Assembly (NCBI RefSeq): GCF_000738435.1
Contig: NZ_CP003984.1
Location: 2,790,001-2,854,000 of the forward strand
Direction: 5' to 3'
Length of the DNA: 64,000 nt
From: Planktomarina temperata RCA23
GTDB lineage: Bacteria; Pseudomonadota; Alphaproteobacteria; Rhodobacterales; Rhodobacteraceae
Position numbers and translations under genes: made by a program. This document shows, in pieces, positions 1 through 64,000 of the stretch. Numbering within the stretch: the first letter of the stretch is position 1; every line of letters begins with the position of its first letter. A model generated the notes under the pieces. That model saw only the letters and a list, made by a program, of their open reading frames with translations. It did no database searches and was not told the origin of the DNA.

Positions 1-137
1 GTATTAAAAGAAGACCCCATACACGCCTTCTATTTTTTATAGAAACCATGTTATCAAAATAGAAAGTCACCATTGATTTCGAAGCGCTAGGGCTTTTGGC
101 ATCAACTAGAAAAGACGCGATATGATTATAACAAAAC

Positions 138-484
138 TCATTGGCGGCTTGGGCAACAAATGTTCTGACCTGCCCCCCGAGGCTCCCTCATTGATAACGA
201 GAGTTTGCGGATTTGGGTTTTATAGTCTTCGTCGTTGGTTTGGGCAAGCGCGTCGGGCGCGGAGCCCTCAAATTGCTCAAGCGTCCGACGCGCTTCTGCG
301 GGTGTTTGGTTGGCGAGCGATGAGTGCGGCCTGACGTTATTGTAGTCATATCGCCAGAGCGCCAGCTCTCGCCGGGCATCTTCCAGGCTGTCGAACATCT
401 CCTCGTTCAGCAACTCGTCCCGGAGGCTGCCATTGAATGACTCGATGAAGGCATTCTACTGCGGCTTTCCCGGATCAATGTAGT
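138..484 (-). pseudogene. IS3-family transposase (OrfB) C-terminal remnant
   Basis: The reverse strand encodes the end of an IS3-type integrase-core transposase. It shows the typical stretch around the third catalytic acidic residue (NAFIESFNGSLRDE) followed by YNNVRPHSSL and TPAEA. The reading frame extends upstream of the first ATG (411-413) to about position 484, where it meets the end of the next gene, so the N-terminal two thirds of the protein are gone. An in-frame TAG interrupts it just before the NAFIESFNG motif. It is a dead fragment. Only the family is assigned; the exact IS name cannot be given. Confidence 0.85.
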
Positions 485-496
485 GCCCTAAGATTT

Positions 497-1528
497 CTAT
501 TCTTGGCGTATCGAATTTTCCCAATTGCGTAAGAAGGCTTGTCTTTTCAAACGATCCAAAAACACCAACAATCCCGGGCCCAGACGAATGGGGCGCAGCG
601 CCTTTTGTTTGTCGGATGCACCATCAAAAACTGGTGGCAAGCCAGTTGTTTCAGCCAAGCTTTCCTGAGTTGGTTTAGACAATAGAAAATCTATCATACG
701 CCCAGCAACATCCGGATATTGCGCGTATTGCGGAATAAATGCGGTGCGCATCATCACCGTGACATAATCTTGCATCGGCACAATCGTGATGCCCGGTTCA
801 TGCGCCAGCCGATTTTCCGCATAAGAGCCCAGCACATTATAAGCCAGCGCCAAACGACCTTGGTAAACGTCGTCGATCATTGCCCCGGAACAACAATAAA
901 GCTGGGTGTTAAGACGGCCCATCACCTCGGTCAAACGCCAAAAACTGTCGGTATTGCGGCTATCTTGCGTAGCAAACAAATACCCAAGGCCCGAGGTGCG
1001 CACGTCATAAGTGCCGATGCGTTGATCAAAAATCTCTGGGTGCACGCGCAACAAATCGATCAGCTGTTCACGGTTTTTTGGTATTTCCAATCCTGCAAAA
1101 AGCGCGTCTGAAATAACCAAAGCCGCAGGTTCTTGGGTAAAAGAAAACAGCTGGTCCTGCCATTTAGCCCACCCCGGAAGTTGCGCGGTTTGGGACGAAA
1201 CATACTGTTGTGCAAACCCGTCATTGACCAGTTTGGTTTGCAAATCCATGGCCGATGAAATCACCAGATCAAAAGGCGCACCCTCCTCATAAATTGCCGC
1301 CATTACCTCGGTGCTACTGGCCACAGTATAATCAACTGTGATCCCTTGATTGATTGATTGAAACGTGCGGATCAATGGATCAAAGGCGGCAATGTCGGCG
1401 GTTGAGATCACCCTTATGGTTTGCGTGGGCATGGGTGCCGTGTACAGGCGGCGATCCTCGACCTCAAAAGCGAAACTTGGGTGAAAAGAGCTTAAAATCA
1501 TACCAATGGAAAATAAAGTGACACGCAT
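497..1528 (-). CDS. periplasmic solute-binding protein of the TctDE sensory set
   Basis: The 343-residue protein begins with a signal peptide (hydrophobic residues about 3-20, ending in FAF) and continues with an extracellular solute-binding fold of the iron/thiamine type (IRVISTADIAAFDPLI, then FDLVISSAMD). A strong AAAGGAGG lies 6 nt before the ATG, which supports this start although it overlaps the kinase gene by 31 nt. It is the last gene of a leftward trio with a sensor kinase and response regulator. Proteins in this position next to tctE/tctD are often thought to help sense or bind the transported acid. The ligand is unknown. The gene ends right beside an IS3 remnant, so its last few residues could have been altered by insertion. 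Confidence 0.8.
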   Translation of the reverse strand: MRVTLFSIGMILSSFHPSFAFEVEDRRLYTAPMPTQTIRVISTADIAAFDPLIRTFQSINQGITVDYTVASSTEVMAAIYEEGAPFDLVISSAMDLQTKLVNDGFAQQYVSSQTAQLPGWAKWQDQLFSFTQEPAALVISDALFAGLEIPKNREQLIDLLRVHPEIFDQRIGTYDVRTSGLGYLFATQDSRNTDSFWRLTEVMGRLNTQLYCCSGAMIDDVYQGRLALAYNVLGSYAENRLAHEPGITIVPMQDYVTVMMRTAFIPQYAQYPDVAGRMIDFLLSKPTQESLAETTGLPPVFDGASDKQKALRPIRLGPGLLVFLDRLKRQAFLRNWENSIRQE

Positions 1529-2889
1529 GCGCCGCCTCCTTTGGTGTCTGTATTATTGTTAATTTTGACACGTCCGCCATGGGCACGGGCAACCTCATCA
1601 ACAATGGTTAAACCAAGACCAGAACCAACGATGTCCTTGACGTTTGTGCCACGTTTAAATCGCTGTAAATGGTCGCTCAAATTAGCCCCGGCAAAACCTC
1701 GGCCTTGATCGGCAAAACTGATAATGTAGTTATGAGCATCACGACCAAGAGCAACTGTGATGTCACTTTCGGAGAACGAATATTTTATTGCATTGTCCAA
1801 GATATTTCGCAATGCGTTTTGCAACATGATCGGGTCACCATCAAAGCCGAAATCGCCGCCCTGATCCTGCATTATTATTGAAATATCCTTTAGTTCCGCC
1901 GTGGGCGACAGGCGCTCAACGGTTTCTGCCGTCAATTTGCGCAAATCTAAGGCCTCGGTTTGAAGCTGATCGGCTCGGAAATTCACCATCGCGTGATCCA
2001 GCAGTTGCCCAGCCGACCGCGAGCTTTCATCAATGGCGCGGATCATTTCCCGCAAGGCCGTTTTGTTTTTGGATTTTTCTAATCCGCGGTGGATCACCTC
2101 GGCTTGTGTACGCACCGTCGCCAATGGCGTGCGCACGCGATGCGCGGCTTCGACGATGAAATCCTCAGATCGGGTAAGGCTGGATTTCAGCCGCGCGATC
2201 AACGAATTTAACGCGGTGATTAACGGCACCAATTCCGCCGGTGCCTGTGTTTGAACCGCGCGTAGATCGCTGGGTCCGCGGCGGGTCACAGAACCGGCCA
2301 CACGATTGAGCGGGGCAAGTGCGCTGTGGGCGGCCCATAGGCTCAGCCCGGCGGCAACGAAGAAAAAAACGATGCCAATTGCCACCGCCCAAAGCGTGAT
2401 GCGCGACGATATTTGTACCAGCCCAAGACGGGTCTGCGCCACGACGGTGCGCACCAATGCCTGTTGGCTTTGGCTGCCGACAAGGCGTGTTACAACCACG
2501 GCGCGGACCTGTTCACCGCGATACTCAAAGGTGGAAAATTCCGGCTGATTAGGTACGGCCAGCGCCGCTTTGACCACCAGATCATCATAGCCTGTCAATG
2601 TTTCACCATCCACCAATACACTGTAAAACACGCGATCTTCGCTGATAGTACCCAACATGGACAACGCTGAATAAGGCAATTCCAGCCGCACCTGTCCGCC
2701 CTCGACAAAAAGTGCATCGGCAATCGACGTCGCTGAAGCCGCCAAAATATTGTCCTGGGTATCAGCCGCTGCTCGTTCGGCCATGCCACGTACGATCAAG
2801 AACAATACCAGCGACAATAGCAACGCGATCAACGACAATTGGATTACCAAACGTCTCTGCATAGAACCTTTTGGCAAAAGGCCCGTCAT
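1498..2889 (-). CDS. tctE: TctE-like sensor histidine kinase
   Basis: A 463-residue membrane histidine kinase. An N-terminal membrane segment (about 13-31) is followed by a periplasmic sensor region, a second membrane segment (about 165-190), a HAMP-like linker, the HisKA phosphoacceptor motif (AAHRVRTPLATVRTQ) and an HATPase domain with N box (NALRNILDNAIKYS), G1 (DQGRGF) and G2 (GSGLGLTIV). It should autophosphorylate and pass phosphate to the regulator encoded just upstream. Its ATG overlaps the stop of that gene (ATGA at 2886-2889), so they are co-translated. Position beside a tctCBA transporter operon supports the TctE role of sensing the transported tricarboxylate or related acid. The exact ligand is inferred only. 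Confidence 0.85.
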   Translation of the reverse strand: MTGLLPKGSMQRRLVIQLSLIALLLSLVLFLIVRGMAERAAADTQDNILAASATSIADALFVEGGQVRLELPYSALSMLGTISEDRVFYSVLVDGETLTGYDDLVVKAALAVPNQPEFSTFEYRGEQVRAVVVTRLVGSQSQQALVRTVVAQTRLGLVQISSRITLWAVAIGIVFFFVAAGLSLWAAHSALAPLNRVAGSVTRRGPSDLRAVQTQAPAELVPLITALNSLIARLKSSLTRSEDFIVEAAHRVRTPLATVRTQAEVIHRGLEKSKNKTALREMIRAIDESSRSAGQLLDHAMVNFRADQLQTEALDLRKLTAETVERLSPTAELKDISIIMQDQGGDFGFDGDPIMLQNALRNILDNAIKYSFSESDITVALGRDAHNYIISFADQGRGFAGANLSDHLQRFKRGTNVKDIVGSGLGLTIVDEVARAHGGRVKINNNTDTKGGGACVSLYFPLV

Positions 2890-3554
2890 GGCCTTGCGAC
2901 CAAACGATAACCCAAACTGCGCACTGTTTCTATTTCCGCGCGCGTGCCAGCCAGCTTTTTACGAATCCGCCCTACATATACTTCGATCGCATTTTCAGAG
3001 ACATCCTCAGACAGCGAAAACAGACGGTCGATAAGATGGTTCTTGGAAAAAATTTGCGCGGGTGCGGCAAAAAATATCTCAACAAGCCGTAATTCACGGT
3101 TTCGCAAATTCTGAATGTTGTCATTGGCAATTAAAGTTGCCTCTTGCGGATCTAAAATCACGCCGGCAAATTCCAGACGATTCTGTGCCGCCCCGCCTTG
3201 CCGACGCAAAACAGCGCGACATCTTGCTTCTAATTCGGCGAAATCGAAAGGTTTCGTGACATAATCATCGGCGCCCAAATCCAACAATGTTATGCGATCT
3301 GAAACTTGCGAGCGGGCTGTCAAAACGATCACAGGCGTTTTGTTTTTGGCCAGCCTGTGGCGCGCCAAAAAATCGCGACCATCACCATCTGGCAACATAA
3401 TATCAAGCAAAATCAGATTGTAATCGGTTGTATCGACAAAAGCACTGGCATCAATAAGCCCAGCGGCGTGATCCACCGCATGACCATCCAATGCAAAACG
3501 CTCGCAGACGGCACGAGCCAGTTGGGCATTATCTTCTACCAAGAGAAATCGCAT
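2886..3554 (-). CDS. tctD: TctD-like OmpR-family response regulator
   Basis: A 222-residue OmpR/PhoB-type regulator starting at MRFLLVEDN. The receiver domain has the acidic pair (EDN), the phospho-acceptor Asp in LILLDIMLPDGDG and the Lys in DYVTKPF. The C-terminal winged helix contains SENAIEVYVGRIRKKL and the terminal SLGYRL, as is normal for the family. Frames further upstream (to 3617) exist but lack homology, and the ATG at 3554 lies directly before the receiver domain. The gene is divergent from tctC across about 100 nt that holds a long inverted repeat, the expected place for its binding site. Confidence 0.88.
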   Translation of the reverse strand: MRFLLVEDNAQLARAVCERFALDGHAVDHAAGLIDASAFVDTTDYNLILLDIMLPDGDGRDFLARHRLAKNKTPVIVLTARSQVSDRITLLDLGADDYVTKPFDFAELEARCRAVLRRQGGAAQNRLEFAGVILDPQEATLIANDNIQNLRNRELRLVEIFFAAPAQIFSKNHLIDRLFSLSEDVSENAIEVYVGRIRKKLAGTRAEIETVRSLGYRLVARP

Positions 3555-3572
3555 CAATTTCCACTTTCGTTC

Positions 3573-3617
3573 ATGGTGACAGGTTGCTGTCAGCTTTCCT
3601 GGTTCTGTTGTCACCAT
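3573..3617. promoter_or_regulatory. candidate TctD operator: long inverted repeat between tctD and tctC
   Basis: Within the divergent 100-nt gap, ATGGTGACA (3573-3581) is mirrored by TGTCACCAT (3609-3617), giving 9-bp perfect arms. A smaller nested repeat, GACAG-GTTG-CTGTC, lies at 3578-3591. Immediately downstream, GCGGGGAACCCCGC (3620-3633) can form a tight hairpin in the tctC leader. OmpR-type regulators usually bind direct repeats, so the role as TctD site is an inference from position. Confidence 0.4.
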
Positions 3618-3655
3618 GTGCGGGGAACCCCGCCTATGTCAAATGGGAGGAACTA

Positions 3656-4624
3656 ATGACAAATCGCTTTTTCAAAGCGCTGGCAACCAGCGCGGCAATT
3701 ACTGTTGGTGTGGCTTCTGCTGCATCCGCGGCTGAATGTATCGCCCCAGCAAACCCAGGTGGTGGTTGGGATTTCACATGCCGTCAAATCGGCAAAATCA
3801 TGTACGATATTGGTGCTGTTGATAAACCAGTTCAAGTTACCAATATGCCCGGTGCGGGCGGCGGCTTGGCCTTCAACACAGTTGTAAACGAACGGAACGA
3901 CGACGCCGATCTAATCATCGCGGCATCCTCTGCTACAACAACACGTCTGGCACAAAATGCTTACGCTGGTCGCACGGCTGACGAGGTTCGCTTTGTGGGT
4001 GCCATCGGAGCCGATCCCGGCATCATTGCGGTTGCGGCTGACAGCCCTTATAATTCGCTGAAAGATCTGGTGGACGCAATCCTTGCTGATCCGGGTTCAG
4101 TTGCCTTTGCTGGCGGTTCTGCGGTCGGTGGCTTTGATCACTTGAAGCCGTTGATGGTTCTAAAAGAAGCCGGTTTCACCGACATCACCAAAATCAAATA
4201 TATCGGTGTTGATGGTGGTGCAGATGCGATCACACAAACAGTTGGAGGCTTTACTCAAGCTATGACTGGCGACATGTCAGAAGTTGTATCGTTCTTGGCC
4301 AATGGTGACATCCGTGTCATTGCGGTCCTTACAGATGAACGAGTGCCAGGTTTTGAAGACATCCCAACGGCAACTGAACAGGGTTACTCGGTTGTGGCTG
4401 TGAACTGGCGTGGTCTTTATGTTCCAAAAGGTGTGTCGGACGATACATTCAATTCATGGGCTGACAAATTGCAAATGGTTGCAGACAGCGCTGAGTGGAA
4501 AGAAGCTATGGCCGCAAATGGTTTAGCGCCATTCACCAAAGTTGGTGGCAACTTCCAAGGTTATGTTGACGGCCTGGTGGCCGATATCAACGCCATGTCA
4601 AAAGAGCTGGGAGTTATTCAGTAA
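3656..4624 (+). CDS. tctC: TctC: periplasmic binding protein of a tripartite tricarboxylate transporter
   Basis: A 322-residue Bug/TctC-family binding protein. The start is the ATG after GGGAGG (3645-3650), giving a clear signal peptide (MTNRFFKALATS..., cleavage near ASAAE). The mature protein opens with the family hallmark CIAPANPGGGWDFTCRQIG and contains the carboxylate-binding loop region around NMPGAGG. It captures an organic acid in the periplasm for the TctAB membrane part. The stop codon overlaps the start of tctB by one base, and the same operon continues with an AtuA-like and a DUF4387 gene, so the ligand is probably the substrate of those enzymes. The ligand cannot be read from sequence. 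Confidence 0.92.
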   Translation: MTNRFFKALATSAAITVGVASAASAAECIAPANPGGGWDFTCRQIGKIMYDIGAVDKPVQVTNMPGAGGGLAFNTVVNERNDDADLIIAASSATTTRLAQNAYAGRTADEVRFVGAIGADPGIIAVAADSPYNSLKDLVDAILADPGSVAFAGGSAVGGFDHLKPLMVLKEAGFTDITKIKYIGVDGGADAITQTVGGFTQAMTGDMSEVVSFLANGDIRVIAVLTDERVPGFEDIPTATEQGYSVVAVNWRGLYVPKGVSDDTFNSWADKLQMVADSAEWKEAMAANGLAPFTKVGGNFQGYVDGLVADINAMSKELGVIQ

Positions 4625-5112
4625 TGGCCTCTGACCGAATTTTTGGTTTGGTCACTCTGATCACGGCGGTCGCGTACATCGCGGCCGCCACTCAGATTCA
4701 AACAAACTTTTTCTCAGGCCAGTACCTGCCTAAACTTTTTCCAATTATGATTGGCACGGTGGCGGCGATCTCAGCGCTGGTGATGATTTTCAAACCAGAC
4801 CCAGAACCTGAATGGCCGGCATCCAGAGCTTGGAAAAATATGGCCATCGCCGTTGCTGTTCTGGCGCTATATTCCATTTTTCTGAAACCCCTTGGTTTTA
4901 TTTTTCCGACTGCATTTGCAGCAGGCATCGTCAGCTATCAAATTTCCCCACGCAAGTTACCTGCTCTATTTTCCGGTGTGGGCTTGTCGTTAGGATTGTT
5001 CGTTTTGTTCAAGTTCCTCTTAGGCCTTGGCAACATCGTAGCTTACCGTATTCCGACCCCCGCAAAACTGTGGGAAGCAATTTCAGTTCTTATTCCATTT
5101 GTGGGGCACTGA
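4624..5112 (+). CDS. tctB: TctB: small membrane subunit of the tripartite tricarboxylate transporter
   Basis: A 162-residue protein with four predicted hydrophobic segments (about 7-24, 33-54, 70-95 and 108-135), the size and layout expected of TctB. The N-terminal IFGLVTLITAVAYI and the FSGQYLPKLFP loop are typical of the family. It lies between tctC (overlap TAATG) and tctA. TctB pairs with TctA in the inner membrane for secondary, ion-driven import of the acid delivered by TctC. Confidence 0.88.
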   Translation: MASDRIFGLVTLITAVAYIAAATQIQTNFFSGQYLPKLFPIMIGTVAAISALVMIFKPDPEPEWPASRAWKNMAIAVAVLALYSIFLKPLGFIFPTAFAAGIVSYQISPRKLPALFSGVGLSLGLFVLFKFLLGLGNIVAYRIPTPAKLWEAISVLIPFVGH

Positions 5113-5113
5113 C

Positions 5114-6619
5114 GTGGATATTCTTGCTAATCTCGCGCTTGGTTTTAGCGTTGCATTGTCACCTTACACGCTGATGTTGGCTGTATGTGGCTGTTTTCTT
5201 GGCACGGTGATCGGTGCATTGCCGGGCCTTGGCCCATCTAATGGCGTGGCCATTCTGATTCCAATCACCTTTACCCTTGGCCTTGATGCAACCAGTGCCT
5301 TGGTATTGATGACCTCGGTTTATTACGGCGCCATGTATGGAGGGCGCATTTCGTCTATTTTGTTAAATATCCCGGGCGATGAACCTGCGTTGATGACAAC
5401 CCTTGATGGGTATCCCATGGCCAAAGCGGGGCGCGCAGGGGACGCCTTGGTATTATCAGGCGTTGCCTCATTTGTAGGAGCGCTCCTAGCCACAATCGGG
5501 CTGATGCTTTTGGCCCCGTCGCTAGCGCGTGTCGCTTTTTTATTCGGTCCTGCCGAATATTTCGCGCTGTATTTATTAGCCTTCTGCACGCTTGGCGGCA
5601 TGGCATCAAACAATCAGGCCAAATCAGCAATTGCTGCTTGTTTGGGCCTAGGTATTGCAATGATCGGTGTCGATACCTCATCCGGCTTGCCGCGCCTTAC
5701 GGGGGGCAATCTGCACCTTTATGACGGCGTTGATTTTCTTGTCGCCATCGTCGGCTTATTTGCTATTTCTGAGGTATTCTTGTTTATCGAAAGCCACGGC
5801 AAAGGGTCGTCTATCGGTGTAACACTGGACAAAGTGCGCATCCCTTGGGCTGATATCTTTTCCACCAAATGGACTATGCTGCGCTCTTCTGGCGTTGGTT
5901 TCATTGCAGGCATCTTGCCCGGCGCGGGTGCCTCGCTCGGATCATTCTTGGCCTATATGACGGAAAAATCCATTGCCGGTGAAAAAGGCGGCTTTGGCAC
6001 TGGCGTGCCAAAAGGTATCGCCGCACCAGAGGCCGGAAACAATGCAGCTGCTGGAGGTGCCTTGGTGCCAATGCTAACCTTGGGTGTGCCAGGTTCAGGC
6101 ACCACCGCGGTTTTGTTGGCACTATTGATGACGTTAAATATTACGCCTGGACCAACATTATTTACCGAACGGCCCGAGGTTGTTTGGGGCCTTATTGCAT
6201 CATTGCTAATCGCCAACTTTGTTTTGCTGTTGATGAACGTGCCCATGGTCAAAATTTTCGTGAAAATCCTGACAGTTCCGGCATGGGTTCTATTGCCCGG
6301 CGTCACCATGGTGTCATTCGTAGGCATTTATTCCCTGTCAGGCAGTTACTTTGATCTGCTGATGATGGTGGGATTTGGTATGCTGGGATACATCCTGCGC
6401 AAGCTGGATATTCCTACGGTGCCAGTGATCCTTGGCATTCTTCTGGGTGGTCATATGGAAAACGCTTTACGTCGTGCAATGACATTGTCCGACGGGGATG
6501 TTATGTATTTGTTCAGCTCACCCATTGCGATAGGTTTTTGGATCGCGGCAATTGCGGGCTTTGTCGCACCGATGTTTTTGCGTAAAATACTGACAAAACC
6601 GCAAGCCATAAAAGGTTAA
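5114..6619 (+). CDS. tctA: TctA: large membrane subunit of the tripartite tricarboxylate transporter
   Basis: A 501-residue polytopic protein with about 11-12 hydrophobic segments and the TctA signature GTVIGALPGLGPSNGVAIL near the N-terminus, plus the second glycine-rich copy GFIAGILPGAGASLGSFLAY. Translation most likely starts at the GTG at 5114 (MDILANLALGF), one base after the tctB stop. A TTG at 5099 would add five residues and overlap tctB. Another hallmark, GVPGSGTTAVLLALL, follows in the second half. It forms the transport pathway with TctB. Length and motifs are normal and nothing suggests damage. Confidence 0.92.
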   Translation: MDILANLALGFSVALSPYTLMLAVCGCFLGTVIGALPGLGPSNGVAILIPITFTLGLDATSALVLMTSVYYGAMYGGRISSILLNIPGDEPALMTTLDGYPMAKAGRAGDALVLSGVASFVGALLATIGLMLLAPSLARVAFLFGPAEYFALYLLAFCTLGGMASNNQAKSAIAACLGLGIAMIGVDTSSGLPRLTGGNLHLYDGVDFLVAIVGLFAISEVFLFIESHGKGSSIGVTLDKVRIPWADIFSTKWTMLRSSGVGFIAGILPGAGASLGSFLAYMTEKSIAGEKGGFGTGVPKGIAAPEAGNNAAAGGALVPMLTLGVPGSGTTAVLLALLMTLNITPGPTLFTERPEVVWGLIASLLIANFVLLLMNVPMVKIFVKILTVPAWVLLPGVTMVSFVGIYSLSGSYFDLLMMVGFGMLGYILRKLDIPTVPVILGILLGGHMENALRRAMTLSDGDVMYLFSSPIAIGFWIAAIAGFVAPMFLRKILTKPQAIKG

Positions 6620-6620
6620 T

Positions 6621-7979
6621 ATGACAACACGTGTTTTGATCCCCTCTGGTGCCCTTGGCCTGAACTATGACCAAGTAGCACTGGACCGTGGCATCGCCAT
6701 GAAACCTGACATCATTGCAATCGATGGGGGATCAACCGACAGTGGCCCTGCCTATCTAGGGCGAGGTGTGTCAAAATATTCACGTGCATCCACAAAGATC
6801 GAATGGCGCGGCTTGATGGAAGCACGAGCAAAGGCGGGTGTACCATTGGTTATAGGCACATCTGGCACTTGCGGGGCCGACAATGCGGTAAATTGGATGC
6901 TGGATATCACGCGTGAAATCGCCACCGATCTGCGGCAAAGTTTGAAAATCGCAGTGCTGCGCTGTTCCCAAGATACAGCGGTAATGAGCACAGCCTTTTC
7001 CGATGGTCGCATCACTCCCCTGCCCGCCGCGCCAAATGTAACCGCAGACGATTTTGCCACCTGCACCAATATCGTCGCACTAGCTGGCGCCGAACAAATC
7101 GCCGCAGCGCTTGAAACTAACGCCGACATCGTAATCGCTGGTCGCACCACAGATACCGCCATTATTGCCGCCTTGCCCATAATGCGCGGCAATGATGCAG
7201 GAGCCGCTTGGCATGGGGCAAAAATCGGCGAATGCGGCGCGCTTTGCGCATCCAACCCGCAATCCGGCGTAGTAATGATGGAATTTGACAATGACGGCTT
7301 TACTGTGATCCCGCTGGCCGATGGCGCGAAAGCCACGCCCCATACGGTTTCCGCCCATATGCTTTATGAAAATTCTGACCCGTTTATCCTGTATGAACCG
7401 GGTGGGTATCTGGATGTAACAGACGCGACCTATGCTGCGCTTGACGATACCCGCGTGCGCGTCACAGGGTCAAAATGGGTACCGGCAGATCGTTATACCG
7501 TCAAGCTAGAGGGTGCGCGACCTGCGGGTTTTCAATGCGTGTTGCTGTGCCTGTTGCGCGATGCGCATTATGTTAAAAATGCGCAGATTTGGGCCAATGA
7601 CATCATCAGCAAATGTCGCAGCAAGGTTATCAGGCGGCTTGGGGTGGCCCCAGAAGAATTTGAAATTGAACTGCGCCTGATGGGACAGAACGCCAGCTTT
7701 GGAACGCTGGAAACCCATGCTGCACAACCCCATGAAATAGGCGTGCTGGCGATCGTCACTGCAAAATCCAACGCATTGGCCATGGAAATCGGCCAATTCT
7801 TAAACCCCTATTTGCTGCACCATCCACTGACACAAGCCGAGGAACAGCCCACCTTCGCTTTTCCATTTTCACCGGCCGAAATTTCCCGTGGCCAAACCTA
7901 TGAGTTTTGCCTCAATCACGTCCTGACGCTGGATGATCCAATGAGCGCCTTTCGGCTGGAACAGGTACAAATTGGCTAA
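6621..7979 (+). CDS. AtuA-family (DUF1446) protein
   Basis: A 452-residue protein of the acyclic-terpene-utilisation AtuA / DUF1446 family, recognised by the N-terminal AIDGGSTDSGPAYLGRG and the later IVIAGRTTDTAIIAA and ECGALCA segments. It begins one base after tctA and its end overlaps a DUF4387 gene, a pairing commonly seen for this family. The biochemical role is not well established; association with Tct-type transport points to a hydroxy- or branched organic acid. Despite the family name there is no terpene pathway nearby (no acyl-CoA carboxylase genes in the window), so terpene use should not be assumed. Confidence 0.82.
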   Translation: MTTRVLIPSGALGLNYDQVALDRGIAMKPDIIAIDGGSTDSGPAYLGRGVSKYSRASTKIEWRGLMEARAKAGVPLVIGTSGTCGADNAVNWMLDITREIATDLRQSLKIAVLRCSQDTAVMSTAFSDGRITPLPAAPNVTADDFATCTNIVALAGAEQIAAALETNADIVIAGRTTDTAIIAALPIMRGNDAGAAWHGAKIGECGALCASNPQSGVVMMEFDNDGFTVIPLADGAKATPHTVSAHMLYENSDPFILYEPGGYLDVTDATYAALDDTRVRVTGSKWVPADRYTVKLEGARPAGFQCVLLCLLRDAHYVKNAQIWANDIISKCRSKVIRRLGVAPEEFEIELRLMGQNASFGTLETHAAQPHEIGVLAIVTAKSNALAMEIGQFLNPYLLHHPLTQAEEQPTFAFPFSPAEISRGQTYEFCLNHVLTLDDPMSAFRLEQVQIG

Positions 7980-8277
7980 TCTTGGTGAAATAGTACAAAA
8001 AATACGATCCAAAAATGCAGGCCCATTTTGGTTAACGGTCGATATCTTCTGCGGCACGCCTCATGCCTATGAATATGTAATCGCGAGGCTTTTTAGTGCT
8101 ACTGTCGCCAAAGCCTTTGGTGTGAACACCCAAGATATCAAGCGTTTTGACATTGCCAACTTACATGTGGTGAAATTCAGTCTGCCCCGCCCCCATGTGC
8201 AAGGATCAACCCTTGATCCCGACATGCACGGCGCATCTTGGGCGGCGTTGCTTGCCGAATTGCCGCTGGAAAACTGA
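7972..8277 (+). CDS. DUF4387 protein, partner of the AtuA-like gene
   Basis: A 101-residue protein matching the DUF4387 pattern (LGEIVQKIRSKNAGPFWLTVDIF; later RPHVQGSTLDPDMHGASWAALL). It probably starts at the TTG at 7972, overlapping the AtuA-like stop by 8 bases, which suggests coupled translation and a protein complex. In many genomes DUF1446 and DUF4387 are adjacent or fused. Function is unknown. It is the last gene of the tct operon; what follows is insertion-sequence debris. Confidence 0.8.
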   Translation: MANLGEIVQKIRSKNAGPFWLTVDIFCGTPHAYEYVIARLFSATVAKAFGVNTQDIKRFDIANLHVVKFSLPRPHVQGSTLDPDMHGASWAALLAELPLEN

Positions 8278-8418
8278 CGTGGGGTACTGTCAGACGAATG
8301 AGAACTCGCATCAGATTGCTGGCGCAGCCTGAATCTATGCGCTCAATAGTTGGCGCCACTCAGCGAGAGCGGCGGTTCTGTCTTGGCCCCCTAAAACTGT
8401 GCCAGTATTTGTTGACCA

Positions 8419-8690
8419 ATGGAGTGGCAAAGACTGGCACGGAAACGGTATTCGGAGGAGGACGCGCTGAAGGTATTGCGCGAGATTGATGTTCATTTGC
8501 ACCATGGTTTGGACGTCGTGAGCGCATGTCGCAAAGCGGGGATTTCGGACAAGACGTATTATGACTGGCGTAAGAAGTTTGGTGGCCTTGGCCGGCCTCA
8601 ACTTTCACAGATGAGAGCATTGAAGAAGGAAAATGAGAGGCTGACGAAAATCGTTGCGGACCTTCAGCTCGACAAGCTGATCTTGAACGA
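8419..8690 (+). pseudogene. IS3-family transposase OrfA, truncated
   Basis: The N-terminal part of an IS3-type OrfA: RYSEEDALKVLREIDVHL, a helix-turn-helix with CRKAGISDKTYYDWRKKFGG, then the leucine-zipper region ALKKENERLTKIVADL. Similarity stops at about LDKLILNES (near 8690), after which the frame runs to a stop at 8775 through unrelated residues. No OrfB follows. The element was cut, probably by the neighbouring IS481-type insertion, and cannot transpose on its own. Confidence 0.82.
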
Positions 8691-8783
8691 GAGTGAACCA
8701 GACCAGGTTTACCGGAGACGATTTAGTTCCTATTCTGCGGCTAGAGTAACATGTAAAAGACATTATTTAATCTGACATTGTTA

Positions 8784-9140
8784 TCATCCAGCGTGTGTCA
8801 TTTCGTACATGCTGTCAGATTGGTTTGTGATAGGGATAGTCTTTTCGCCTACCAAATGTCGAGCTTCACGGAATGTTTGCATGGGCGTTTTTCCGTAGCA
8901 ATGTTTTCCCGAATGGGGTCGCTGTTCGTTGTATTTTGCCAACCAATGATCAACGTCTGTTTGCAGCTCTTCCAGCGATCCGTAGATTTTCTTGCGGAAC
9001 GCTATGTCATAGAACTCATTTTTCATGGTGCGATGAAAGCGTTCACAGATCCCGTTTGTTTGGGGATGGTTGGCTTTTGTCTTGCTGTGATCAATATCTT
9101 CCATGGCCAGATACAGTTGATAGCTGTGACGCTCGGCCTT
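8784..9140 (-). pseudogene. IS481-family transposase C-terminal remnant
   Basis: Reverse-strand coding for the end of an IS481-type transposase: YQLYLAMEDIDHSKTKA, HPQTNGICERFHRT, FYDIAFRKKIYGS, DHWLAKYNEQRPH and GKTPMQTF. The similarity begins abruptly near 9140, exactly where the opposite-strand remnant of another gene starts, so the upstream catalytic part is missing. The frame can be read further to 9245 but that part is unrelated. The left terminal inverted repeat of the IS probably lies near 8765-8790. Confidence 0.82.
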
Positions 9141-9141
9141 C

Positions 9142-9336
9142 ATGAAAATGAAGACACCCACCTTGGACGCGCTGGAGTTACGGCAACAGGTCTGGGATTG
9201 CGCGGGGATTTCAGGGAAGGACCGCCGCAGCCGGGTTCTTGCCAAGATCGACCAAAGTGTCTCGGGCTACACCGTCGAACGGAAAGTAGGCGGTGTAGCT
9301 ACACTGCGGCGGATCAAGGTCACGAAGACAAAGTAG
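9142..9336 (+). pseudogene. C-terminal remnant of a winged-helix-like gene related to the one at 41413
   Basis: The 64 codons match the last half of the 111-residue protein encoded at 41413-41748: QVWDCAGI, RSRVL.KID, GY.VER and a basic tail are shared. The N-terminal half is missing and the fragment starts at the break with the IS481 remnant. Like its relative it converges on an HGGxSTG gene, 20 nt downstream here. An ATG at 9142 allows an open frame, but no ribosome site precedes it, so it is treated as a remnant of a once intact mobile-element gene. Function of the family is unknown. Confidence 0.6.
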
Positions 9337-9356
9337 CGCTATTTAGGTGGCCGCTG

Positions 9357-9713
9357 TCAGGGTTTGAACATTTCCCTCCAGTCCTTGCCCAAGGTCCCCG
9401 CTGCAATGGCCTCCTTTTCGATGTCTCGCAGCTCCGCTCGGATCTCCCGTCCAATCTGGGCACGACGCTTCGCTTCAGCCTTCGCGGCTTTGGTGAAGCG
9501 TCCGTGTTTTAGGTGCAGGGTTTCCAGCTTCGCCAAACCCTCTGCAGTCTTAGCACCTGTAGACTTGCCACCATGGTTGCGGCAGCGCGCCTTGCCCCTC
9601 ATTGCTGGGTTCTGACAGTGCGTTCCCTGACGTGTCTTTGCGCCACAACGCGCTCCTGGCCAATCTGGCCCCAGCTCCCAGCCCTTCCCTGCTTCAAAGA
9701 ATGCTTCATGCAT
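9357..9713 (-). CDS. HGGxSTG-domain protein
   Basis: A 118-residue basic protein with a small cysteine/histidine module (RCGAKTRQGTHCQNPA, then ARCRNHGGKSTG) followed by a lysine/arginine-rich helical tail. The Cys/His spacing suggests a zinc-binding knuckle. GGAGGGG stands 7 nt before the ATG. A clear homologue lies at 41898-42257 on the integrative element, with the same convergent neighbour. Such proteins are frequent on Roseobacter and phage-like islands; their function is not known to me. The frame is intact, although its partner gene is broken. Confidence 0.72.
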   Translation of the reverse strand: MHEAFFEAGKGWELGPDWPGARCGAKTRQGTHCQNPAMRGKARCRNHGGKSTGAKTAEGLAKLETLHLKHGRFTKAAKAEAKRRAQIGREIRAELRDIEKEAIAAGTLGKDWREMFKP

Positions 9714-9744
9714 GATTGATCCCCTCCGTGAGATTGTTGCGTTT

Positions 9745-10600
9745 CACCTCAGATCCAAGGACCGAGGTCCAAGAAGTGCGGTCCTTAGTAAACAGCTGCG
9801 GCAGTAGCCCCACGGACCTTGGTCCTTGGCCTACTGGCCTAGCTGCTCCCTGAGTGCCATTGGCGTAATTCCGTATAAAACCAGCCAAACAACCCACTTG
9901 CGCTCGTACGGGCCTCTCTGACTCTGTGTGACGCCTTTCAGGCCTCGAAGACTGCCGCATGGCCATGATGTTCCAGTCCATTTTCGTTTCTCCCATTCAC
10001 TTGGCCTCAGATCGACGATCCTTGAGCCCTTGACCTCACTGCTGGATACTCGCTGCGTGAACCACGGACCTTGGAACATATAACTCGCAACACGAACCAG
10101 GGTGCTTTGAGCGCGGAGCAAGGCCCGTGGACCACCGACCTTGGACCTTGATCCACGCAGCTCGCTCTCTTCCAGGTTATTGCGCCCTGCCAATGCATCA
10201 ATCTCCACGAATTCCCATCACCCCAAGAGCGCCAGCCTTCCAAACAGTATGGGGGGTTACTTGAGGTTTTGGACCTGTCCAAAGCTTCTGTAACTTCACC
10301 CCCTACCCCCTTAAACAGGGCCCCCTATTATGATCCACACCCTATACTTGTTAGGCCTCCAGTTTGCGCCGGATTTATTTTCATTTGGGCTTGTTTCCAG
10401 CCAACACCTACGGATCAAGGATCACGGATCACGAACCTTGGACCTCAGGATCCTCTTCAGTGGCAGGAAAATACTGCAGCCCCTCGATGTGTTATACTAT
10501 AACATAATCTCAATTGAGGCAAGCGCTGGGTCGGCCATTATGCAGCGGGCTACGGTGGTTGGATGGCGGTACGTGGTCCTCGGATCTCGGCCTTTGTGGC
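9745..10600. repeat. GGTCC/GGACC heptamer-repeat region, no convincing gene
   Basis: This stretch of about 850 bases contains many degenerate copies of a 7-bp unit close to TGGTCCG or its complement CGGACCA. Examples are near 9755-9770, 9796-9820 (CGGACCTTGGTCCTTGG), 10060-10075, 10123-10150 and 10420-10450. Several open frames cross it on both strands, but they are rich in repeat-derived residues and lack ribosome sites. The first of the two 144-bp direct repeats (10252-10395) lies inside. Confidence 0.6.
10252..10395 (+). repeat. 144-bp direct repeat, copy 1
   Basis: Copy 1 of an imperfect direct repeat whose second copy is at 11318-11461, offset by 1066 bases throughout with few or no gaps. 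Shared blocks include GGGTTACTTGAG, AAAGCTTCTG, AACTTCACCCCCT, TTAAACAGGG, GATCCACACCCT, CTTGTTAGGCCTCCA and TTTTCATTTGG. Together the two copies bracket the toxin-antitoxin pair. Confidence 0.85.
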
Positions 10601-10679
10601 AGATGTGAGTACGCAACAGTGACATTCTATCTTTAATAGTAGCTATTGACGACATCGTCGCCGTTGGCTACATAGGCTT

Positions 10680-10934
10680 ATGAAAGAAGTCGTATACTCC
10701 AAGACCGCGCAGAAATCACTTCTGCGGATACCTCGAAACTGGGCAATTCGTATACGAAATAAGATAAATGCTTATGCGGCAGATCCCACCTCACAGGCCA
10801 AGAATGTCAAGGCGTTACAGGGTTATGAGGGAATGCTGCGGCTAAGAGTGGGTGACTGGCGCGTAACGATGGTCGATAGAACAGTTATCGAGATTATCGA
10901 CATCAAAGCCCGCGGCAGCGCCTACAAGGAGTGA
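10680..10934 (+). CDS. RelE/ParE-family toxin
   Basis: An 84-residue basic protein of the RelE superfamily: VVYSKTAQKSLLRIP at the start, KNVKALQGYEGMLRLRVGDWRV in the middle and VIEIIDIKARGSAYK at the end. Toxins of this fold usually cleave mRNA on the ribosome; the R..R-x-GDWRV segment corresponds to the catalytic strand. The gene precedes and nearly touches an HTH antitoxin gene, the toxin-first order seen in HigBA/RelE-HTH pairs. It lies between two 144-bp direct repeats, suggesting that it moved as a unit or was retained after a duplication. Confidence 0.82.
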   Translation: MKEVVYSKTAQKSLLRIPRNWAIRIRNKINAYAADPTSQAKNVKALQGYEGMLRLRVGDWRVTMVDRTVIEIIDIKARGSAYKE

Positions 10935-10939
10935 TGCAA

Positions 10940-11293
10940 ATGAATGAGATGGTTACTATACCCAAGGTCGAATACCTTCGCCTCAAGGCGCTTGACGAAG
11001 ATATGAGCGATTTGCACAGTGCTACAGCAATCCTTGATCGCATCAAAGCTGGGACTGAAGATCTGATCCCCTCTAACGTGGTAGATCGCCTGCTTGATGG
11101 GGACCCCCCGTTGAGAGTTTGGCGCGAGCACCGGGAGTTGTCGCAAACGGAACTGGCCCGACGGTCCGGCGTCAACCGCATCCAACTCATCGACATCGAA
11201 GCTGGCCGCAAGACCGGCTCTGTAGCTACACTCACGAAGCTGGCAAAAGCGCTTGCTGTGGATCTGGACGACCTAGTGGTGGCTACAGACTAG
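10940..11293 (+). CDS. XRE/HTH antitoxin
   Basis: A 117-residue antitoxin. The N-terminal half (MVTIPKVEYLRLKALDED) resembles the Phd/DUF-type toxin-binding helices, and the C-terminal half is an XRE helix-turn-helix (LSQTELARRSGVNRIQLIDIEAGRK). AGGAG at 10927-10931 best serves the ATG at 10940, and a GTG at 10931 would extend it by three residues. It should neutralise the RelE-like protein and repress the pair. Assignment rests on the partner and the HTH. Confidence 0.8.
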   Translation: MNEMVTIPKVEYLRLKALDEDMSDLHSATAILDRIKAGTEDLIPSNVVDRLLDGDPPLRVWREHRELSQTELARRSGVNRIQLIDIEAGRKTGSVATLTKLAKALAVDLDDLVVATD

Positions 11294-11317
11294 GCTGGGC
11301 GATCCTGAATGGGCACT

Positions 11318-11461
11318 GGGGGTTACTTGAGCTTTTCGACTTGCCCAAAGCTTCTGCAACTTCACCCCCTCTCCCCTTAAACAGGGGGCCCCTATTTTGA
11401 TCCACACCCTCCACTTGTTAGGCCTCCAATTTGTGCCGGATGTATTTTCATTTGGACTTGT
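11318..11461 (+). repeat. 144-bp direct repeat, copy 2
   Basis: The second copy of the repeat at 10252-10395, starting 25 nt after the antitoxin stop. Differences are scattered single bases. The following part of the gap (to 11899) holds no convincing gene. Confidence 0.85.
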
Positions 11462-11669
11462 GGCCCAGGAACAAGGAGCCATGCGCCGAGGTCCTAGCTG
11501 CACGGACAGTGCCTCACCTAAAGATGTTTGTTGAACCGCGCACATCGGAATGGAGCACAGTCGCAAGGCCATCGACGCAGGGAGTATGTTACATCAAATT
11601 AAATACAAATGTAATTAATGGGGGTGCTTTAAGCAAGATTTTTTGGGTGGGTTAGTGGGCGCTAGGCTC

Positions 11670-11875
11670 TCGGTCCACGGACCGTGGTTCTTGGCTCAGC
11701 CATCAACCCTGCGGCTCTGTCGGCGCTCTTCAGTAAGCCTATACTGAGCGGGTTGTGGTTAGTGCTGCCAGGGCTGCAAATGTAGAATCTTGGGCGCTGG
11801 GCTGATGGTCCTTGAAGCTACGGTCTGGGCGGTTGGTCCGTGGTCCGTGGTCCGTAGTTCTCGGACCTTGGGTCT
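11670..11875. repeat. second cluster of GGTCC heptamers
   Basis: Near 11676-11696 the sequence reads CTCGGTCCACGGACCGTGG, and near 11838-11870 there is a short tandem run of TGGTCCG units (three in a row) followed by degenerate copies. The units match those at 9745-10600 and 41765-41807. The rest of 11462-11899 shows nothing recognisable. Confidence 0.6.
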
Positions 11876-11899
11876 CTCACTCTTTGTCAGGAGAAACCC

Positions 11900-12169
11900 C
11901 TATTCATCCGCCCACTTTGAGCAGCGTGGCGCTGTGCGCTCGCCAACCACACTCACTCTGTCCATGTTGCAGGCCCGCACCCGTCCGTTGTTGGCATGAA
12001 GAAACCAGCCTTGTTCGCCGAACTTGGGCAAATGCCACAGCGCATCACCAGATTGAACGCTGGGCGGGGCAAACTGAGCGTTAGCTGTACCGCTGGTATT
12101 ATCTGAGGATAGAGCACCAATGACTGTGCCTACGCCTACGAGGGCAGCACCAAGTAAGAGTTGTTTCAT
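11900..12169 (-). CDS. small exported protein of unknown function
   Basis: An 89-residue protein with a clear signal peptide (KQLLLGAALVGVGTVIGAL) and a short mature domain containing two cysteines (ACNMD and RCSKW) that could form a disulfide. AAAGGAGA stands 7 nt before the ATG, supporting real translation. The mature part contains SGDALWHLPKFGEQGWFLHANNG, whose aromatic, glycine-rich character suggests a small SH3-like or secreted domain. I do not recognise the family. Confidence 0.6.
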   Translation of the reverse strand: MKQLLLGAALVGVGTVIGALSSDNTSGTANAQFAPPSVQSGDALWHLPKFGEQGWFLHANNGRVRACNMDRVSVVGERTAPRCSKWADE

Positions 12170-12215
12170 AGGGTGGTCTCCTTTGGGTGTAAGAGTGTTT
12201 CACAAGTGTATCACG

Positions 12216-12243
12216 AAAAAAGCCCTGCCTATTGGTAGGACTT
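12216..12243 (-). terminator. rho-independent terminator after the first DUF6447 gene
   Basis: On the reverse strand AAGTCCTACC-AATA-GGCAGGGCT is followed by six T residues. It lies about 100 nt downstream of the gene at 12343-12543. Confidence 0.65.
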
Positions 12244-12342
12244 GATTTTAGCTAAACACTTAGCGCATCGCGAGAACCTACTCAGCGAGTTAACACAATT
12301 ATTAAATAATGGTTAAATCAACTTCAGACAATCTCATATTTG

Positions 12343-12543
12343 TCAGGCGTCCTTAGGCAGCTCCGCATTCAGCGCTTGCGCGTATGCATTGCGAGCTGTC
12401 TGGGCAATTGCCAGTTGTTGCTGCAGACGAACAATTTCTTGATCAGTGAGCTGCATGCTACCCAACTGCGCTTTTGCGGCGTCGGACAGGTCATCAAGAA
12501 TGTACTCTTTGTCATTGATCGTGATAGTTTTAGATTCGGTCAT
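12343..12543 (-). CDS. DUF6447 family protein, paralogue 1
   Basis: A 66-residue protein with the DUF6447 layout: a beta hairpin (KTITINDKEYILDDLSD), then AAKAQLGSMQLTDQEI and a coiled helix ending TARNAYAQALNAEL. Three paralogues lie at 25394-26089, on the far side of the RTX adhesin and type I secretion block. No strong ribosome site is visible. Function is unknown; the repeated link with secretion genes suggests a helper role in that system. Confidence 0.8.
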   Translation of the reverse strand: MTESKTITINDKEYILDDLSDAAKAQLGSMQLTDQEIVRLQQQLAIAQTARNAYAQALNAELPKDA

Positions 12544-12720
12544 GGTTAGTATCCTTCGAGTATCTCTCTTTAAGTCATCCCTATTAAATCATCTAATCTA
12601 ACTACAATTACAAGCTTCACAGGCAACTTATAGGCCATAAAAATGGCGTTTTCTACGGTAAGTGGTATGTCGATGTCAGCAAGCTTAACAAGTGCAACTC
12701 GAACACACACGTTCACACAT

Positions 12721-12757
12721 AAAAGCCCCCACATTGCTGCGGGGGCTTTTGTTTTTT
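12721..12757. terminator. bidirectional terminator
   Basis: AAAAGCCCCC-ACATTGCT-GCGGGGGCTTTT forms a strong stem with T-rich tails on both strands (TTTTGTTTTTT on plus, TTTTATG on minus). It ends transcription of the leftward adhesin gene that stops at 12786. Confidence 0.85.
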
Positions 12758-12785
12758 AATTACGCCGCAAGATACCGTGTTTGGG

Positions 12786-15700
12786 TTAAACAAATACGTT
12801 AGTATCAAGCAGTGTGTTTGTGAAATTTGTAACCTCAACTATAAAGTCGGCAGCACTGAATTGATCATCTGCGTTAAGGTCGACAGCAAGGTATGTCTTA
12901 CCACTAAGATCACCTGCGTTCGTGGTTACCAACGCTGCGGTAATAGTACCACCGCCGCCCCCGGTATTGAAGCCTGCACCAGAGCCAACATTCAAGAGAG
13001 TGTTCATATCTGCAATGAAGGTTGCCTCATCCACGCTGCCGGTTACAGCATTCTCCACACTTCCAACAGTAACTGTCAGATCTATTGTATCAGCAGCAGC
13101 CCCATTAGCGACGAAGCCATCAATTAGGTCAATACCTGCAACAGAGCTAGAAGCAGCTACTGTATCAGCAGCACCAGCTGCAAACACAAACTTATCGGCA
13201 CCTGCACCACCAGTCATCACATCTCGACCTGCGCCACCCGTTATAACGTCATCGCCGTTACCTGTCGTGATAACATTGGTACCAGTGGTCCCAGTAACAG
13301 ATATGGCGCCAGTATAGGCAGTTGCTGTCAAGTCACCCAATACGAGCGACACTGTCGCGTCGTTGGCACCTGTCATGGTAAGAACTTGACCATCGGTCAG
13401 AGCATTCGCATTGATTGCATCTGTACCATTTGTATCAGTACCCAAACCAAGAGTTATGGTGGCTACTGATGCAACTGTAATATCCTGAGCTGCGGTAGAT
13501 GTATCTGTCAGATCTGCACTCAAGCCAGTGATCGTTGTGGCACCCGCACCTGAAGTGGACAGCGTTTGATCATCCACCATAGCAGTCGCAACGATTGCTG
13601 TAGCGCCAGTGCTCGAAATCGAGCTAGAAGCTGTACCCGTCGTAAACTGACCGGTTGAACCAGTACCAGTAACCGTCAACGCACCTGTATAAGCCGTGGC
13701 TGTAACATCACCATTGGCGAAGGACACTGTCGCGTCGTTGGCACCTGTCAGAGTAACAACTTGACCATCGGTCAGAGCATTCGCATTGATTGCATCTGTA
13801 CCAGTTGTATCAGTACCCAAACCAAGAGTTATGGTGGCTACTGATGCAACTGTAATATCCTGAGCTTTGGTAGATGTATCTGTCAGATCTGCACTCAAGC
13901 CAGTGATCGTTGTGGCACCCGCACCTGAAGTGCTCAGCGTTTGATCATCCGCCATAGCAGTCGCAACGATTGCTGTAGTGCCAGTGCTCGAAATCGAGCT
14001 AGAAGCTGTACCCGTCGTAAACTGACCGGTTGTACCAGTACCAGTAACCGTCAACGCACCTGTATAAGCCGTGGCTGTAACATCACCATTGGCGAAGGAC
14101 ACTGTCGCTGTCGTAGACCCTGTGAGCGAAAGCACTTCGGCGTCTGTTAACGCAATTGCATTAACGTCCTGAGAAGCAGCGGACGTCGCAATAAGAGCTC
14201 CTCCATCAGATATAGTCACACCCGTCATATCCCCATCCAGCGTAACTATGGCTGTGGATCCGGCCGCGAGGGTTAAATTCTCTACGTTTGAGATTGTTGC
14301 TCCTGAAGCAAGATTAGAGGTCGCCGTAACTTGCGCAGTCACAACCATGGTGTCACCGGTCCCGTTACCACCATCGATTGAGGTATCAGCATTGACTTCG
14401 GCGATATTTGCAAAATTGAAGATGTCATCCCCATCACCGCCTGCCAATACGTCGGCCCCGGCACCGCCTGTGATCGTGTCAACACCTGCACCACCTGTGA
14501 TGGTGTTAATCTGAGCATTACCAGTCAGCGTGTTGTCGCCAGCGTTACCTGTGAGAGCAATCGCAGTGGCTGAAGTTACGTTAGATGCGTCAATACTTTC
14601 ATTAGTGGTACCAGTTGCGGTACCATCAGCTGCCGCGATAGCGACTTCTTCAACAACTGTACTCGCATCAAGAGTTAGCGTGGCAGCATCGGTAGCTGTA
14701 AAACGGATCGTATCCGTATCAGCGCCACCCACAATTGTTTCACCAGGATCGTGATGAGCCTCATCAGCAATTATGAATATATCGTTACCAGCGCCACCAT
14801 CAATCTCATCAGCGCCATCACCACCAGTGATAGTGTCAACACCCGAGCCAGCATTAATGGTATCGGCTTGCGCGCTGCCTGTGATAGTTACCGCTTGGGT
14901 CGAACCAGTGGCGTTCAAAACAGTTCCAGCGGCAAGTCCTACAATGTTAGCGGCGTACGTCGCACCAACCCCGGTTGCATTAAGGACCGTCGTCACGGCG
15001 GCCTCGGATGTCACATTTACTGTCTGCAGGTTAGACGTGGTCGTCAAAGTAACCTCATCTGCTCCCAAGCCAGTCGTAATGGTGTTTGTTCCTGCGGAGG
15101 CAGTGATCGTATCGGCTCCTGCGCCTAGATCGACTGTGTTCGTTCCGGTAGTTCCGACAGTCAAGGCTTGAACCCCGTCACTTGCCGTAACGGTCAATGC
15201 ACCTGTACCGGACACGGCTACATCGTGTACGGCCTCTGCGGTACTTGTTAATGTAATTGTATCAACGGTCAGGCTAGTAACAGCCGCTTTCGACTTCGTA
15301 ACACCACCCGAGTCAGCTGTATTGAAGAAGAGCGCGCCACCAGCGGTTGTTAGGTCCACATTTCCAAACCCATTAGAAACACTGAACGCAGAGGTATCTG
15401 TTTGGGTCAGTCCAAATATCGGCGCGCCGCCGCCGCCGCCGCCGCCGCCTCCGCCGCCTCCGGAACCACTACCACTACTGTCGTCCCCAGATCCACTGTC
15501 CTCGCCAGATCCACTTTCACCACTGTCCTCGCCAGATCCACTGTCACCACTGTCAGCCGGCGCCTCAGAAACAGCTTTAACCTCGGCCACCGCAGCAGTT
15601 TGCTTGGTAGCGAGAACCTCGGTGGTCAGTGTTTCGTCTGCGTCGCTGGATGCTGCAACAGTAATATTGCTGGATTCGCCATAAACTGACACAGTGCCGG

Positions 15701-16319
15701 CTGTGAGCAAGGCAACGAGCTCATCGGCTTCAGCAGAAGAAGCAACCTCAATCGTGATCGAACCCGTCGATGCGTTACTGATCAGAGTCGGAATTTCTTT
15801 AACTTGAGCCAGGCTCAATATCGCACCAGAGGCAACTTCGACACGCGTGATTGAGGAGAGATCCGCGGCTGTTGCGTCGACTGTTCCATCGGTAATCTTT
15901 AACGTTGTGAAACCCGTTACAGTACTGCTCGCATCCAAGGTTACAGTATCGTCAGCATCAGCAAAGTCAAATTCAAGCGTACCAGTGCCGCTCGCAGTAA
16001 GTGTGATTGAATAAGCGTTATCAACAGTGTCATCGGTTACCGCAAATTTTGCCGAGCTGCTGTCGTTAAGAGCGAACCCCGTTACGGCAGAGGCCGAGTA
16101 TGTATCACCAGATTTCGTAAGAGTAAGTAGGGTTGATTGAGGAGCCGGTGTGTCACTACCACCACCACAGGCAGCCACAAGAAGTGTGAGAGATGACAAA
16201 CCACCAGCATTTGCGGCCTTCTTAAGTTTAGCAGCGCGTTTACTTTTGCCGCTAACGGCGACCGATGCTTTTGTATCTAGCAACTCGACTGACGCCAACT
16301 CAATTTTAGTCATTTTCAT
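12786..16319 (-). CDS. RTX / beta-strand-repeat secreted adhesin 1
   Basis: A 1177-residue acidic, threonine/alanine-rich protein. A lysine/alanine-rich leader (about 1-37) precedes a hydrophobic stretch with a lipobox-like SLTLLVAACGGGS. Further on is a Ser/Gly/Asp/Glu linker ending in 12 consecutive glycines (about residues 255-300), then a long beta-repeat body. Calcium-binding nonapeptides (GGxGxDxxx) occur in three clusters, for example TITGGDGADEIDGGAGND and VITGGAGRDVMTGGAGADKF. Two 125-residue tandem repeats sit at 13356-14105. The C-terminus (AVDLNADDQFSAADF...DTNVFV) fits an uncleaved type I secretion signal. GAGGAG precedes the ATG. The divergent TolC-ABC-HlyD operon next to adhesin 2 is the likely exporter. 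A role in surface attachment or biofilm is inferred from the architecture. Confidence 0.85.
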   Translation of the reverse strand: MKMTKIELASVELLDTKASVAVSGKSKRAAKLKKAANAGGLSSLTLLVAACGGGSDTPAPQSTLLTLTKSGDTYSASAVTGFALNDSSSAKFAVTDDTVDNAYSITLTASGTGTLEFDFADADDTVTLDASSTVTGFTTLKITDGTVDATAADLSSITRVEVASGAILSLAQVKEIPTLISNASTGSITIEVASSAEADELVALLTAGTVSVYGESSNITVAASSDADETLTTEVLATKQTAAVAEVKAVSEAPADSGDSGSGEDSGESGSGEDSGSGDDSSGSGSGGGGGGGGGGGGAPIFGLTQTDTSAFSVSNGFGNVDLTTAGGALFFNTADSGGVTKSKAAVTSLTVDTITLTSTAEAVHDVAVSGTGALTVTASDGVQALTVGTTGTNTVDLGAGADTITASAGTNTITTGLGADEVTLTTTSNLQTVNVTSEAAVTTVLNATGVGATYAANIVGLAAGTVLNATGSTQAVTITGSAQADTINAGSGVDTITGGDGADEIDGGAGNDIFIIADEAHHDPGETIVGGADTDTIRFTATDAATLTLDASTVVEEVAIAAADGTATGTTNESIDASNVTSATAIALTGNAGDNTLTGNAQINTITGGAGVDTITGGAGADVLAGGDGDDIFNFANIAEVNADTSIDGGNGTGDTMVVTAQVTATSNLASGATISNVENLTLAAGSTAIVTLDGDMTGVTISDGGALIATSAASQDVNAIALTDAEVLSLTGSTTATVSFANGDVTATAYTGALTVTGTGTTGQFTTGTASSSISSTGTTAIVATAMADDQTLSTSGAGATTITGLSADLTDTSTKAQDITVASVATITLGLGTDTTGTDAINANALTDGQVVTLTGANDATVSFANGDVTATAYTGALTVTGTGSTGQFTTGTASSSISSTGATAIVATAMVDDQTLSTSGAGATTITGLSADLTDTSTAAQDITVASVATITLGLGTDTNGTDAINANALTDGQVLTMTGANDATVSLVLGDLTATAYTGAISVTGTTGTNVITTGNGDDVITGGAGRDVMTGGAGADKFVFAAGAADTVAASSSVAGIDLIDGFVANGAAADTIDLTVTVGSVENAVTGSVDEATFIADMNTLLNVGSGAGFNTGGGGGTITAALVTTNAGDLSGKTYLAVDLNADDQFSAADFIVEVTNFTNTLLDTNVFV
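13356..14105 (-). repeat. two near-identical 375-bp tandem repeats inside adhesin 1
   Basis: Two consecutive 375-bp units (about 13356-13730 and 13731-14105) are nearly identical in DNA, encoding 125 residues each (TGQFTTGTASSSISSTG; DDQTLSTSGAGATTITG). A partial, more diverged third unit follows toward 13285. Such low divergence implies recent duplication or gene conversion. Confidence 0.9.
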
Positions 16320-16387
16320 TACTGCTTCTCCTCAGAAGTATTTTTGTCCTTACAGAAACTTGAAACCGCTTTTGAAAAGACAAAATA

Positions 16388-16412
16388 CCCCCCCCATCTA
16401 AGACGGGGGGGG
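16388..16412 (-). terminator. C8/G8 hairpin between the two adhesin genes
   Basis: A run of eight C, a 9-base loop and a run of eight G lie in the 107-nt gap downstream of adhesin 2 and upstream of adhesin 1. On the reverse strand the stem is followed by TATTTT. It may act as a weak terminator or attenuator between the two genes. Confidence 0.6.
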
Positions 16413-16426
16413 AATATATGTTTTAG

Positions 16427-19400
16427 TTAGATAAAGTCTACAGCGGTGAGATCATCACTATCGACGCCCTGAAGCAAGAATATGCTCAATTCACCAGCCA
16501 CCGTGAGATCAGCAGTAGCATCTTGAGATTCCAAAATCAGTGTATCGGACCCAGCGCCATCAGCGGTGATTGTGAAAACACCAGTTGAAGCGACAAAGTT
16601 ACCTGACAGGAACTGCAAGTCTGTAGCAATTGAGTTATTCGCTTCACCCAAGGCAGTTGTCGCTGCGCCATTAGTAACAACGTTTACATCGTCGTCAGTA
16701 CCACCAGCGGTAAAGTCAGTAATGATGTCCAAACCATTGCCAAAGGTAATAGTATCCCCAACAGCGAGCGCCACACCAGCAGCCATGGCTAGACCAGTCG
16801 ACGCATCCGTCACTGCAGTAGCCGCCAATGAGTGTGTAGCGGTAGCCTGGTCAAAGGTGTCATCACCAGCGCCCCCGGAGAGGCTATCAGCACCAACACC
16901 ACCCGTAATTGCGTCATCCCCTGCGCCGCCTGATACGGTATCAGATCCGATGCCACCATCAAGGATATCATTACCAGCACCGCCAGTGATTGTATCCGAC
17001 CCTGAACCACCTGTAAGATCGTCGATTCCAGCGCCACCAGTAAGTGTGTCCGCCAAATCAGATGATGTGAAGTCCGACCCACCAGCACCCGCAGTCATGG
17101 TCATCGCAACTGTTGATACGCTAGCATCTACAGTAGCCTTACCTGTCAATCCTGTTGAAGTGACTGTTGCAATCTTTGTTGCCCCAGCAAGGGTTGTAAC
17201 AGTCGCATCAGCCGTACCACTCATGTTGAGTGTTGTGAGATCTGATGCATTAAGCGTGCTGATAGTCAGATCTTCAGCTGCGTTCGACCCGCTTACCATA
17301 GAAATGGTTTCTTCATCGTTAGCAGTCACAGCGAGGAAAGTAGTAAGGCCTTGGCTAGTGGCCGCCGCACTATCGTCTGCTTCTACTGTGAGCGAATTTC
17401 CGGTGCCATCCACCAAGCGTGTCAACACAATTGAACCACCTGTCAGAGTGTTACGAACCGTAGTTAGCGTATCAGCTGCATTGGAGATGGTTACAACACC
17501 CGCAACGTTAGCATCGACTGTAGTGAACCCACTGTTGTTGGTAAACACGGCCATTGACTGAGCACCAAGACCGCCAGTGTCAAATGACAGTACTTCAAAA
17601 TTTGTCACTCCAACCGAGGTTGCGACCGTAGCAAGGGTATCCATTGCAAGTGTATCAATACCCTCACCACCGTTAACAGTGTCCGCACCCGTAAGGGCGC
17701 TATCCATATTTACGGTATCATCTCCCGCTCCGCCAGTAATGGTATCGTCACCAGCACCCGATGTAATTATATCCGCACCGGCACCACCACTGATAGTATC
17801 CTTGCCCGCGCCGCCTGTAATTGTGTCTGCACCATCACCACCATTTAGGGTATCGGCACCGCCACCACCAACAATTGTATCATCTCCCGCTTCGCCGGAG
17901 AGTGTTTCGGCGTCGGATCCACCAGTAATTGTATCCTTGCCCGCGCCACCTGAGATATTTGTGGTATCGCCGGCATCACCAATGAGAACATCGTCGCCAG
18001 CAGAGCCAGTAATCGTGCTAGTACCGCCCGCCGTGCCAACCAGTGCGTTTGCGTTCATATCAAAAGTTAATGTACCAGTCGCCTGTGCAGTCATTCCAGA
18101 AGCGTCAACAGCAGCAGCTGTAATCGCACCAGTCACATCTACAGAATTGGTACCCGTGAACTTCACCGTTGCAGTGCCACCAGCTGAAGCAGTCGCAGTT
18201 ACCGCGCCAAGCTGTTGGGTCGTTGCCGCACCAGTCCCTGATGAATTGAACGTGACTGTTTCAAAGTCTGTCGTCGTAATGGCGCGGTTGGCGAAGTTGG
18301 CACCAGCAGCTGTATTTGCAACTGTCAAAGTGTCTGTCGTTGCTGTCCCAGCCGCGTCAAACGTATGCAAACCGTTACCAAGTGCGCCGGCAACATTTAG
18401 CGTGGAACTACCAGCTAAGAAATTGATTGTTGCTGCACCGGCAGTACCATTTCCATCAAGGGTCACGGTAGCAATACCTGCCTTCTGAACGCTTGCAACG
18501 TCAAAAGTCTGACCAGCCGTAAACGCATCAGTGAACTCAACCGTCTCAAAATTGCTTACCAACTCAACAGTTGAAGTCGCTGTCGTTAGGCCGTCAAGAA
18601 GCGCAAACGTACTGATCAGTGTGTCAGTCCCGTCCCCACCGTTCAACACATCAGTGTCAGCCAGGTTCGCCGTAAACGTTACTTTATCGTTGCCGGCACC
18701 TAGCGAAACAGTCTCAACCTTCGCAGCAGTTGGCGACATCGTAATGCTGTCGGCTCCGGCTCCTGTTGTAACCGTAGTGGCGTTGGCGTTATTAGAAGTC
18801 AAAGTCACAGCACCAGTCGACGTAGATGTGATGGTTTCCGCCGTCGTATTCGCATTTGTAAGAGTAAAAGCAGCGGATCCCGAGATCAAAAGGGTGTCTG
18901 CATTAGACGTCAACGTTGTAACAGTGTTGGCGGACCCGACGGAGTTAAGAGTAATCGACTCGATCGCATTATCAACAGTCACGACACCGCCAGACACGTT
19001 GGAAATTGTGAAGGTTTTTGCGTCGGAAGTTCCAGTTACCGAAGAATCCAGGAAGTCGAATGACGCTCCCGCCGAAGAATTTGCCAACGTGATGCCGGTA
19101 ACGCTTGCGCCAATGTTATTGACGGTCAACAACGACGTGGATCCAGTGTTGGAAACGGAAGTAACGCCACTCGCTGCCAAAAGATCAAGCGTTGCGCCAC
19201 CAGCAGCCGCAGTGGTTACATTAACAGTCTCAACCGCGGTCAGGTTTGGAGTTACATCGCCCGTCAGGGTTATGTTAATAGTATCAATGCCCGCACCACC
19301 ACTTACAGAGTCAAGAGCCTGGAGAGTCTGAATGCCAGCGGACGACAAACCCGCGTTGAACGTGTCCGCACCTGTTGTACCAGTGACTGTATCTGTACCA

Positions 19401-19639
19401 GTAGACAGAGCCACTGTAACGGGCGTAACGTCCGGAGTGTTACCAGAGCCAGAGCCATTGCCACTGTCAGGCGTTGAGCTTGAGCCGCCACAAGCTGCGA
19501 GCGACAGAGCCATTAGCGAGATGCCACCGGCTTTGGCTGCGTTTTTAGCGTTCTTGGATTCCCAAGCTTTTACGAGCTTGCTGGTTGCGTTCAACTCAGC
19601 AGCGCTTGAATCGAAAGACGCGTGTTGTTGGATGGTCAT
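16427..19639 (-). CDS. RTX / beta-strand-repeat secreted adhesin 2
   Basis: A 1070-residue protein. The start chosen is the ATG after GGAGAAAG (MTIQQHASFDSS); an upstream in-frame codon at 19684 has no ribosome site. A basic leader with NAAKAGGISLMALSLAACGG closely parallels adhesin 1, including the lipobox-like cysteine. The body is a beta-strand-repeat region with two dense RTX blocks, the first around DTITGGSDAETLSGEAGDD with about ten nonapeptides, the second near the C-terminus (SGSDTITGGAGNDILDGG). The end (AGELSIFLLQGVDSDDLTAVDFI) fits a type I secretion signal. It is encoded divergently from the TolC-ABC-HlyD operon, which probably exports it. The ligand or surface role is unknown. 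Confidence 0.85.
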   Translation of the reverse strand: MTIQQHASFDSSAAELNATSKLVKAWESKNAKNAAKAGGISLMALSLAACGGSSSTPDSGNGSGSGNTPDVTPVTVALSTGTDTVTGTTGADTFNAGLSSAGIQTLQALDSVSGGAGIDTINITLTGDVTPNLTAVETVNVTTAAAGGATLDLLAASGVTSVSNTGSTSLLTVNNIGASVTGITLANSSAGASFDFLDSSVTGTSDAKTFTISNVSGGVVTVDNAIESITLNSVGSANTVTTLTSNADTLLISGSAAFTLTNANTTAETITSTSTGAVTLTSNNANATTVTTGAGADSITMSPTAAKVETVSLGAGNDKVTFTANLADTDVLNGGDGTDTLISTFALLDGLTTATSTVELVSNFETVEFTDAFTAGQTFDVASVQKAGIATVTLDGNGTAGAATINFLAGSSTLNVAGALGNGLHTFDAAGTATTDTLTVANTAAGANFANRAITTTDFETVTFNSSGTGAATTQQLGAVTATASAGGTATVKFTGTNSVDVTGAITAAAVDASGMTAQATGTLTFDMNANALVGTAGGTSTITGSAGDDVLIGDAGDTTNISGGAGKDTITGGSDAETLSGEAGDDTIVGGGGADTLNGGDGADTITGGAGKDTISGGAGADIITSGAGDDTITGGAGDDTVNMDSALTGADTVNGGEGIDTLAMDTLATVATSVGVTNFEVLSFDTGGLGAQSMAVFTNNSGFTTVDANVAGVVTISNAADTLTTVRNTLTGGSIVLTRLVDGTGNSLTVEADDSAAATSQGLTTFLAVTANDEETISMVSGSNAAEDLTISTLNASDLTTLNMSGTADATVTTLAGATKIATVTSTGLTGKATVDASVSTVAMTMTAGAGGSDFTSSDLADTLTGGAGIDDLTGGSGSDTITGGAGNDILDGGIGSDTVSGGAGDDAITGGVGADSLSGGAGDDTFDQATATHSLAATAVTDASTGLAMAAGVALAVGDTITFGNGLDIITDFTAGGTDDDVNVVTNGAATTALGEANNSIATDLQFLSGNFVASTGVFTITADGAGSDTLILESQDATADLTVAGELSIFLLQGVDSDDLTAVDFI

Positions 19640-19942
19640 AGTTTCTTTCTCCAGACATAAATGTTCACTGACCTTTTTAACCACGCGCCATGAATCTATT
19701 CAATATATTAAATTATGTTTAAAAAATACTAAACAATCCGTCAATAATTCACAATATAATTTAATAAAATGTATAACAATATGAATAACTAACGCATATT
19801 TCATACAGCTTAAAACTCATTGAAGCCGCGGTTTTAATGGCATTATTGTTAAAATTTAATCTTTCATTAACGATATAGCTACTGTACCCGTAGTTAAGCG
19901 TTACGATTCGAACTGCAGATCAATGGGAAAAGGAAATTAGGC
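19640..19942. promoter_or_regulatory. divergent promoter region with two CtrA-like boxes
   Basis: This very AT-rich 303-nt gap separates adhesin 2 (leftward) from the exporter operon (rightward). It holds TTAA-N7-TTAA at 19708-19722, about 70 nt before the adhesin ATG, and TTAA-N7-TTAAC at 19856-19871, about 70 nt before the tolC-like ATG. The second matches the alphaproteobacterial CtrA consensus fully. AT-richness raises the chance of random matches. Confidence 0.5.
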
Positions 19943-21319
19943 ATGAAGCATCAAAATTTAGCCTTAGTTACAGCGATGTTTGCGCTATCAGCGTGTGGCG
20001 CTCCGCAATATTCGACGGCAAAGCTTAACTCTGAAGTAAATGCTTTATCAAATGTATCATCTGATATTTTATCCCAACCAAAACTTGCAAAAGCTCTTTC
20101 AGGCGATTTCAAAAATGATCTCTCCAAAATCGTGATTAATTCACCTGAGTATATCGTATCTATGAGCAATTATAATAGATCCTTAAGTGAAATTTTAGTT
20201 GCAGATGCAGATAGAGAATTCCAAATTTCTGCGAGCGCTAATGCCGGTCAAACTGTTAAGGATGGCGCTGGTTTGGCCTCCACTACGGAACGCGGCGCCA
20301 GTGCAAACCTCTCGGTCAGTCAGCTCATCTTCGATGGCGGCTCCAGCGTTGCCAGAATAGACCAGGCACGGGCCAATGCCTTCATCGCAGAAATGGATGT
20401 GGCGCTCGCAGCCAATACCACCGCAAAAGATGCCGCGGTCTCATGGATTAACCTCGACACACTGAACATGCGCGACACACGATTTAAGGCGCTCATGACC
20501 AAAACCGAGAAAATGCTGACGCAGATGGAAACGCTTGTTGCGAGTGGTATGGTCGACAAGAGCGCCAGCGCCTCCGCAGAAATTGCCGCTCGAGCACTCT
20601 CTTTGGAAAAAGCAAATCTTGATGCTCAAATTGCAGCGGCGGAAGCCAGCTACATGAAATTCTTTGGAGCTGTCCCGAAAAATCTAACCACGCCGCCATC
20701 GCTTCTCACAGCCGCAGATCTGACCCATATCCAACGCAACTGGAACCGTGCACCAATAATGGCGCAGACAGCCGCTCAAGTTTTATCCGCCAAACAGAGT
20801 TTACTTGTGGCACAAGGTCGTGAAAAACCAACCGTCGGGTTCAAGGCCGGTATGGCATCGCCAATGGAAAAGGACGAGCGTACAACCTATGCAATCGGTT
20901 TAGAAGTGTCGTGGATCATTGGGGACGGTGGACGACGCGAAGCCAATACCGCCGCACAGGCTGCCAATTTGAAGGCGGCGGAGCAAAGGCTCAAAGGAGC
21001 AAAGCTGGCCGGAAAAAGAGAATTGGATACGGCGTTGAGCAGACGTACCGCGCTCACCGCCTCGCTTGACACACTCGTTGCGCAAGAAGCTGCGTCTCAA
21101 AATGAGCTTGAAATCATGTGGTCGCAACTTGCGACGGGCCAAACGACAGTTCGCCAATTGATTCAGGCCGAAGAGAAAGCCTACCGCACCTCTGATCAAA
21201 GAATATCGGTCGCCTCAGAGCTCCTAAAAATTGACTACGAAATGCTCGCCAGCTCGGGCCTTTTGTCAAAGCGACTGGGAATTAACACCAATAAGACCAT
21301 AATTAAGGCAGCAAAATGA
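19943..21319 (+). CDS. TolC/LapE-like outer-membrane lipoprotein of type I secretion
   Basis: A 458-residue outer membrane efflux protein. The N-terminus is a lipoprotein signal (ALVTAMFALSACG, Cys18 as the lipidation site), followed by two TolC-type helical repeats rich in Ala, Leu and Gln (SVSQLIFDGGSSVARIDQARANA; later GLEVSWIIGDGGRREANTAAQAANLKAAEQRL). It should form the outer-membrane channel with the HlyD and ABC proteins encoded downstream. AAGGA lies before the ATG, and its stop overlaps the ABC gene by 4 bases. Position beside RTX adhesins fits the LapE role in adhesin export. Confidence 0.85.
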   Translation: MKHQNLALVTAMFALSACGAPQYSTAKLNSEVNALSNVSSDILSQPKLAKALSGDFKNDLSKIVINSPEYIVSMSNYNRSLSEILVADADREFQISASANAGQTVKDGAGLASTTERGASANLSVSQLIFDGGSSVARIDQARANAFIAEMDVALAANTTAKDAAVSWINLDTLNMRDTRFKALMTKTEKMLTQMETLVASGMVDKSASASAEIAARALSLEKANLDAQIAAAEASYMKFFGAVPKNLTTPPSLLTAADLTHIQRNWNRAPIMAQTAAQVLSAKQSLLVAQGREKPTVGFKAGMASPMEKDERTTYAIGLEVSWIIGDGGRREANTAAQAANLKAAEQRLKGAKLAGKRELDTALSRRTALTASLDTLVAQEAASQNELEIMWSQLATGQTTVRQLIQAEEKAYRTSDQRISVASELLKIDYEMLASSGLLSKRLGINTNKTIIKAAK

Positions 21320-23484
21320 CGGATTTGACCGCATCAAAACCTCTGGACCATAGCGCTGATGAAGCGGATGTGGACCCGCAAGGCGTAACAGACGGTGAGC
21401 GCGCCGTAGAGGACACGTCAAACTCGACCGAAAGCGAGCTGGTGCTCACTCTCCAGAGGTTCCTTCGCGATCAAGGCGAAGCCTACAGCGAAGCGGCGAT
21501 ACGCGACCTGCCGGCCACGTCAAGCAATACGTTTTCACCGGCCGAAATGGTGAGCGTTTTACGCGAGATCGGCTATGTCGCCAGCTTTGGTCGTATCTCA
21601 GCCAACAACCTGGCACAGAGCCATTGCCCAATGATTGGGTTCTGGGAGGATGGTGGCGCGTTCATTTTGACCGAGATCAAATCGGACGGCACCGTCAAAT
21701 ACGCAAGTATCGAAAATAAACTTAAAATCAGAAAAATGTCGAAAGACCAGTTTTCGGCCAAGTTTTCCGGTCACCTTATTTTAGCGCGTCGTGACAGCAA
21801 TGCCAAAGCCAAATCGAGTAAGCGCTGGTTCTATTCGGCCTTCGCACAGGGCAAATGGCTCTACATACAAGTGATCTTAGCGGCCACAATGTCCAATTTC
21901 TTGGGCGTTTCGACATCAATATTCGTCATGGTGGTCTATGACCGCGTTGTGCCCAATGAGGCTATTGAATCGCTAATTGCCCTATCCATCGGCGTGATGA
22001 TCGCACTTGGGTTTGACTTCTTAACCAAGTCGCTCCGCGCCAACTTTATCGACCGGGCCAGCAAGCGGGCAGACGCGCGCATGTCGCGCATGGTGTTCGA
22101 CAAAATTCTCACGCTGCGATTGGACGCTGGCAATCAAAGCTCGGGAGCGGTGGCAAGTGTCGTTCGAGAATTTGACACGCTGCGAGAGTTCTTTACCTCT
22201 GCAACGCTCGTGGCGATTGTGGATTTGCCCTTTATCTTCTTCTTTATCTATGTGGTCTACTTGATCGGTGGAAATATCGCGATTGTGCCTTTGCTTGCAG
22301 TCCCTTGCGTGTTGATCATTGGCGTCGCTATTCAACCAATCTTAGCCCACCTCGCCTCAGGTGCCATGCAAACGGGCATGTCGAAACAAGCCGTGCTGGT
22401 CGAAACTTTGAATGGTCTCGACACGATCCAGGCCACCGGCTCCGGACGCCTAATGAAAAACCGTTTTGAAACCGCGACAACGGATCAATCTGAACTTGGC
22501 CTAAAAGCCCGAATTTTTTCACAATTCGCGATCAATTCGGCAGCTTCAATTCAACAAATCGCTCAGGTGGCAACAATCTTTTACGGGGTGTTTCTGATCC
22601 AAGCCCAAGAACTTACGATGGGCGGACTTATCGCCGCGGTCATTCTGGGGGGACGGGCCCTTGCGCCCCTTGGTCAGGTCGCATCGGCATTGTCGCGGGC
22701 CAACTCCGCACGCCAAGCTTTCCGCTCAATTGATAAGTTGATGAATCGGACAGATGGCGTTGCAGACTCCGATCAAAGATTGAGCCGCCCAGTCCTCAAA
22801 GGTGATATCGAGTTTGTAAACGTTTCCTACACCTTTCCTGGTGCGAAGAATGCGCTAATCAAGGGTCTTTCCATTAAAATCCCAGCAGGCCAAAAAGTGG
22901 CAGTTCTAGGCCGGATGGGGTCGGGGAAATCCACCTTTGCGAAACTCTGCGCCGGCTTGATCCAACCCACAACCGGATCTATTCTTTTAGACGGTATAGA
23001 CCTGCGTCAAATTGATAAATCCGACCTGCAACGTAATTTAGGCGTGATGCTACAGGAAACCTGGCTATTCTCTGGCACAGTTCGCGAGAATATCCAACTG
23101 GGCTACTATGAGTATGACGATGAGCATCTGCTGAAAATCTGCCAGCTCTCTGGAACGGACGATTTCATAAAAGGCAATCCAGCAGGCTATGACCTGAAGA
23201 TCAAAGAACGCGGTGTTGGGTTGTCTGGTGGGCAACGCCAGTCAATCAACCTCAGCCGCGCGCTCCTCCATGAGCCGAATATCTTGGTTCTTGACGAACC
23301 AACAAGCTCCATGGACTCCTCAACGGAGGCCGCAATCCTACAGCGCCTTGGCGACTACCTGACAGATCGAACCATGGTTGCGGTGACGCATAGAAACACA
23401 TTGCTCAATCTCGTGACCCGCGTCCTCGTCATGGACCAAGGGAATATCATCCTCGATTCCCCTCCCGGTGAGCTGAAAAAATAA
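21316..23484 (+). CDS. type I secretion ABC transporter (LapB-like) with C39-like domain
   Basis: A 722-residue exporter. An acidic N-terminal stretch (about 1-40) precedes a C39-peptidase-like domain (about 42-155) that lacks the catalytic cysteine motif, as in exporters that only dock their substrate. Membrane segments lie at about 185-460, and the nucleotide-binding domain has Walker A (GRMGSGKST), Q-loop region (MLQETWLFSGT), signature (LSGGQRQ) and Walker B (ILVLDEP). It powers one-step export of RTX proteins through TolC. It overlaps the tolC-like stop (ATGA) and is followed after 15 nt by the adaptor gene. No LapD or LapG genes were seen in the window. Confidence 0.9.
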   Translation: MTDLTASKPLDHSADEADVDPQGVTDGERAVEDTSNSTESELVLTLQRFLRDQGEAYSEAAIRDLPATSSNTFSPAEMVSVLREIGYVASFGRISANNLAQSHCPMIGFWEDGGAFILTEIKSDGTVKYASIENKLKIRKMSKDQFSAKFSGHLILARRDSNAKAKSSKRWFYSAFAQGKWLYIQVILAATMSNFLGVSTSIFVMVVYDRVVPNEAIESLIALSIGVMIALGFDFLTKSLRANFIDRASKRADARMSRMVFDKILTLRLDAGNQSSGAVASVVREFDTLREFFTSATLVAIVDLPFIFFFIYVVYLIGGNIAIVPLLAVPCVLIIGVAIQPILAHLASGAMQTGMSKQAVLVETLNGLDTIQATGSGRLMKNRFETATTDQSELGLKARIFSQFAINSAASIQQIAQVATIFYGVFLIQAQELTMGGLIAAVILGGRALAPLGQVASALSRANSARQAFRSIDKLMNRTDGVADSDQRLSRPVLKGDIEFVNVSYTFPGAKNALIKGLSIKIPAGQKVAVLGRMGSGKSTFAKLCAGLIQPTTGSILLDGIDLRQIDKSDLQRNLGVMLQETWLFSGTVRENIQLGYYEYDDEHLLKICQLSGTDDFIKGNPAGYDLKIKERGVGLSGGQRQSINLSRALLHEPNILVLDEPTSSMDSSTEAAILQRLGDYLTDRTMVAVTHRNTLLNLVTRVLVMDQGNIILDSPPGELKK

Positions 23485-23499
23485 GAATAAGAGAGCGTT

Positions 23500-24810
23500 A
23501 TGGCCAAATCAAAATTCGAAAAACTATCCCGAGAAATGGAAGAGCGTGAGGGCTTCGGCAACTCTCTCATCATCTTTGTCATTGCGGCCTTGATCGTCTC
23601 GGTATTGGGCTGGGCGTCCATCGCCGAGCTCGATAATGTCACGCGGGGCGATGGGAAAATTGTATCCACCACCCAGAACCAAATGGTCCAGTCATCGGAG
23701 TCTGGCGTGATCTTATCGCGCTCTGTTGATGAAAACGCCCTCGTGCAAACGGATGATGTGCTCTACGAAATCAATCCGATCGAATTGCAGTCAGAATTGG
23801 ATAAGCTTCAGCAACGGGCTGCAACACTCTTTGTCAGGGAGCTTCGCCTACAGGCAGAAAGCCGAGGATTAGAATTTGCGCCTGACGCATCTATGATGGC
23901 GCAGTCCAAGGATACGGCCGCAACTGAAGAGGCCCTACACCTTGCCAAGCGCAAAGAGCTCTCTGGGCTGATGTCTATCCTGAAGCTGCAAAAAATCCAA
24001 CGGGAGCAAGATCTAACAGCATCTCAACAGGCCCTTGAGACGTCACGCAATATGCTGGGCCTGATCAAGGATGAAATCACCATCATTGATCCGCTGGTGC
24101 GCCAAAATATCATGCCCGAAACGCGGCTTTTGGAGCTGCGCCGTGATGAACAGCGCATGTCTGGCGAAATTCAGGCCGGGGTAGCCCGGGTCGCGATCGC
24201 ACAGTCTGCCATCTTGGAAGTTGAAAACGAGATATCAAATGGCCTCGACAGCTATAAGCGCCGTGCGCTTGAAGAGCTTAATACCGTTGTTGCCGAATTA
24301 AGTGAGGTCAATACACTTGTTCCCGCGCTACAAGAGCGGGTTAAACGCACAGTAATACGCGCGCCGGTCGACGGTATTGTTAATCGGATCAACTTTCAAA
24401 CTGTTGGTGCATATGTCCGAGCGGGGGATGTGATACTGGAAATTGTGCCGACGGGAGAGGCGCTTAAACTCGAAGCTCAAATAGATCCAAAAGACATTTC
24501 GAGCATCCGTATGAACGATTTTGTACGCATCCGTTTGAGTGCCTATGACTCCTCTAAGTATGGCGCTATTGACGGATATGTAACAAGCATAAGCCCCGAT
24601 GCCATCACTGATACATCCGGAGGTGCCAGTCGTTCATACTACCTACTCGATATATCTATCGACAGCGGTATTACCTTGGAAACGGGCGAAGAAGTGGTCT
24701 TGCTTCCCGGCATGACAGCAACCGTGGATGTGGTTTCCGGAAAGCGGACCGTTCTCGACTATATCTGGCAACCCGTTTCAAAAGTTAAAGAGTTGGCTCT
24801 ACGTGATTAA
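23500..24810 (+). CDS. HlyD/LapC-family membrane fusion protein
   Basis: A 436-residue adaptor with one N-terminal membrane anchor (about 25-45), then a beta-barrel/lipoyl segment (VTRGDGKIVSTTQNQ), a long coiled-coil hairpin (about 110-275) and a second lipoyl half (RTVIRAPVDGIVNRI). The C-terminus shows the family end pattern (GMTATVDVVSGKRTVLDYI). It bridges the ABC exporter to the TolC-like channel. It belongs to the same operon, 15 nt after the ABC gene, with GAGAG before the ATG. Confidence 0.9.
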   Translation: MAKSKFEKLSREMEEREGFGNSLIIFVIAALIVSVLGWASIAELDNVTRGDGKIVSTTQNQMVQSSESGVILSRSVDENALVQTDDVLYEINPIELQSELDKLQQRAATLFVRELRLQAESRGLEFAPDASMMAQSKDTAATEEALHLAKRKELSGLMSILKLQKIQREQDLTASQQALETSRNMLGLIKDEITIIDPLVRQNIMPETRLLELRRDEQRMSGEIQAGVARVAIAQSAILEVENEISNGLDSYKRRALEELNTVVAELSEVNTLVPALQERVKRTVIRAPVDGIVNRINFQTVGAYVRAGDVILEIVPTGEALKLEAQIDPKDISSIRMNDFVRIRLSAYDSSKYGAIDGYVTSISPDAITDTSGGASRSYYLLDISIDSGITLETGEEVVLLPGMTATVDVVSGKRTVLDYIWQPVSKVKELALRD

Positions 24811-24852
24811 TTCTCTGGATCAACACATACCAAACCAGAAAGGTTTTTGAAA

Positions 24853-25215
24853 ATGACAATTGCAGATGAATTGCTCGTTTTGAAGGCCGTTGATACCAAA
24901 TCGATACTCTTCCCTTTTATGAAGAATATCAGCCGGTGGGAACTGCTTCTCACGATAGCGCAATTGGACGGAAACCCCGATTATGGCATCTGGAACTACA
25001 TCGATATGCTTCACACCAAAACAGAAAACCCAATGACGCTTTACGCCTTCCTTAAACTCAAGATTGAGGAAGGAAGCCTTGTAAAAACCAAAAGCGAAAA
25101 GAAAAGTCGGAAATCACTAATCCTGAGTGAGGAGCTAAATTTGGAGTTGGAACGGTTCATGATGAATAGAGAAACACCCCGCCTACCCGAGGTGACAAAC
25201 ATATCATATGAGTAA
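24853..25215 (+). CDS. small winged-helix-like protein after the exporter operon
   Basis: A 120-residue protein starting at the ATG that follows AAAGG (24839-24843). The central part has the rhythm of a MarR-type winged helix: RWELLLTIAQLDG, a recognition-helix-like NPMTLYAFLKLKIEEGSL and a wing KTKSEKKSRKSLILSEE. It may regulate the secretion operon or adhesins, judged only from position. It lies 42 nt after the HlyD-like gene and could be co-transcribed. No close family is recognised, and a non-regulatory role is possible. Confidence 0.5.
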   Translation: MTIADELLVLKAVDTKSILFPFMKNISRWELLLTIAQLDGNPDYGIWNYIDMLHTKTENPMTLYAFLKLKIEEGSLVKTKSEKKSRKSLILSEELNLELERFMMNRETPRLPEVTNISYE

Positions 25216-25393
25216 TCACCTCAGGAGAATTGCAACCCATTACTGAAGGTTTAAATAGCGTCAAAAATGAAACACATGAGCAAATTTCAACGGTTTAGTA
25301 TTGTTGATACACGGCTCGTTTATTATTTAGCTAGAGACATCTTAAGTTACGGCGAACACTGTATTTAAGATACTTATTGTTGGAGCCGGAGCG

Positions 25394-25645
25394 ATGAATA
25401 TGCAAAGTAACAAAATAGAAAAAGAGGCGAAAATGGACCAAGAATCCACAGGGCTCATCACCGTTGATGGCGTTGAATATAAGTTCAGTGACATGACTGA
25501 TGCCGCGAAAGCTCAGCTCTCAAATATTCAGTTTGTAGATCACCAAGTTCGACAGTTGCAAAATGAGTGGGCGATTTCTGATACCGCGCGTCTCGGCTAC
25601 CAGGCCGCGCTTAAAGGCGAATTGCTTAAAAGCGCAAAAAAATAA
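25394..25645 (+). CDS. DUF6447 family protein, paralogue 2
   Basis: An 83-residue protein (70 if it starts at the ATG at 25433, which has its own GAGG). It contains LITVDGVEYKFSDMTD, AAKAQLSNIQFVDHQVRQL and a final TARLGYQAALKGEL. It closely resembles the genes at 12343 and 25898. It heads a row of three DUF6447 genes after the secretion operon. Upstream, ATCTTAA (25339-25345) and TTAAGAT (25365-25371) form an inverted repeat. Function is unknown. Confidence 0.8.
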   Translation: MNMQSNKIEKEAKMDQESTGLITVDGVEYKFSDMTDAAKAQLSNIQFVDHQVRQLQNEWAISDTARLGYQAALKGELLKSAKK

Positions 25646-25654
25646 ACACACATC

Positions 25655-25879
25655 ATGTCGCAAAAAATCAAAATTGATGGTGTTGAACACGACCTGGATA
25701 GCCTTAGCGTAGATGCAAAGGCTATATTAGAAAAGCTGCAACATACTGATAAGCAAATTCAGGATACAACCAACCTTTGCGCTCTGCTAACTCGAGCCAA
25801 AAAAAGTTATATTCAAGAATTGAAACGTGAAATGATCCAAGGAAAGTCAGGCGTCGATATCGCATCGCTCTTTGACTAA
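25655..25879 (+). CDS. DUF6447-like protein, paralogue 3 (diverged)
   Basis: A 74-residue protein, 9 nt after paralogue 2. It keeps IKIDGVEHDLDSLSVDAKAILEKLQHTD and a helical tail RAKKSYIQELKREM, but the TARN motif is altered to TRAKKSY and the tail is longer (GKSGVDIASLFD). No clear ribosome site is present, so it may depend on translation of the preceding gene. It is the most diverged member of the row. Confidence 0.7.
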   Translation: MSQKIKIDGVEHDLDSLSVDAKAILEKLQHTDKQIQDTTNLCALLTRAKKSYIQELKREMIQGKSGVDIASLFD

Positions 25880-25897
25880 ACATACAGAGGAAATGAA

Positions 25898-26089
25898 ATG
25901 CCGAAAATTACAGTCGATAATGTAGATTACAACACCGAAGATTTGACAGACAATGGCAAGGCCCAACTTGCAAGTCTTCAGTTCTTGGAAGTCCAAATGA
26001 GAAAACTGCAAAACGAAATTTCTGTTTATCAAACGGCACGAAATTCATATGTCGCGGCACTTAAAGCGGAACTGGCAAAAGCGTCCTGA
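25898..26089 (+). CDS. DUF6447 family protein, paralogue 4
   Basis: A 63-residue protein with KITVDNVDYNTEDLTD, GKAQLASLQFLEVQMRKLQNE and TARNSYVAALKAEL, matching the family closely. AGAGG lies 8 nt before the ATG. It is the last of the row of three. Its small size and even helix content suggest a soluble, self-associating protein. Function is unknown. Confidence 0.78.
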   Translation: MPKITVDNVDYNTEDLTDNGKAQLASLQFLEVQMRKLQNEISVYQTARNSYVAALKAELAKAS

Positions 26090-26210
26090 TCCGATCAATC
26101 CTACGACGGAGGCGGGGGAGCTCTCCGGCCAATGCTGGTGGCCATTTCAATGATCCTGGCTTAAAACTGTCCCTGATGCGCCTAGGTTTGAAGGCTTTGG
26201 TATTGCGATA

Positions 26211-27194
26211 ATGACTAAATTTGTGAAACGAATTGCACTGCTCATAGCCATTCCATTTTTCATTTGGACTGGCTATTGGACAGCTTTCGCTTACGCCATT
26301 GAACGCGGCATTTCTCTGGCCAGTCAAAACCCGCAAATTTCAGGAACTGCAGCTCAATTTGAAGTTGCCTCCGTTACGGGCTACCCCCAAAATTTCGCAA
26401 TCGGGATCACGGAAATTGAAATTGGGGCTAAAGACAGGTTCACATGGGCAACCCAGGAAGTCCTTGTGGAGGCTAAAAGTTATCAGCCGAACAGAATAAA
26501 CGTAGATTTATCAGACCCTCACAGCATCTCAGGTTCGATCGGATCGCTTGGAATTGACGCTGAGCTTGCGGATTTAAGTGTTTTCTTCAAACCTAACTTA
26601 CAACTCTCTCTCGGGAATTTAGACGCAAATTTCCAAAATGTTATCCTGTCCTTTGAGGGGATAACAGGAGCAGAGATTGAGACAATGTCTGCCCATGTAA
26701 GCGCCTCTCCAAATACAGAAACAAACTACCAGGTGACCGCGCAAATTCAGAACCTGAACCTGTCAAATATGTTGGTTGGATTGGGCAGCGATTACCAAAG
26801 AATTCAAAATATTTCCCTCTCTGCCGAGGCCCAGCTATCACAACCTCTTGATCGGCTGACGATGGCAAGTGGCGCACCTCGGTTGCGAATGCTGCTGTTA
26901 CACGAGGCTCTTATTAACTACGGTGACATATCAGTTTTGTTGGACGCCAAATTGGTGAGTAGCGAGGCCGGAGCTCTCAACGGTAATGTTAATCTTACAG
27001 TGCAGAATTGGAAAACTTTATTTAGTTTGGTGAAACGTCTGGGATATATCGAACCAGATCTTGAAGAGTTCTTTTATACAATTTTGGTGAACCTTGCGAT
27101 CGAAGGTGGATCGGAAGACAGTTTAACGATCCCCCTAACCATCACCAATAATACGATTTCATTCGGCGCATTGACTTTGGGCGTACTGCCATAG
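26211..27194 (+). CDS. DUF2125 domain protein
   Basis: A 327-residue protein anchored by an N-terminal membrane segment (about 8-30), with a beta-rich remainder. GYPQNFAIGITEIEIG followed by FTWATQEVLVEAKSYQPNR is the characteristic DUF2125 pattern seen across Rhodobacterales and Rhizobiales. It is probably periplasmic and related to AsmA-like envelope proteins, but no function is established. The gene stands alone, 120 nt after the DUF6447 row. Confidence 0.8.
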   Translation: MTKFVKRIALLIAIPFFIWTGYWTAFAYAIERGISLASQNPQISGTAAQFEVASVTGYPQNFAIGITEIEIGAKDRFTWATQEVLVEAKSYQPNRINVDLSDPHSISGSIGSLGIDAELADLSVFFKPNLQLSLGNLDANFQNVILSFEGITGAEIETMSAHVSASPNTETNYQVTAQIQNLNLSNMLVGLGSDYQRIQNISLSAEAQLSQPLDRLTMASGAPRLRMLLLHEALINYGDISVLLDAKLVSSEAGALNGNVNLTVQNWKTLFSLVKRLGYIEPDLEEFFYTILVNLAIEGGSEDSLTIPLTITNNTISFGALTLGVLP

Positions 27195-27682
27195 GTCCCG
27201 AGAATACGGGTCGTAACTGCACCTCAAGCGAGGTTGGTGCGGCGTGAGGCGGTTCAGTCGCCCCCATTCGACCGACCCATTCAATGTCCAACGAGACCCA
27301 CGATCGCCACCTGGGAAATACTTGACCGTTAACGACCATGCGTCATTGTGGGGATCATGCGGTGGAAGCTGCGCGCAGGGCCGTTGAAACAGGGGCTGGG
27401 CGAAAATGGCCCCAACAGCGCGCAAGAAATTCATGCGTGATTGGCCACAGCTGATTGACGATTACGGTTTAAACCTGACAGATTAAACGTCCACATTGCT
27501 TACGAATTACGGACACTCAAGTACTCTAGCCTCTATTCGGCGATGCGGGTTGAGCGCGATCTTTTCTTACGATGCACGCCCCATTTCCCATGTCGAAATG
27601 AGCCCCATTCAGTGACAAAAAGATTGTGTTTCTGTCCGGCGCCATTGCAAGGTTCGAACTATAAAACTTCAGGAGGCACAGC
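27195..27682. other. intergenic region without a supported gene
   Basis: A 488-base gap. Open frames exist on the reverse strand (for example 27159-27434) but lack ribosome sites and recognisable motifs. The last 15 bases hold AGGAGG serving the TTG start at 27683. Nothing else is seen. Confidence 0.5.
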
Positions 27683-28480
27683 TTGCCAGAGTCCACACTA
27701 AATACGCCAGAAATTGCCCGGCTGGATTTCAAGACAGATCTTGGCGCGGGCGCGCGGGCGCGGATTGGATTATTGGTACTTGAATCTGATCAAACCATGG
27801 AATGGGAGATGCGGCATATGGCCGATCTTCCAGGGGTTGCACTCTATCACGCACGCCTCGCCAATGATGCGGAGGTGACGCCAGACACGCTGGTGCAAAT
27901 GGAGTTAGAACTTCCAAAGGCCGCAGCGCTCTTGCCAGGTTATCTTGGTCTTAAAGCCATTGGCTATGGCTGCACCTCTGGCAGTACGATCATTGGAGAG
28001 CTGCGGGTTTCCGAGTTGATACAAAGCCACCACCCCACTGTGCCGACCAGCAACCCTTTGACGGCGGCGAAAGCTGCACTCAAGCAATTGGGGGTCAAGC
28101 GGCTCGGTCTTGTAACCCCCTACCGTCCCGATGTCACAGAATTGATGCAGGCGCGCTTTGAGGAGGCTGGTATTGTCATTCAATCTGTCGGCTCCTTTTA
28201 CCAACAGGATGATCGGGTGGTCGGACGGATCACGCCTGAAGCAATCTTGGACGCAGCGCTTGCAGTTGGCCAAAATGATCTTGTGGATGGCGTTTTTATT
28301 TCCTGCACCAGTCTGCGTGCGGCGGGCATTGTTGGGCAAGCGGAAGCGGCATTGGGCAAGCCTGTGACAGCCAGCAATCATGCTTTGGCTTGGCATTTGT
28401 TGCGACTGGCTGGAATTCATGATGAAGTCGCAGGCCTTGGGCGCTTGTTTCATGCCCAGCTTCCGGACCAAGACATCTAA
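27683..28480 (+). CDS. Asp/Glu racemase / maleate isomerase-like protein
   Basis: A 265-residue member of the Asp/Glu racemase superfamily (maleate isomerase, arylmalonate decarboxylase, EutA-like). The two catalytic cysteines expected for the fold appear in IGYGCTSGS (about residue 97) and VFISCTSLRA (about residue 204). GRITPEAILDAAL is a further family feature. Translation starts at TTG with a strong AGGAGG 6 nt upstream. A PLP-dependent lyase gene follows 96 nt later in the same direction, so both may act on an amino acid or dicarboxylate. The substrate is not determined. Confidence 0.78.
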   Translation: MPESTLNTPEIARLDFKTDLGAGARARIGLLVLESDQTMEWEMRHMADLPGVALYHARLANDAEVTPDTLVQMELELPKAAALLPGYLGLKAIGYGCTSGSTIIGELRVSELIQSHHPTVPTSNPLTAAKAALKQLGVKRLGLVTPYRPDVTELMQARFEEAGIVIQSVGSFYQQDDRVVGRITPEAILDAALAVGQNDLVDGVFISCTSLRAAGIVGQAEAALGKPVTASNHALAWHLLRLAGIHDEVAGLGRLFHAQLPDQDI

Positions 28481-28576
28481 ATAAGTGCACGCCCGAGGGT
28501 TAACCAATGGCAACGGATGTATCGTGTTTGATGGGGCGGCCGAATGTGCCAGAAGACATAAAAGTAAGGAATAAAC

Positions 28577-29731
28577 ATGGATTGGCGCACGAAATTATTG
28601 AACCCTTCTTTGAAGGCGCGGCAAGATTACCGCTCGCTTGCCGTCCCTGTCTATCGTGGCTCAACGGTGTTGTTTCACGATCAAGCGGTCGTGACAGATG
28701 ATTGGCGGCAAGCCGAGTATGGCTATTCCTATGGGCTTTATGGAACACCGACGACGTTGGAATTGGCGGCAAGACTTGCGGAGCTTGAAGGAGCATCTGA
28801 GACCTTTATCGTGCCCGGGGGACAGGCAGCTATTGCGCTGATCTATTTTGCCTATTGCCAAGCCGGCAGCCATGCTTTGGTGCCGCATTCCGCCTATGGG
28901 CCGAACAAGGCGATGGCCGAAGGTATCATGCGTGGATTGAATATTGAGGTCGAAGCCTACGCCCCTTTGATCGGCGCTGGGATTGACGGGCTGATCCGCG
29001 AAAATACAAGCCTCATTTGGTGCGAAAGCCCAGGCTCTGTCACGATGGAGGTGCAAGATGTGCCCGCTATCGTTCAAGCCGCCCATGCCCGCGGCGTTGC
29101 GGTGGCCCTGGATAATACATACGCGGCTGGCGTGATGTTTGACGCATTCGCACATGGTGTTGATGTCAGTATGCAGGCGCTCACAAAATATGTGGGCGGT
29201 CACAGCGACCTCTTGCTTGGCTCGGTTTCTGCGCGTGACAAAGCCGCTTACGAACGGCTTGGACCAATTTATCAGCAGCTGGGCCTTGCCGTCTCGCCCG
29301 ATGATTGCAGCTTGGCTTTGCGCGGGTTGCAAACCCTGGCTGTTCGGTTGGAGGTATTGGAACGAAACACCCTTGAGATTGCAAATTGGCTGGTTGATCA
29401 CCCTTTGGTCGCGCAGGTGCTTCATCCGGCACTGCCGTCTTGTCCGGGGCATGACACTTGGGCGCGAGATTTTAGCGGATCAACGAGCGTGTTTTCTTTC
29501 ATTTTTAAGGATACCATTGCCGCAGGCCAGGTTGTGGAGTTTATAAATCAGCTGAAGATTTTTAAGATTGGAATGAGCTGGGGTGGGGTACACAGCCTTG
29601 CGGTGGTCTATCCAGATTTACAGCGCCCCAATCAGGATTTTGGTGGCCGGATTGTACGGCTCAATATTGGCCTTGAAAAGGTAGAAGACTTGACCATCGA
29701 TCTTGCCCAAGCCATGGCGAAGATAAGCTAA
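28577..29731 (+). CDS. metC: cystathionine beta-lyase-like PLP enzyme
   Basis: A 384-residue Cys/Met-metabolism PLP enzyme. YGYSYGLYGTPTTLELAARLAELEG and FIVPGGQAAI bind the cofactor phosphate, LDNTYAAGVMFDAF provides the Asp contact and ALTKYVGGHSD carries the Schiff-base lysine. The C-terminal SWGGVHSLAV is typical of cystathionine beta-lyases. The expected reaction is cleavage of cystathionine or cysteine conjugates to a thiol, pyruvate and ammonia. Linkage to the racemase-like gene leaves a catabolic role possible. Confidence 0.85.
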   Translation: MDWRTKLLNPSLKARQDYRSLAVPVYRGSTVLFHDQAVVTDDWRQAEYGYSYGLYGTPTTLELAARLAELEGASETFIVPGGQAAIALIYFAYCQAGSHALVPHSAYGPNKAMAEGIMRGLNIEVEAYAPLIGAGIDGLIRENTSLIWCESPGSVTMEVQDVPAIVQAAHARGVAVALDNTYAAGVMFDAFAHGVDVSMQALTKYVGGHSDLLLGSVSARDKAAYERLGPIYQQLGLAVSPDDCSLALRGLQTLAVRLEVLERNTLEIANWLVDHPLVAQVLHPALPSCPGHDTWARDFSGSTSVFSFIFKDTIAAGQVVEFINQLKIFKIGMSWGGVHSLAVVYPDLQRPNQDFGGRIVRLNIGLEKVEDLTIDLAQAMAKIS

Positions 29732-29741
29732 TCCAAAATCC

Positions 29742-29776
29742 AAAAAAAAAGCGGCTGGCCCCGAAAGACCAGCCGC
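29742..29776 (-). terminator. strong terminator oriented leftward
   Basis: GCGGCTGG (29751-29758) pairs with CCAGCCGC (29769-29776). On the reverse strand the stem is followed by nine T residues (complement of 29742-29750). On the plus strand no T run follows. There is no leftward gene just upstream, so it may end a small leftward RNA from 29780-30090, or act as a shared terminator for the plus-strand gene. Confidence 0.65.
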
Positions 29777-30099
29777 AGAGTTGTACATTTACTCAGGGAG
29801 AAGAAATGTTCTTTTTAGTTACGCAGTCCCAGCGCTATTGGATCACTTAAATTTTGTTATGGTCGGAGTTTAGGATCACACTATATCAAAATCATGCAAG
29901 GGAGATGGTGTTTCAATATACCAAGACCATGGCGAGGAGTTTGGCAGTTCAATCCCCCATCTGCCTAAAGCTTTAATATGGGATCCCTTGCAGGGGGAAT
30001 TTGCGTTTATGACCAATCCAATTGATACTTACAATTCCGCCCATTTCTCATACGCCCTGTGTGATCGCACAAACAATCCGCACCAACCAAAAGCTTAAA

Positions 30100-31635
30100 A
30101 TGTCACAAACACACAACATAGTTTGGTTCAAGCGCGATCTAAGGGTCAATGATCATGCCCCGCTCCTGTCGGCTTCACGCCAAGACGCGCCCGTCATTCC
30201 CCTGTATATCGTGGAGCCCGATCAGTGGCTCCAACCAGATGCATCGCGGCGTCATTGGCATTTTATCCATGACTGTCTGAGCGACCTAAACAAAGAGCTG
30301 CGAGAGTTAGGGCAAGAATTGATCATAAAGATTGGCCATGCTGCCGACATCTTTGCACAGCTACATTCAGATTATCATATCGGCACGATATATACCCATG
30401 AAGAAACTGGGAACCTCTGGTCGTACCAGCGAGATATTGCAGTGCAAAACCTGTGCAGCGGTCTCGATATCGAACTAAGAACCACCCCTACAAATGGCAT
30501 AGTGCGAAAATTACGCAGTCGCGACAGTTGGTCAAACATCCGAAACAAGCGCATGATGGAAGCCATTCATCCAAGGCCCAATGCCCTGCCATCTGTTGAG
30601 CGCTGTCAATCAGATCCGCTGCCAGACAAATGCGACCCTATGTTTGGAAATCTGCCAATTGGCCGCGTTCAAAAAGGTGGCCGAATTCAGGCTGTAAAAG
30701 ATCTTCGGAGCTTTCTTAATCATCGTTCTCGCGGTTATCTTTCGCACATTTCTGCGCCAAACCAGTCAGAGTTTTACTGTTCTCGCCTTTCTGGCCACCT
30801 CACATTTGGAACGCTGTCTGCACGAGAGGTTAGCCAATCGATTGCCAAGCGGCGAGGACAGTTATCTCCAGAAGAAAATAAGAGTTTTGGACGAAACCTG
30901 CGCGCATTTGAATCGCGCTTAGCCTGGCGTTGCCACTTCATTCAAAAGATTGAAGATCAGCCCGAAATTGAGACGCATTGCATGCATCCCGCGTTTGCAA
31001 ATTTGCGCGAAACGGCGCATAATCCTAAGCAGTTTCAAGCCTGGGCAAATGGGAAAACTGGATACCCCTTTATCGATGCCTGTATGCGCAATCTTACCGC
31101 TGAAGGTTGGATCACTTTTCGCATGCGTGCCATGCTCGTAAGTTTCGCCAGCTATCAGCTTTGGCTCGATTGGCGTGTCACAGGGCCTCATTTGGCGCGC
31201 CTGTTTACAGATTATGAACCCGGCATTCATTACAGCCAAATGCAGATGCAATCCGGCGTCACGGGAATTAATGCCATTCGCATTTATAACCCAATCAAGC
31301 AATCCAAAGAGCATGACCCTAAAGGTGTTTTTATTCGCAAATGGGTCCCAGAGCTTAAGGATGTTCCCGATGACTTTATTCACGAACCCTGGGCCTTCAC
31401 ACCGAACCTTATGTCGTCCAGCAACTTGAGTCATGGGCAGGACTACCCCGCCCCCATCGTGGATCATACCACCGCGACACGCGCAGCAAAGCAAAAGATT
31501 TGTGAGGTCAAGGATGGCCCAGAGTTTCGATCTGCGGCAAATTCCGTTTTCCTCAAATTGGGAAGCCGCAAAACCCAGTCGACCAAAACACGCAAAGCAA
31601 AACCTAAAAATGACGGCCAATTGTCTCTTTTCTGA
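30100..31635 (+). CDS. cryptochrome / deoxyribodipyrimidine photolyase family protein
   Basis: A 511-residue flavoprotein. Translation is placed at [15 protein letters not shown]; an upstream in-frame ATG at 30022 gives a non-homologous extension. The N-terminal photolyase alpha/beta domain (about 1-130) is followed by the FAD-binding helical domain with the motifs [47 protein letters not shown] and a W-rich [13 protein letters not shown]. It repairs UV dimers by light-driven electron transfer or acts as a light sensor. A flavin oxidoreductase gene lies 185 nt downstream, as is common for such genes. Subclass not decided. Confidence 0.88.
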
Positions 31636-31820
31636 GGCCTCGAAACATCCGAATGCATGGCCCTTACCCAAAACCACCAAAGTCATTTCAAGCAATTTTT
31701 AATGGCCCAAAATACTCTCGTGATATTGATAAAACTCCGCCTCACTATATCTGACCTTCAATCGCAGATATCGACGTCACAAATGGCAAGCGGCGGCAGT
31801 TAAAGGGTATTGGAATTTTC

Positions 31821-32804
31821 ATGTTAAACATCGCAATCATTGGCGCCGGGCTATCGGGTCTTACGGCAGCAAATATCTTGCATGACCATGCCAAGGTGAC
31901 GGTGTTCGACAAGGCCAAAGGACCAAGCGGTCGCCTAGCGACGCGGCGTGCAGATCCCTATAGTTTTGACCATGGGTGCCAATTTTTCAGCGCAAAATCC
32001 AACGCATTCAAAGAATTCTTGGCGCCCATGCTGCGCCAGGACGTGATCAAATGCTGGGACGCTACCTTTGTTGAAATTGAAAATCGCCAAATTGCAAAAT
32101 CGCGGCAATGGGATGCACAAAACCCTCATTATGTCGGTTCGCCAAGTATGAATGCGGTCGGGAAATTCCTGAGTCAAGATCTCCGCCTCGCTCTGGGAAC
32201 GCCGGTGACCGCGGTGCGCAAGACCTCAACAGGCTGGTTGCTTAAAGGAGACACCGGTCACGACCTAGGGCAGTTTGATTGGGTTGTTTCGGCCATTCCT
32301 GCGCAACAAGCTGCCGCATTATGGCCAGAAGACACATCATTTTACACCAAGGTTAAAACTGCACAAATGGAAGGATGCTTCACGCTCATGCTTGGGTTTG
32401 AGGCCGGTTTCGCACTAGATTACCAAGCCGCCTTAGTGCGTGGTGAAGATATAAGCTGGATCTCAGTGAATTCCTCTAAACCCGACCGTAATGCTGCGAC
32501 GTCCCTGCTGGTTCACTCCAGCAATGACTGGGCAACACAGCACGACAGTATGGATCGCAATGAAGCTTTGCGATACCTGCTAGAGCAGGTAAGCTTGGTG
32601 ATTGGCCAGGATGTCAGCCATGCAGACCACAAGGCCATTCACCAATGGCGCTACGCAAATTGCCAAAAACGCACCGGTGAAACCCATTTCATAGATCATG
32701 CGTCCCAAAGTGGCGCCTGCGGAGATTGGCTCATTAGAGGGCGCGTAGAGGCCGCTTTTACCAGCGGGTTTTCCATTGCGCAGGATATTTTAAGCCGGCT
32801 TTAA
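31821..32804 (+). CDS. renalase-like FAD/NAD(P) oxidoreductase
   Basis: A 327-residue flavoprotein with the N-terminal dinucleotide motif IAIIGAGLSGLTAANIL, then VFDKAKGPSGRLATRR and FDHGCQFFSA, which define the renalase-like branch of amine-oxidase-fold proteins. The C-terminus has HQWRYANCQ and a final FAD-contact region (GDWLIRGRVEAAFTSG). Its stop lies one base from the convergent tsaD gene. The substrate is unknown; neighbours of this type often accompany photolyases. Confidence 0.8.
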   Translation: MLNIAIIGAGLSGLTAANILHDHAKVTVFDKAKGPSGRLATRRADPYSFDHGCQFFSAKSNAFKEFLAPMLRQDVIKCWDATFVEIENRQIAKSRQWDAQNPHYVGSPSMNAVGKFLSQDLRLALGTPVTAVRKTSTGWLLKGDTGHDLGQFDWVVSAIPAQQAAALWPEDTSFYTKVKTAQMEGCFTLMLGFEAGFALDYQAALVRGEDISWISVNSSKPDRNAATSLLVHSSNDWATQHDSMDRNEALRYLLEQVSLVIGQDVSHADHKAIHQWRYANCQKRTGETHFIDHASQSGACGDWLIRGRVEAAFTSGFSIAQDILSRL

Positions 32805-32805
32805 G

Positions 32806-33798
32806 TCAGGCGTCAACCAACCGTAGGTTGGGTTTCGGATCTAACTCTTGTGGCGCATTCTGGGCAATATAGTCCCATGTCGCAAGCGCGATCATTGCGG
32901 CATTATCTGTTGCCCATTTTTGCGGCGGCAGGCAAAGGGAGACACCCGTCTCCTCGCTGATCTGCTGCATATGCGCACGCAGCTGACGGCTTGCCGCCAC
33001 ACCGCCAACCACGGCCAGCGAGGCGGGCCGCTTTTGCGCGATGGCACGGCGCAGCTTGGCCCCCAATACGTCCAAGCAGGCATCCACAAAGGAGGCCGCG
33101 ACGTCATCGATTACAAACTCTGGATGGGTTTCCACATAGCGCGCCACACTAGATTTGAGCCCAGAGAAGGAAAATTCATAGCCGGAATGAATCATTGGCC
33201 GTGGAAATTTTATCCGAGCGGTGCCAGAGGCGGCCATGCGGTCAATCGCCGGACCGCCGGGCATTCCCAGCCCAAGTGTGCGAGCCACCTTGTCGTAGCA
33301 TTCCCCAACTGAGTCATCGCGCGTGGTGCCTAAAAGCTCATAGGAGTGTTGGTCTTGAAGATAGGCCAAAAGCGTGTGCCCACCCGACACCAGCATGACA
33401 AGCGCTGGATAGGTGAGGCGTTTTTCTTCTAGATCCACACTGCGGATATGTCCCCGCAGATGGTTAATTCCATAGCAGGGCAGATCCCAAGCCATGCTCA
33501 AAGCCTGGGCCGTCGACAAGCCCACCAAAAGCGATCCCATGAGCCCCGGTCCGCGCGTAACCCCAATGGCACGAAGTTCCAGGCGGCCTGCGCCGGCCTG
33601 TGCCATGACAGTTTCAATGGTGGGCAAAATGGCTTCGAGATGTGCGCGGCTGGCCAATTCGGGATAAACACCGCCAAATTCCGAATGGACCTCATATTGC
33701 GAAACGGTTTCAATCGCCGCAATCTGACCATTTTGATCAACCAAAGCCACAGAGGTATCATCGCAAGAGGTTTCAATTCCCAGCACCAAATCACCCAT
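32806..33798 (-). CDS. tsaD: TsaD, tRNA N6-threonylcarbamoyladenosine transferase
   Basis: A 330-residue Kae1/Qri7-family protein starting at MGDLVLGIETSCDDTSVAL. It contains the metal-binding motif NHLRGH, the ATPase-fold segment LVSGGHT, SVGECYDKVARTLGLGMPGG and the C-terminal VVGGVAASRQLR. It transfers the threonylcarbamoyl group to A37 of ANN-decoding tRNAs together with TsaB and TsaE. It is the last gene of a tsaE-tsaB-tsaC-tsaD operon and overlaps tsaC by 8 bases. Start further upstream (33855) is not supported. Confidence 0.95.
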   Translation of the reverse strand: MGDLVLGIETSCDDTSVALVDQNGQIAAIETVSQYEVHSEFGGVYPELASRAHLEAILPTIETVMAQAGAGRLELRAIGVTRGPGLMGSLLVGLSTAQALSMAWDLPCYGINHLRGHIRSVDLEEKRLTYPALVMLVSGGHTLLAYLQDQHSYELLGTTRDDSVGECYDKVARTLGLGMPGGPAIDRMAASGTARIKFPRPMIHSGYEFSFSGLKSSVARYVETHPEFVIDDVAASFVDACLDVLGAKLRRAIAQKRPASLAVVGGVAASRQLRAHMQQISEETGVSLCLPPQKWATDNAAMIALATWDYIAQNAPQELDPKPNLRLVDA

Positions 33799-34420
33799 GG
33801 CGCACCTCCAAATATTCAGCCAATTGCGCCTGCGATATCGCGCCCAAACGCTCAATCACAGCGGGAGACTGGGTGCAATTGATCAAGGTTGAGGCCACGT
33901 CCGCGCCTGCCGGCCCTTCCACAACCAAATCCGGCGCATCCGTCAATTGCGCGAGAACCGCAGAAGCATTCGCCGGTGTCGGATGGCCAGCACGGTTGGC
34001 ACTTGTCACCAACAGCGGGCCAACCTGGCGCAAAAGTGCCAGCAAGAGCGGCGCATCAGGAATGCGAAAGGCGATCTCACGGCGACCGGCCAGCCAATCT
34101 GGGCAAGTTTGAGGATCAATCTCTGCGGCAATCGTCAGAGCGCCCGGCACAAACGGACTGGCCAGAGCCTGCTCGATGGTTGGTGTGAGAAGCACGCCAA
34201 GATCGACAAGCTGCTCTGACGTGGCCACCATGATCGGAAGAGCCTTGGCCCGAGGCCTATCTTTTAATGCATAGAGGCGATCCACACCGGCCTGCATATT
34301 TGGCAAAGTGGCAAGCCCTAAAACCGTATCCGTTGGTAAAAGCACCACTCCACCGGCCCGCAAAGCCGCGACGATGCGCGGCAGGTTCGCCAAATCATTG
34401 GACAAAGCGCCCCCGGTCAT
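33791..34420 (-). CDS. tsaC: TsaC/Sua5 L-threonylcarbamoyladenylate synthase
   Basis: A 209-residue YrdC-fold enzyme: GGVVLLPTDTVLGLA, LYALKDRPRAKALPIMV and VTSANRAGHPTP are the nucleotide- and threonine-binding motifs. It makes threonylcarbamoyl-AMP from threonine, bicarbonate and ATP, which TsaD then uses. It overlaps tsaB by 4 bases (ATGA) and tsaD by 8. The length fits the short TsaC form without the Sua5 C-terminal domain. Confidence 0.92.
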   Translation of the reverse strand: MTGGALSNDLANLPRIVAALRAGGVVLLPTDTVLGLATLPNMQAGVDRLYALKDRPRAKALPIMVATSEQLVDLGVLLTPTIEQALASPFVPGALTIAAEIDPQTCPDWLAGRREIAFRIPDAPLLLALLRQVGPLLVTSANRAGHPTPANASAVLAQLTDAPDLVVEGPAGADVASTLINCTQSPAVIERLGAISQAQLAEYLEVRHG

Positions 34421-35070
34421 TGCGCGGTCACACTTAAATTTTCAGAGATTGGAAACACGCGTGTGCTGCGCGGGGATGTTTGATATTTTTCCAATCCTAA
34501 GGCTAGAAAACACTCCATAGACGCAGAGTTTCCCTGTGACACCGGCCAGATCTCATCGGGCGCATTTTCGACATTGGGGAAGGCAAATTTCCCGGCGAAA
34601 TCCGCAATGTCGCGATGCGCGCGCACAAACTCTTTCACCGCCTCAACATCCGTAAACTGAAACTGTGACAGCACGCCGGCTTCGACTTTTCCGATGTAGT
34701 AATTTGGGCGCGCAGCAGGACGAATACAGACCACCGGCCGCTCCCCGCCCGCTGATACATGGCGGCCAATCAGCTCAAAAGCATGCAGACCGATCACGGG
34801 GATCGACGCGGCGAAGCCCAAAGCATTGGCAAAGGCCACAGTGGTGCGGGTCGCGCCCAGCCCACCGGGCCCAGTATCGACAAATACACAGCCCACGTCG
34901 GACATCGCCTTGCCAGTTTGATCCAATCCCGCTTGCACATGGGCCTGCACATTGCGCAAGCCCACCAAAGCGGCATCCCGCGAGCTGTCGAAGATCAGCC
35001 GGTCGCCCTCTCCCAAACCAACAGCCATTTGACCGGCAGAATTTTGCAACAAAAGCGATATCATAGCCAT
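34417..35070 (-). CDS. tsaB: TsaB, t6A complex subunit
   Basis: A 217-residue ASKHA-fold protein. The N-terminal strand (LLLQNSAGQMAVGL) and the VFVDTGPGGLGATRTTVAFANALGF segment, corresponding to the conserved GPGSFTGLR region, identify it. It is a diverged member, as usual in Rhodobacterales. AAAGGTG lies 7 nt before the ATG at 35070; a second ATG at 35064 overlaps the tsaE stop. TsaB forms a dimer with TsaD and recruits TsaE. Confidence 0.88.
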   Translation of the reverse strand: MAMISLLLQNSAGQMAVGLGEGDRLIFDSSRDAALVGLRNVQAHVQAGLDQTGKAMSDVGCVFVDTGPGGLGATRTTVAFANALGFAASIPVIGLHAFELIGRHVSAGGERPVVCIRPAARPNYYIGKVEAGVLSQFQFTDVEAVKEFVRAHRDIADFAGKFAFPNVENAPDEIWPVSQGNSASMECFLALGLEKYQTSPRSTRVFPISENLSVTAQ

Positions 35071-35543
35071 TCACGCGAACACCTTTGTTGAAACTGCGTC
35101 AAAAGACGATGGGCCCGCTGCCCCATAGCTGCAATCTCCAAAACCCGCGCGCCGTCCTGCTCAGGAACTGCCGAGAAGGTGATGCGCAGATATGCGTCAA
35201 AAGCCTCCTCAATCCGGCCGCCCCATTCTATGATTGAAATGGCGGTTTCAATCTCCTCTTCAAGCCCCAGATTGTAAAATTCCTGCGCGCCAGACAGGCG
35301 GTAGGCATCCACATGCAACACATCACATCGCTTTGTCTGATAGATATTGGCGATCGTATAGGTGGGGCTGGATATATCGTCTTGAGTTCCAAGCGCTTGG
35401 ACAAGATGGCGCGTGAAATAGGTCTTGCCCGCCGCCAAGCCGCCCTGCAACAGCACCACATCGCCCGGGCCGAGCAACTCCGCCAGGGATACCGCGATTT
35501 CAGCGGTCATCGCCTCAGTTTTGGCGGTAAGGCGCCAAGGCAT
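35061..35543 (-). CDS. tsaE: TsaE, t6A complex ATPase
   Basis: A 160-residue P-loop protein with Walker A GGLAAGKTYFTR, the DDISSPTYTIANIY switch and the LHVDAYRLSG strand, all typical of TsaE. It hydrolyses ATP to reset the TsaBD complex. The start at 35543 gives normal family length; a GTG at 35579 would add 12 residues. It is the first gene of the four-gene t6A operon and overlaps tsaB. Confidence 0.9.
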   Translation of the reverse strand: MPWRLTAKTEAMTAEIAVSLAELLGPGDVVLLQGGLAAGKTYFTRHLVQALGTQDDISSPTYTIANIYQTKRCDVLHVDAYRLSGAQEFYNLGLEEEIETAISIIEWGGRIEEAFDAYLRITFSAVPEQDGARVLEIAAMGQRAHRLLTQFQQRCSREWL

Positions 35544-35794
35544 TGGCACAGCGCTTTCAAGGTCACAAACAGGGGCCACGGGGTCTACTCACCACTCAGA
35601 GGAAGATCGCGCCCCTTTTACGGAGTGTCGAAGGCAATGAAAAGCCGCTACATGACCGGCGCGGCGCAAAACCCAGCTGGTGGCCAGATAGCTTGCGCCA
35701 CCTTCGCCGCCGCCCTAATCTGCGCCCTATGGCGCCCGCCGCCCGCCTTCACATCAGAGCCAAGCGGATCTGACCCCAGCTTTGGAGCTCCAGC

Positions 35795-36562
35795 ATGGTG
35801 ACATTCTCAGCCAACCTTGGCTTTCTTTGGGCCGATCTGCCTTTGCCCGCCGCCATTCGCGCCGCCAAGGCCGCAGGGTTTGAGGCTGTGGAATGCCATT
35901 GGCCTTACGCCACGCCAAAGGCAGAGATCAGGGCCGCCTTGAAGGAGACAGGGTTTGAAATGTTGGGGCTCAACACGCCTAAATCTGCAGGCGGCATCGG
36001 CCAATTCGGTCTCAGCGCCCTCCCCGGACACGAAGCCCTCGCACGCGCCGTCATTGACCAATCTTTGAGTTTTGCCGACGACATTGGGGCGCGCAGCCTG
36101 CATGTGATGGCCGGTATAGCCTCGGGAGCTGCCGCGCAGGCAAGCTTTTGCGCGGCGCTCACCCATGCATGCCATCAGGCCCAGCAAAGTGGACTCACGA
36201 TTTTGATCGAGCCGCTCAATCGCTACGATGCGCCGGGGTATTTCCTCAATAGCTTAGCGCAGGCCGAAGAGATTATTACATCAGTCAATCAACCCAACCT
36301 CAAATTGATGTTTGATTGCTATCATGTCGAGCGCAGCGAGGGCGATGTCATCACCCAATTGCAGGCGCGACTTCCCCTCATCGGTCACATTCAATTTGCC
36401 TCACTCCCCAACCGCAAAAGTCCCGATCAAGGCACATTGGACTATACACAGGTTTTCGCCGCCATAGAGGCGCTCGGCTGGACCCGCCCCCTAGGCGCCG
36501 AATACCACCCCGATGGGGTCACTGAGAACAGTTTGGATTGGATGCACACTCTCAGGCCTTAA
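35795..36562 (+). CDS. hydroxypyruvate-isomerase-like TIM-barrel protein
   Basis: A 255-residue xylose-isomerase-like TIM barrel. SANLGFLWADLPLPAAI at the start, FEAVECHWPY, LIEPLNRYDAPGYFL (catalytic Glu) and MFDCYHVERSEGD are hallmarks of the Hyi family; GAEYHPDG near the end supplies the second Glu. The likely reaction is isomerisation of hydroxypyruvate/tartronate semialdehyde or a related keto sugar acid. It stands alone between the divergent tsa operon and the tRNA attachment site. Confidence 0.82.
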   Translation: MVTFSANLGFLWADLPLPAAIRAAKAAGFEAVECHWPYATPKAEIRAALKETGFEMLGLNTPKSAGGIGQFGLSALPGHEALARAVIDQSLSFADDIGARSLHVMAGIASGAAAQASFCAALTHACHQAQQSGLTILIEPLNRYDAPGYFLNSLAQAEEIITSVNQPNLKLMFDCYHVERSEGDVITQLQARLPLIGHIQFASLPNRKSPDQGTLDYTQVFAAIEALGWTRPLGAEYHPDGVTENSLDWMHTLRP

Positions 36563-36578
36563 TCACCCGAACAAACGC

Positions 36579-36600
36579 AAAAAGCCACCCAGAGGGCGGC
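36579..36600 (-). terminator. terminator of the former tRNA-Met transcript
   Basis: On the reverse strand GCCGCCC-TCT-GGGTGGC is followed by TTTTT. It lies 25 nt beyond the 3' end of the partial tRNA, as expected for the original tRNA gene. Confidence 0.6.
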
Positions 36601-36624
36601 CATTTGCAATACTATCGAAACACT

Positions 36625-36669
36625 TGGTTGCGGGAGTAGGATTTGAACCTACGACCTTCAGGTTATGAG
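36625..36669 (-). tRNA. 3' half of tRNA-Met(CAT): element attachment site
   Basis: On the reverse strand the 45 bases give an anticodon loop CTCATAA (anticodon CAT), the 3' anticodon strand, variable loop, T arm GTAGG-TTCAAAT-CCTAC, the acceptor 3' strand and CCA. Beyond the anticodon loop the sequence diverges and no 5' half follows, so this is a partial gene. It sits 150 nt upstream of a phage-type integrase, the classical arrangement of an attachment core in a tRNA gene. A rebuilt complete tRNA is expected at the other end of the element; none was found in the window. Confidence 0.85.
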
Positions 36670-36822
36670 TGAGGTGGTATTTATACCTTATGAGATCTAA
36701 TACAGCTTCATTTATCCAAATTTTATCATTGTTTAATGAACCATTTCGAATTGTGATTGTCTGATGCAACTTGATGAGATACCCTCATGTAACACTCACA
36801 ACGTAGCAATAACGCGGCAATA

Positions 36823-38073
36823 ATGCTCACAGACAAACAGATACGAGACGCAAAGCCCAAAGACACAGTTTATCGCTTGCGAGACACGCAATCTGTCGTC
36901 TGCGGCTTCGGCCTGACGATCGCCCCATCAGGCGCGAAGAGTTTCTTCCTGTCGTATACAAGCCCAGAAGACGGCCGGCGTAAGCAGATTAGTTTGGGGA
37001 AGTACCCAGCCACCAAACTCGCTGACGCTCGAAGGTTGGCATTGGAATACCGCGGGCGCATCGATAACGGCACCGACCTCGCGAGAGAAAAACAGCAGGC
37101 GATCGCGCACAATATGGAGCAAAGATCTCTGGGCACATTAGGTGACTTGCTTGAACTGTATATTGCCGATCTTGAAGAAGACGGGAAGCGCACAGCTAAA
37201 GAAGTTAATCGTATCAAAGGAAAGGATATCCCCCAATTTCTACTATCGCGCCCTGCTCATCTCATATCCCGAGATGACGTATTAGATATCCTAGCCGCTA
37301 TCGCGCAAAGAGGGGCAAAGGTTCACTCAGATAACGTTCGCGCCTATTTAAGGGCCGCATTTGAGCTTGGTATTCACGCGCAATCGATGACCAGGTGGCG
37401 CGGGAAAGCCCCCAGATTCAGGATCGAACACAACCCTGTTGCTACAATTAAACGGACGCTTAGCCGAAAGCCAAAAGGACAGCGCGCACTATCAGAGGCC
37501 GAGGTCCGAGAGCTGTGGTGCACAAATCTACTAACGCCACAGATGCATCTTGCACTGAAGTTCATACTGGCAAGCGGCCAACGGGTGGAAGAGGTCCTCC
37601 ATGCAACTTGGGACGAGTTTGATTTAGGAAAGAAATTGTGGACGATCCCGGGAGAACGTCGAAAGACGCGCGGCAAAACTAGCGAACCGCATCTCGTTCC
37701 TTTGGCTGAGCTGCACATACAAATACTCGATGACATCGGCAGAACGACACGCGATCCACGCTTCTTATTTCCGGCACGAGGGACCGGCGGGCCCCGGCGA
37801 TATGACAGCCTCACCAAATCTGTAACGATATTTGTGAAAAATAGTGGAATGCAGTCCTTCTCTGCCCGCGATCTTCGTCGAACTTTCAAAACCCTTGCTG
37901 GTTCAATGAGCATTCCCCTGGAGATGCGCAACAGGCTGCAAGGACACGCCTTAGTGGATGTCGGCAGCGTTTATTACGACAGGTATGATTATCTGGACCA
38001 GAAACGAGAAGCTATGGAGCAGTGGGTTTTGGACCTAGGCAAGATCATTACTACAGCAACCAAAAATGAGTGA
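36823..38073 (+). CDS. P4-type tyrosine-recombinase integrase
   Basis: A 416-residue integrase. The N-terminal Arm domain (LTDKQIRDAKPKDTVYRLRD...GFGLTIAPSGAKSFFL) and ISLGKYPATKLADARRLA are typical of tRNA-targeting P4 integrases. Catalytic residues are the Arg in ASGQRVEEVL, RDLRRTFKTLA, the His in LQGHALV and the Tyr in VGSVYYDRYDY. The first catalytic His of the HxLRRT box is Ala-Arg here, a known variant. It faces away from the attachment site, with the next gene overlapping by 8 bases. It should catalyse integration and, with AlpA, excision. Confidence 0.9.
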   Translation: MLTDKQIRDAKPKDTVYRLRDTQSVVCGFGLTIAPSGAKSFFLSYTSPEDGRRKQISLGKYPATKLADARRLALEYRGRIDNGTDLAREKQQAIAHNMEQRSLGTLGDLLELYIADLEEDGKRTAKEVNRIKGKDIPQFLLSRPAHLISRDDVLDILAAIAQRGAKVHSDNVRAYLRAAFELGIHAQSMTRWRGKAPRFRIEHNPVATIKRTLSRKPKGQRALSEAEVRELWCTNLLTPQMHLALKFILASGQRVEEVLHATWDEFDLGKKLWTIPGERRKTRGKTSEPHLVPLAELHIQILDDIGRTTRDPRFLFPARGTGGPRRYDSLTKSVTIFVKNSGMQSFSARDLRRTFKTLAGSMSIPLEMRNRLQGHALVDVGSVYYDRYDYLDQKREAMEQWVLDLGKIITTATKNE

Positions 38074-38713
38074 GGTGTTAAACAAAATCAATGAAGCAGG
38101 GGCCCTTTGTATCAAGCTCACGCATGCCATTCGTCAAGATGAGGGACCAAAGCCATCTCAATCACAAATCTCTAACGAAATGATCTCAACGGGACTGGAA
38201 CGCATCCGCTGCCTGATCCAGGACATCGACATTGCTTCACTCAATTTTTCAGAAAACGAACATCAGGAAGAACTGATGAAGTTTTCAGCGATCCAAAGTT
38301 TTCTGAAAGTTTTTGAAGAACGGGAGAACGAAATTTATTCTAAGGCGAACCTGGAGATTTTTGGGCTTCAAGTAGACGTACTACACGGAGGTCCTTCTGC
38401 CACAATCTTGGGCGGGCGGAAGGCTGGCAAGAAACTGGGCGTTCAACAACAATACCTGAGAGCCGCAGCTGTACTGCTTTGGAAGTTTCACAAAGCCAAC
38501 AAGGACGAAGAGCTCCTTAACAAACTGATCGCTGATGCTAGAACTGTTATTGGGATTGGGAGCAAAAAGAAGCTAGCCAAAATGATTGATAACCATGATC
38601 AAAATCACGACTTCGATTTGGTGAAAAGTAAATCCCACTTGAGCGTTCATATTCCCGGCATAGAAAATTTAATCAAAAACTACGGATATCGCCGACTTAC
38701 CGATTTTACGTGA
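38066..38713 (+). CDS. hypothetical protein coupled to the integrase
   Basis: A 215-residue soluble, charged and mainly helical protein. It overlaps the integrase stop by 8 bases, so it is co-translated. There is a conserved-looking segment GGRKAGKKLGVQQQYLRAAAVLLWKFH, and no signal peptide or membrane segment. I do not recognise a family. Being fixed behind the integrase suggests a role in element maintenance, but this is only inference. Confidence 0.65.
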   Translation: MSEVLNKINEAGALCIKLTHAIRQDEGPKPSQSQISNEMISTGLERIRCLIQDIDIASLNFSENEHQEELMKFSAIQSFLKVFEERENEIYSKANLEIFGLQVDVLHGGPSATILGGRKAGKKLGVQQQYLRAAAVLLWKFHKANKDEELLNKLIADARTVIGIGSKKKLAKMIDNHDQNHDFDLVKSKSHLSVHIPGIENLIKNYGYRRLTDFT

Positions 38714-38714
38714 T

Positions 38715-38744
38715 TTCCTGAACGCCCCCCATCCCATTCAGGAA
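38715..38744. promoter_or_regulatory. perfect 8-bp inverted repeat before alpA
   Basis: TTCCTGAA (38715-38722) and TTCAGGAA (38737-38744) are perfect mirror arms around a C-rich 14-base spacer. The repeat lies just after the stop of the preceding gene and 49 nt before alpA, so it may be an operator for the excision module or a weak terminator. Confidence 0.45.
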
Positions 38745-38792
38745 GTGACCTGATGCAGTCTCCTCTTAGTCGAACTGAGAAGGAGATATTCG

Positions 38793-38993
38793 ATGAAACC
38801 GCAATTTGTACAATCTGATCTGATGCTAGCAGATGAGGTCGATGCCCGCATTCCATACAGCCGCGCGCATTTATACCGCCTGGAAGACCAGGGCGAATTC
38901 CCAAAGCGCAGACGCATTGGACCCAATCGTGTTGCGTGGATCCGTACTGAAGTCGAGCAATGGCTCGCAAAGCGTATGGAGGAACTGTCATGA
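38793..38993 (+). CDS. AlpA-family excisionase/regulator
   Basis: A 66-residue AlpA-type helix-turn-helix protein: ARIPYSRAHLYRLEDQGEFPKR and VAWIRTEVEQWLAKRMEE are diagnostic. AAGGAG lies 8 nt before the ATG. In P4-like elements AlpA activates or directs integrase-mediated excision. Its stop overlaps the next start (ATGA). Confidence 0.88.
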   Translation: MKPQFVQSDLMLADEVDARIPYSRAHLYRLEDQGEFPKRRRIGPNRVAWIRTEVEQWLAKRMEELS

Positions 38994-39565
38994 GTAAGGA
39001 CCCAGCAAGCAAAACGCGCTTTGATGCGTCAAAGTTCAAAATGAAGAGCATGGATGCCAACGATCCTGTCGCACAAAAGGTTATAATCAGGCTACCGATT
39101 AAGAAGCCGCACAAGGAAGAATTTGTCAGGTGCCTTTCCAGTGACGAATATCAGATCTCATGCGGCATATATCAGCCAAAGGATGAGGAGCGCATCTATT
39201 TGGTCGCGCCTGACATTGCTCATCTTTTTGGTACAAGCGTAAAACACGTGTCCCTGTGCTTAGGAATGAACAGACAAGGGAAGGTTTTTCTTTGGCCAGT
39301 TCCTCTACCGCCCGAAGAAGGTAAAGAAAATCAGTATCACCAAACGCACCGCGAGATAGCCGAGGTCGCGGTGCATAGCTGGGTGAAGATGCAAGCCGAT
39401 ACCAGTGGCGGTTTCTACGACTATCACGTCGCAGTGGGCAAGCTATCAGAACCAGTGTGGCCCACGACACCATTTGAAGACCTATTAGAGATAGCTTTTG
39501 GAAGCTCTGGGGTCATTGAAGATCGCGATCACCCCACTCTGCGCCAATTAGAAGGGCGGGACTGA
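38990..39565 (+). CDS. hypothetical island protein upstream of the DNA polymerase
   Basis: A 191-residue protein beginning MSKDPASKTRFDASKFK after GGAGG, with its ATG overlapping the alpA stop. Its stop overlaps the start of the polymerase gene by one base. It contains IYQPKDEERIYLVAPDIAHLF and VFLWPVPLPPEEGKENQ, WVKMQAD and an acidic C-terminus. No known family is recognised. Tight coupling suggests it works with the polymerase, perhaps as an accessory DNA-binding protein. Confidence 0.65.
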   Translation: MSKDPASKTRFDASKFKMKSMDANDPVAQKVIIRLPIKKPHKEEFVRCLSSDEYQISCGIYQPKDEERIYLVAPDIAHLFGTSVKHVSLCLGMNRQGKVFLWPVPLPPEEGKENQYHQTHREIAEVAVHSWVKMQADTSGGFYDYHVAVGKLSEPVWPTTPFEDLLEIAFGSSGVIEDRDHPTLRQLEGRD

Positions 39566-41313
39566 TGTACACAAACAGTGCCAACCTACCCTTTCGAAAG
39601 ATCCTTTCGATCGATTTTGAATACTGTGGTGCAGATGGCGAGGTACCAAAAATCGTTTGTATGGTTATCCAAGATCTCCGATCAGGCGTAGTGAGCAGAT
39701 ATTGGCGTGATGATCTGGGCAAAATGAACACTCCCCCGTTTGAAACGGGGGAGGATGTTGCCATCGTTAGCTACTTTGCGCCCGCAGAGGTGCAGAGCAT
39801 GGTTGCCCTATCTTGGACTATCAACGTGTCGGTCATTGACCTGTTCGCAGAATTCCGATGCCAAACGAACGGTGATCCTAACGTTGGCAGAAAATCACTG
39901 GTCAGTGCTCTACAGTTCTATGGGCTGAAGCAATTTGTCCCTGAAGAAAAAGACAGCATGCGCGATCTGATTCTGTCTGGAGGTCCGTGGTCCGAGGCTC
40001 AACGCTCTGCAATCTTGGATTACTGTCAGCAGGACGTCATTGCACTTGGTCCTTTGTTAGATGCGATGCTGAAACGTGCACCTTGGTCCGAGCTACAGTT
40101 TAATCAGGCCATACTGCGCGGGCGATACATGAAAGCAGTTGGGGCCATGCAACACCGCGGCATTCCAATAGATTTAGACATGTTCGACAAGCTGAACGCT
40201 AACTGGGAGGACATAAAGCTAAACCTCATCGAAAATGTAGACGCTCAGTATGGTGTCTACGTCGATGGCCGTTTTAAGGAGGCTTTGTTTCAGTCCTATC
40301 TCGCGCATGGGACGATTCCTTGGCCTCGGCTGGATAGTGGTCGCCTCGCGCTTGATCGCAACACCTTCAGTAACATGAGTAAGCGTTATCCTATCGTGCA
40401 GCCATTACATGAACTGCGGAAAACATTAGGTGAATTCAAGCTGAATAACCTCGCAGTTGGGCGAGATGGACGAAACCGAACGCTCCTATCGCCCCTCGCC
40501 GCAAAGACGGGTCGCAACCAACCGAGCACCACTAAATTCATATTTGGTCCTGCAAAATGGATACGTGGCTTAATCAAGCCCACTGAGGGGGCGGCTTTGG
40601 CCTATTGTGATTGGTCTTCGCAAGAAATTGCGATCGCCGCTGCGCTCTCAGACGACGACCTCCTTTGGGCGGCTTATCAGAGTGGCGATCCTTATATTGC
40701 ATTTGCAATCCAGGCGGGTCTAGCGCCGCCAGGGGCAACGAAAGATACCCACAAAGGCATCCGTAACCGCTGTAAGTCGGTGGTTCTGGGCACCAACTAT
40801 GGCATGAGCGCCTATGGTGTGGCTCAGGCCGCTAAGATCCACGAACTGGAAGCGAAGTCGCTGCTCCAAAAGCACCGCGAGACCTATCGTAAGTTTTGGG
40901 CCTGGGCCGAAAACAACAAAGATCGTGGATTGCTCGGCTTCAAATTGGAAACCTGCTTCGGCTGGCCCATCCAAGTGACCGCAGGTGATGTAAAGGCCAA
41001 TACTTTCTTGAACTGGCCAATGCAGGCGCATGGCGCAGAGATGATGCGTATTGCCTCTATCCTTGCGGTAGAGCGCGATATCAAACTCTGCGCTCCGATA
41101 CATGACGCTCTTCTGATTGAGGCACCCAGTGATCAAATAGATTCAGAGGTCGTAAGACTGAAAGAATGTATGTCAGAAGCCAGTGAGGCAGTCTTGGGCG
41201 CGGGTAAAATTTGCAGGGTTGATGCAGATATCGTCCGCCATCCAGATCGCTACATGGACGAACATGGCCAACAAATGTGGGACCAAATCATGGGTCTCAT
41301 GGATAGAACTTAA
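39565..41313 (+). CDS. family-A DNA polymerase with 3'-5' exonuclease domain, element-borne
   Basis: A 582-residue DNA polymerase I-like enzyme. An N-terminal DEDDy exonuclease (about 10-180) has ILSIDFEYCG as Exo I and YCQQDVIALG as Exo III. The polymerase palm has motif A AYCDWSSQEIAIAAALS (catalytic Asp), motif B RNRCKSVVLGTNYGMS and motif C APIHDALLIEAP. Motif C is HDA rather than the usual HDE; the metal-binding Asp remains. The 5' nuclease of cellular Pol I is absent. It is encoded within a tRNA-integrated element, downstream of AlpA. It probably serves replication or repair of the element. Confidence 0.9.
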   Translation: MYTNSANLPFRKILSIDFEYCGADGEVPKIVCMVIQDLRSGVVSRYWRDDLGKMNTPPFETGEDVAIVSYFAPAEVQSMVALSWTINVSVIDLFAEFRCQTNGDPNVGRKSLVSALQFYGLKQFVPEEKDSMRDLILSGGPWSEAQRSAILDYCQQDVIALGPLLDAMLKRAPWSELQFNQAILRGRYMKAVGAMQHRGIPIDLDMFDKLNANWEDIKLNLIENVDAQYGVYVDGRFKEALFQSYLAHGTIPWPRLDSGRLALDRNTFSNMSKRYPIVQPLHELRKTLGEFKLNNLAVGRDGRNRTLLSPLAAKTGRNQPSTTKFIFGPAKWIRGLIKPTEGAALAYCDWSSQEIAIAAALSDDDLLWAAYQSGDPYIAFAIQAGLAPPGATKDTHKGIRNRCKSVVLGTNYGMSAYGVAQAAKIHELEAKSLLQKHRETYRKFWAWAENNKDRGLLGFKLETCFGWPIQVTAGDVKANTFLNWPMQAHGAEMMRIASILAVERDIKLCAPIHDALLIEAPSDQIDSEVVRLKECMSEASEAVLGAGKICRVDADIVRHPDRYMDEHGQQMWDQIMGLMDRT

Positions 41314-41412
41314 GGATAACCAACGCGGTTTCCGCGGGACACCTACGCGCGTTCAGCGGCACCGTATCTATATCCTTATTATTCTCCTTTAATATAAATA
41401 TGGGGTAGTAAT

Positions 41413-41748
41413 ATGAGCCATATGAGAGCCGCTCAGAGAGCCAAACGGGATGCACTGTTCCTAAAAGGACCTGTTAAATTTGGGTGCATAAGACAGAACA
41501 TTCCCGATCCAACATCAAGGCTGATCTTGGTAGCCTGGGCATTTATGAGAATGTCTACGCCCGAAGTTTCAAAAGTCACATTAACAGCCCAGGTGTGGGA
41601 TTGTGCAGGGATCGAGAGCCCAGATCAGCGGTCTAGGGTCTTGAAAAAGATTGATCAGCATTGTCCGGGCTACTGGGTTGAGCGGCGCGAGGGTCGAACG
41701 GCCGTGTTACACAAAGGCAAAGACCCCAATGAAATTGGGCCCGAATGA
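41413..41748 (+). CDS. winged-helix-like island protein
   Basis: A 111-residue basic protein. The C-terminal half, LTAQVWDCAGIESPDQRSRVLKKIDQ followed by GYWVERREGRTAVLHKG, is compatible with a small winged helix. A truncated homologue is at 9142-9336. GGGGTAG precedes the ATG. The gene converges on an HGGxSTG gene across a 150-nt gap with a strong inverted repeat. Function is unknown. Confidence 0.6.
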   Translation: MSHMRAAQRAKRDALFLKGPVKFGCIRQNIPDPTSRLILVAWAFMRMSTPEVSKVTLTAQVWDCAGIESPDQRSRVLKKIDQHCPGYWVERREGRTAVLHKGKDPNEIGPE

Positions 41749-41764
41749 ATTTGTTGGACAAACA

Positions 41765-41807
41765 ATCAAGGCCCATGGACCAAGGACCAAGGACCACGGG
41801 CCTTGAT
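41765..41807. repeat. heptamer repeats within a perfect hairpin between convergent genes
   Basis: ATCAAGGCCC (41765-41774) and GGGCCTTGAT (41798-41807) are perfect 10-bp mirror arms. The loop consists of GGACCAA units in tandem. The hairpin may terminate both convergent genes. Further units lie at 41873-41895 and 42432. Confidence 0.65.
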
Positions 41808-41897
41808 CTGGGGTGCCCCCCTTCTGCGTTCTGGCTGTCTGCTATCACGCTTTGCTGCAGTAACCCCGGCCTAAGGATCGTGAACCTTGGACCTCGG

Positions 41898-42257
41898 CTA
41901 TAGTTTCCAATCTTTGCGCCAGTTTCGATCTAGGATACCCTGTTCAACTAAACTTTTTTCAATTTGCTTGATCTCTGAACGGACTGCGCGCCCGACCTCA
42001 GCGCGTTTTTTGGCAGCCTGGCGCTTTTCTTTTGTAAATCGCCCGTGAGTAGTGTGGAGTGCCGCGATTTTATCCTTGCCGGCTTGGGTGCGAGGTCCTG
42101 TAGATTTGCCGCCGTGCCTCGTACATCTGCCCGTCAGCTTCACTGCTGGACGCTGACATGCGCCACCAGCTTTGGTTCGTGCACCACAGCGGACTCCAGG
42201 CCAATCAGGGCCAAAACGCGTCTTTAACCCAATTTTAACGTTATCTTTTGTTAACAT
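41898..42257 (-). CDS. HGGxSTG-domain protein, element copy
   Basis: A 119-residue protein beginning MLTKDNVKIGLKTRFGPDWPG; an ATG 12 codons upstream (42293) is possible. It has the Cys/His module RCGARTKAGGACQRPA and RCTRHGGKSTGPRT and a basic helical tail, clearly homologous to the protein at 9357-9713. The module may bind zinc. It is often found on mobile elements, and its function is unknown. Confidence 0.72.
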   Translation of the reverse strand: MLTKDNVKIGLKTRFGPDWPGVRCGARTKAGGACQRPAVKLTGRCTRHGGKSTGPRTQAGKDKIAALHTTHGRFTKEKRQAAKKRAEVGRAVRSEIKQIEKSLVEQGILDRNWRKDWKL

Positions 42258-42825
42258 TCGAAACACCCCTATATGAGTGTTATAAAATAACATAAATCAC
42301 GATGCAGCACGAGGGCGCACACTTAGTTGAAATAACGCCACCAAAGGTTGCGCAGATCCTTGCTCAGGTTAGCCAGGCTCACGGGTCCGCTACTCAACCC
42401 GCTTAACTTCGCGCGTTAATTGTCGATAACCTTGGACCTCTGAAAATGACAGTCTGGGCCATAAATCCATGATTTGGGTTTGGGATTAATTTTGCTCAGC
42501 GGCATCTGCTTGTGAGGATTAATAAGAGCCCAAATTGAACGCAGTGACTAGCAATGTGTAGCTTGATCCAGGGACAGCCCCTAAGCAAAATCTTCCAACC
42601 TCAACTATGAGCATGCAATGCCAACAATAAGTTCAAGGAGCGTGGTCCAGTTCCCTCACCTCTTGGCGCAATATCTCTACTTTAGGCATTGGACTAAAGC
42701 AGTCATTAATTCAAATCGCCGCGAAGGGCTGCTTAGAGCCCATAGTGACGATGTCATCAATCGTATCAAATGACCGCTTCTGACGACATGGCCTCTATTC
42801 ATCTGGCGCAATCGGCTCTCAGCGA
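42258..42825. other. gap between the integrative element and the catabolic locus
   Basis: A 568-base region without a supported gene. It holds one more GGACC unit (near 42432). No tRNA-like attachment core was found here, so the right border of the element is not placed. Confidence 0.5.
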
Positions 42826-43914
42826 TCAGAGAACCAGCTTCACATCCGCGGCATCAAAGACGTCATAGTCAAGTTGTCGCAACATATCAATTAGATCGAC
42901 AAAGACCCAGTTCTCAACCAATAAATCGCCCTCGCGTCGCCACCAGTCAGCCACGCGCGCGGTAAACATCTGACCCTCGGCTTTGACGCCCAGCCAGTCC
43001 TTTGCAAGATGGCCTCCGTGGGATGGCCAACCTCCGGAAGCAACATAGTTGCCGTCACCAAATCGGGTGAAGTGGCCTTTGACGGCGAGATCCAGATCCG
43101 ATCCGACGGGGCAGGTCATCATGGCTTCGCCTTTGCGGCGCGGATCAAAAACACTCTCATATGGCATCTGGAAACGAGCAAAACCTTCGAGACCGATGTA
43201 ACTTCCATAGCCTGCTGGCCCGTACCACATCATGTTTTGGTGCCAGTAGGGCCGCCATGCTTCATCTTCTGTATAAAGCTGTTTGAGCATATCGAAGACC
43301 ATGTTGACACTTTTTTCGCTCTCTGAAGCATCCTGCAGGTCCATGATAAGACCATCCCCAGTAATCGGACCCGGGATGAAAAATTCTTCGCCAACGCTGG
43401 CAACGGTGAGTGGCCAGCGGCCGATCTGACGTAGAAGATCTATCAAATCGACGAATATGTAGCTTTCGATAGCACGGCCATCTTCCATCCGGTGGAACTC
43501 GCCATAGCGGAGAAAGATAACCTGGCCTGTGGCTGGTATCCCCATCCAATCCTTTTGGAAGCTGCCAACATAGTGGCCGTGCCCAGTCACCCAGTCGCCG
43601 CCTTTGGCGTGGCCTGCGAAAAGAAGGTCCGTGCGGCGATAAAGATCGGGCATCGCGGTGAGGAGCGGTTGAAAGAACGTGTCGATCATCCCCGCAGAAC
43701 CGCTGAGGAGATCAAAGGGTGCTGAAATGTTGATCTGTGCATCTGCGCTGAAAAACGTCTTAGAGGCATCTCCGGCGAGATTGGCTGCGTCCAGACGCAG
43801 TTTGTCGCAATAGGATTTATATTGGAGTTTATTCGCTTGATGAATGGAAGAAGCGCCACTTTGACGCCGGGCGTCCGCCGGTGCGTACACAGGTGCATTA
43901 TCGTGGAATATCAT
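42826..43914 (-). CDS. tandem SnoaL/NTF2-like protein A
   Basis: A 362-residue protein with two SnoaL/NTF2-like domains (about 45-185 and 205-350). Each has the cone-fold pattern of WYGPAGYGSYIGLEGFARFQ and a closing strand-helix DLLVENWVFVDLIDMLRQLDYD. No signal peptide is seen, so it is likely cytoplasmic. Three further proteins of this build lie at 44964, 51934 and 54730. SnoaL-type domains can act as cyclases, isomerases, dehydratases or binding proteins. It is the most distal gene of the leftward arm. AAAAGGA precedes the ATG. The substrate is unknown. Confidence 0.8.
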   Translation of the reverse strand: MIFHDNAPVYAPADARRQSGASSIHQANKLQYKSYCDKLRLDAANLAGDASKTFFSADAQINISAPFDLLSGSAGMIDTFFQPLLTAMPDLYRRTDLLFAGHAKGGDWVTGHGHYVGSFQKDWMGIPATGQVIFLRYGEFHRMEDGRAIESYIFVDLIDLLRQIGRWPLTVASVGEEFFIPGPITGDGLIMDLQDASESEKSVNMVFDMLKQLYTEDEAWRPYWHQNMMWYGPAGYGSYIGLEGFARFQMPYESVFDPRRKGEAMMTCPVGSDLDLAVKGHFTRFGDGNYVASGGWPSHGGHLAKDWLGVKAEGQMFTARVADWWRREGDLLVENWVFVDLIDMLRQLDYDVFDAADVKLVL

Positions 43915-44487
43915 GACGTAGTCCTTTTGAGATGATTTGAATTGTTAGGCTGCGTGATCAATCGGGATGCACGGACCCGCACGCATTCTAGCAAAAGGTA
44001 TTCTACCTGGTCGCTTTGAACGAGCGGCCATCAGATTCATCGATGCGTTAAAGCATTTCGCATGAACAGACTGAGCATTAGAATTATCCATTCAGAAATG
44101 ATAGACCAGCGATGCGCTTTTGCAAGTGAAAGTGCTCCTGCGGGATTTCCTAAAGCAGCTGTCTCGGCTTGGGAAGCTAATGACGGCTTCGTCCGCACAC
44201 CGACGTTTGACCCGATAAAATGCTGCGCAATGGATGAAAGTCCACTTCGACGGGCCGCAGCGCAGCATGTTGACTAGGTGATGGAGGTCGGCTTTGGGCC
44301 GGGCACGTCGGTCGGAATGGCCTTTGGTGCGAAGATTATGCCGCAGCGCGGAAGGCCGCTGTGAGCCCATACTGTGAATTTGATTTTCTCGCTGCATGCG
44401 CGCGCAGCGTAATAAATGCTGCGTGATCGAAAAACCCGACGACGCCAAGCAGCGGAAAAACCGGCCATTCATACAATCCGCAGCTCC
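43915..44487. other. gap with no supported gene
   Basis: A 573-base gap between tandem-NTF2 gene A and the decayed VOC gene. Open frames on both strands (such as 44092-44472) show no motifs or ribosome sites. It may hold a promoter for gene A and debris of a lost gene. Confidence 0.45.
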
Positions 44488-44931
44488 CTACAACTCCGTT
44501 TGGATATCAGACGGATCTTGATAGTCTGGCGGGCCCTTTAGTTCGATCAGATTGCCCCAGGGGTTTTAAAAATATAGAGCTAGGCCAAATCCACGGCCAC
44601 CAACTTGACGCAGCCGTTTTAAGATTTTGACCCCGTAAAATTGCAGGTGGCGGCAAACGTCTTCTTCTGCTGCACCGTGCCATGCAAACGCGATATGGTG
44701 TACGTTTTCACCTTCTTGTTGTGTTGGGGCAGCATAAGCGGAACGTGAGTCGTTGACGTCCCATAAGCCAATGAGAACCGGGCCATACCACACGTGGGTC
44801 ATCGCAAGATCAGGATAGTCATAGCCTGGCCGACACCCCAAAATCGTCTGATACCACGCCCGTGCTTTTTCAAGATCGCTAACCCAAATTACTAAATGGT
44901 CGAATCCAGAGGGTACAAAAGGTGGTGTTAT
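44488..44931 (-). pseudogene. VOC/glyoxalase-family gene with lost start and internal stop
   Basis: The reverse strand encodes a VOC-fold protein: FVPSGFDHLVIWVSDLEKARAW, YPDLAMTHVWYGPVLIGLWD, NVHHIAFAW and, after a TAA at 44566-44568, NPWGNLIELKGPPDYQDP up to a natural TAG at 44488. The conserved ending expected of the family is therefore cut off by an in-frame stop. The expected ATG also seems to be ATA (complement of 44929-44931), preceded by a GGATGGGG ribosome-site-like sequence. Metal ligands H (FDHLV), H (NVHHIA) and E (NLIEL) would be present if read through. It is downstream of tandem-NTF2 gene B in the same operon. Confidence 0.7.
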
Positions 44932-44963
44932 GGAGTTTCCCCATCCTAGCTGACTACTGTCAC

Positions 44964-45971
44964 TTACACTGGTGGTGAATATTCGGTGCCCACGATCCCG
45001 GCCATTTTGGCTAGCACGTCGTCGCCCTGTTGCATCATCCAATACAGAAGGTCGATGAATATCCAGTTTTCGGCCAGTTTGTCGCCTTCGCGTCGGTAAA
45101 TATCGATCACACGGAATTCGGCATTTATATCGCTGGCCGGAACCCCCATGAAACCTTTGTGTTTCGCCGTAAAGTTGGGCCAGCCAAAGAACCCGCCAAA
45201 GTGACCCTCGGCCAGTTTCGCGCGATGTCCGGTAAAGGATCGATCATAAAACGCCGAGCGAAACGGGCCTGAATGTTGTTTGGCGTAGCGTTCGATCGTG
45301 TAGGTCGCGCCAATTCCCGCAGGGCCCCACCAGATCATATCATCGTGCCACGTCCGGGCGAGTTCTTCTTCCAAGGGCAGCCCCAACTGCCACGTCCCAA
45401 GATCGCCAATCATCGCGTTGATCGCGTTCAGGGTCGCAACACCCGCGTCAACGGGCTGGGGCTCACGCAACATCCCGTCATGGGTTTGCGGCCCCGGCTG
45501 CACCATATGCGCTGCAGTGGCGCGCCCAAACGGATTTTGCCCAGCTTGGATCATCAAGTGGGGGATATCTACATGCAGCATGGTTTCGACAATTCGTCCG
45601 TCCAGCACGCGGTTAAATTCGCAATAGCGCAGAAGCGCCATCTTGCCCGTCGCGACAATCCCAAGCCACGGCGCATCAAACAGCCCCATCAGATGCCCCA
45701 TGGACACGACCCAGATCCCTTCGCCCACGGTGTTTTCGCCCGCAAAGAAGATATCCTCGCGCCGCTGCAACCGTGTAAGAGACGTCAGCAAAGGTCCCCA
45801 AAACACCCGCGCCACATCGCCAGCGCCGTGTTGTTCATAGAAGGGGTGCATCCCGCGCCAGTGCCAATCGGCGGTCGTATGGGCGGCCAGTACGGCCTCA
45901 ATCGTCTCAGCGGTCGCACCTTTCATGTCCGCGTAAAATGCGCGCACAACTGCCTTTTGGTCCTGAAACAT
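44964..45971 (-). CDS. tandem SnoaL/NTF2-like protein B
   Basis: A 335-residue protein of two SnoaL/NTF2-like domains (about 5-160 and 190-325). Landmarks are ADWHWRGMHPFYEQHGAGD, MIWWGPAGIGATYTIERYA and LAENWIFIDLLYWMMQQGDDVL, which align with protein A and C. It starts 3 nt after the permease gene stop, showing operon structure with the ABC importer. The first domain lacks the WYGPAG motif, so the two domains may have different roles. The reaction is unknown. Confidence 0.8.
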   Translation of the reverse strand: MFQDQKAVVRAFYADMKGATAETIEAVLAAHTTADWHWRGMHPFYEQHGAGDVARVFWGPLLTSLTRLQRREDIFFAGENTVGEGIWVVSMGHLMGLFDAPWLGIVATGKMALLRYCEFNRVLDGRIVETMLHVDIPHLMIQAGQNPFGRATAAHMVQPGPQTHDGMLREPQPVDAGVATLNAINAMIGDLGTWQLGLPLEEELARTWHDDMIWWGPAGIGATYTIERYAKQHSGPFRSAFYDRSFTGHRAKLAEGHFGGFFGWPNFTAKHKGFMGVPASDINAEFRVIDIYRREGDKLAENWIFIDLLYWMMQQGDDVLAKMAGIVGTEYSPPV

Positions 45972-45974
45972 TTC

Positions 45975-46859
45975 TTATCCCTTAACAGCGCCTGCCGTCA
46001 GACCTGACACGATCTGGCGTTGGAAGAACAGGATCAACACGAACAACGGTGCCGTGGCCGACACAACCGACGCGACCGCAAACATGACGTTGCCTTTGGT
46101 TTGCGTGGTGCCAAGGAAAGACGCAATCTTCGGGATCATCGTCTGGTTCTGCTGATCCAGCAGCATCGCGGCGACAGGGAAGTCGTTATAGGCCAGCAAG
46201 AAGCTGAACAGCCCCGTCGTGACAACACCGGGCCACATGACCGGCAGGATCACATGGCGGAACGCCTGAAACCGGTTACACCCGTCCACCATCGCGCTTT
46301 CATCAAGGTCCTTTGGAATATTGCGGAAAAAGGAGGTCATCATCCACAGGCTGAAGGGTTGGTTGATGGCGACCAGCACAACGATTGTTGTCCCCAAACG
46401 CCCCCAAAGGTTCCATTCATAAAACGGCAAAAGATAACCGGACACCAATGTGATCTGCGGCATCGCGCGAAACATCAATGCGGCGATCAGAATCCAAAAC
46501 GCATAATTGTATGTGGACCGCGACAGCGCGTAGCCCGCAAGCGTGCTCAACGTCAGTGAAATCGTCACAACACAAAAGCAGACAATCGATGTGTTCATCA
46601 CCGCGCGCCCGAATTCTTCTGTGACCCAAGCGCCGTAGTATCCGTCGCCCGTAAAGGAGCCACCGGTTTCGACCCGCGTCGACTCACCGGTCAGGGCATA
46701 GACCCAGTTCGCTTTTGAGAAGAAATCGCCCTCAACCTTGAAGGATCCCCAAAGGGTCCACAGGAACGGAAAGGCTGCCATGATCACCCAGAGGACCAAA
46801 AACCCAGTCAGGATGATCCGGAGTGACGCCGGTTGTTTGCGGGGGTTGGCTGTGCTCAT
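45975..46859 (-). CDS. sugar-type ABC transporter permease (MalG-like)
   Basis: A 294-residue permease with six membrane segments and the MalG-family EAA loop (DLDESAMVDGCNRFQAFRHVILPV). A periplasmic loop follows the first segment. It pairs with the permease encoded immediately upstream (3-nt gap). Together with the binding protein and the divergent ATPase it forms a carbohydrate-uptake (CUT1) importer. Confidence 0.9.
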   Translation of the reverse strand: MSTANPRKQPASLRIILTGFLVLWVIMAAFPFLWTLWGSFKVEGDFFSKANWVYALTGESTRVETGGSFTGDGYYGAWVTEEFGRAVMNTSIVCFCVVTISLTLSTLAGYALSRSTYNYAFWILIAALMFRAMPQITLVSGYLLPFYEWNLWGRLGTTIVVLVAINQPFSLWMMTSFFRNIPKDLDESAMVDGCNRFQAFRHVILPVMWPGVVTTGLFSFLLAYNDFPVAAMLLDQQNQTMIPKIASFLGTTQTKGNVMFAVASVVSATAPLFVLILFFQRQIVSGLTAGAVKG

Positions 46860-46862
46860 GGG

Positions 46863-47912
46863 TCAGGCTCTCTTGAAATCGCGCCACGTGCGCACAAGGA
46901 CGGGGGACAGAAGAATTCCGACACATAACACTGTCAAAAGTGAGGTCGTCGCAGCCGAGTTCAGCAACCGCGTCTCTCCGCCAAGGTCCGAGAAAATATA
47001 GGTCGAAAGCGATTGGGCATGCGCCTCTGCGCTGAACGAAATCAACGGCTCGAAGACGCGGAAATTGTCCATCAGCTGGATCAACGCCACAAAGGTCACA
47101 AGTGGCATGATGTGCGGGATCGTGACATAACGCACGCGCTGCCAACGGTTCGCGCCATCAATCATCGCCGCTTCATCCGCGTCCTGACTGACCGATTGCA
47201 GACCGGCGTAAAACACAACAAAGGCAAAAGGCGCCGCATGCCAAATCCCGTAGAACATCAGCATGATCCACATCATTGGGGTTGAGGCTTTGACGCTCAA
47301 ATCGGGGTTGCCTGCTATCGCCTGAATTGCATACCCCAAGATACCGCGTGCATCGACCATCCAGAACAAGACCAGCGACCCGACTAAGGGGGTGATGATG
47401 AATGGAAGCAACGACACAAAGATCAAAGGCCCCTTGATGGCGCGCGAGGCGGAGTTCACTGCAATCGCGATCGAAAATCCGAGGACGATCGTCAGCGGCG
47501 TCACAATGAAGGTAAAGGTCAGCGTAAATACAATGGCGCTGTAGAAGGGCAGGTTCATCACCTTGCTCCACCAGTCGCCCCATCCTATGGATGTGCGCCA
47601 AGCTTCGCCCATTTCGGAAAAAGCAAGGTGGCCGCGGTTCACATAGTTATCAAAGCCCACAAAGCGCCCCAAGGGTTTTTCTTCTTGCAAGGCGAGTGAG
47701 ATTTCTTGGTTCACAGAGGTCGTTTGCGTGCACCCGAACGGACCACAGGTTTCAACCACTTCCATGACTTGTTCATGTTGGGCGTGAAACGACTGCAAGA
47801 CCACCGAGATCACGGGGAACACGATCAGCAAAAGCATAGCCAATAGCGACGGAGCGACAAAGGTTAGGAAGGTCTTGTGATTCACGTCTGGCCCCCAAGT
47901 GTTGTGCTGCAA
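46863..47912 (-). CDS. sugar-type ABC transporter permease (MalF-like)
   Basis: A 349-residue permease with an EAA loop (DADEAAMIDGANRWQRVRYVTIPHIMP) and about six to seven membrane segments. A long periplasmic region after the first segment (about 35-100) contains a Cys pair (ETCGPFGCTQ) that may form a disulfide, an unusual extra. It belongs to the importer operon between the binding protein and the MalG-like gene. Confidence 0.9.
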   Translation of the reverse strand: MQHNTWGPDVNHKTFLTFVAPSLLAMLLLIVFPVISVVLQSFHAQHEQVMEVVETCGPFGCTQTTSVNQEISLALQEEKPLGRFVGFDNYVNRGHLAFSEMGEAWRTSIGWGDWWSKVMNLPFYSAIVFTLTFTFIVTPLTIVLGFSIAIAVNSASRAIKGPLIFVSLLPFIITPLVGSLVLFWMVDARGILGYAIQAIAGNPDLSVKASTPMMWIMLMFYGIWHAAPFAFVVFYAGLQSVSQDADEAAMIDGANRWQRVRYVTIPHIMPLVTFVALIQLMDNFRVFEPLISFSAEAHAQSLSTYIFSDLGGETRLLNSAATTSLLTVLCVGILLSPVLVRTWRDFKRA

Positions 47913-47984
47913 TTTCGCGTTGCGATCTTAAGAATGAGATGGTTCGAGCGGCGCACAGATGCGCGCCGCTCTGATTTAGTCGGC

Positions 47985-49229
47985 TTACTCGGTTACAAAG
48001 CCAGCTTCGATTGCCGCAGCGGCGTAGGCTGCTTCAACGTCTGCCAAAGCCTGCTCTGCTGACTCGGTGCCCTGCATGAAGTCAGACAGTTCAGCACCAA
48101 GTGCGGAGTGCAAAAGACCCTGGAACGGAACCATCGGGTATGGCTTGGATCCCGCAGCAACCGCCGCCAAAACGCCTTCGTTCACGGGCTGTGGCTCAAA
48201 ACCGTCGATCAGCCAAACGGCCTGACCCATGGTCTCATCGTTCAGCAATGCAGGGGAAACCGCATGTGCCAACGCTTGGAATGTTGCCGCCGCATCTTCG
48301 TCGCTGACGTTCGTCGCAACGGTCCAACCGTCCCACCAAAGTGTCGTCGCTGGAACACCGCTGTCACCGACCATCAATGGGCCAGCAACCATTGTGTTTT
48401 CATAGACTTCCGGTGCGGACCCTTCGTCGTCCATCAGGTTGCCCATACGCGAGCCCCACATGTTCATCAGGGCCACATTGCCTGCTTCCCACTCAGCCTG
48501 AGTGCCGTTGGAATCGTGTGTCAGGAAGTCAGGGCTCATGTACTCGGACAGCGCCTTCATCATCTCAAGCGTGGCAACGCCAGCTTCGTTGTTGATGGCG
48601 ACATTGGCTGTGCCAGCTTCAAAGAACTCGCCGCCGTGGCCGATGTATATGTTGTTGAATTCCTGCGCGAGGTTCCAACCGGACGCATAAGCACCACCCA
48701 GAGGGTTTTCCATGATGCCAGCTTCGCGGATTGCCGCAGCAGCTGTCAGCATTTCTTCGTAGGATGTTGGCACTTCGAGACCGACCTGCTCAAGCACGTC
48801 AGAGCGGTAGGCAAGCGTCTGTGCGTTCGCCATGAACGCAATCGCCATAATCTGACCATCAACAGAAATCTTCATGTGACCCGGAATGTCCGCGCCATAC
48901 TCAGCAACCAGATCGTCGAGCGGGCGGATCACGCCGTCGTTGATCAACGCAATGATGGAAGAGTTCGCAACAATCGCGGATGTGTATTCAGCGGGATTGC
49001 CGGACATACCAGCAAGGTTCAGCGTCTGGTGATCAGCCGTCAGGTTTGCTTCGCCCTCAATGCCTTCGCAGGATTGCGCCAGAGCTGCGACGGATTGGAT
49101 CGCTGGGAATTCGTTACCGATGATGCTCAACCGGCCTTCTGCGGTGCAGCCATGGCCATCCGCAAAGGCGGCTGTGCCCATCGTCAGGGCGGCAGCTGTG
49201 GCCCCGATCAGTTTGGTAAATTTGGTCAT
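47985..49229 (-). CDS. extracellular solute-binding protein, family 1
   Basis: A 414-residue periplasmic binding protein with a signal peptide (TKLIGATAAALTMGTAAFADGH). The mature part contains RLSIIGNEFPAIQSVAALAQ, a hinge region and GMSGNPAEYTSAIVANSSI, plus GNVALMNMWGSRMGN near the family signature. Cysteines CTAEG and CEGIEG may pair. It heads the leftward importer operon and lies downstream of two LacI-type operators. The ligand is unknown, but CUT1 systems take up sugars, polyols and related hydroxylated compounds. Confidence 0.88.
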   Translation of the reverse strand: MTKFTKLIGATAAALTMGTAAFADGHGCTAEGRLSIIGNEFPAIQSVAALAQSCEGIEGEANLTADHQTLNLAGMSGNPAEYTSAIVANSSIIALINDGVIRPLDDLVAEYGADIPGHMKISVDGQIMAIAFMANAQTLAYRSDVLEQVGLEVPTSYEEMLTAAAAIREAGIMENPLGGAYASGWNLAQEFNNIYIGHGGEFFEAGTANVAINNEAGVATLEMMKALSEYMSPDFLTHDSNGTQAEWEAGNVALMNMWGSRMGNLMDDEGSAPEVYENTMVAGPLMVGDSGVPATTLWWDGWTVATNVSDEDAAATFQALAHAVSPALLNDETMGQAVWLIDGFEPQPVNEGVLAAVAAGSKPYPMVPFQGLLHSALGAELSDFMQGTESAEQALADVEAAYAAAAIEAGFVTE

Positions 49230-49281
49230 TATAGTCTCCCTAATGGTTCAGTACGTATTTAGCTTTTCGTTAGGCGCACCG

Positions 49282-49317
49282 ATTCTGGCGAATCAAGAAA
49301 TTCTGGCGAATCAAGAA
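49282..49317. repeat. perfect 18-bp tandem duplication in the divergent promoter
   Basis: ATTCTGGCGAATCAAGAA occurs twice in a row (49282-49299 and 49300-49317), 50-90 nt upstream of the binding-protein start. It may be a regulator site or a recent slip duplication. Confidence 0.9.
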
Positions 49318-49323
49318 ACGCCG

Positions 49324-49337
49324 TGCATACGTTTGCA
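49324..49337. promoter_or_regulatory. LacI-type operator 1
   Basis: TGCATACGTTTGCA is a near-perfect palindrome with a central CG, the usual LacI-family operator form (TGCAAACGTTTGCA). It lies about 95 nt upstream of the leftward binding-protein gene. The regulator at 53720 is the likely ligand-responsive repressor. Confidence 0.7.
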
Positions 49338-49479
49338 ATCAAACGGCCAACTTAACCGCAAATCAAGGAAAAAATTGGGACGGTCTGTAAAAATTAAAAT
49401 GCTGCACCTGCGAGAGATCCACTATGTAATAAAGGTGCAAAAAGAACTTGCGCAGATAATAGAATCAGATTTACACCTG

Positions 49480-49495
49480 TTGCATACCTTTGCAA
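49480..49495. promoter_or_regulatory. LacI-type operator 2
   Basis: TTGCATACCTTTGCAA repeats the operator pattern with one change at the centre. It ends 14 nt before the ATPase start, so bound repressor would block the rightward arm directly. The two operators are about 157 nt apart and could support looping. Confidence 0.7.
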
Positions 49496-49508
49496 GAAAG
49501 GCGCCCTC

Positions 49509-50555
49509 ATGGCCGAAATTCAGCTCAAGAATATCCACAAACGCTGGGGCAGCTTTGTCGGAGTCGAGAACTTTGACCTTACCATTGCGGATCAGGAATT
49601 TCTCGTCCTTCTTGGCCCGTCGGGTTGCGGCAAGACGACGACCATGCGGATGATCGCAGGTCTGGAAGACCCCACCGAAGGCGACATTCTGGTAGATGGC
49701 AAACGTATCAACCACCTTGAGCCCAAAGACCGCGATTGCGCGATGGTGTTCCAGTCCTACGCGCTCTACCCCAACCTCGATGTCTACGAAAACATCCGTT
49801 TCCCGTTGCGCATGCGCAAAGTTCCCTCATCCGAGCATAAAGAACGCGTTATGCGTGCCTCGGCGATGGTCGAGCTCGACGATTTCCTCCACCGCAAACC
49901 CGCCGAACTTTCCGGTGGTCAGCGTCAGCGCGTGGCCTTGGCCCGCGCCATCGTGCGCCAGCCCAACGTTTTCCTGATGGATGAGCCGCTCTCCAATCTC
50001 GACGCCAAGCTGCGTGTTTCTACGCGCGCCCAGATCAAAAACCTCAGCCACGAGTTAAAGGTCACCACGATCTATGTGACCCACGACCAGATCGAAGCCA
50101 TGACGTTGGCGGACCGTGTTGTCGTCATGTCCGCAGGCGTGGTGCAGCAGGTCGGCTCCCCGACGGACATTTACGACAACCCAGCCAATACCTTCGTGGC
50201 CAGCTTCATCGGTTCTCCTGCCATGAACCTGCTTGAGGGCACGATCGAAGGCGGGACTTTCACCGGCAAGGACGTCAAGATCACTGGTCTGCACAGCACG
50301 CTCTCAGGCCCGGTCACGCTGGGCTACCGCGCCGAAGACGCATCAATCGGCGGCGATGCTCCGTCCGTGAATGCGCCAGTTTATTCCATGGAGCTTTTGG
50401 GCGATGCCACGATGGTTACGTTCCGCATCGCAGGTGCCATCGCAACCGTGAAGGCCGACAAAGATTTTCGCGCCAAAATTGGCGAAACTGTCGCCGCGAC
50501 AATTCCAGCTGCGACCTGCCATCTGTTTGACGCCACGAGTGGCGAGCGGTTGTAA
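49509..50555 (+). CDS. sugar-type ABC transporter ATPase (UgpC/MsmX-like)
   Basis: A 348-residue ATPase with Walker A GPSGCGKTT, Q-loop MVFQSYALYP, signature LSGGQRQR, Walker B VFLMDEPLSNLDAKLR and H-loop IYVTHDQIEAM, followed by the TOBE regulatory domain. It powers the importer whose other parts are on the leftward arm. It is the first gene of the rightward arm, 51 nt before the HisD-like gene. An AAAGGCG sequence lies before the ATG. Confidence 0.92.
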   Translation: MAEIQLKNIHKRWGSFVGVENFDLTIADQEFLVLLGPSGCGKTTTMRMIAGLEDPTEGDILVDGKRINHLEPKDRDCAMVFQSYALYPNLDVYENIRFPLRMRKVPSSEHKERVMRASAMVELDDFLHRKPAELSGGQRQRVALARAIVRQPNVFLMDEPLSNLDAKLRVSTRAQIKNLSHELKVTTIYVTHDQIEAMTLADRVVVMSAGVVQQVGSPTDIYDNPANTFVASFIGSPAMNLLEGTIEGGTFTGKDVKITGLHSTLSGPVTLGYRAEDASIGGDAPSVNAPVYSMELLGDATMVTFRIAGAIATVKADKDFRAKIGETVAATIPAATCHLFDATSGERL

Positions 50556-50605
50556 CCTGCTCGCCCTGACCAAGCTTTAACGACCACGCCCGAGGAGCAC
50601 TGCTC

Positions 50606-51937
50606 ATGACCATCCGCCATCTGAAAACTGCCCGCTCCCTTGAGGCACGCGCCGAAGACGACGCCAAAACCCGCGCGATCGTCGAAAATGGCTTGAAAGA
50701 AATCGAAACCAAAGGCGATGCCGCCGTGCGTGAAATGTCGGTGAAATTCGACAAGTATGACCGTGAAAGCTACCGCCTGTCCGAGGCTGAGATCGAGGCC
50801 CTCATCGCCAAGGTCACCCCGCGCGAAATGGCCGACATCAAGTTCGCGCAAGAACAGGTGCGGGTCTTCGCCCAACACCAGCGCGATAGCATGCTCGACA
50901 TCGAAGTCGAAACCATGCCCGGCGTGATCTTGGGGCATAAAAACATTCCCGTTCAATCGGTTGGCTGCTATGTGCCCGGCGGAAAATTCCCTATGGTCGC
51001 GTCCGCGCATATGTCAGTTGCCACTGCCTCCGTCGCCAAAGTGCCGCGTATCATCGCCGCCACGCCGCCGTTCAAGGGTGAGCCTAACCCAGCCGTGATT
51101 GCCGCCATGCATCTCGGTGGCGCGCACGAAATCTACGTCATGGGCGGCATTCAAGCGATTGGCGCCATGGCCATTGGCACCGAAACGATTGAGCCTGTCC
51201 ACATGCTCGTCGGCCCCGGTAACGCCTTTGTCGCCGAAGCCAAACGCCAGCTGTTCGGGCGCGTCGGCATTGATTTGTTTGCTGGCCCGACCGAAACCAT
51301 GGTTATCGCCGATGAGACGGCGGCTGATGGCGAACTCTGCGCCACGGACCTGCTGGGTCAAGCTGAACACGGCTATAACTCTCCCGCCGTTTTGCTCACC
51401 AACTCCGAAAAGCTCGCCAAGGATACGCTGGCGGAAATCGACCGCATTCTACAAATCATCCCGACCGCCGACACCGCCGGAAAGAGCTGGGAAGACTACG
51501 GCGAGGTCATCGTCTGTGACACCTATGACGAGATGCTCGCCGTCGCTGACGACATTGCATCTGAACATGTGCAGGTGATGACAGATCGCGATGATTGGTT
51601 CCTTGAGCATATGACATGTTATGGTGCTTTGTTCCTTGGTCCGCGCACCAACGTGTCCAACGGTGACAAAGTCATCGGCACCAACCACACGCTGCCCACC
51701 AAAAAGGCTGGTCGCTACACTGGTGGTTTGTGGGTCGGTAAGTTCCTGAAAACCCACAGCTATCAAAGAATTACCACTGACGAGGCGGCCACACTGGTCG
51801 GCGAATATGGCTCACGCCTTTGCATGCTTGAAGGCTTCGTTGGCCATGCCGAGCAATGCAATATCCGCGTGCGCCGCTACGGCGGCATCAACGTCCCCTA
51901 CGGCACTGGCGCGCCCTACCGCGAGGCCGCCGAGTGA
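50606..51937 (+). CDS. HisD-family alcohol dehydrogenase, HpsN-like
   Basis: A 443-residue protein of the histidinol-dehydrogenase family. It keeps the zinc ligands in [11 protein letters not shown] (Gln, His), the general acid/base pair in ASEHVQV (Glu, His), Asp in [14 protein letters not shown] and His in [12 protein letters not shown]-binding [11 protein letters not shown] and [12 protein letters not shown] are present. The segment [20 protein letters not shown] resembles sulfopropanediol dehydrogenase (HpsN) type homologues rather than biosynthetic HisD, and no his genes are nearby. The expected reaction is NAD-dependent four-electron oxidation of a primary alcohol to an acid. The next gene overlaps by 4 bases. 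The true substrate is open; no sulfolactate lyase genes are in the window. Confidence 0.8.
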
Positions 51938-52959
51938 GCCTCCACCCCGCCCTGTTTCCTCTGCGAAATGCGCTCGCAGCCGCAACGCCGGACTCCGCCA
52001 AAGTGGTTGCGCAAACCTTTGCACCTGACGCCACCATCCACATCTGTCACCCCATGGACACTGTGACGGGCGCGGACATGTGGGACACCGCCTATGCCCC
52101 GCTGCTCGACGCGATCCCCGACCTTGAGCGCCGCGACATGATTGTGCTGTCAGGCACCACGCCGGAAGGTCAGGACTGGGTCGGCTGCATGGGCAATTAT
52201 ATGGGCACCATGTTGCGCCCTTGGTTGAATATTCCACCCACGGGCCACCTGATCCACATGCGCTACCACGAGTTCTTCAAACTTGAGGATGGTAAGATCA
52301 CCGAGGCGCAAATCCTGTGGGACATACCAGAGCTGATGATGCAGGCGAACGCCTGGCCCCTCGCTCCGCAGCTTGGCAAATTCCTCGCCACCCCTGCGCC
52401 GATGACCCAAGACGGCCTGACGGCGGAGGGGGACGGAAACGCAACGATGGCCCATGTGCTGGCGATGCTGGATGACCTTTGCAAATATCCCGCCAATCCC
52501 GATCCGGCGGTGATGAATTTGGAAAAATACTGGCACCCGCGCAACAACTGGTACGGGCCTGCGGGCATCGGCACGGGTCGCGGCATTGCGGGGTTTCGCA
52601 ACTGGCACCAAATCCCGTTCCTCAAGGCGATGCCCGACCGCAAACTTGATGCCATGGGCGATTTGTCGTCCCATTGGTTCGCCCAGGGCAATTACGTCTG
52701 CGAAACTGGTTGGCCGAACATGCGTCTGACCGTATCTGAGGGCGAATGGATGGGGCTTGCACCAGCAGGCAAAGAAATCCTCATGCGCTCGCTTGATTTT
52801 TGGCGCGTCGAGGATGGTTTGATCCGCGAAAACTGGGTCCTGATCGACCTTTTGGACATCTACCGACAGTTGGGCGTGGACGTGCTTGCCCGAATGGGCG
52901 AATTCAACAAGGCCCGCAACCTCGGCCCCATCTCCTTACCGGAAAGCCAGTTCTCATGA
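51934..52959 (+). CDS. tandem SnoaL/NTF2-like protein C
   Basis: A 341-residue protein starting at GTG (51934), overlapping the HisD-like stop (GTGA). Two SnoaL/NTF2 domains (about 1-150 and 170-330) contain [42 protein letters not shown] and [23 protein letters not shown]. It aligns well with A and B. The upstream in-frame region to 51856 lies inside the HisD-like gene and is not used. Its stop overlaps the SDR start. A role as isomerase, dehydratase or binding protein in the pathway is inferred. Confidence 0.82.
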
Positions 52960-53720
52960 GCCTTCCGCGCACGCCTTCCATGCGCCTTGACGGCAAACGC
53001 GCGTTGGTCACTGGCGCGACCTCCGGCATCGGTGAAGGCTGCGCCGTAGCCTTGGCCGAGGCTGGCGCCCACGTCACGCTGGTTGCCCGCACCGCCACGG
53101 CGGTTGAGAAACAGGCGGCCGCGTTCCAATCGCAGGGCTGGGAGGCCGCCGCCCTCCCGCTCGACATCTCCGACATTTCCGCGACCGAGGCCGCCATCGC
53201 CGCCCACGGCCCCTTCGATATCCTCGTCAACGCCGCTGGTCTCGCCCGCCACGCCCCTGCGACAGACACCACACAGGCCGACTACGACGCCGTCACGGAC
53301 CTCAACGTCAAGGCTGCTTATTTCCTTACCCGCGCCGTGGCCAAAGGACTGATCGAAGCCGGAGAACCCGGCTCCCTCATCAATATCTCAAGCCAAATGG
53401 GCCACGTTGGCGGCCTCGACCGTGCCGTCTATTGCGCCACCAAACACGCGCTGGAAGGCATGACGAAAAGCATGGCCATCGAATGGGCCCCGCACCAGAT
53501 CCGCGTCAACACCATTTGCCCGACCTTCATCCGCACGCCACTTGGCGAGCAAACCCTCGCCATCCCGGAACGCCGCGCCTGGATCGAAGAAAAGATCAAA
53601 CTTGGGCGCGTCGGCGAGGTGAGCGACATCATGGGCGCGACCACCTTCCTCGCCTCTGACGCCGCCGCGTTGATTACCGGCACGCATTTGATCATCGACG
53701 GAGGTTGGACAGCAGACTGA
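52956..53720 (+). CDS. short-chain dehydrogenase/reductase
   Basis: A 254-residue classical SDR: cofactor motif LVTGATSGIGEG, NAAG, and the catalytic Ser-Tyr-Lys in SLINISSQ and YCATKHA. The C-terminus GTHLIIDGGWTAD is standard. ATGA overlaps the preceding stop. It probably oxidises a secondary alcohol of the imported compound, complementing the HisD-like enzyme. The substrate is not known. Confidence 0.9.
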   Translation: MSLPRTPSMRLDGKRALVTGATSGIGEGCAVALAEAGAHVTLVARTATAVEKQAAAFQSQGWEAAALPLDISDISATEAAIAAHGPFDILVNAAGLARHAPATDTTQADYDAVTDLNVKAAYFLTRAVAKGLIEAGEPGSLINISSQMGHVGGLDRAVYCATKHALEGMTKSMAIEWAPHQIRVNTICPTFIRTPLGEQTLAIPERRAWIEEKIKLGRVGEVSDIMGATTFLASDAAALITGTHLIIDGGWTAD

Positions 53721-54733
53721 TGGGCGCGAAAATTACCTCTCTGCAAGTTGCTAAAATGGCTGGCGTTAGCCAATCCGCTGTCAGCCGCGTTTTTTCGGGC
53801 GCGTCGGCCAGTCCCGCAACCACCAAGAAGGTAAAGAAAGCAGCCAAGCAGCTCGGCTATCGCCCCAACGTGCTGGCCCGCGCAATGATCACCGGCAAGT
53901 CGCGCATTATCGGGTTGATCGTCGCCTATCTTGATAACCAGTTCTACCCCGAAGCCCTTGAACGTCTCTCCAACGCACTACAGGCGCAGGGCTATCACAT
54001 CCTGATCTTCACCGTCTCCAATTCCACCGACGGCATCGAAAACGTCGTGCAAGACCTGCTCGATTATCAGGTCGATGGCATCATCGCCGCTTCTGTCTCG
54101 ATGTCCTCTGGCCTCACGGAGCTGTGTGTCAAAGCAGGCATTCCTGTGGTCCTGTTCAACCGTGGACAGCCCGGTAGCGGTCTTTCGGCGGTCACGTCCG
54201 CCAACATCAAAGGCGCGACGATGGCCACCCAAGCCCTCATCGACGCAGGCCACACACGCATCGCCCATATCGCTGGCTGGGAAGGCTCTCTCACGGGGCG
54301 CGACCGTCGGCAAGGGTTCGAGGATGCAATGGCGGGCGCTGGCCTCACGCCCTTCGCGATCATCGACGGCATGTACAAACGCAACGTCGCCGCCGCCACG
54401 GCCCGCCAGTTGATGGCAGGCGAAACCCGCCCCGACGCGATCTTCGCGGGTAATGATCACATGGCTTTCGCCGTGATGGATGAGATCCGCCAAATGGGCT
54501 TTTCGATCCCCGATGACGTCGCGATCATCGGCTATGACGACGTGCCGCTCGCCTCCTGGCCCGCCTATGACCTCACCACTGTACGCCAACCCGTCAACCG
54601 GATGGTCGAGGCCACGATCGACACCCTTATGTCCGCCATCGACGGCCAAGACACTTATACGCAAACCATAGAAATAGAAGGGCCTCTTATCCAAAGAGGC
54701 TCCTCCAAACCGCTCAAAGGATCACCGCTATGA
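53720..54733 (+). CDS. LacI-family transcriptional regulator
   Basis: A 337-residue LacI/GalR regulator. The HTH is SLQVAKMAGVSQSAVSRVFSG, followed by the hinge helix (YRPNVLARAM) and a periplasmic-binding-like effector domain (VDGIIAASVSMSS; PDAIFAGNDHMAFAVMDEI; DVAIIGYDDVPLASWPAY). It starts one base before the end of the SDR gene. It is embedded in the operon it most likely controls, through the two palindromes at 49324-49337 and 49480-49495. The inducer is probably the substrate or an intermediate. Confidence 0.9.
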   Translation: MGAKITSLQVAKMAGVSQSAVSRVFSGASASPATTKKVKKAAKQLGYRPNVLARAMITGKSRIIGLIVAYLDNQFYPEALERLSNALQAQGYHILIFTVSNSTDGIENVVQDLLDYQVDGIIAASVSMSSGLTELCVKAGIPVVLFNRGQPGSGLSAVTSANIKGATMATQALIDAGHTRIAHIAGWEGSLTGRDRRQGFEDAMAGAGLTPFAIIDGMYKRNVAAATARQLMAGETRPDAIFAGNDHMAFAVMDEIRQMGFSIPDDVAIIGYDDVPLASWPAYDLTTVRQPVNRMVEATIDTLMSAIDGQDTYTQTIEIEGPLIQRGSSKPLKGSPL

Positions 54734-55731
54734 AGGGTTTTTCAAACCGCTGGAAAGACTTTCCCGACTACATCATCGGCATCACCAAAGAGATTTGGGA
54801 GGACCGCGGCGTCGGCACACTGCACGACTATTACGCCAAAGACATCGTCGTGCGCTCGCCCATGGGCATCCAGCGCGGGAATGGGGCTGTCATGGCCGCA
54901 ACGATGGCGACGATTAACGAATTTCCAGACCGCGAATTGCTTGGCGATGACGTGATCTTCTCCGACGATCCCGAATTTGGCCTGCTGTCCTCTCACCGCC
55001 TCATCACCCGCGCCACCCACACCCGAGACGGTCAATTCGGTGCTGCGACCGGCAAGCCATGGACCGTGCGCGTCATCGCCGATTGCGCCGCCAAGGATGA
55101 CTGCATCTATGACGAATGGCTGGTGCGGGACTACGGCGGGATCGTGCGCCAACTGGGCATGGACCCGCGCGACTATGCGGCCCAACTGATCGAGGCTGAA
55201 GGCGGGCCCGATGCGGCGCCCAAGCCGTTTACGCCGGACCAAGACATCGACGGCGGTTACAACTCCAAAGGTAATGACAATGCTTGGGGCCAACGGTACG
55301 CCGACACCCTGACGCGCATCATGGATCTCGACTTTCACACCATACCAAAAGACTACGACCGCGCGGTAAACTGCGAATACGCGGGCGCGCAAACCGTTCT
55401 CTCACACGACAGCGTCACGAAATTCTGGCTGGGTCTGCGGTCATCTTTTCCGGATGCTAAATTCACGATCCACCACCAGATCGGCATGGACGGGGACATG
55501 CTGGCCCCGCGCGCCGCGATCCGCTGGTCGTTGGATGGCACGCATTCCGGTTGGGGCACTTTCGGCAAACCGACGAGCGCGAAAGTTCATGTGATGGGCA
55601 TGTGCCACGCAGAATACGGCCCGTTTTGCAACGCGAGCGGCCCGCAAGACGCCACCATTCGCCGCGAGTGCGCCCTTTACGACGAAATCGCGATCTGGAA
55701 ACAAATTCTGATGCAAGGAACACAGCAATGA
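54730..55731 (+). CDS. tandem SnoaL/NTF2-like protein D
   Basis: A 333-residue protein with two NTF2/SnoaL-like domains (about 10-160 and 190-325). DYYAKDIVVRSPMGIQRGNG and YDEWLVRDYGGIVRQLGMD mark the first domain; NCEYAGAQTVLSHDSVTKFW and HSGWGTFGKPTSAKVHVMG the second. It is the most divergent of the four paralogues and lacks the WYGPAG motif. It overlaps the LacI gene and the bicupin gene by 4 bases each. Confidence 0.78.
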   Translation: MKGFSNRWKDFPDYIIGITKEIWEDRGVGTLHDYYAKDIVVRSPMGIQRGNGAVMAATMATINEFPDRELLGDDVIFSDDPEFGLLSSHRLITRATHTRDGQFGAATGKPWTVRVIADCAAKDDCIYDEWLVRDYGGIVRQLGMDPRDYAAQLIEAEGGPDAAPKPFTPDQDIDGGYNSKGNDNAWGQRYADTLTRIMDLDFHTIPKDYDRAVNCEYAGAQTVLSHDSVTKFWLGLRSSFPDAKFTIHHQIGMDGDMLAPRAAIRWSLDGTHSGWGTFGKPTSAKVHVMGMCHAEYGPFCNASGPQDATIRRECALYDEIAIWKQILMQGTQQ

Positions 55732-56693
55732 CGCCAACTGAAATGGACTCTCGCATCGTTCGCTACGGCGATCTGCAACCTTGCAAAACCGCCTTTATCG
55801 ACGCCCATACCCCGGGCAGTGACCAGAAAGAGAACTTCACCATTATCGGTGGGGGAGTCTCTGAATCGCCAGACCAACATGTCCATATCGGCATCCCGCA
55901 CGGTTTCAACATCGGTGCCGCGGGCCAGCCTCCGCGTGTGACCAACTCCCTGCACGATCACCACACCGCTGAGGCGTTCTTTGTGCTGTCGGGCAAATGG
56001 CGCTTTTTCTGGGGCCGTTGGGGGGACGCGGGCGAGGTGACGCTGGAAGAGGGCGACATCATCAACATCCCCACAGGTATTTTCCGTGGTTTTGAGAATA
56101 TTGGCACGGATTACGGAATGATTATGGCCATCCTTGGCGGCGACGATGCAGGTGGTGGCGTCATGTGGGCGCCACAGGTTATCGAAAACGCCGCTGAGCA
56201 CGGCTTGATCCTCGGCGAGAACGGCAAACTCTATGACACCAAGCGCCAGCAAAAGTTGCCCGAAGGTGTCGCCCCGATGCCCTTGATGTCGGACGAAGAA
56301 CTCGCCAAGCGCCCCGAACCAACGACCGCAGACGTGCTGCCCAACCACGTCGCCCGTTATTGGGACCTCATGGCACTGGCCGACAAAAAGCCAGCCAAAG
56401 TCATAGGCGAAAATGGCATCTTGCGCGACAAGCCCGGCTTTGAGGTCGATTTCATCACGCGCGGTAGCGCGACGGAGGCCAAGCACAGCCACAAATACCC
56501 TTCGGTCCTGATGCCGATGCGCGGTCATTGGAAGGTAACGTGGGATGGCGGTTCATCGACCATAGCGCCGGGCGACACCATGTCCGTCCCTGAAAACCTC
56601 GCCCACTCCGCCGTCCCGTCAATGACCGGCGAGGCAAGCCTTTATCACATTGTAGCCACGGGCGATCCCGCTGGGCTGACGTGGAAAGGTTAA
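55728..56693 (+). CDS. bicupin protein
   Basis: A 321-residue protein with two cupin domains. The first has LHDHHTAEAFFVLSGKWRFFWG and a distal GDIINIPTGIFRGFEN; the second has AKHSHKYPSVLMPMRGHWKV and GDTMSVPENLAHSA. Histidines and Glu fit metal binding in the first domain. Build resembles gentisate-dioxygenase-like or sugar-isomerase cupins, so dioxygenase, isomerase or hydrolase roles are all possible. It starts within the stop of the previous gene, so it is part of the same operon. Confidence 0.8.
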   Translation: MTPTEMDSRIVRYGDLQPCKTAFIDAHTPGSDQKENFTIIGGGVSESPDQHVHIGIPHGFNIGAAGQPPRVTNSLHDHHTAEAFFVLSGKWRFFWGRWGDAGEVTLEEGDIINIPTGIFRGFENIGTDYGMIMAILGGDDAGGGVMWAPQVIENAAEHGLILGENGKLYDTKRQQKLPEGVAPMPLMSDEELAKRPEPTTADVLPNHVARYWDLMALADKKPAKVIGENGILRDKPGFEVDFITRGSATEAKHSHKYPSVLMPMRGHWKVTWDGGSSTIAPGDTMSVPENLAHSAVPSMTGEASLYHIVATGDPAGLTWKG

Positions 56694-56711
56694 CGCGCTC
56701 CCTGTGCACCG

Positions 56712-56734
56712 CTGTACATACAGATTGTGTACAG
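56712..56734. promoter_or_regulatory. inverted repeat CTGTACA-N9-TGTACAG before the MetE-like gene
   Basis: Perfect 7-bp arms (56712-56718 and 56728-56734) stand 38 nt upstream of the MetE-like start, with a third GTGTAC shortly after. The gap between operon genes is unusually long here, so a separate promoter or operator is likely. The form differs from the LacI-type sites. Confidence 0.5.
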
Positions 56735-56771
56735 GAAGTGTACGCACTGTGACTCATTCGAAAGGCTCAAA

Positions 56772-57896
56772 ATGTCCAAGATCTTAACGTCCCATGTCGG
56801 CTCCCTCCCACGCACCCAAGAGGTCGTGGATTTCATCTTCGCCCGCGAAAATCGCGAGGACTTCGACCAAGCCGCATTTGATGCAGCGATGACCAAAGCC
56901 GTGTCAGAAACCGTTGCCAAACAAGTGGCCGCGGGTGTCAATATCGTCAGCGACGGGGAAACCTCCAAGATTAGCTACGCCACCTACGTCAAAGATCGCT
57001 ACACAGGTTTCGACGGCGACAGCCCCCGCAATGCGCCTGCCGATTTGAAGAAGTTCCCCAGTTTCCTCAAGCGCTTGGCGGATGATGGCGGCACCCCGCA
57101 ATACGCCCGCCCCATGTGTGTCGGCGAGGTGAAATCCAAAGGCCAAGGCGAGTTGGAAAAAGACATCGCCAATCTCAGGGCAGGCATGGCTGAGCAAGGC
57201 ATTGAACGCGGTTTCATGAACGCGGCGAGCCCCGGTGTTATCTCACTGTTTTTGCAAAACGATTTTTACGCAACGCGCGAAGAATACCTCGCGGCCCTCG
57301 CCGACGCGATGCGCGCCGAATACAGCACGATTGTAGACAGTGGCCTTGATCTGCAACTGGACTGCCCCGACCTCGCGCTGTCCCGCCACATGCTGTTTAA
57401 CGACCTCTCTGATGATGAATTCCTCAAGATCGCAGGCTCTCATGTTGAGGCCCTTAATCACGCATTGGAAGGCATCGATCCGTCCCGTGTAAGGGTGCAT
57501 ATTTGTTGGGGGAATTACGAAGGGCCGCATGTCTGCGACATTCCGATGTCCAAAATGTTCGACACGCTGATGTCGGTGGGGGCAAATAAATTGCTCTTTG
57601 AAACCTCCAACCCCCGCCACGGCCATGAATGGGCCGTTTTCCGCGATCGCAAAGCGGACATTCCCGACGACAAAATCCTTGTCCCCGGCGTCGTCGATAC
57701 GACCACCAATTTCGTCGAACATCCCGACCTTGTGCAGCAGCGTATCGAACGTTTCGTTGACATCGTTGGCCATGATCGCGTGATCGCTGGGTCAGATTGT
57801 GGTTTTGGAACCTTCGCCGGATACGGTGCTGTTGATCCCGAAATCGCATATGCAAAGCTTGCCGCCCTGTCCGCAGGAGCCGCACAAGTCAAATGA
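56772..57896 (+). CDS. MetE-C-like zinc methyltransferase family protein
   Basis: A 374-residue protein of the cobalamin-independent methionine-synthase C-terminal family. It opens with TSHVGSLPRTQEVVDFIF and keeps the zinc ligand set of the family: His and Cys in RVHICWGNYEGPH, Glu in LLFETSNPRH and Cys in AGSDCGFGTFAG. The N-terminal folate domain of full MetE is missing. Related enzymes include methyltransferases and epoxyalkane:CoM transferases, so it may move a methyl or alkyl group from the substrate to a thiol. It starts at MSKILTSH (56772); the earlier in-frame ATG at 56727 lies inside the operator-like repeat. Confidence 0.82.
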   Translation: MSKILTSHVGSLPRTQEVVDFIFARENREDFDQAAFDAAMTKAVSETVAKQVAAGVNIVSDGETSKISYATYVKDRYTGFDGDSPRNAPADLKKFPSFLKRLADDGGTPQYARPMCVGEVKSKGQGELEKDIANLRAGMAEQGIERGFMNAASPGVISLFLQNDFYATREEYLAALADAMRAEYSTIVDSGLDLQLDCPDLALSRHMLFNDLSDDEFLKIAGSHVEALNHALEGIDPSRVRVHICWGNYEGPHVCDIPMSKMFDTLMSVGANKLLFETSNPRHGHEWAVFRDRKADIPDDKILVPGVVDTTTNFVEHPDLVQQRIERFVDIVGHDRVIAGSDCGFGTFAGYGAVDPEIAYAKLAALSAGAAQVK

Positions 57897-58561
57897 CCCT
57901 TGTTCTCTTGCCCGGAATGATGTGCGACGGGCGGCTGTTCCAACACATGCCGACCCACCTCTGCTTTGCCATTTCGCATCATGACACCGTTCAGGCACTG
58001 GCCGCAGATGTACTATTGAAGGCGCCCAAGTGCTTCGCCTTGGGTGGGCTATCGATGGGTGGCATCGTTGCGATGGAAGTCATTCGGCAGGCACCGAACA
58101 GGGTCACCCGTCTCTGTCTGATGGACACGAATTGCGAAGCGGAAACCGACCAAATCAAGGCGCTGCGCCAACCCCAAATTGACAAAGCTATGGTGGGGGA
58201 ATTGGACAGCGTCATGCGAGACGAGATGAAGCCAAACTACCTCGCCGATGGCCCGCACCGAAGTGATGTGTTGGACTTGTGTATGGAGATGGCTCTGGAC
58301 CTTGGCCCCGAGGTCTTCGTGCGCCAGTCTGTCGCCTTAAGAGACCGTCCGGACCAGAAACAAACACTTCAAAACTGGGACAAACCCACGCTGATCCTCA
58401 CCGGAGCGCAAGACCGTCTTTGCCCGCTACATCGCCACGAACTGATGGCTGAACTGATGCCACAAGCAACTTTGACTATCATACAAGACGCCGGGCACCT
58501 CCCCACGCTGGAACGCCCCAACGCAACCCGCGCCGCGCTTGAGCGTTGGCAAGAGGAGTAA
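57893..58561 (+). CDS. alpha/beta hydrolase
   Basis: A 222-residue alpha/beta hydrolase. LVLLPGMMCDGRLF provides the oxyanion region, GLSMGGIVAMEVI the nucleophilic Ser, LTGAQDRLCPLH the acidic residue and DAGHLPTLERP the catalytic His. The region between the oxyanion and nucleophile is short (about 40 residues), so the protein is compact. It overlaps the MetE-like stop by 4 bases. It probably hydrolyses an ester or lactone intermediate of the pathway. Confidence 0.85.
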   Translation: MTLVLLPGMMCDGRLFQHMPTHLCFAISHHDTVQALAADVLLKAPKCFALGGLSMGGIVAMEVIRQAPNRVTRLCLMDTNCEAETDQIKALRQPQIDKAMVGELDSVMRDEMKPNYLADGPHRSDVLDLCMEMALDLGPEVFVRQSVALRDRPDQKQTLQNWDKPTLILTGAQDRLCPLHRHELMAELMPQATLTIIQDAGHLPTLERPNATRAALERWQEE

Positions 58562-58566
58562 TTCAC

Positions 58567-59259
58567 ATGCAACCATCGCTACATAAGCTTCTGATATCGG
58601 TCGACACGCCCACGGTCTGCAATGCGATCGAGGTGGCGCAAGGCAAGCGCGGCTTCAACGACTTCACGCGCGGCACGATGTTGATCAACGAGCCGACCGG
58701 CGTATTGGTCGGCTACGCCAGCACCGCAAAAATTGCCGCTGTTGCCCCTTCAGAAGAACCGCCCAAAACCGTGCGTGCGCGCCGCATGGCCTACTACAAA
58801 CAGATCTCCGAAGCTCCGCAGCCCGCGGCTTGTGTCATTGAGGATGAGGACTTTCCAAATGCTATTGGCGCCTTCTGGGGCGAGGTGAATACGACGATCC
58901 ACAAAGGATTTGGCGTGGCGGGGACGCTGACCAACGGCGTCATGCGTGACTTGGGTGACATGGCGCCGGATTATCCGGTCGTCGCGGGATCGATTGGTCC
59001 CAGCCATGGCTTTGTCCACGTGACGGCGGTGAATACTGCGGTTCAGGTTTTCGGTCTGACAGTCAATCCGGGCGATCTGGTACACGCGGATCGACACGGC
59101 GCCGTTGTGATCCCGCCAGACGTCATCCCCGATTTGGAACGCGCGATCCGCAAGATGCAAGACACCGAACATCTGGTTCTTGGTCCAGCCCGCGAGCCAG
59201 GGTTCGATTTCAATGCGTTTGAGACTGCCTGGGAAGCGTTTGAAAAAGCGCGAACATGA
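58567..59259 (+). CDS. RraA-like / HMG-CHA aldolase family protein
   Basis: A 230-residue RraA-fold protein starting at MQPSLHKLLIS after GAGGAG. The signature GTLTNGVMRDLGDM (Arg-Asp) and NPGDLVHADRHGAVVIPP are as in metal-dependent aldolases and decarboxylases of this fold. In catabolic operons such proteins usually cleave or decarboxylate oxo acids. It is the last gene of the rightward arm. Confidence 0.82.
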   Translation: MQPSLHKLLISVDTPTVCNAIEVAQGKRGFNDFTRGTMLINEPTGVLVGYASTAKIAAVAPSEEPPKTVRARRMAYYKQISEAPQPAACVIEDEDFPNAIGAFWGEVNTTIHKGFGVAGTLTNGVMRDLGDMAPDYPVVAGSIGPSHGFVHVTAVNTAVQVFGLTVNPGDLVHADRHGAVVIPPDVIPDLERAIRKMQDTEHLVLGPAREPGFDFNAFETAWEAFEKART

Positions 59260-60268
59260 TTGATGTTGACGACTAAACAGAGCTGTCCTCACCTTGGCGG
59301 CAACAATGAGCCAGATGTACTCAATTGTCGAACACTGCCTTAGGCACATGAGCGCTGACGGTAGCCACGCTCGTGGCACCCTTTAGGGCCTTGGCCGAGA
59401 AAAGTGCAGAAAGCCAAACAAAGACCAGAACAGCGTAAGGTAGATTTGTCCGCATCTCGTTTGTTAGAAAAGGCCGCTGAGAAAGGCCATTTTGAGAACA
59501 ACCAAGATCGGCCCGTTTGAACGGCCGGTTCGGTGAAAAGTGCTGCACCGCAAAATGACCAGCGCTGCAAGTGCCAACATTTGCTGCGTCAGCAGTAGCC
59601 GCAGCTGCAAAAGGCCGCTTTGTCCGCATAGCAGCCGTTAGTGCTTGGCCAACGCAATGTCTGCTTCCTCAGTTGGTGGTGTCAAACAAAACCCCCTCCC
59701 AATGAATTTACAAGGCTAATACTTAAGGCCCGCGGTCAGAGGCGCGGGGCCTTACAATAGTGGTGAGAGGTCCTTAGCCCTACAGATCAACTGTAGCGAT
59801 TACGTACAGCAACCCTCTGCCGTTGGTCCAAGGACCGCGGCCCGAGCAAAACTATCCAACGACACCTGTGCACAGGTAACACTGAAGGCGGAAACGTGGA
59901 TGGGTGCTCTACTATCCGTGGACCTTGGCTCTTGATCCCCAGTCCACAGACCTAAGCAAGATGATCCAGGAACCCCGGGCCAGGTTTCATGTGGCAAATG
60001 GGGAGTGTTTCGTCATTGGACGGGGATGCAAACCCGTCCTGTGCGTCTTGAGTGGATTCATTTTAAAACGCCAACGAACAGATTTTTTATTTATATCTTT
60101 TTTGATCTTACCAGACAACTCACGGTCAATTCGAGACCACTCCCAATTATGAAAACTTCTCAATGTGAACCCACAAGAGTCGAATGGGGGGGTCGCCATT
60201 CGGTATGCCTTGTAAAACCGAAAGTGATGATAGCGTACAAACACGTCATAAATAGAGAGGAGTAATCG
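59260..60268. other. 1-kb intergenic region with repeats
   Basis: No supported gene. A leftward frame at 59321-59629 has a repetitive, low-information composition. Near 59722-59754, TAAGGCCCGCG and CGCGGGGCCTTA can pair as a hairpin. Heptamer repeats follow at 59820-59955. The last 300 bases are AT-rich and probably carry the promoter of the next operon. Confidence 0.5.
59820..59955. repeat. third cluster of GGTCC/GGACC heptamers
   Basis: TTGGTCCAAGGACCGCGG (about 59824-59841) and CCGTGGACCTTGG (about 59919-59931) match the repeats near 9.7-11.9 kb and 41.8 kb. No gene is associated here. Confidence 0.6.
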
Positions 60269-61174
60269 ATGAGGTTTGGTTTTGTTGGATTAGGACAAAT
60301 GGGAGCGCCAATGGCGATCAACCTAGCTCACGATCATGATGTATTGGTCTATGACCAAAATGCAAGCGCCATTGCCAAAGTTGAGCGATACGGTGCTAAA
60401 AGAGCAGACAAGCTCGACCAATTTTCTGACGTTGATGTCCTGATTACATGCCTTCCTGCTGCAAAGATCGTCGATAGTGCGCTGTTCGATTCAAATACAG
60501 GATTGGCGCAACACTTGAAACCAAACGCGGTCGTTGTTGACACCAGCACCATTGAATATGGCGCGACGTTGGAAATCAGGGACCGCCTACAGACTGCTGG
60601 CCTACGATTTCTCGACGCGCCGGTTTCCGGCATGCAAAAGCGAGCCGAGGACGGTTCGCTGACTATGATGGTTGGTGGTGACGCAAGCGATCTGGCAGAA
60701 GTTCAGGGAGCGCTCTCCACTATGGCATCCAAGATTCTGCACATGGGCGATGCGGGCGCAGGGCAGCTGACCAAGCTGGTCAATCAGCTGTTGTTTGATA
60801 TCAACGCGGCGGCCCTCGCAGAGATTCTGCCTCTGTCGGTTAAATTGGGGATTGATCCCGAGCAGGTTGCAGAGGTGGTGAATTCCGGAACCGGCCGGAG
60901 CTATGCCTCGGAATTTTTCGTTCCAAATATCCTGCAAGGCGATTTCAGCAAGGGTTACCCCATGCAGGCTGCCTACAAAGACCTGATCAGCGGCTCAGAG
61001 ATTTCTGCACGCCACAACTTCCCCACACCAGTTTTGGCCGCAGCAACGGCAACCTATCAGCAGGCCCTGTTGGAAGGCCATGGCGACAAGGACAAAGGTG
61101 GAATGATCCTAGTGTTTGAGCGTTTGCTCGGTACGGATTTTCGCGCGACCACATTCAAGGAGCACAAAGCATGA
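60269..61174 (+). CDS. 3-hydroxyisobutyrate-dehydrogenase-like oxidoreductase
   Basis: A 301-residue beta-hydroxyacid dehydrogenase. FGFVGLGQMGAPMAINLA binds NAD(P), FLDAPVSGMQKRAEDGSL is the substrate motif and GQLTKLVNQLL carries the catalytic Lys. AGAGGAG precedes the ATG. It is the first gene of a rightward operon with an IlvD/Edd dehydratase (4-base overlap). It oxidises or reduces a 2- or 3-hydroxy acid; the substrate is unknown. Confidence 0.88.
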   Translation: MRFGFVGLGQMGAPMAINLAHDHDVLVYDQNASAIAKVERYGAKRADKLDQFSDVDVLITCLPAAKIVDSALFDSNTGLAQHLKPNAVVVDTSTIEYGATLEIRDRLQTAGLRFLDAPVSGMQKRAEDGSLTMMVGGDASDLAEVQGALSTMASKILHMGDAGAGQLTKLVNQLLFDINAAALAEILPLSVKLGIDPEQVAEVVNSGTGRSYASEFFVPNILQGDFSKGYPMQAAYKDLISGSEISARHNFPTPVLAAATATYQQALLEGHGDKDKGGMILVFERLLGTDFRATTFKEHKA

Positions 61175-62874
61175 GTGAAGAACACGGCATTCGCGGCGGA
61201 TTGACCAATTACGGCGATAAGGATTTTGCCGAATACCTGCGCTCATCCTTTGCGCGGTCCATGGGCTTGTCAAAGGAAATGCTGCGCAAGCCGATTGTCG
61301 GCATCGCCGAAACGGGATCAGGTTTCAACAACTGCCATCGCACAATGCCCGAGCTTGTCGAAGCAGTTTCGCGGGGTGTTCTGGCGGCGGGCGCATTGCC
61401 AAGACCCTTTCCCACAACATCCCTTGGTGAGGTTTTCCTGAACCCCACCAGCATGGTCTATCGTAACCTGATGTCCATGGACACCGAGGAAATGGTGCGC
61501 GCGCAGCCGATGGATGCTGTTGTGCTCATCGGTGGCTGTGACAAAACGGTGCCCGCTCAATTGATGGGTGCCGCATCGGCCAACATCCCAACTGTGCAAC
61601 TGGTTACAGGCCCGATGATGACAGGTCGCCACAGGGGTGAGCGGCTGGGTGCCTGCACAGATTGCCGCCAGTTTTGGGGCAAATACCGCGCGGGCGAGGT
61701 CGAGCGCGAAGAAATCGACGTTGTTGAAGGGCGTTTGGCGACAACTGCCGGCACTTGTGCGGTCATGGGTACGGCCAGCACAATGGCATGCATTGCAGAG
61801 ACGCTAGGTATGTCGTTGCCTGGAAGTGCGGCAATCCCAGCAGTGCATTCGGATCGGCTGGTCGCGGCTGAGTTCAGCGGTAAAACAGCAGTCGATCTGA
61901 TAACTAATCCGCGCCTGCCCAGCGAGATCATTACGGAGAAATCGGTCGAAAACGCTTTTCGGGTTTTGATGGCCGTCAGTGGCTCGACGAATGCGATCGT
62001 GCATTTGACCGCGGTGGCCGGGCGCTTGGGTATTCGCATTCCAAACGCGCGTTTGAACCAGATTTCAGATGAGACGCCTGTGCTGGTGGACCTGAAACCA
62101 GTAGGCGACGGTTATATGGAAGACTTCTTTGCAGCCGGGGGAGTGGGCGCAATCTTGCGTGAAATTCGCCATCTGCTGCATCTTGATACGGTCGATGTGA
62201 CCGGTCAGGTTCTGGGGGATCGACTGGAACCAGAAATGGATTGGGTCGATCGCCGAGTGATCCGAGAATTTGAGAAGCCTGTCTCGGATCAAGGCGGGTT
62301 AATCTCGCTCAAAGGCAATATCGCCCCCGATGGTGCCATTTTCAAACGCGCTGCAGCAACACCCGCTCTTTTTGAAACCGAAGGTCGCGCCATCGTTTTC
62401 GAGGGTCTGCAAGACCTTGCCAAGCGCGTTGATGACCCTGACCTAGATATCAAAGCGGGTGACATCATGGTGCTGAAAGGCGCGGGCCCGATCGCCGCAG
62501 GCATGCCCGAGGCAGGTTATTTGCCGATCCCAAAAAAACTGGCGCGGGCTGGTGTAAAAGACATGGTGCGCATTTCGGATGCGCGTATGTCGGGTACCGC
62601 CTTTGGCACAATCGTTCTGCATATTTCTCCCGAGGCAGGAGCCGGCGGGCCATTGGCGGCTGTTCGAAACGGCGATCGCATTCGCCTGTCGGTGAAAGAC
62701 AAATCCATTAACCTATTGGTACCAGATCAGCAAATCGCCAACCGACTTGGTGAATTCGCTCCACTCGAAGGGCACAAGCGCGGCTATCGAGCGCTTTATG
62801 AACGAGCAGTCCTTCAGGCTCCTGATGGCTGTGATTTCGATTTCCTCACGCAATCCGGCAAAACCAGAAAATAA
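61171..62874 (+). CDS. IlvD/Edd-family sugar-acid dehydratase
   Basis: A 567-residue dehydratase. Iron-sulfur ligands are seen in FNNCHR, IGGCDKTVPAQ and LGACTDCRQFW, with the family landmarks TAGTCAVMGTASTM, GSTNAIVHL and MVRISDARMSGTAFG. Its length and pattern are nearer to L-arabinonate-type sugar-acid dehydratases than to biosynthetic IlvD. It would remove water from an aldonate or dihydroxy acid to give a 2-keto acid. It overlaps the previous gene by 4 bases and precedes a SAF-type oxidoreductase gene. Confidence 0.88.
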   Translation: MSEEHGIRGGLTNYGDKDFAEYLRSSFARSMGLSKEMLRKPIVGIAETGSGFNNCHRTMPELVEAVSRGVLAAGALPRPFPTTSLGEVFLNPTSMVYRNLMSMDTEEMVRAQPMDAVVLIGGCDKTVPAQLMGAASANIPTVQLVTGPMMTGRHRGERLGACTDCRQFWGKYRAGEVEREEIDVVEGRLATTAGTCAVMGTASTMACIAETLGMSLPGSAAIPAVHSDRLVAAEFSGKTAVDLITNPRLPSEIITEKSVENAFRVLMAVSGSTNAIVHLTAVAGRLGIRIPNARLNQISDETPVLVDLKPVGDGYMEDFFAAGGVGAILREIRHLLHLDTVDVTGQVLGDRLEPEMDWVDRRVIREFEKPVSDQGGLISLKGNIAPDGAIFKRAAATPALFETEGRAIVFEGLQDLAKRVDDPDLDIKAGDIMVLKGAGPIAAGMPEAGYLPIPKKLARAGVKDMVRISDARMSGTAFGTIVLHISPEAGAGGPLAAVRNGDRIRLSVKDKSINLLVPDQQIANRLGEFAPLEGHKRGYRALYERAVLQAPDGCDFDFLTQSGKTRK

Positions 62875-62883
62875 GGTGACCCC

Positions 62884-64000
62884 ATGAATCTTTTCAAGAA
62901 ATTGCAGGAACGCGCAGCCCTCGGTAACCCTATTCGGATTGGGATGATCGGGGCTGGAAAATTCGGCACAATGTTTTTGGCGCAAGCCTTGCGCATCCCC
63001 GCCATTCACATCGTGGGTGTGGTTGACCTCATCCCGGCAAACGCAAAATCCAATATGAAGCTGGCTGGCTGGTCCGATGAAGCCCACAGCGCGGTAAGCC
63101 TTAATGACGCTGCTATCTCGGGCAAAACCTATGTAGGCGATGACTGGCAGGCGATGATTACCCATCCGGCAGTCGACATTGTCATCGAGGCAACCGGCAA
63201 TCCGCTGGCCGCTGTGACGCACTGTCTGGCAGCCTTCGCGCAGGGCAAGAACGTGATCAACGTCACCGTCGAAGCGGATGCGTTCTGCGGTCCCGGTCTG
63301 GCCCAGAAAGCGGCCGAGGCCGGCGTGATTTATTCAATGGCTTATGGCGACCAGCCTGCGTTGGCCAGTGATCTGGTCGATTGGGCGCGCACCTGTGGCT
63401 TTAGCGTAGTGGCTGCTGGCCGCGGCCACAAATGGTTGCCACATTTTCGCCAATCAACACCCGACACGGTTTGGGAACATTGGGGCCTGACCAGTGAACA
63501 GGCCGAGCGTGGACGCCTGAACCCCAAGATGTTCAACGCCTTTCTTGACGGGTCGAAACCGGCCATTGAATCTGCTGCAATTGCCAATGCGACCGGGCTG
63601 GAAGCACCCGAGAACGGGTTGATCTTCCCTCCAGGTGGGATCGACGACATCCCCACCCTGATGCGGCCAAAATCAGAAGGGGGCGTGTTGGAGCGCAAGG
63701 GACTGGTTGACGTCGTGTCCTGTCTGACCCGCGAAGGCGAACAGATCCCCTATGATATTCGCAAAGGCGTCTGGGTCGTGTTCGAGGCCGATACCGAATA
63801 TCTGAAAAACTGCTTCGAGGAATACAAGGTCGTGACCGATCCCTCGGGAAAATATATGACGCTCTACAAGCGCTGGCATATGATTGGTTTGGAACTCGCT
63901 GTGTCGGTTGCGTCGGTGGCGCTGAGAGCAGAGGCAACAGGTGCCGCAATTTGCTTTAATGCCGATTGTGCCGCAGTTGCCAAGCGCGATTTGGCCGTGG
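62884..64000 (+). CDS. SAF-domain / homoserine-dehydrogenase-like oxidoreductase (cut by window end)
   Basis: The first 372 codons of a gene running off the window. RIGMIGAGKFGTMFLAQAL is a Rossmann nucleotide-binding motif, followed by VVDLIPANAKSNM, IVIEATGNPLAAV and GRGHKWLPHF. The C-terminal part resembles the SAF-like portion of this family. It starts after AAGGTGA, 9 nt behind the dehydratase. It probably continues the sugar-acid pathway of this operon. The true length and end are unseen. Confidence 0.75.
   Translation, partial: MNLFKKLQERAALGNPIRIGMIGAGKFGTMFLAQALRIPAIHIVGVVDLIPANAKSNMKLAGWSDEAHSAVSLNDAAISGKTYVGDDWQAMITHPAVDIVIEATGNPLAAVTHCLAAFAQGKNVINVTVEADAFCGPGLAQKAAEAGVIYSMAYGDQPALASDLVDWARTCGFSVVAAGRGHKWLPHFRQSTPDTVWEHWGLTSEQAERGRLNPKMFNAFLDGSKPAIESAAIANATGLEAPENGLIFPPGGIDDIPTLMRPKSEGGVLERKGLVDVVSCLTREGEQIPYDIRKGVWVVFEADTEYLKNCFEEYKVVTDPSGKYMTLYKRWHMIGLELAVSVASVALRAEATGAAICFNADCAAVAKRDLAV

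Follow-up and report, generated by a model that had tools for sequence, protein, structure and literature searches.

The family-A DNA polymerase (Pol A) encoded at 39565–41313 of the window, i.e., the 64,000-nucleotide stretch of Planktomarina temperata RCA23 DNA analysed here, probably serves to replicate satellite-type integrative elements, a family that uses a polymerase and a single-stranded DNA-binding protein (SSB) in place of a primase and helicase. It is encoded within a conserved cassette with the order integrase, small ORF, AlpA-type helix-turn-helix (HTH) gene, gene for a probable OB-fold ssDNA-binding protein, Pol A and small ORF; in this genome the cassette lies at one edge of a 43.9-kb island in tRNA-Met. 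The features are listed below by window position.

36624–36669, minus strand: attL, a 46-bp repeat formed by the 3′ part of tRNA-Met; the partner repeat and the intact tRNA-Met are at genome position 2870493, beyond the window
36823–38073, plus strand: tyrosine integrase, 416 aa (Arm-DNA-bind_3 2.4e-20, Phage_integrase 1.9e-10)
38066–38713, plus strand: 215-aa ORF with an 8-nt overlap with the integrase stop, in the place of PICMI iolg (L047/L056 homologue 72% identical)
38793–38993, plus strand: AlpA-type excisionase/regulator (HTH), 66 aa (PF05930 2.3e-12, PHROG 2790)
38990–39565, plus strand: probable OB-fold ssDNA-binding protein, 191 aa (24 of 24 testable loci; model pLDDT 90.1; gp32 rows with Z 4.0–4.8)
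39565–41313, plus strand: family-A DNA polymerase with 3′-5′ exonuclease, Leu762 and HDA in motif C (ORF, Pfam, alignment, model)
41413–41748, plus strand: 111-aa ORF, conserved 3′ of the polymerase (resembles a winged helix by eye, with no family matched)
41765–41807, no strand: inverted repeat (arms of 17 nt) separating convergent genes and perhaps acting as a terminator
41898–42293, minus strand: HGGxSTG-domain protein, 131 aa, conserved in marine elements (NCBIfam NF041373, 48.4 bits against a cut-off of 29)
42294–64000, no strand: start of the cargo (SnoaL proteins, ABC transport, metabolic genes), which runs on to genome position 2870492 (names except SnoaL assigned by eye)

The polymerase ORF is uninterrupted, encodes 582 aa and matched Pfam DNA_pol_A (1e-22) and the PHROG 17 DNA polymerase (1.8e-42). 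Residues 10–565 of its AlphaFold model (pLDDT 87.9) aligned to the large fragment of Bst Pol I (Z 28.2, 527 residues). The exonuclease residues D17, E19, D92, Y153 and D157 and the polymerase residues D349, E354, R400, K404, Y412 and D514 were invariant in a 12-sequence alignment; which of them are catalytic we take from work on the Klenow and T7 enzymes. The protein lacks an N-terminal 5′ nuclease domain, and all class features of a family-A exonuclease-polymerase of this kind were present. The ORF, Pfam match, alignment and model thereby bear out the sequence-only reading, which had described such an enzyme, with HDA in its motif C (APIHDALLIEAP), beside AlpA and an integrase. The host's own Pol I is encoded elsewhere (G000:C1 111811) and is 25% identical to the window polymerase. 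Comparison of the latter with its 89% identical relative in L056 gave a dN/dS of 0.13, indicating purifying selection.

The reading of HDA in place of the usual HDE was correct, but the motif is not a telling alteration. A check of motif C across the clade showed that HDA is fixed and not peculiar to the window polymerase. It was present in all 35 near-clade rows reaching motif C (29 aligned rows, five short rows and the window, with the near-duplicates L060/L061 and L062/L064 included) and in 22 of 23 phage relatives, a set biased by its retrieval with near-clade patterns; all 24 chromosomal Pol I sequences carried HDE. The short rows represent near loci of < 430 aa (L043, L044, L045, L100 and L101), which were kept out of the tree and the aligned residue counts and whose motif C, read separately, was HDA in every case; the L098 polymerase stops short of this motif. 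At the motif B position corresponding to E. coli 762, Leu was found in 30/30 near-clade rows, 23/23 phage relatives and 0/24 chromosomal Pol I rows, all 24 of which had Phe. Polymerases with Leu762 form a known and abundant group in virioplankton (PMC6302109, PMC9069017). In the phage Pol A Tt72, the E883 position is occupied by Ser, replacement of which with Ala retains 76% of the activity, and mutation of the adjacent Asp leaves 4% (PMC9324360). Because the motif is clade-wide, the gene is under purifying selection and Tt72 offers an analogue, HDA is a marker of lineage and no sign of an inactive polymerase; inactivity owing to HDA was rejected as an explanation on the same three grounds. 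A different peculiarity was seen in L069 (9977–12286), whose polymerase has an insertion of ca. 150 aa in the thumb region. This insertion looked like an intein, but no intein family matched, and Pfam returned DNA_pol_A only.

The genetic context of the polymerase was highly consistent. A homologue of the 191-aa ORF was located directly upstream at all 24 testable loci, namely those in which the 5′ end of the polymerase was intact and reachable (23 loci plus L098). An integrase was found within 6 kb of the polymerase at 19 of the 20 loci for which ≥ 2.7 kb of upstream sequence was available, the exception being L044, whose polymerase is truncated; the enzyme was therefore not encountered as a stable chromosomal gene lacking an integrase. 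Neither the 191-aa-family profile nor an integrase profile built from near-clade integrases matched in the 23 phage-relative loci. The distribution of the polymerase is patchy: with the own genome counted in each sample, genomes carrying it numbered 4 of 20 in the genus, 3 of 394 drawn from the family, 6 of 385 drawn from the class and, using a stricter threshold, 2 of 398 drawn from the phylum. In a 78-row tree built after removing the motif columns, the element-encoded polymerases formed a distinct near clade (SH-aLRT 95 without the long-branched L099, 78 with it), and the chromosomal Pol I sequences were far from it. The same contigs appear under two locus names in three cases (L005/L037, L046/L101 and L047/L056). 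Truncated or broken polymerase copies occurred in L044, L045, L097 and L100, which are probably decayed elements.

Of the two functions proposed in the sequence-only reading, self-replication is supported: Pol A is borne on the element, in a conserved cassette, and probably takes part in replicating it. The alternative, a defence-related role, is not supported. A polymerase serving defence or repair (for instance in filling gaps or as a Pol A-type enzyme acting against phages), with the element as a mere carrier, is highly improbable. Some defence systems do contain polymerases, and PADLOC gave RTasPolA (4e-21) as its sole match. However, this match is explained by Pol A homology, no reverse transcriptase, the neighbour expected in that system, was matched among the seven module proteins scanned, and both the pairing of the polymerase with an SSB-like gene and an integrase and the existence of terminase-bearing relatives point to replication of the element.

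The 191-aa partner encoded at 38990–39565 is a probable OB-fold ssDNA-binding protein, the structural matches being weak (Z < 5). None of the 24 family members matched PHROGs, no relative was found in the PDB by sequence, and a scan of viral contigs with the family profile returned only an already-known contig. The confidently predicted model (pLDDT 90.1) gave no match at E ≤ 0.001 in a Foldseek search against the PDB (best E 0.13), where the first row, above that threshold, was PrgE, a plasmid protein whose structure was determined in complex with DNA; one unnamed protein was matched in BFVD (7e-4). In a second structure search (VIA), the four best rows were gp32 of T4 and RB69 (Z 4.0–4.8, up to 138 residues aligned), and the SSB P12 of PRD1 was among the next rows. 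These scores are low and may reflect merely a common OB arrangement. The invariant or near-invariant aromatic and basic residues of the family (W102, W116, W131, Y143, W157, K39, R47 and R133) would suit ssDNA binding. Between the window and L056 (9414–10001), the SSB-like gene was only 41% identical, in contrast to 89% for the polymerase and 91% for the integrase; it was 88% identical between L056 and L034. Given this discrepancy, the SSB-like gene has probably been swapped within the replication cassette.

Some small relatives are complete as judged by their repeats. The 9.7-kb contig L057 has a 46-bp repeat at 54, within an intact tRNA-Cys, and again at 9636; the 9.58-kb element between the two copies encodes, in order, an integrase, a 162-aa ORF, a 72-aa HTH-like ORF, an SSB-like gene, Pol A, a 153-aa ORF, the small (TerS) and GpA-type large (TerL) terminase subunits and an HK97-type capsid protein. 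The first and last 127 bp of the 8,418-bp contig L063 are identical, and this contig is therefore read as an 8,291-bp circle, although it could instead be a concatemer or head-to-tail tandem copies. Its order is integrase, 156-aa ORF, HTH, 153-aa ORF, SSB-like gene, Pol A, 172-aa ORF, HNH, TerS and TerL, the last remaining open across the contig join for 558 aa. The genome G508 consists of one complete contig of 1.2 Mb; provided that this contig is circular, it contains a 9.9-kb element flanked by 42-bp repeats, of which the first is in tRNA-Arg. Pfam detected neither a primase nor a helicase among the ORFs of L057 and L063 other than the SSB-like and Pol A genes, and no tail gene was matched on the L057, L063 and G508 elements.

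Packaging genes were also found in other relatives: TerL together with a protease-capsid fusion in L059, TerL in L060, and two TerS-like genes with no TerL seen in L062. By cluster membership, a terminase gene was present in 11 of the 14 near-clade IMG/VR loci (L056–L069), a share that is biased by the preselection of IMG/VR for viral appearance and that includes two near-identical pairs. Such genes, and the otherwise viral affiliation of Leu762 Pol A, would fit a prophage remnant or small temperate phage of which the cassette represents the part for replication and integration, the structural genes being lost or located elsewhere. This is nonetheless improbable, as the L057, L063 and G508 elements are complete by their repeats at 8–10 kb, below the size of tailed phages, and carry no matched tail gene. 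In a SAR116 genome (L036, 1753–4175), a second, opposite-facing integrase and a Terminase_2-type TerS adjoin the Pol A element, an arrangement that is possibly a tandem satellite.

The copy in the window differs from these compact relatives in its surroundings. Although the sequence-only reading regarded the element as small, the att repeats in this genome are 43.9 kb apart, with the right end beyond the window, and enclose ca. 38 kb of cargo, mostly metabolic genes as read by eye. An island of this size exceeds known satellites, which counts against a satellite origin. The island's extent varies in relatives. In G009, of the same genus (same contig as L046/L101), a polymerase fragment is 95% identical to that of the window and an intact tRNA-Met lies 3.7 kb past the polymerase; the island is therefore short on that side. 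In G004, the gene flanking the island on the left is present (98% identity across 224 aa) and is only ca. 0.8 kb from the tRNA, so that the island is absent, though the site is not clean. G004 was rejected as a clean attB, as ca. 0.75 kb of other sequence, partly a dispersed repeat, separates the flank from the tRNA. A dispersed, apparently non-coding repeat of the RCA23 genome, also adjoining tRNA-Met in relatives, occurs at 8282–8375 and 59683–59758 of the window and, on the same numbering, at 72497–72769, 75505–75565 and 79984–80480. Elsewhere in the window, a run of apparent tRNA t6A synthesis genes (TsaD, TsaC/Sua5, TsaB and TsaE) was recognised by eye at 32806–35579, as were two very large repetitive proteins beside apparent type I secretion genes (outer-membrane, ABC and membrane-fusion) at 12786–24810.

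No packaging gene such as TerS was found in the window module; more broadly, none was seen inside the module at the bacterial-genome loci, and the modules of the marine elements, window included, contained no terminase or capsid gene. The seven proteins of the window module gave no Pfam match to a helicase family, no relaxase or conjugation family was matched in the module, and no DUF3987/DUF5906 primase family was present. A search for origin iterons across 36600–42900 yielded no direct repeats within 250 bp and only the inverted repeat. The missing packaging genes, the ca. 38 kb of cargo and the decay of copies in some genomes would be compatible with a non-satellite genomic island that uses its own polymerase for a short phase of replication once excised and is spread by another route (conjugation in trans, generalised transduction or vesicles). 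This alternative is unlikely, if less so than a prophage origin, given the terminases in the close tree relatives L057 and L063 and a module without a matched relaxase or conjugation family.

For the satellite-type element that we favour, the following cycle can be envisaged. The integrase and AlpA, both identified in the sequence, would cut the element out as a circle at its att site in the tRNA gene. The excised circle would be copied by the element's own Pol A, aided by the ssDNA-binding protein encoded upstream, from a host-made primer or nick and perhaps with the small protein encoded downstream. Copying would probably require no element-coded primase or helicase and proceed by strand displacement, which is plausible because two of five primer-extending viral Pol A enzymes with Leu762 displaced strands (PMC9069017). 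An SNF2-type helicase gene was located near Pol A in all four phage relatives chosen by eye, and a host helicase may accordingly be needed for replication by Pol A. Since relatives carry terminase and capsid genes, the DNA would probably be packaged by or with a helper phage, partly by the element's own genes where capsid genes exist. A broader proposal, that these elements form a soil-to-ocean satellite class with its own minimal replisome of a strand-displacing Pol A and a dedicated ssDNA-binding protein rather than primase and helicase, copied independently of host or helper polymerases, is tenable but must be regarded as tentative.

If this interpretation is true, the element would provide a transfer route in a bacterium in which, according to a 2023 paper, neither plasmids nor prophages occur and no gene transfer agent is complete (PMC10675870). 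Polymerase-plus-SSB satellites would then represent another replication route for very small elements. Satellite finders that require a primase would overlook them, primases being usual in small phage-satellite-like elements.

The label "P4-like" given earlier describes the gene order less well than a PICMI- or PICI-like architecture. Judged in part by the general definitions of PICI and capsid-forming PICI, the family resembles both in that L057, L059 and L063 carry TerS, TerL, HNH or capsid genes behind the integrase, regulator and replication genes, and L062 is PICI-like in carrying TerS only; it differs in having no pri-rep gene and in its marine members without a packaging gene. The likeness to the PICMI of Vibrionaceae (PMC10803314) lies in the order integrase, integrase-overlapping small gene, AlpA, small gene and replication gene, in the low gene number, in the lack of capsid-remodelling genes and in the marine hosts. 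In contrast, PICMI carry a DUF3987/DUF5906 primase instead of Pol A and an SSB-like gene, integrate at fis instead of tRNA genes (tRNA-Met in the window) and are described from Vibrionaceae, whereas the present elements occur in Alphaproteobacteria and have soil and freshwater relatives. In PICMI115, excision requires AlpA, the integrase and the overlapping gene, and deletion of the primase occupying the slot of our polymerase lowers the number of circular copies (PMC10803314). In architecture the element is like a PICMI or PICI, yet it lacks defining features of these: it has no primase, is not in fis and has no TerS on the window copy.

The satellites MulchRoom and MiniFlayer are likewise reported without primases, but the word "polymerase" is absent from the main text of that report, which accordingly describes no Pol A (PMC10690885). 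No satellite whose replication gene is a Pol A was found in the literature searched, i.e., titles and abstract openings together with passages of PMC10803314, PMC11389934, PMC10690885 and PMC13376191, and novelty in print is not claimed. The enzyme itself is closest in character to the Leu762 Pol A of virioplankton, with which it shares the exonuclease-polymerase organisation, the lack of a 5′ nuclease and Leu762 (PMC6302109, PMC9069017). SNF2, UvrD or RecB helicases are frequent, though not universal, on the virioplankton contigs described there (PMC6302109, PMC9069017), whereas an integrase and an SSB-like partner accompany the polymerase in the element clade. If our interpretation holds, it would suggest that some of the Leu762 Pol A genes in viromes belong to satellites rather than to phages.
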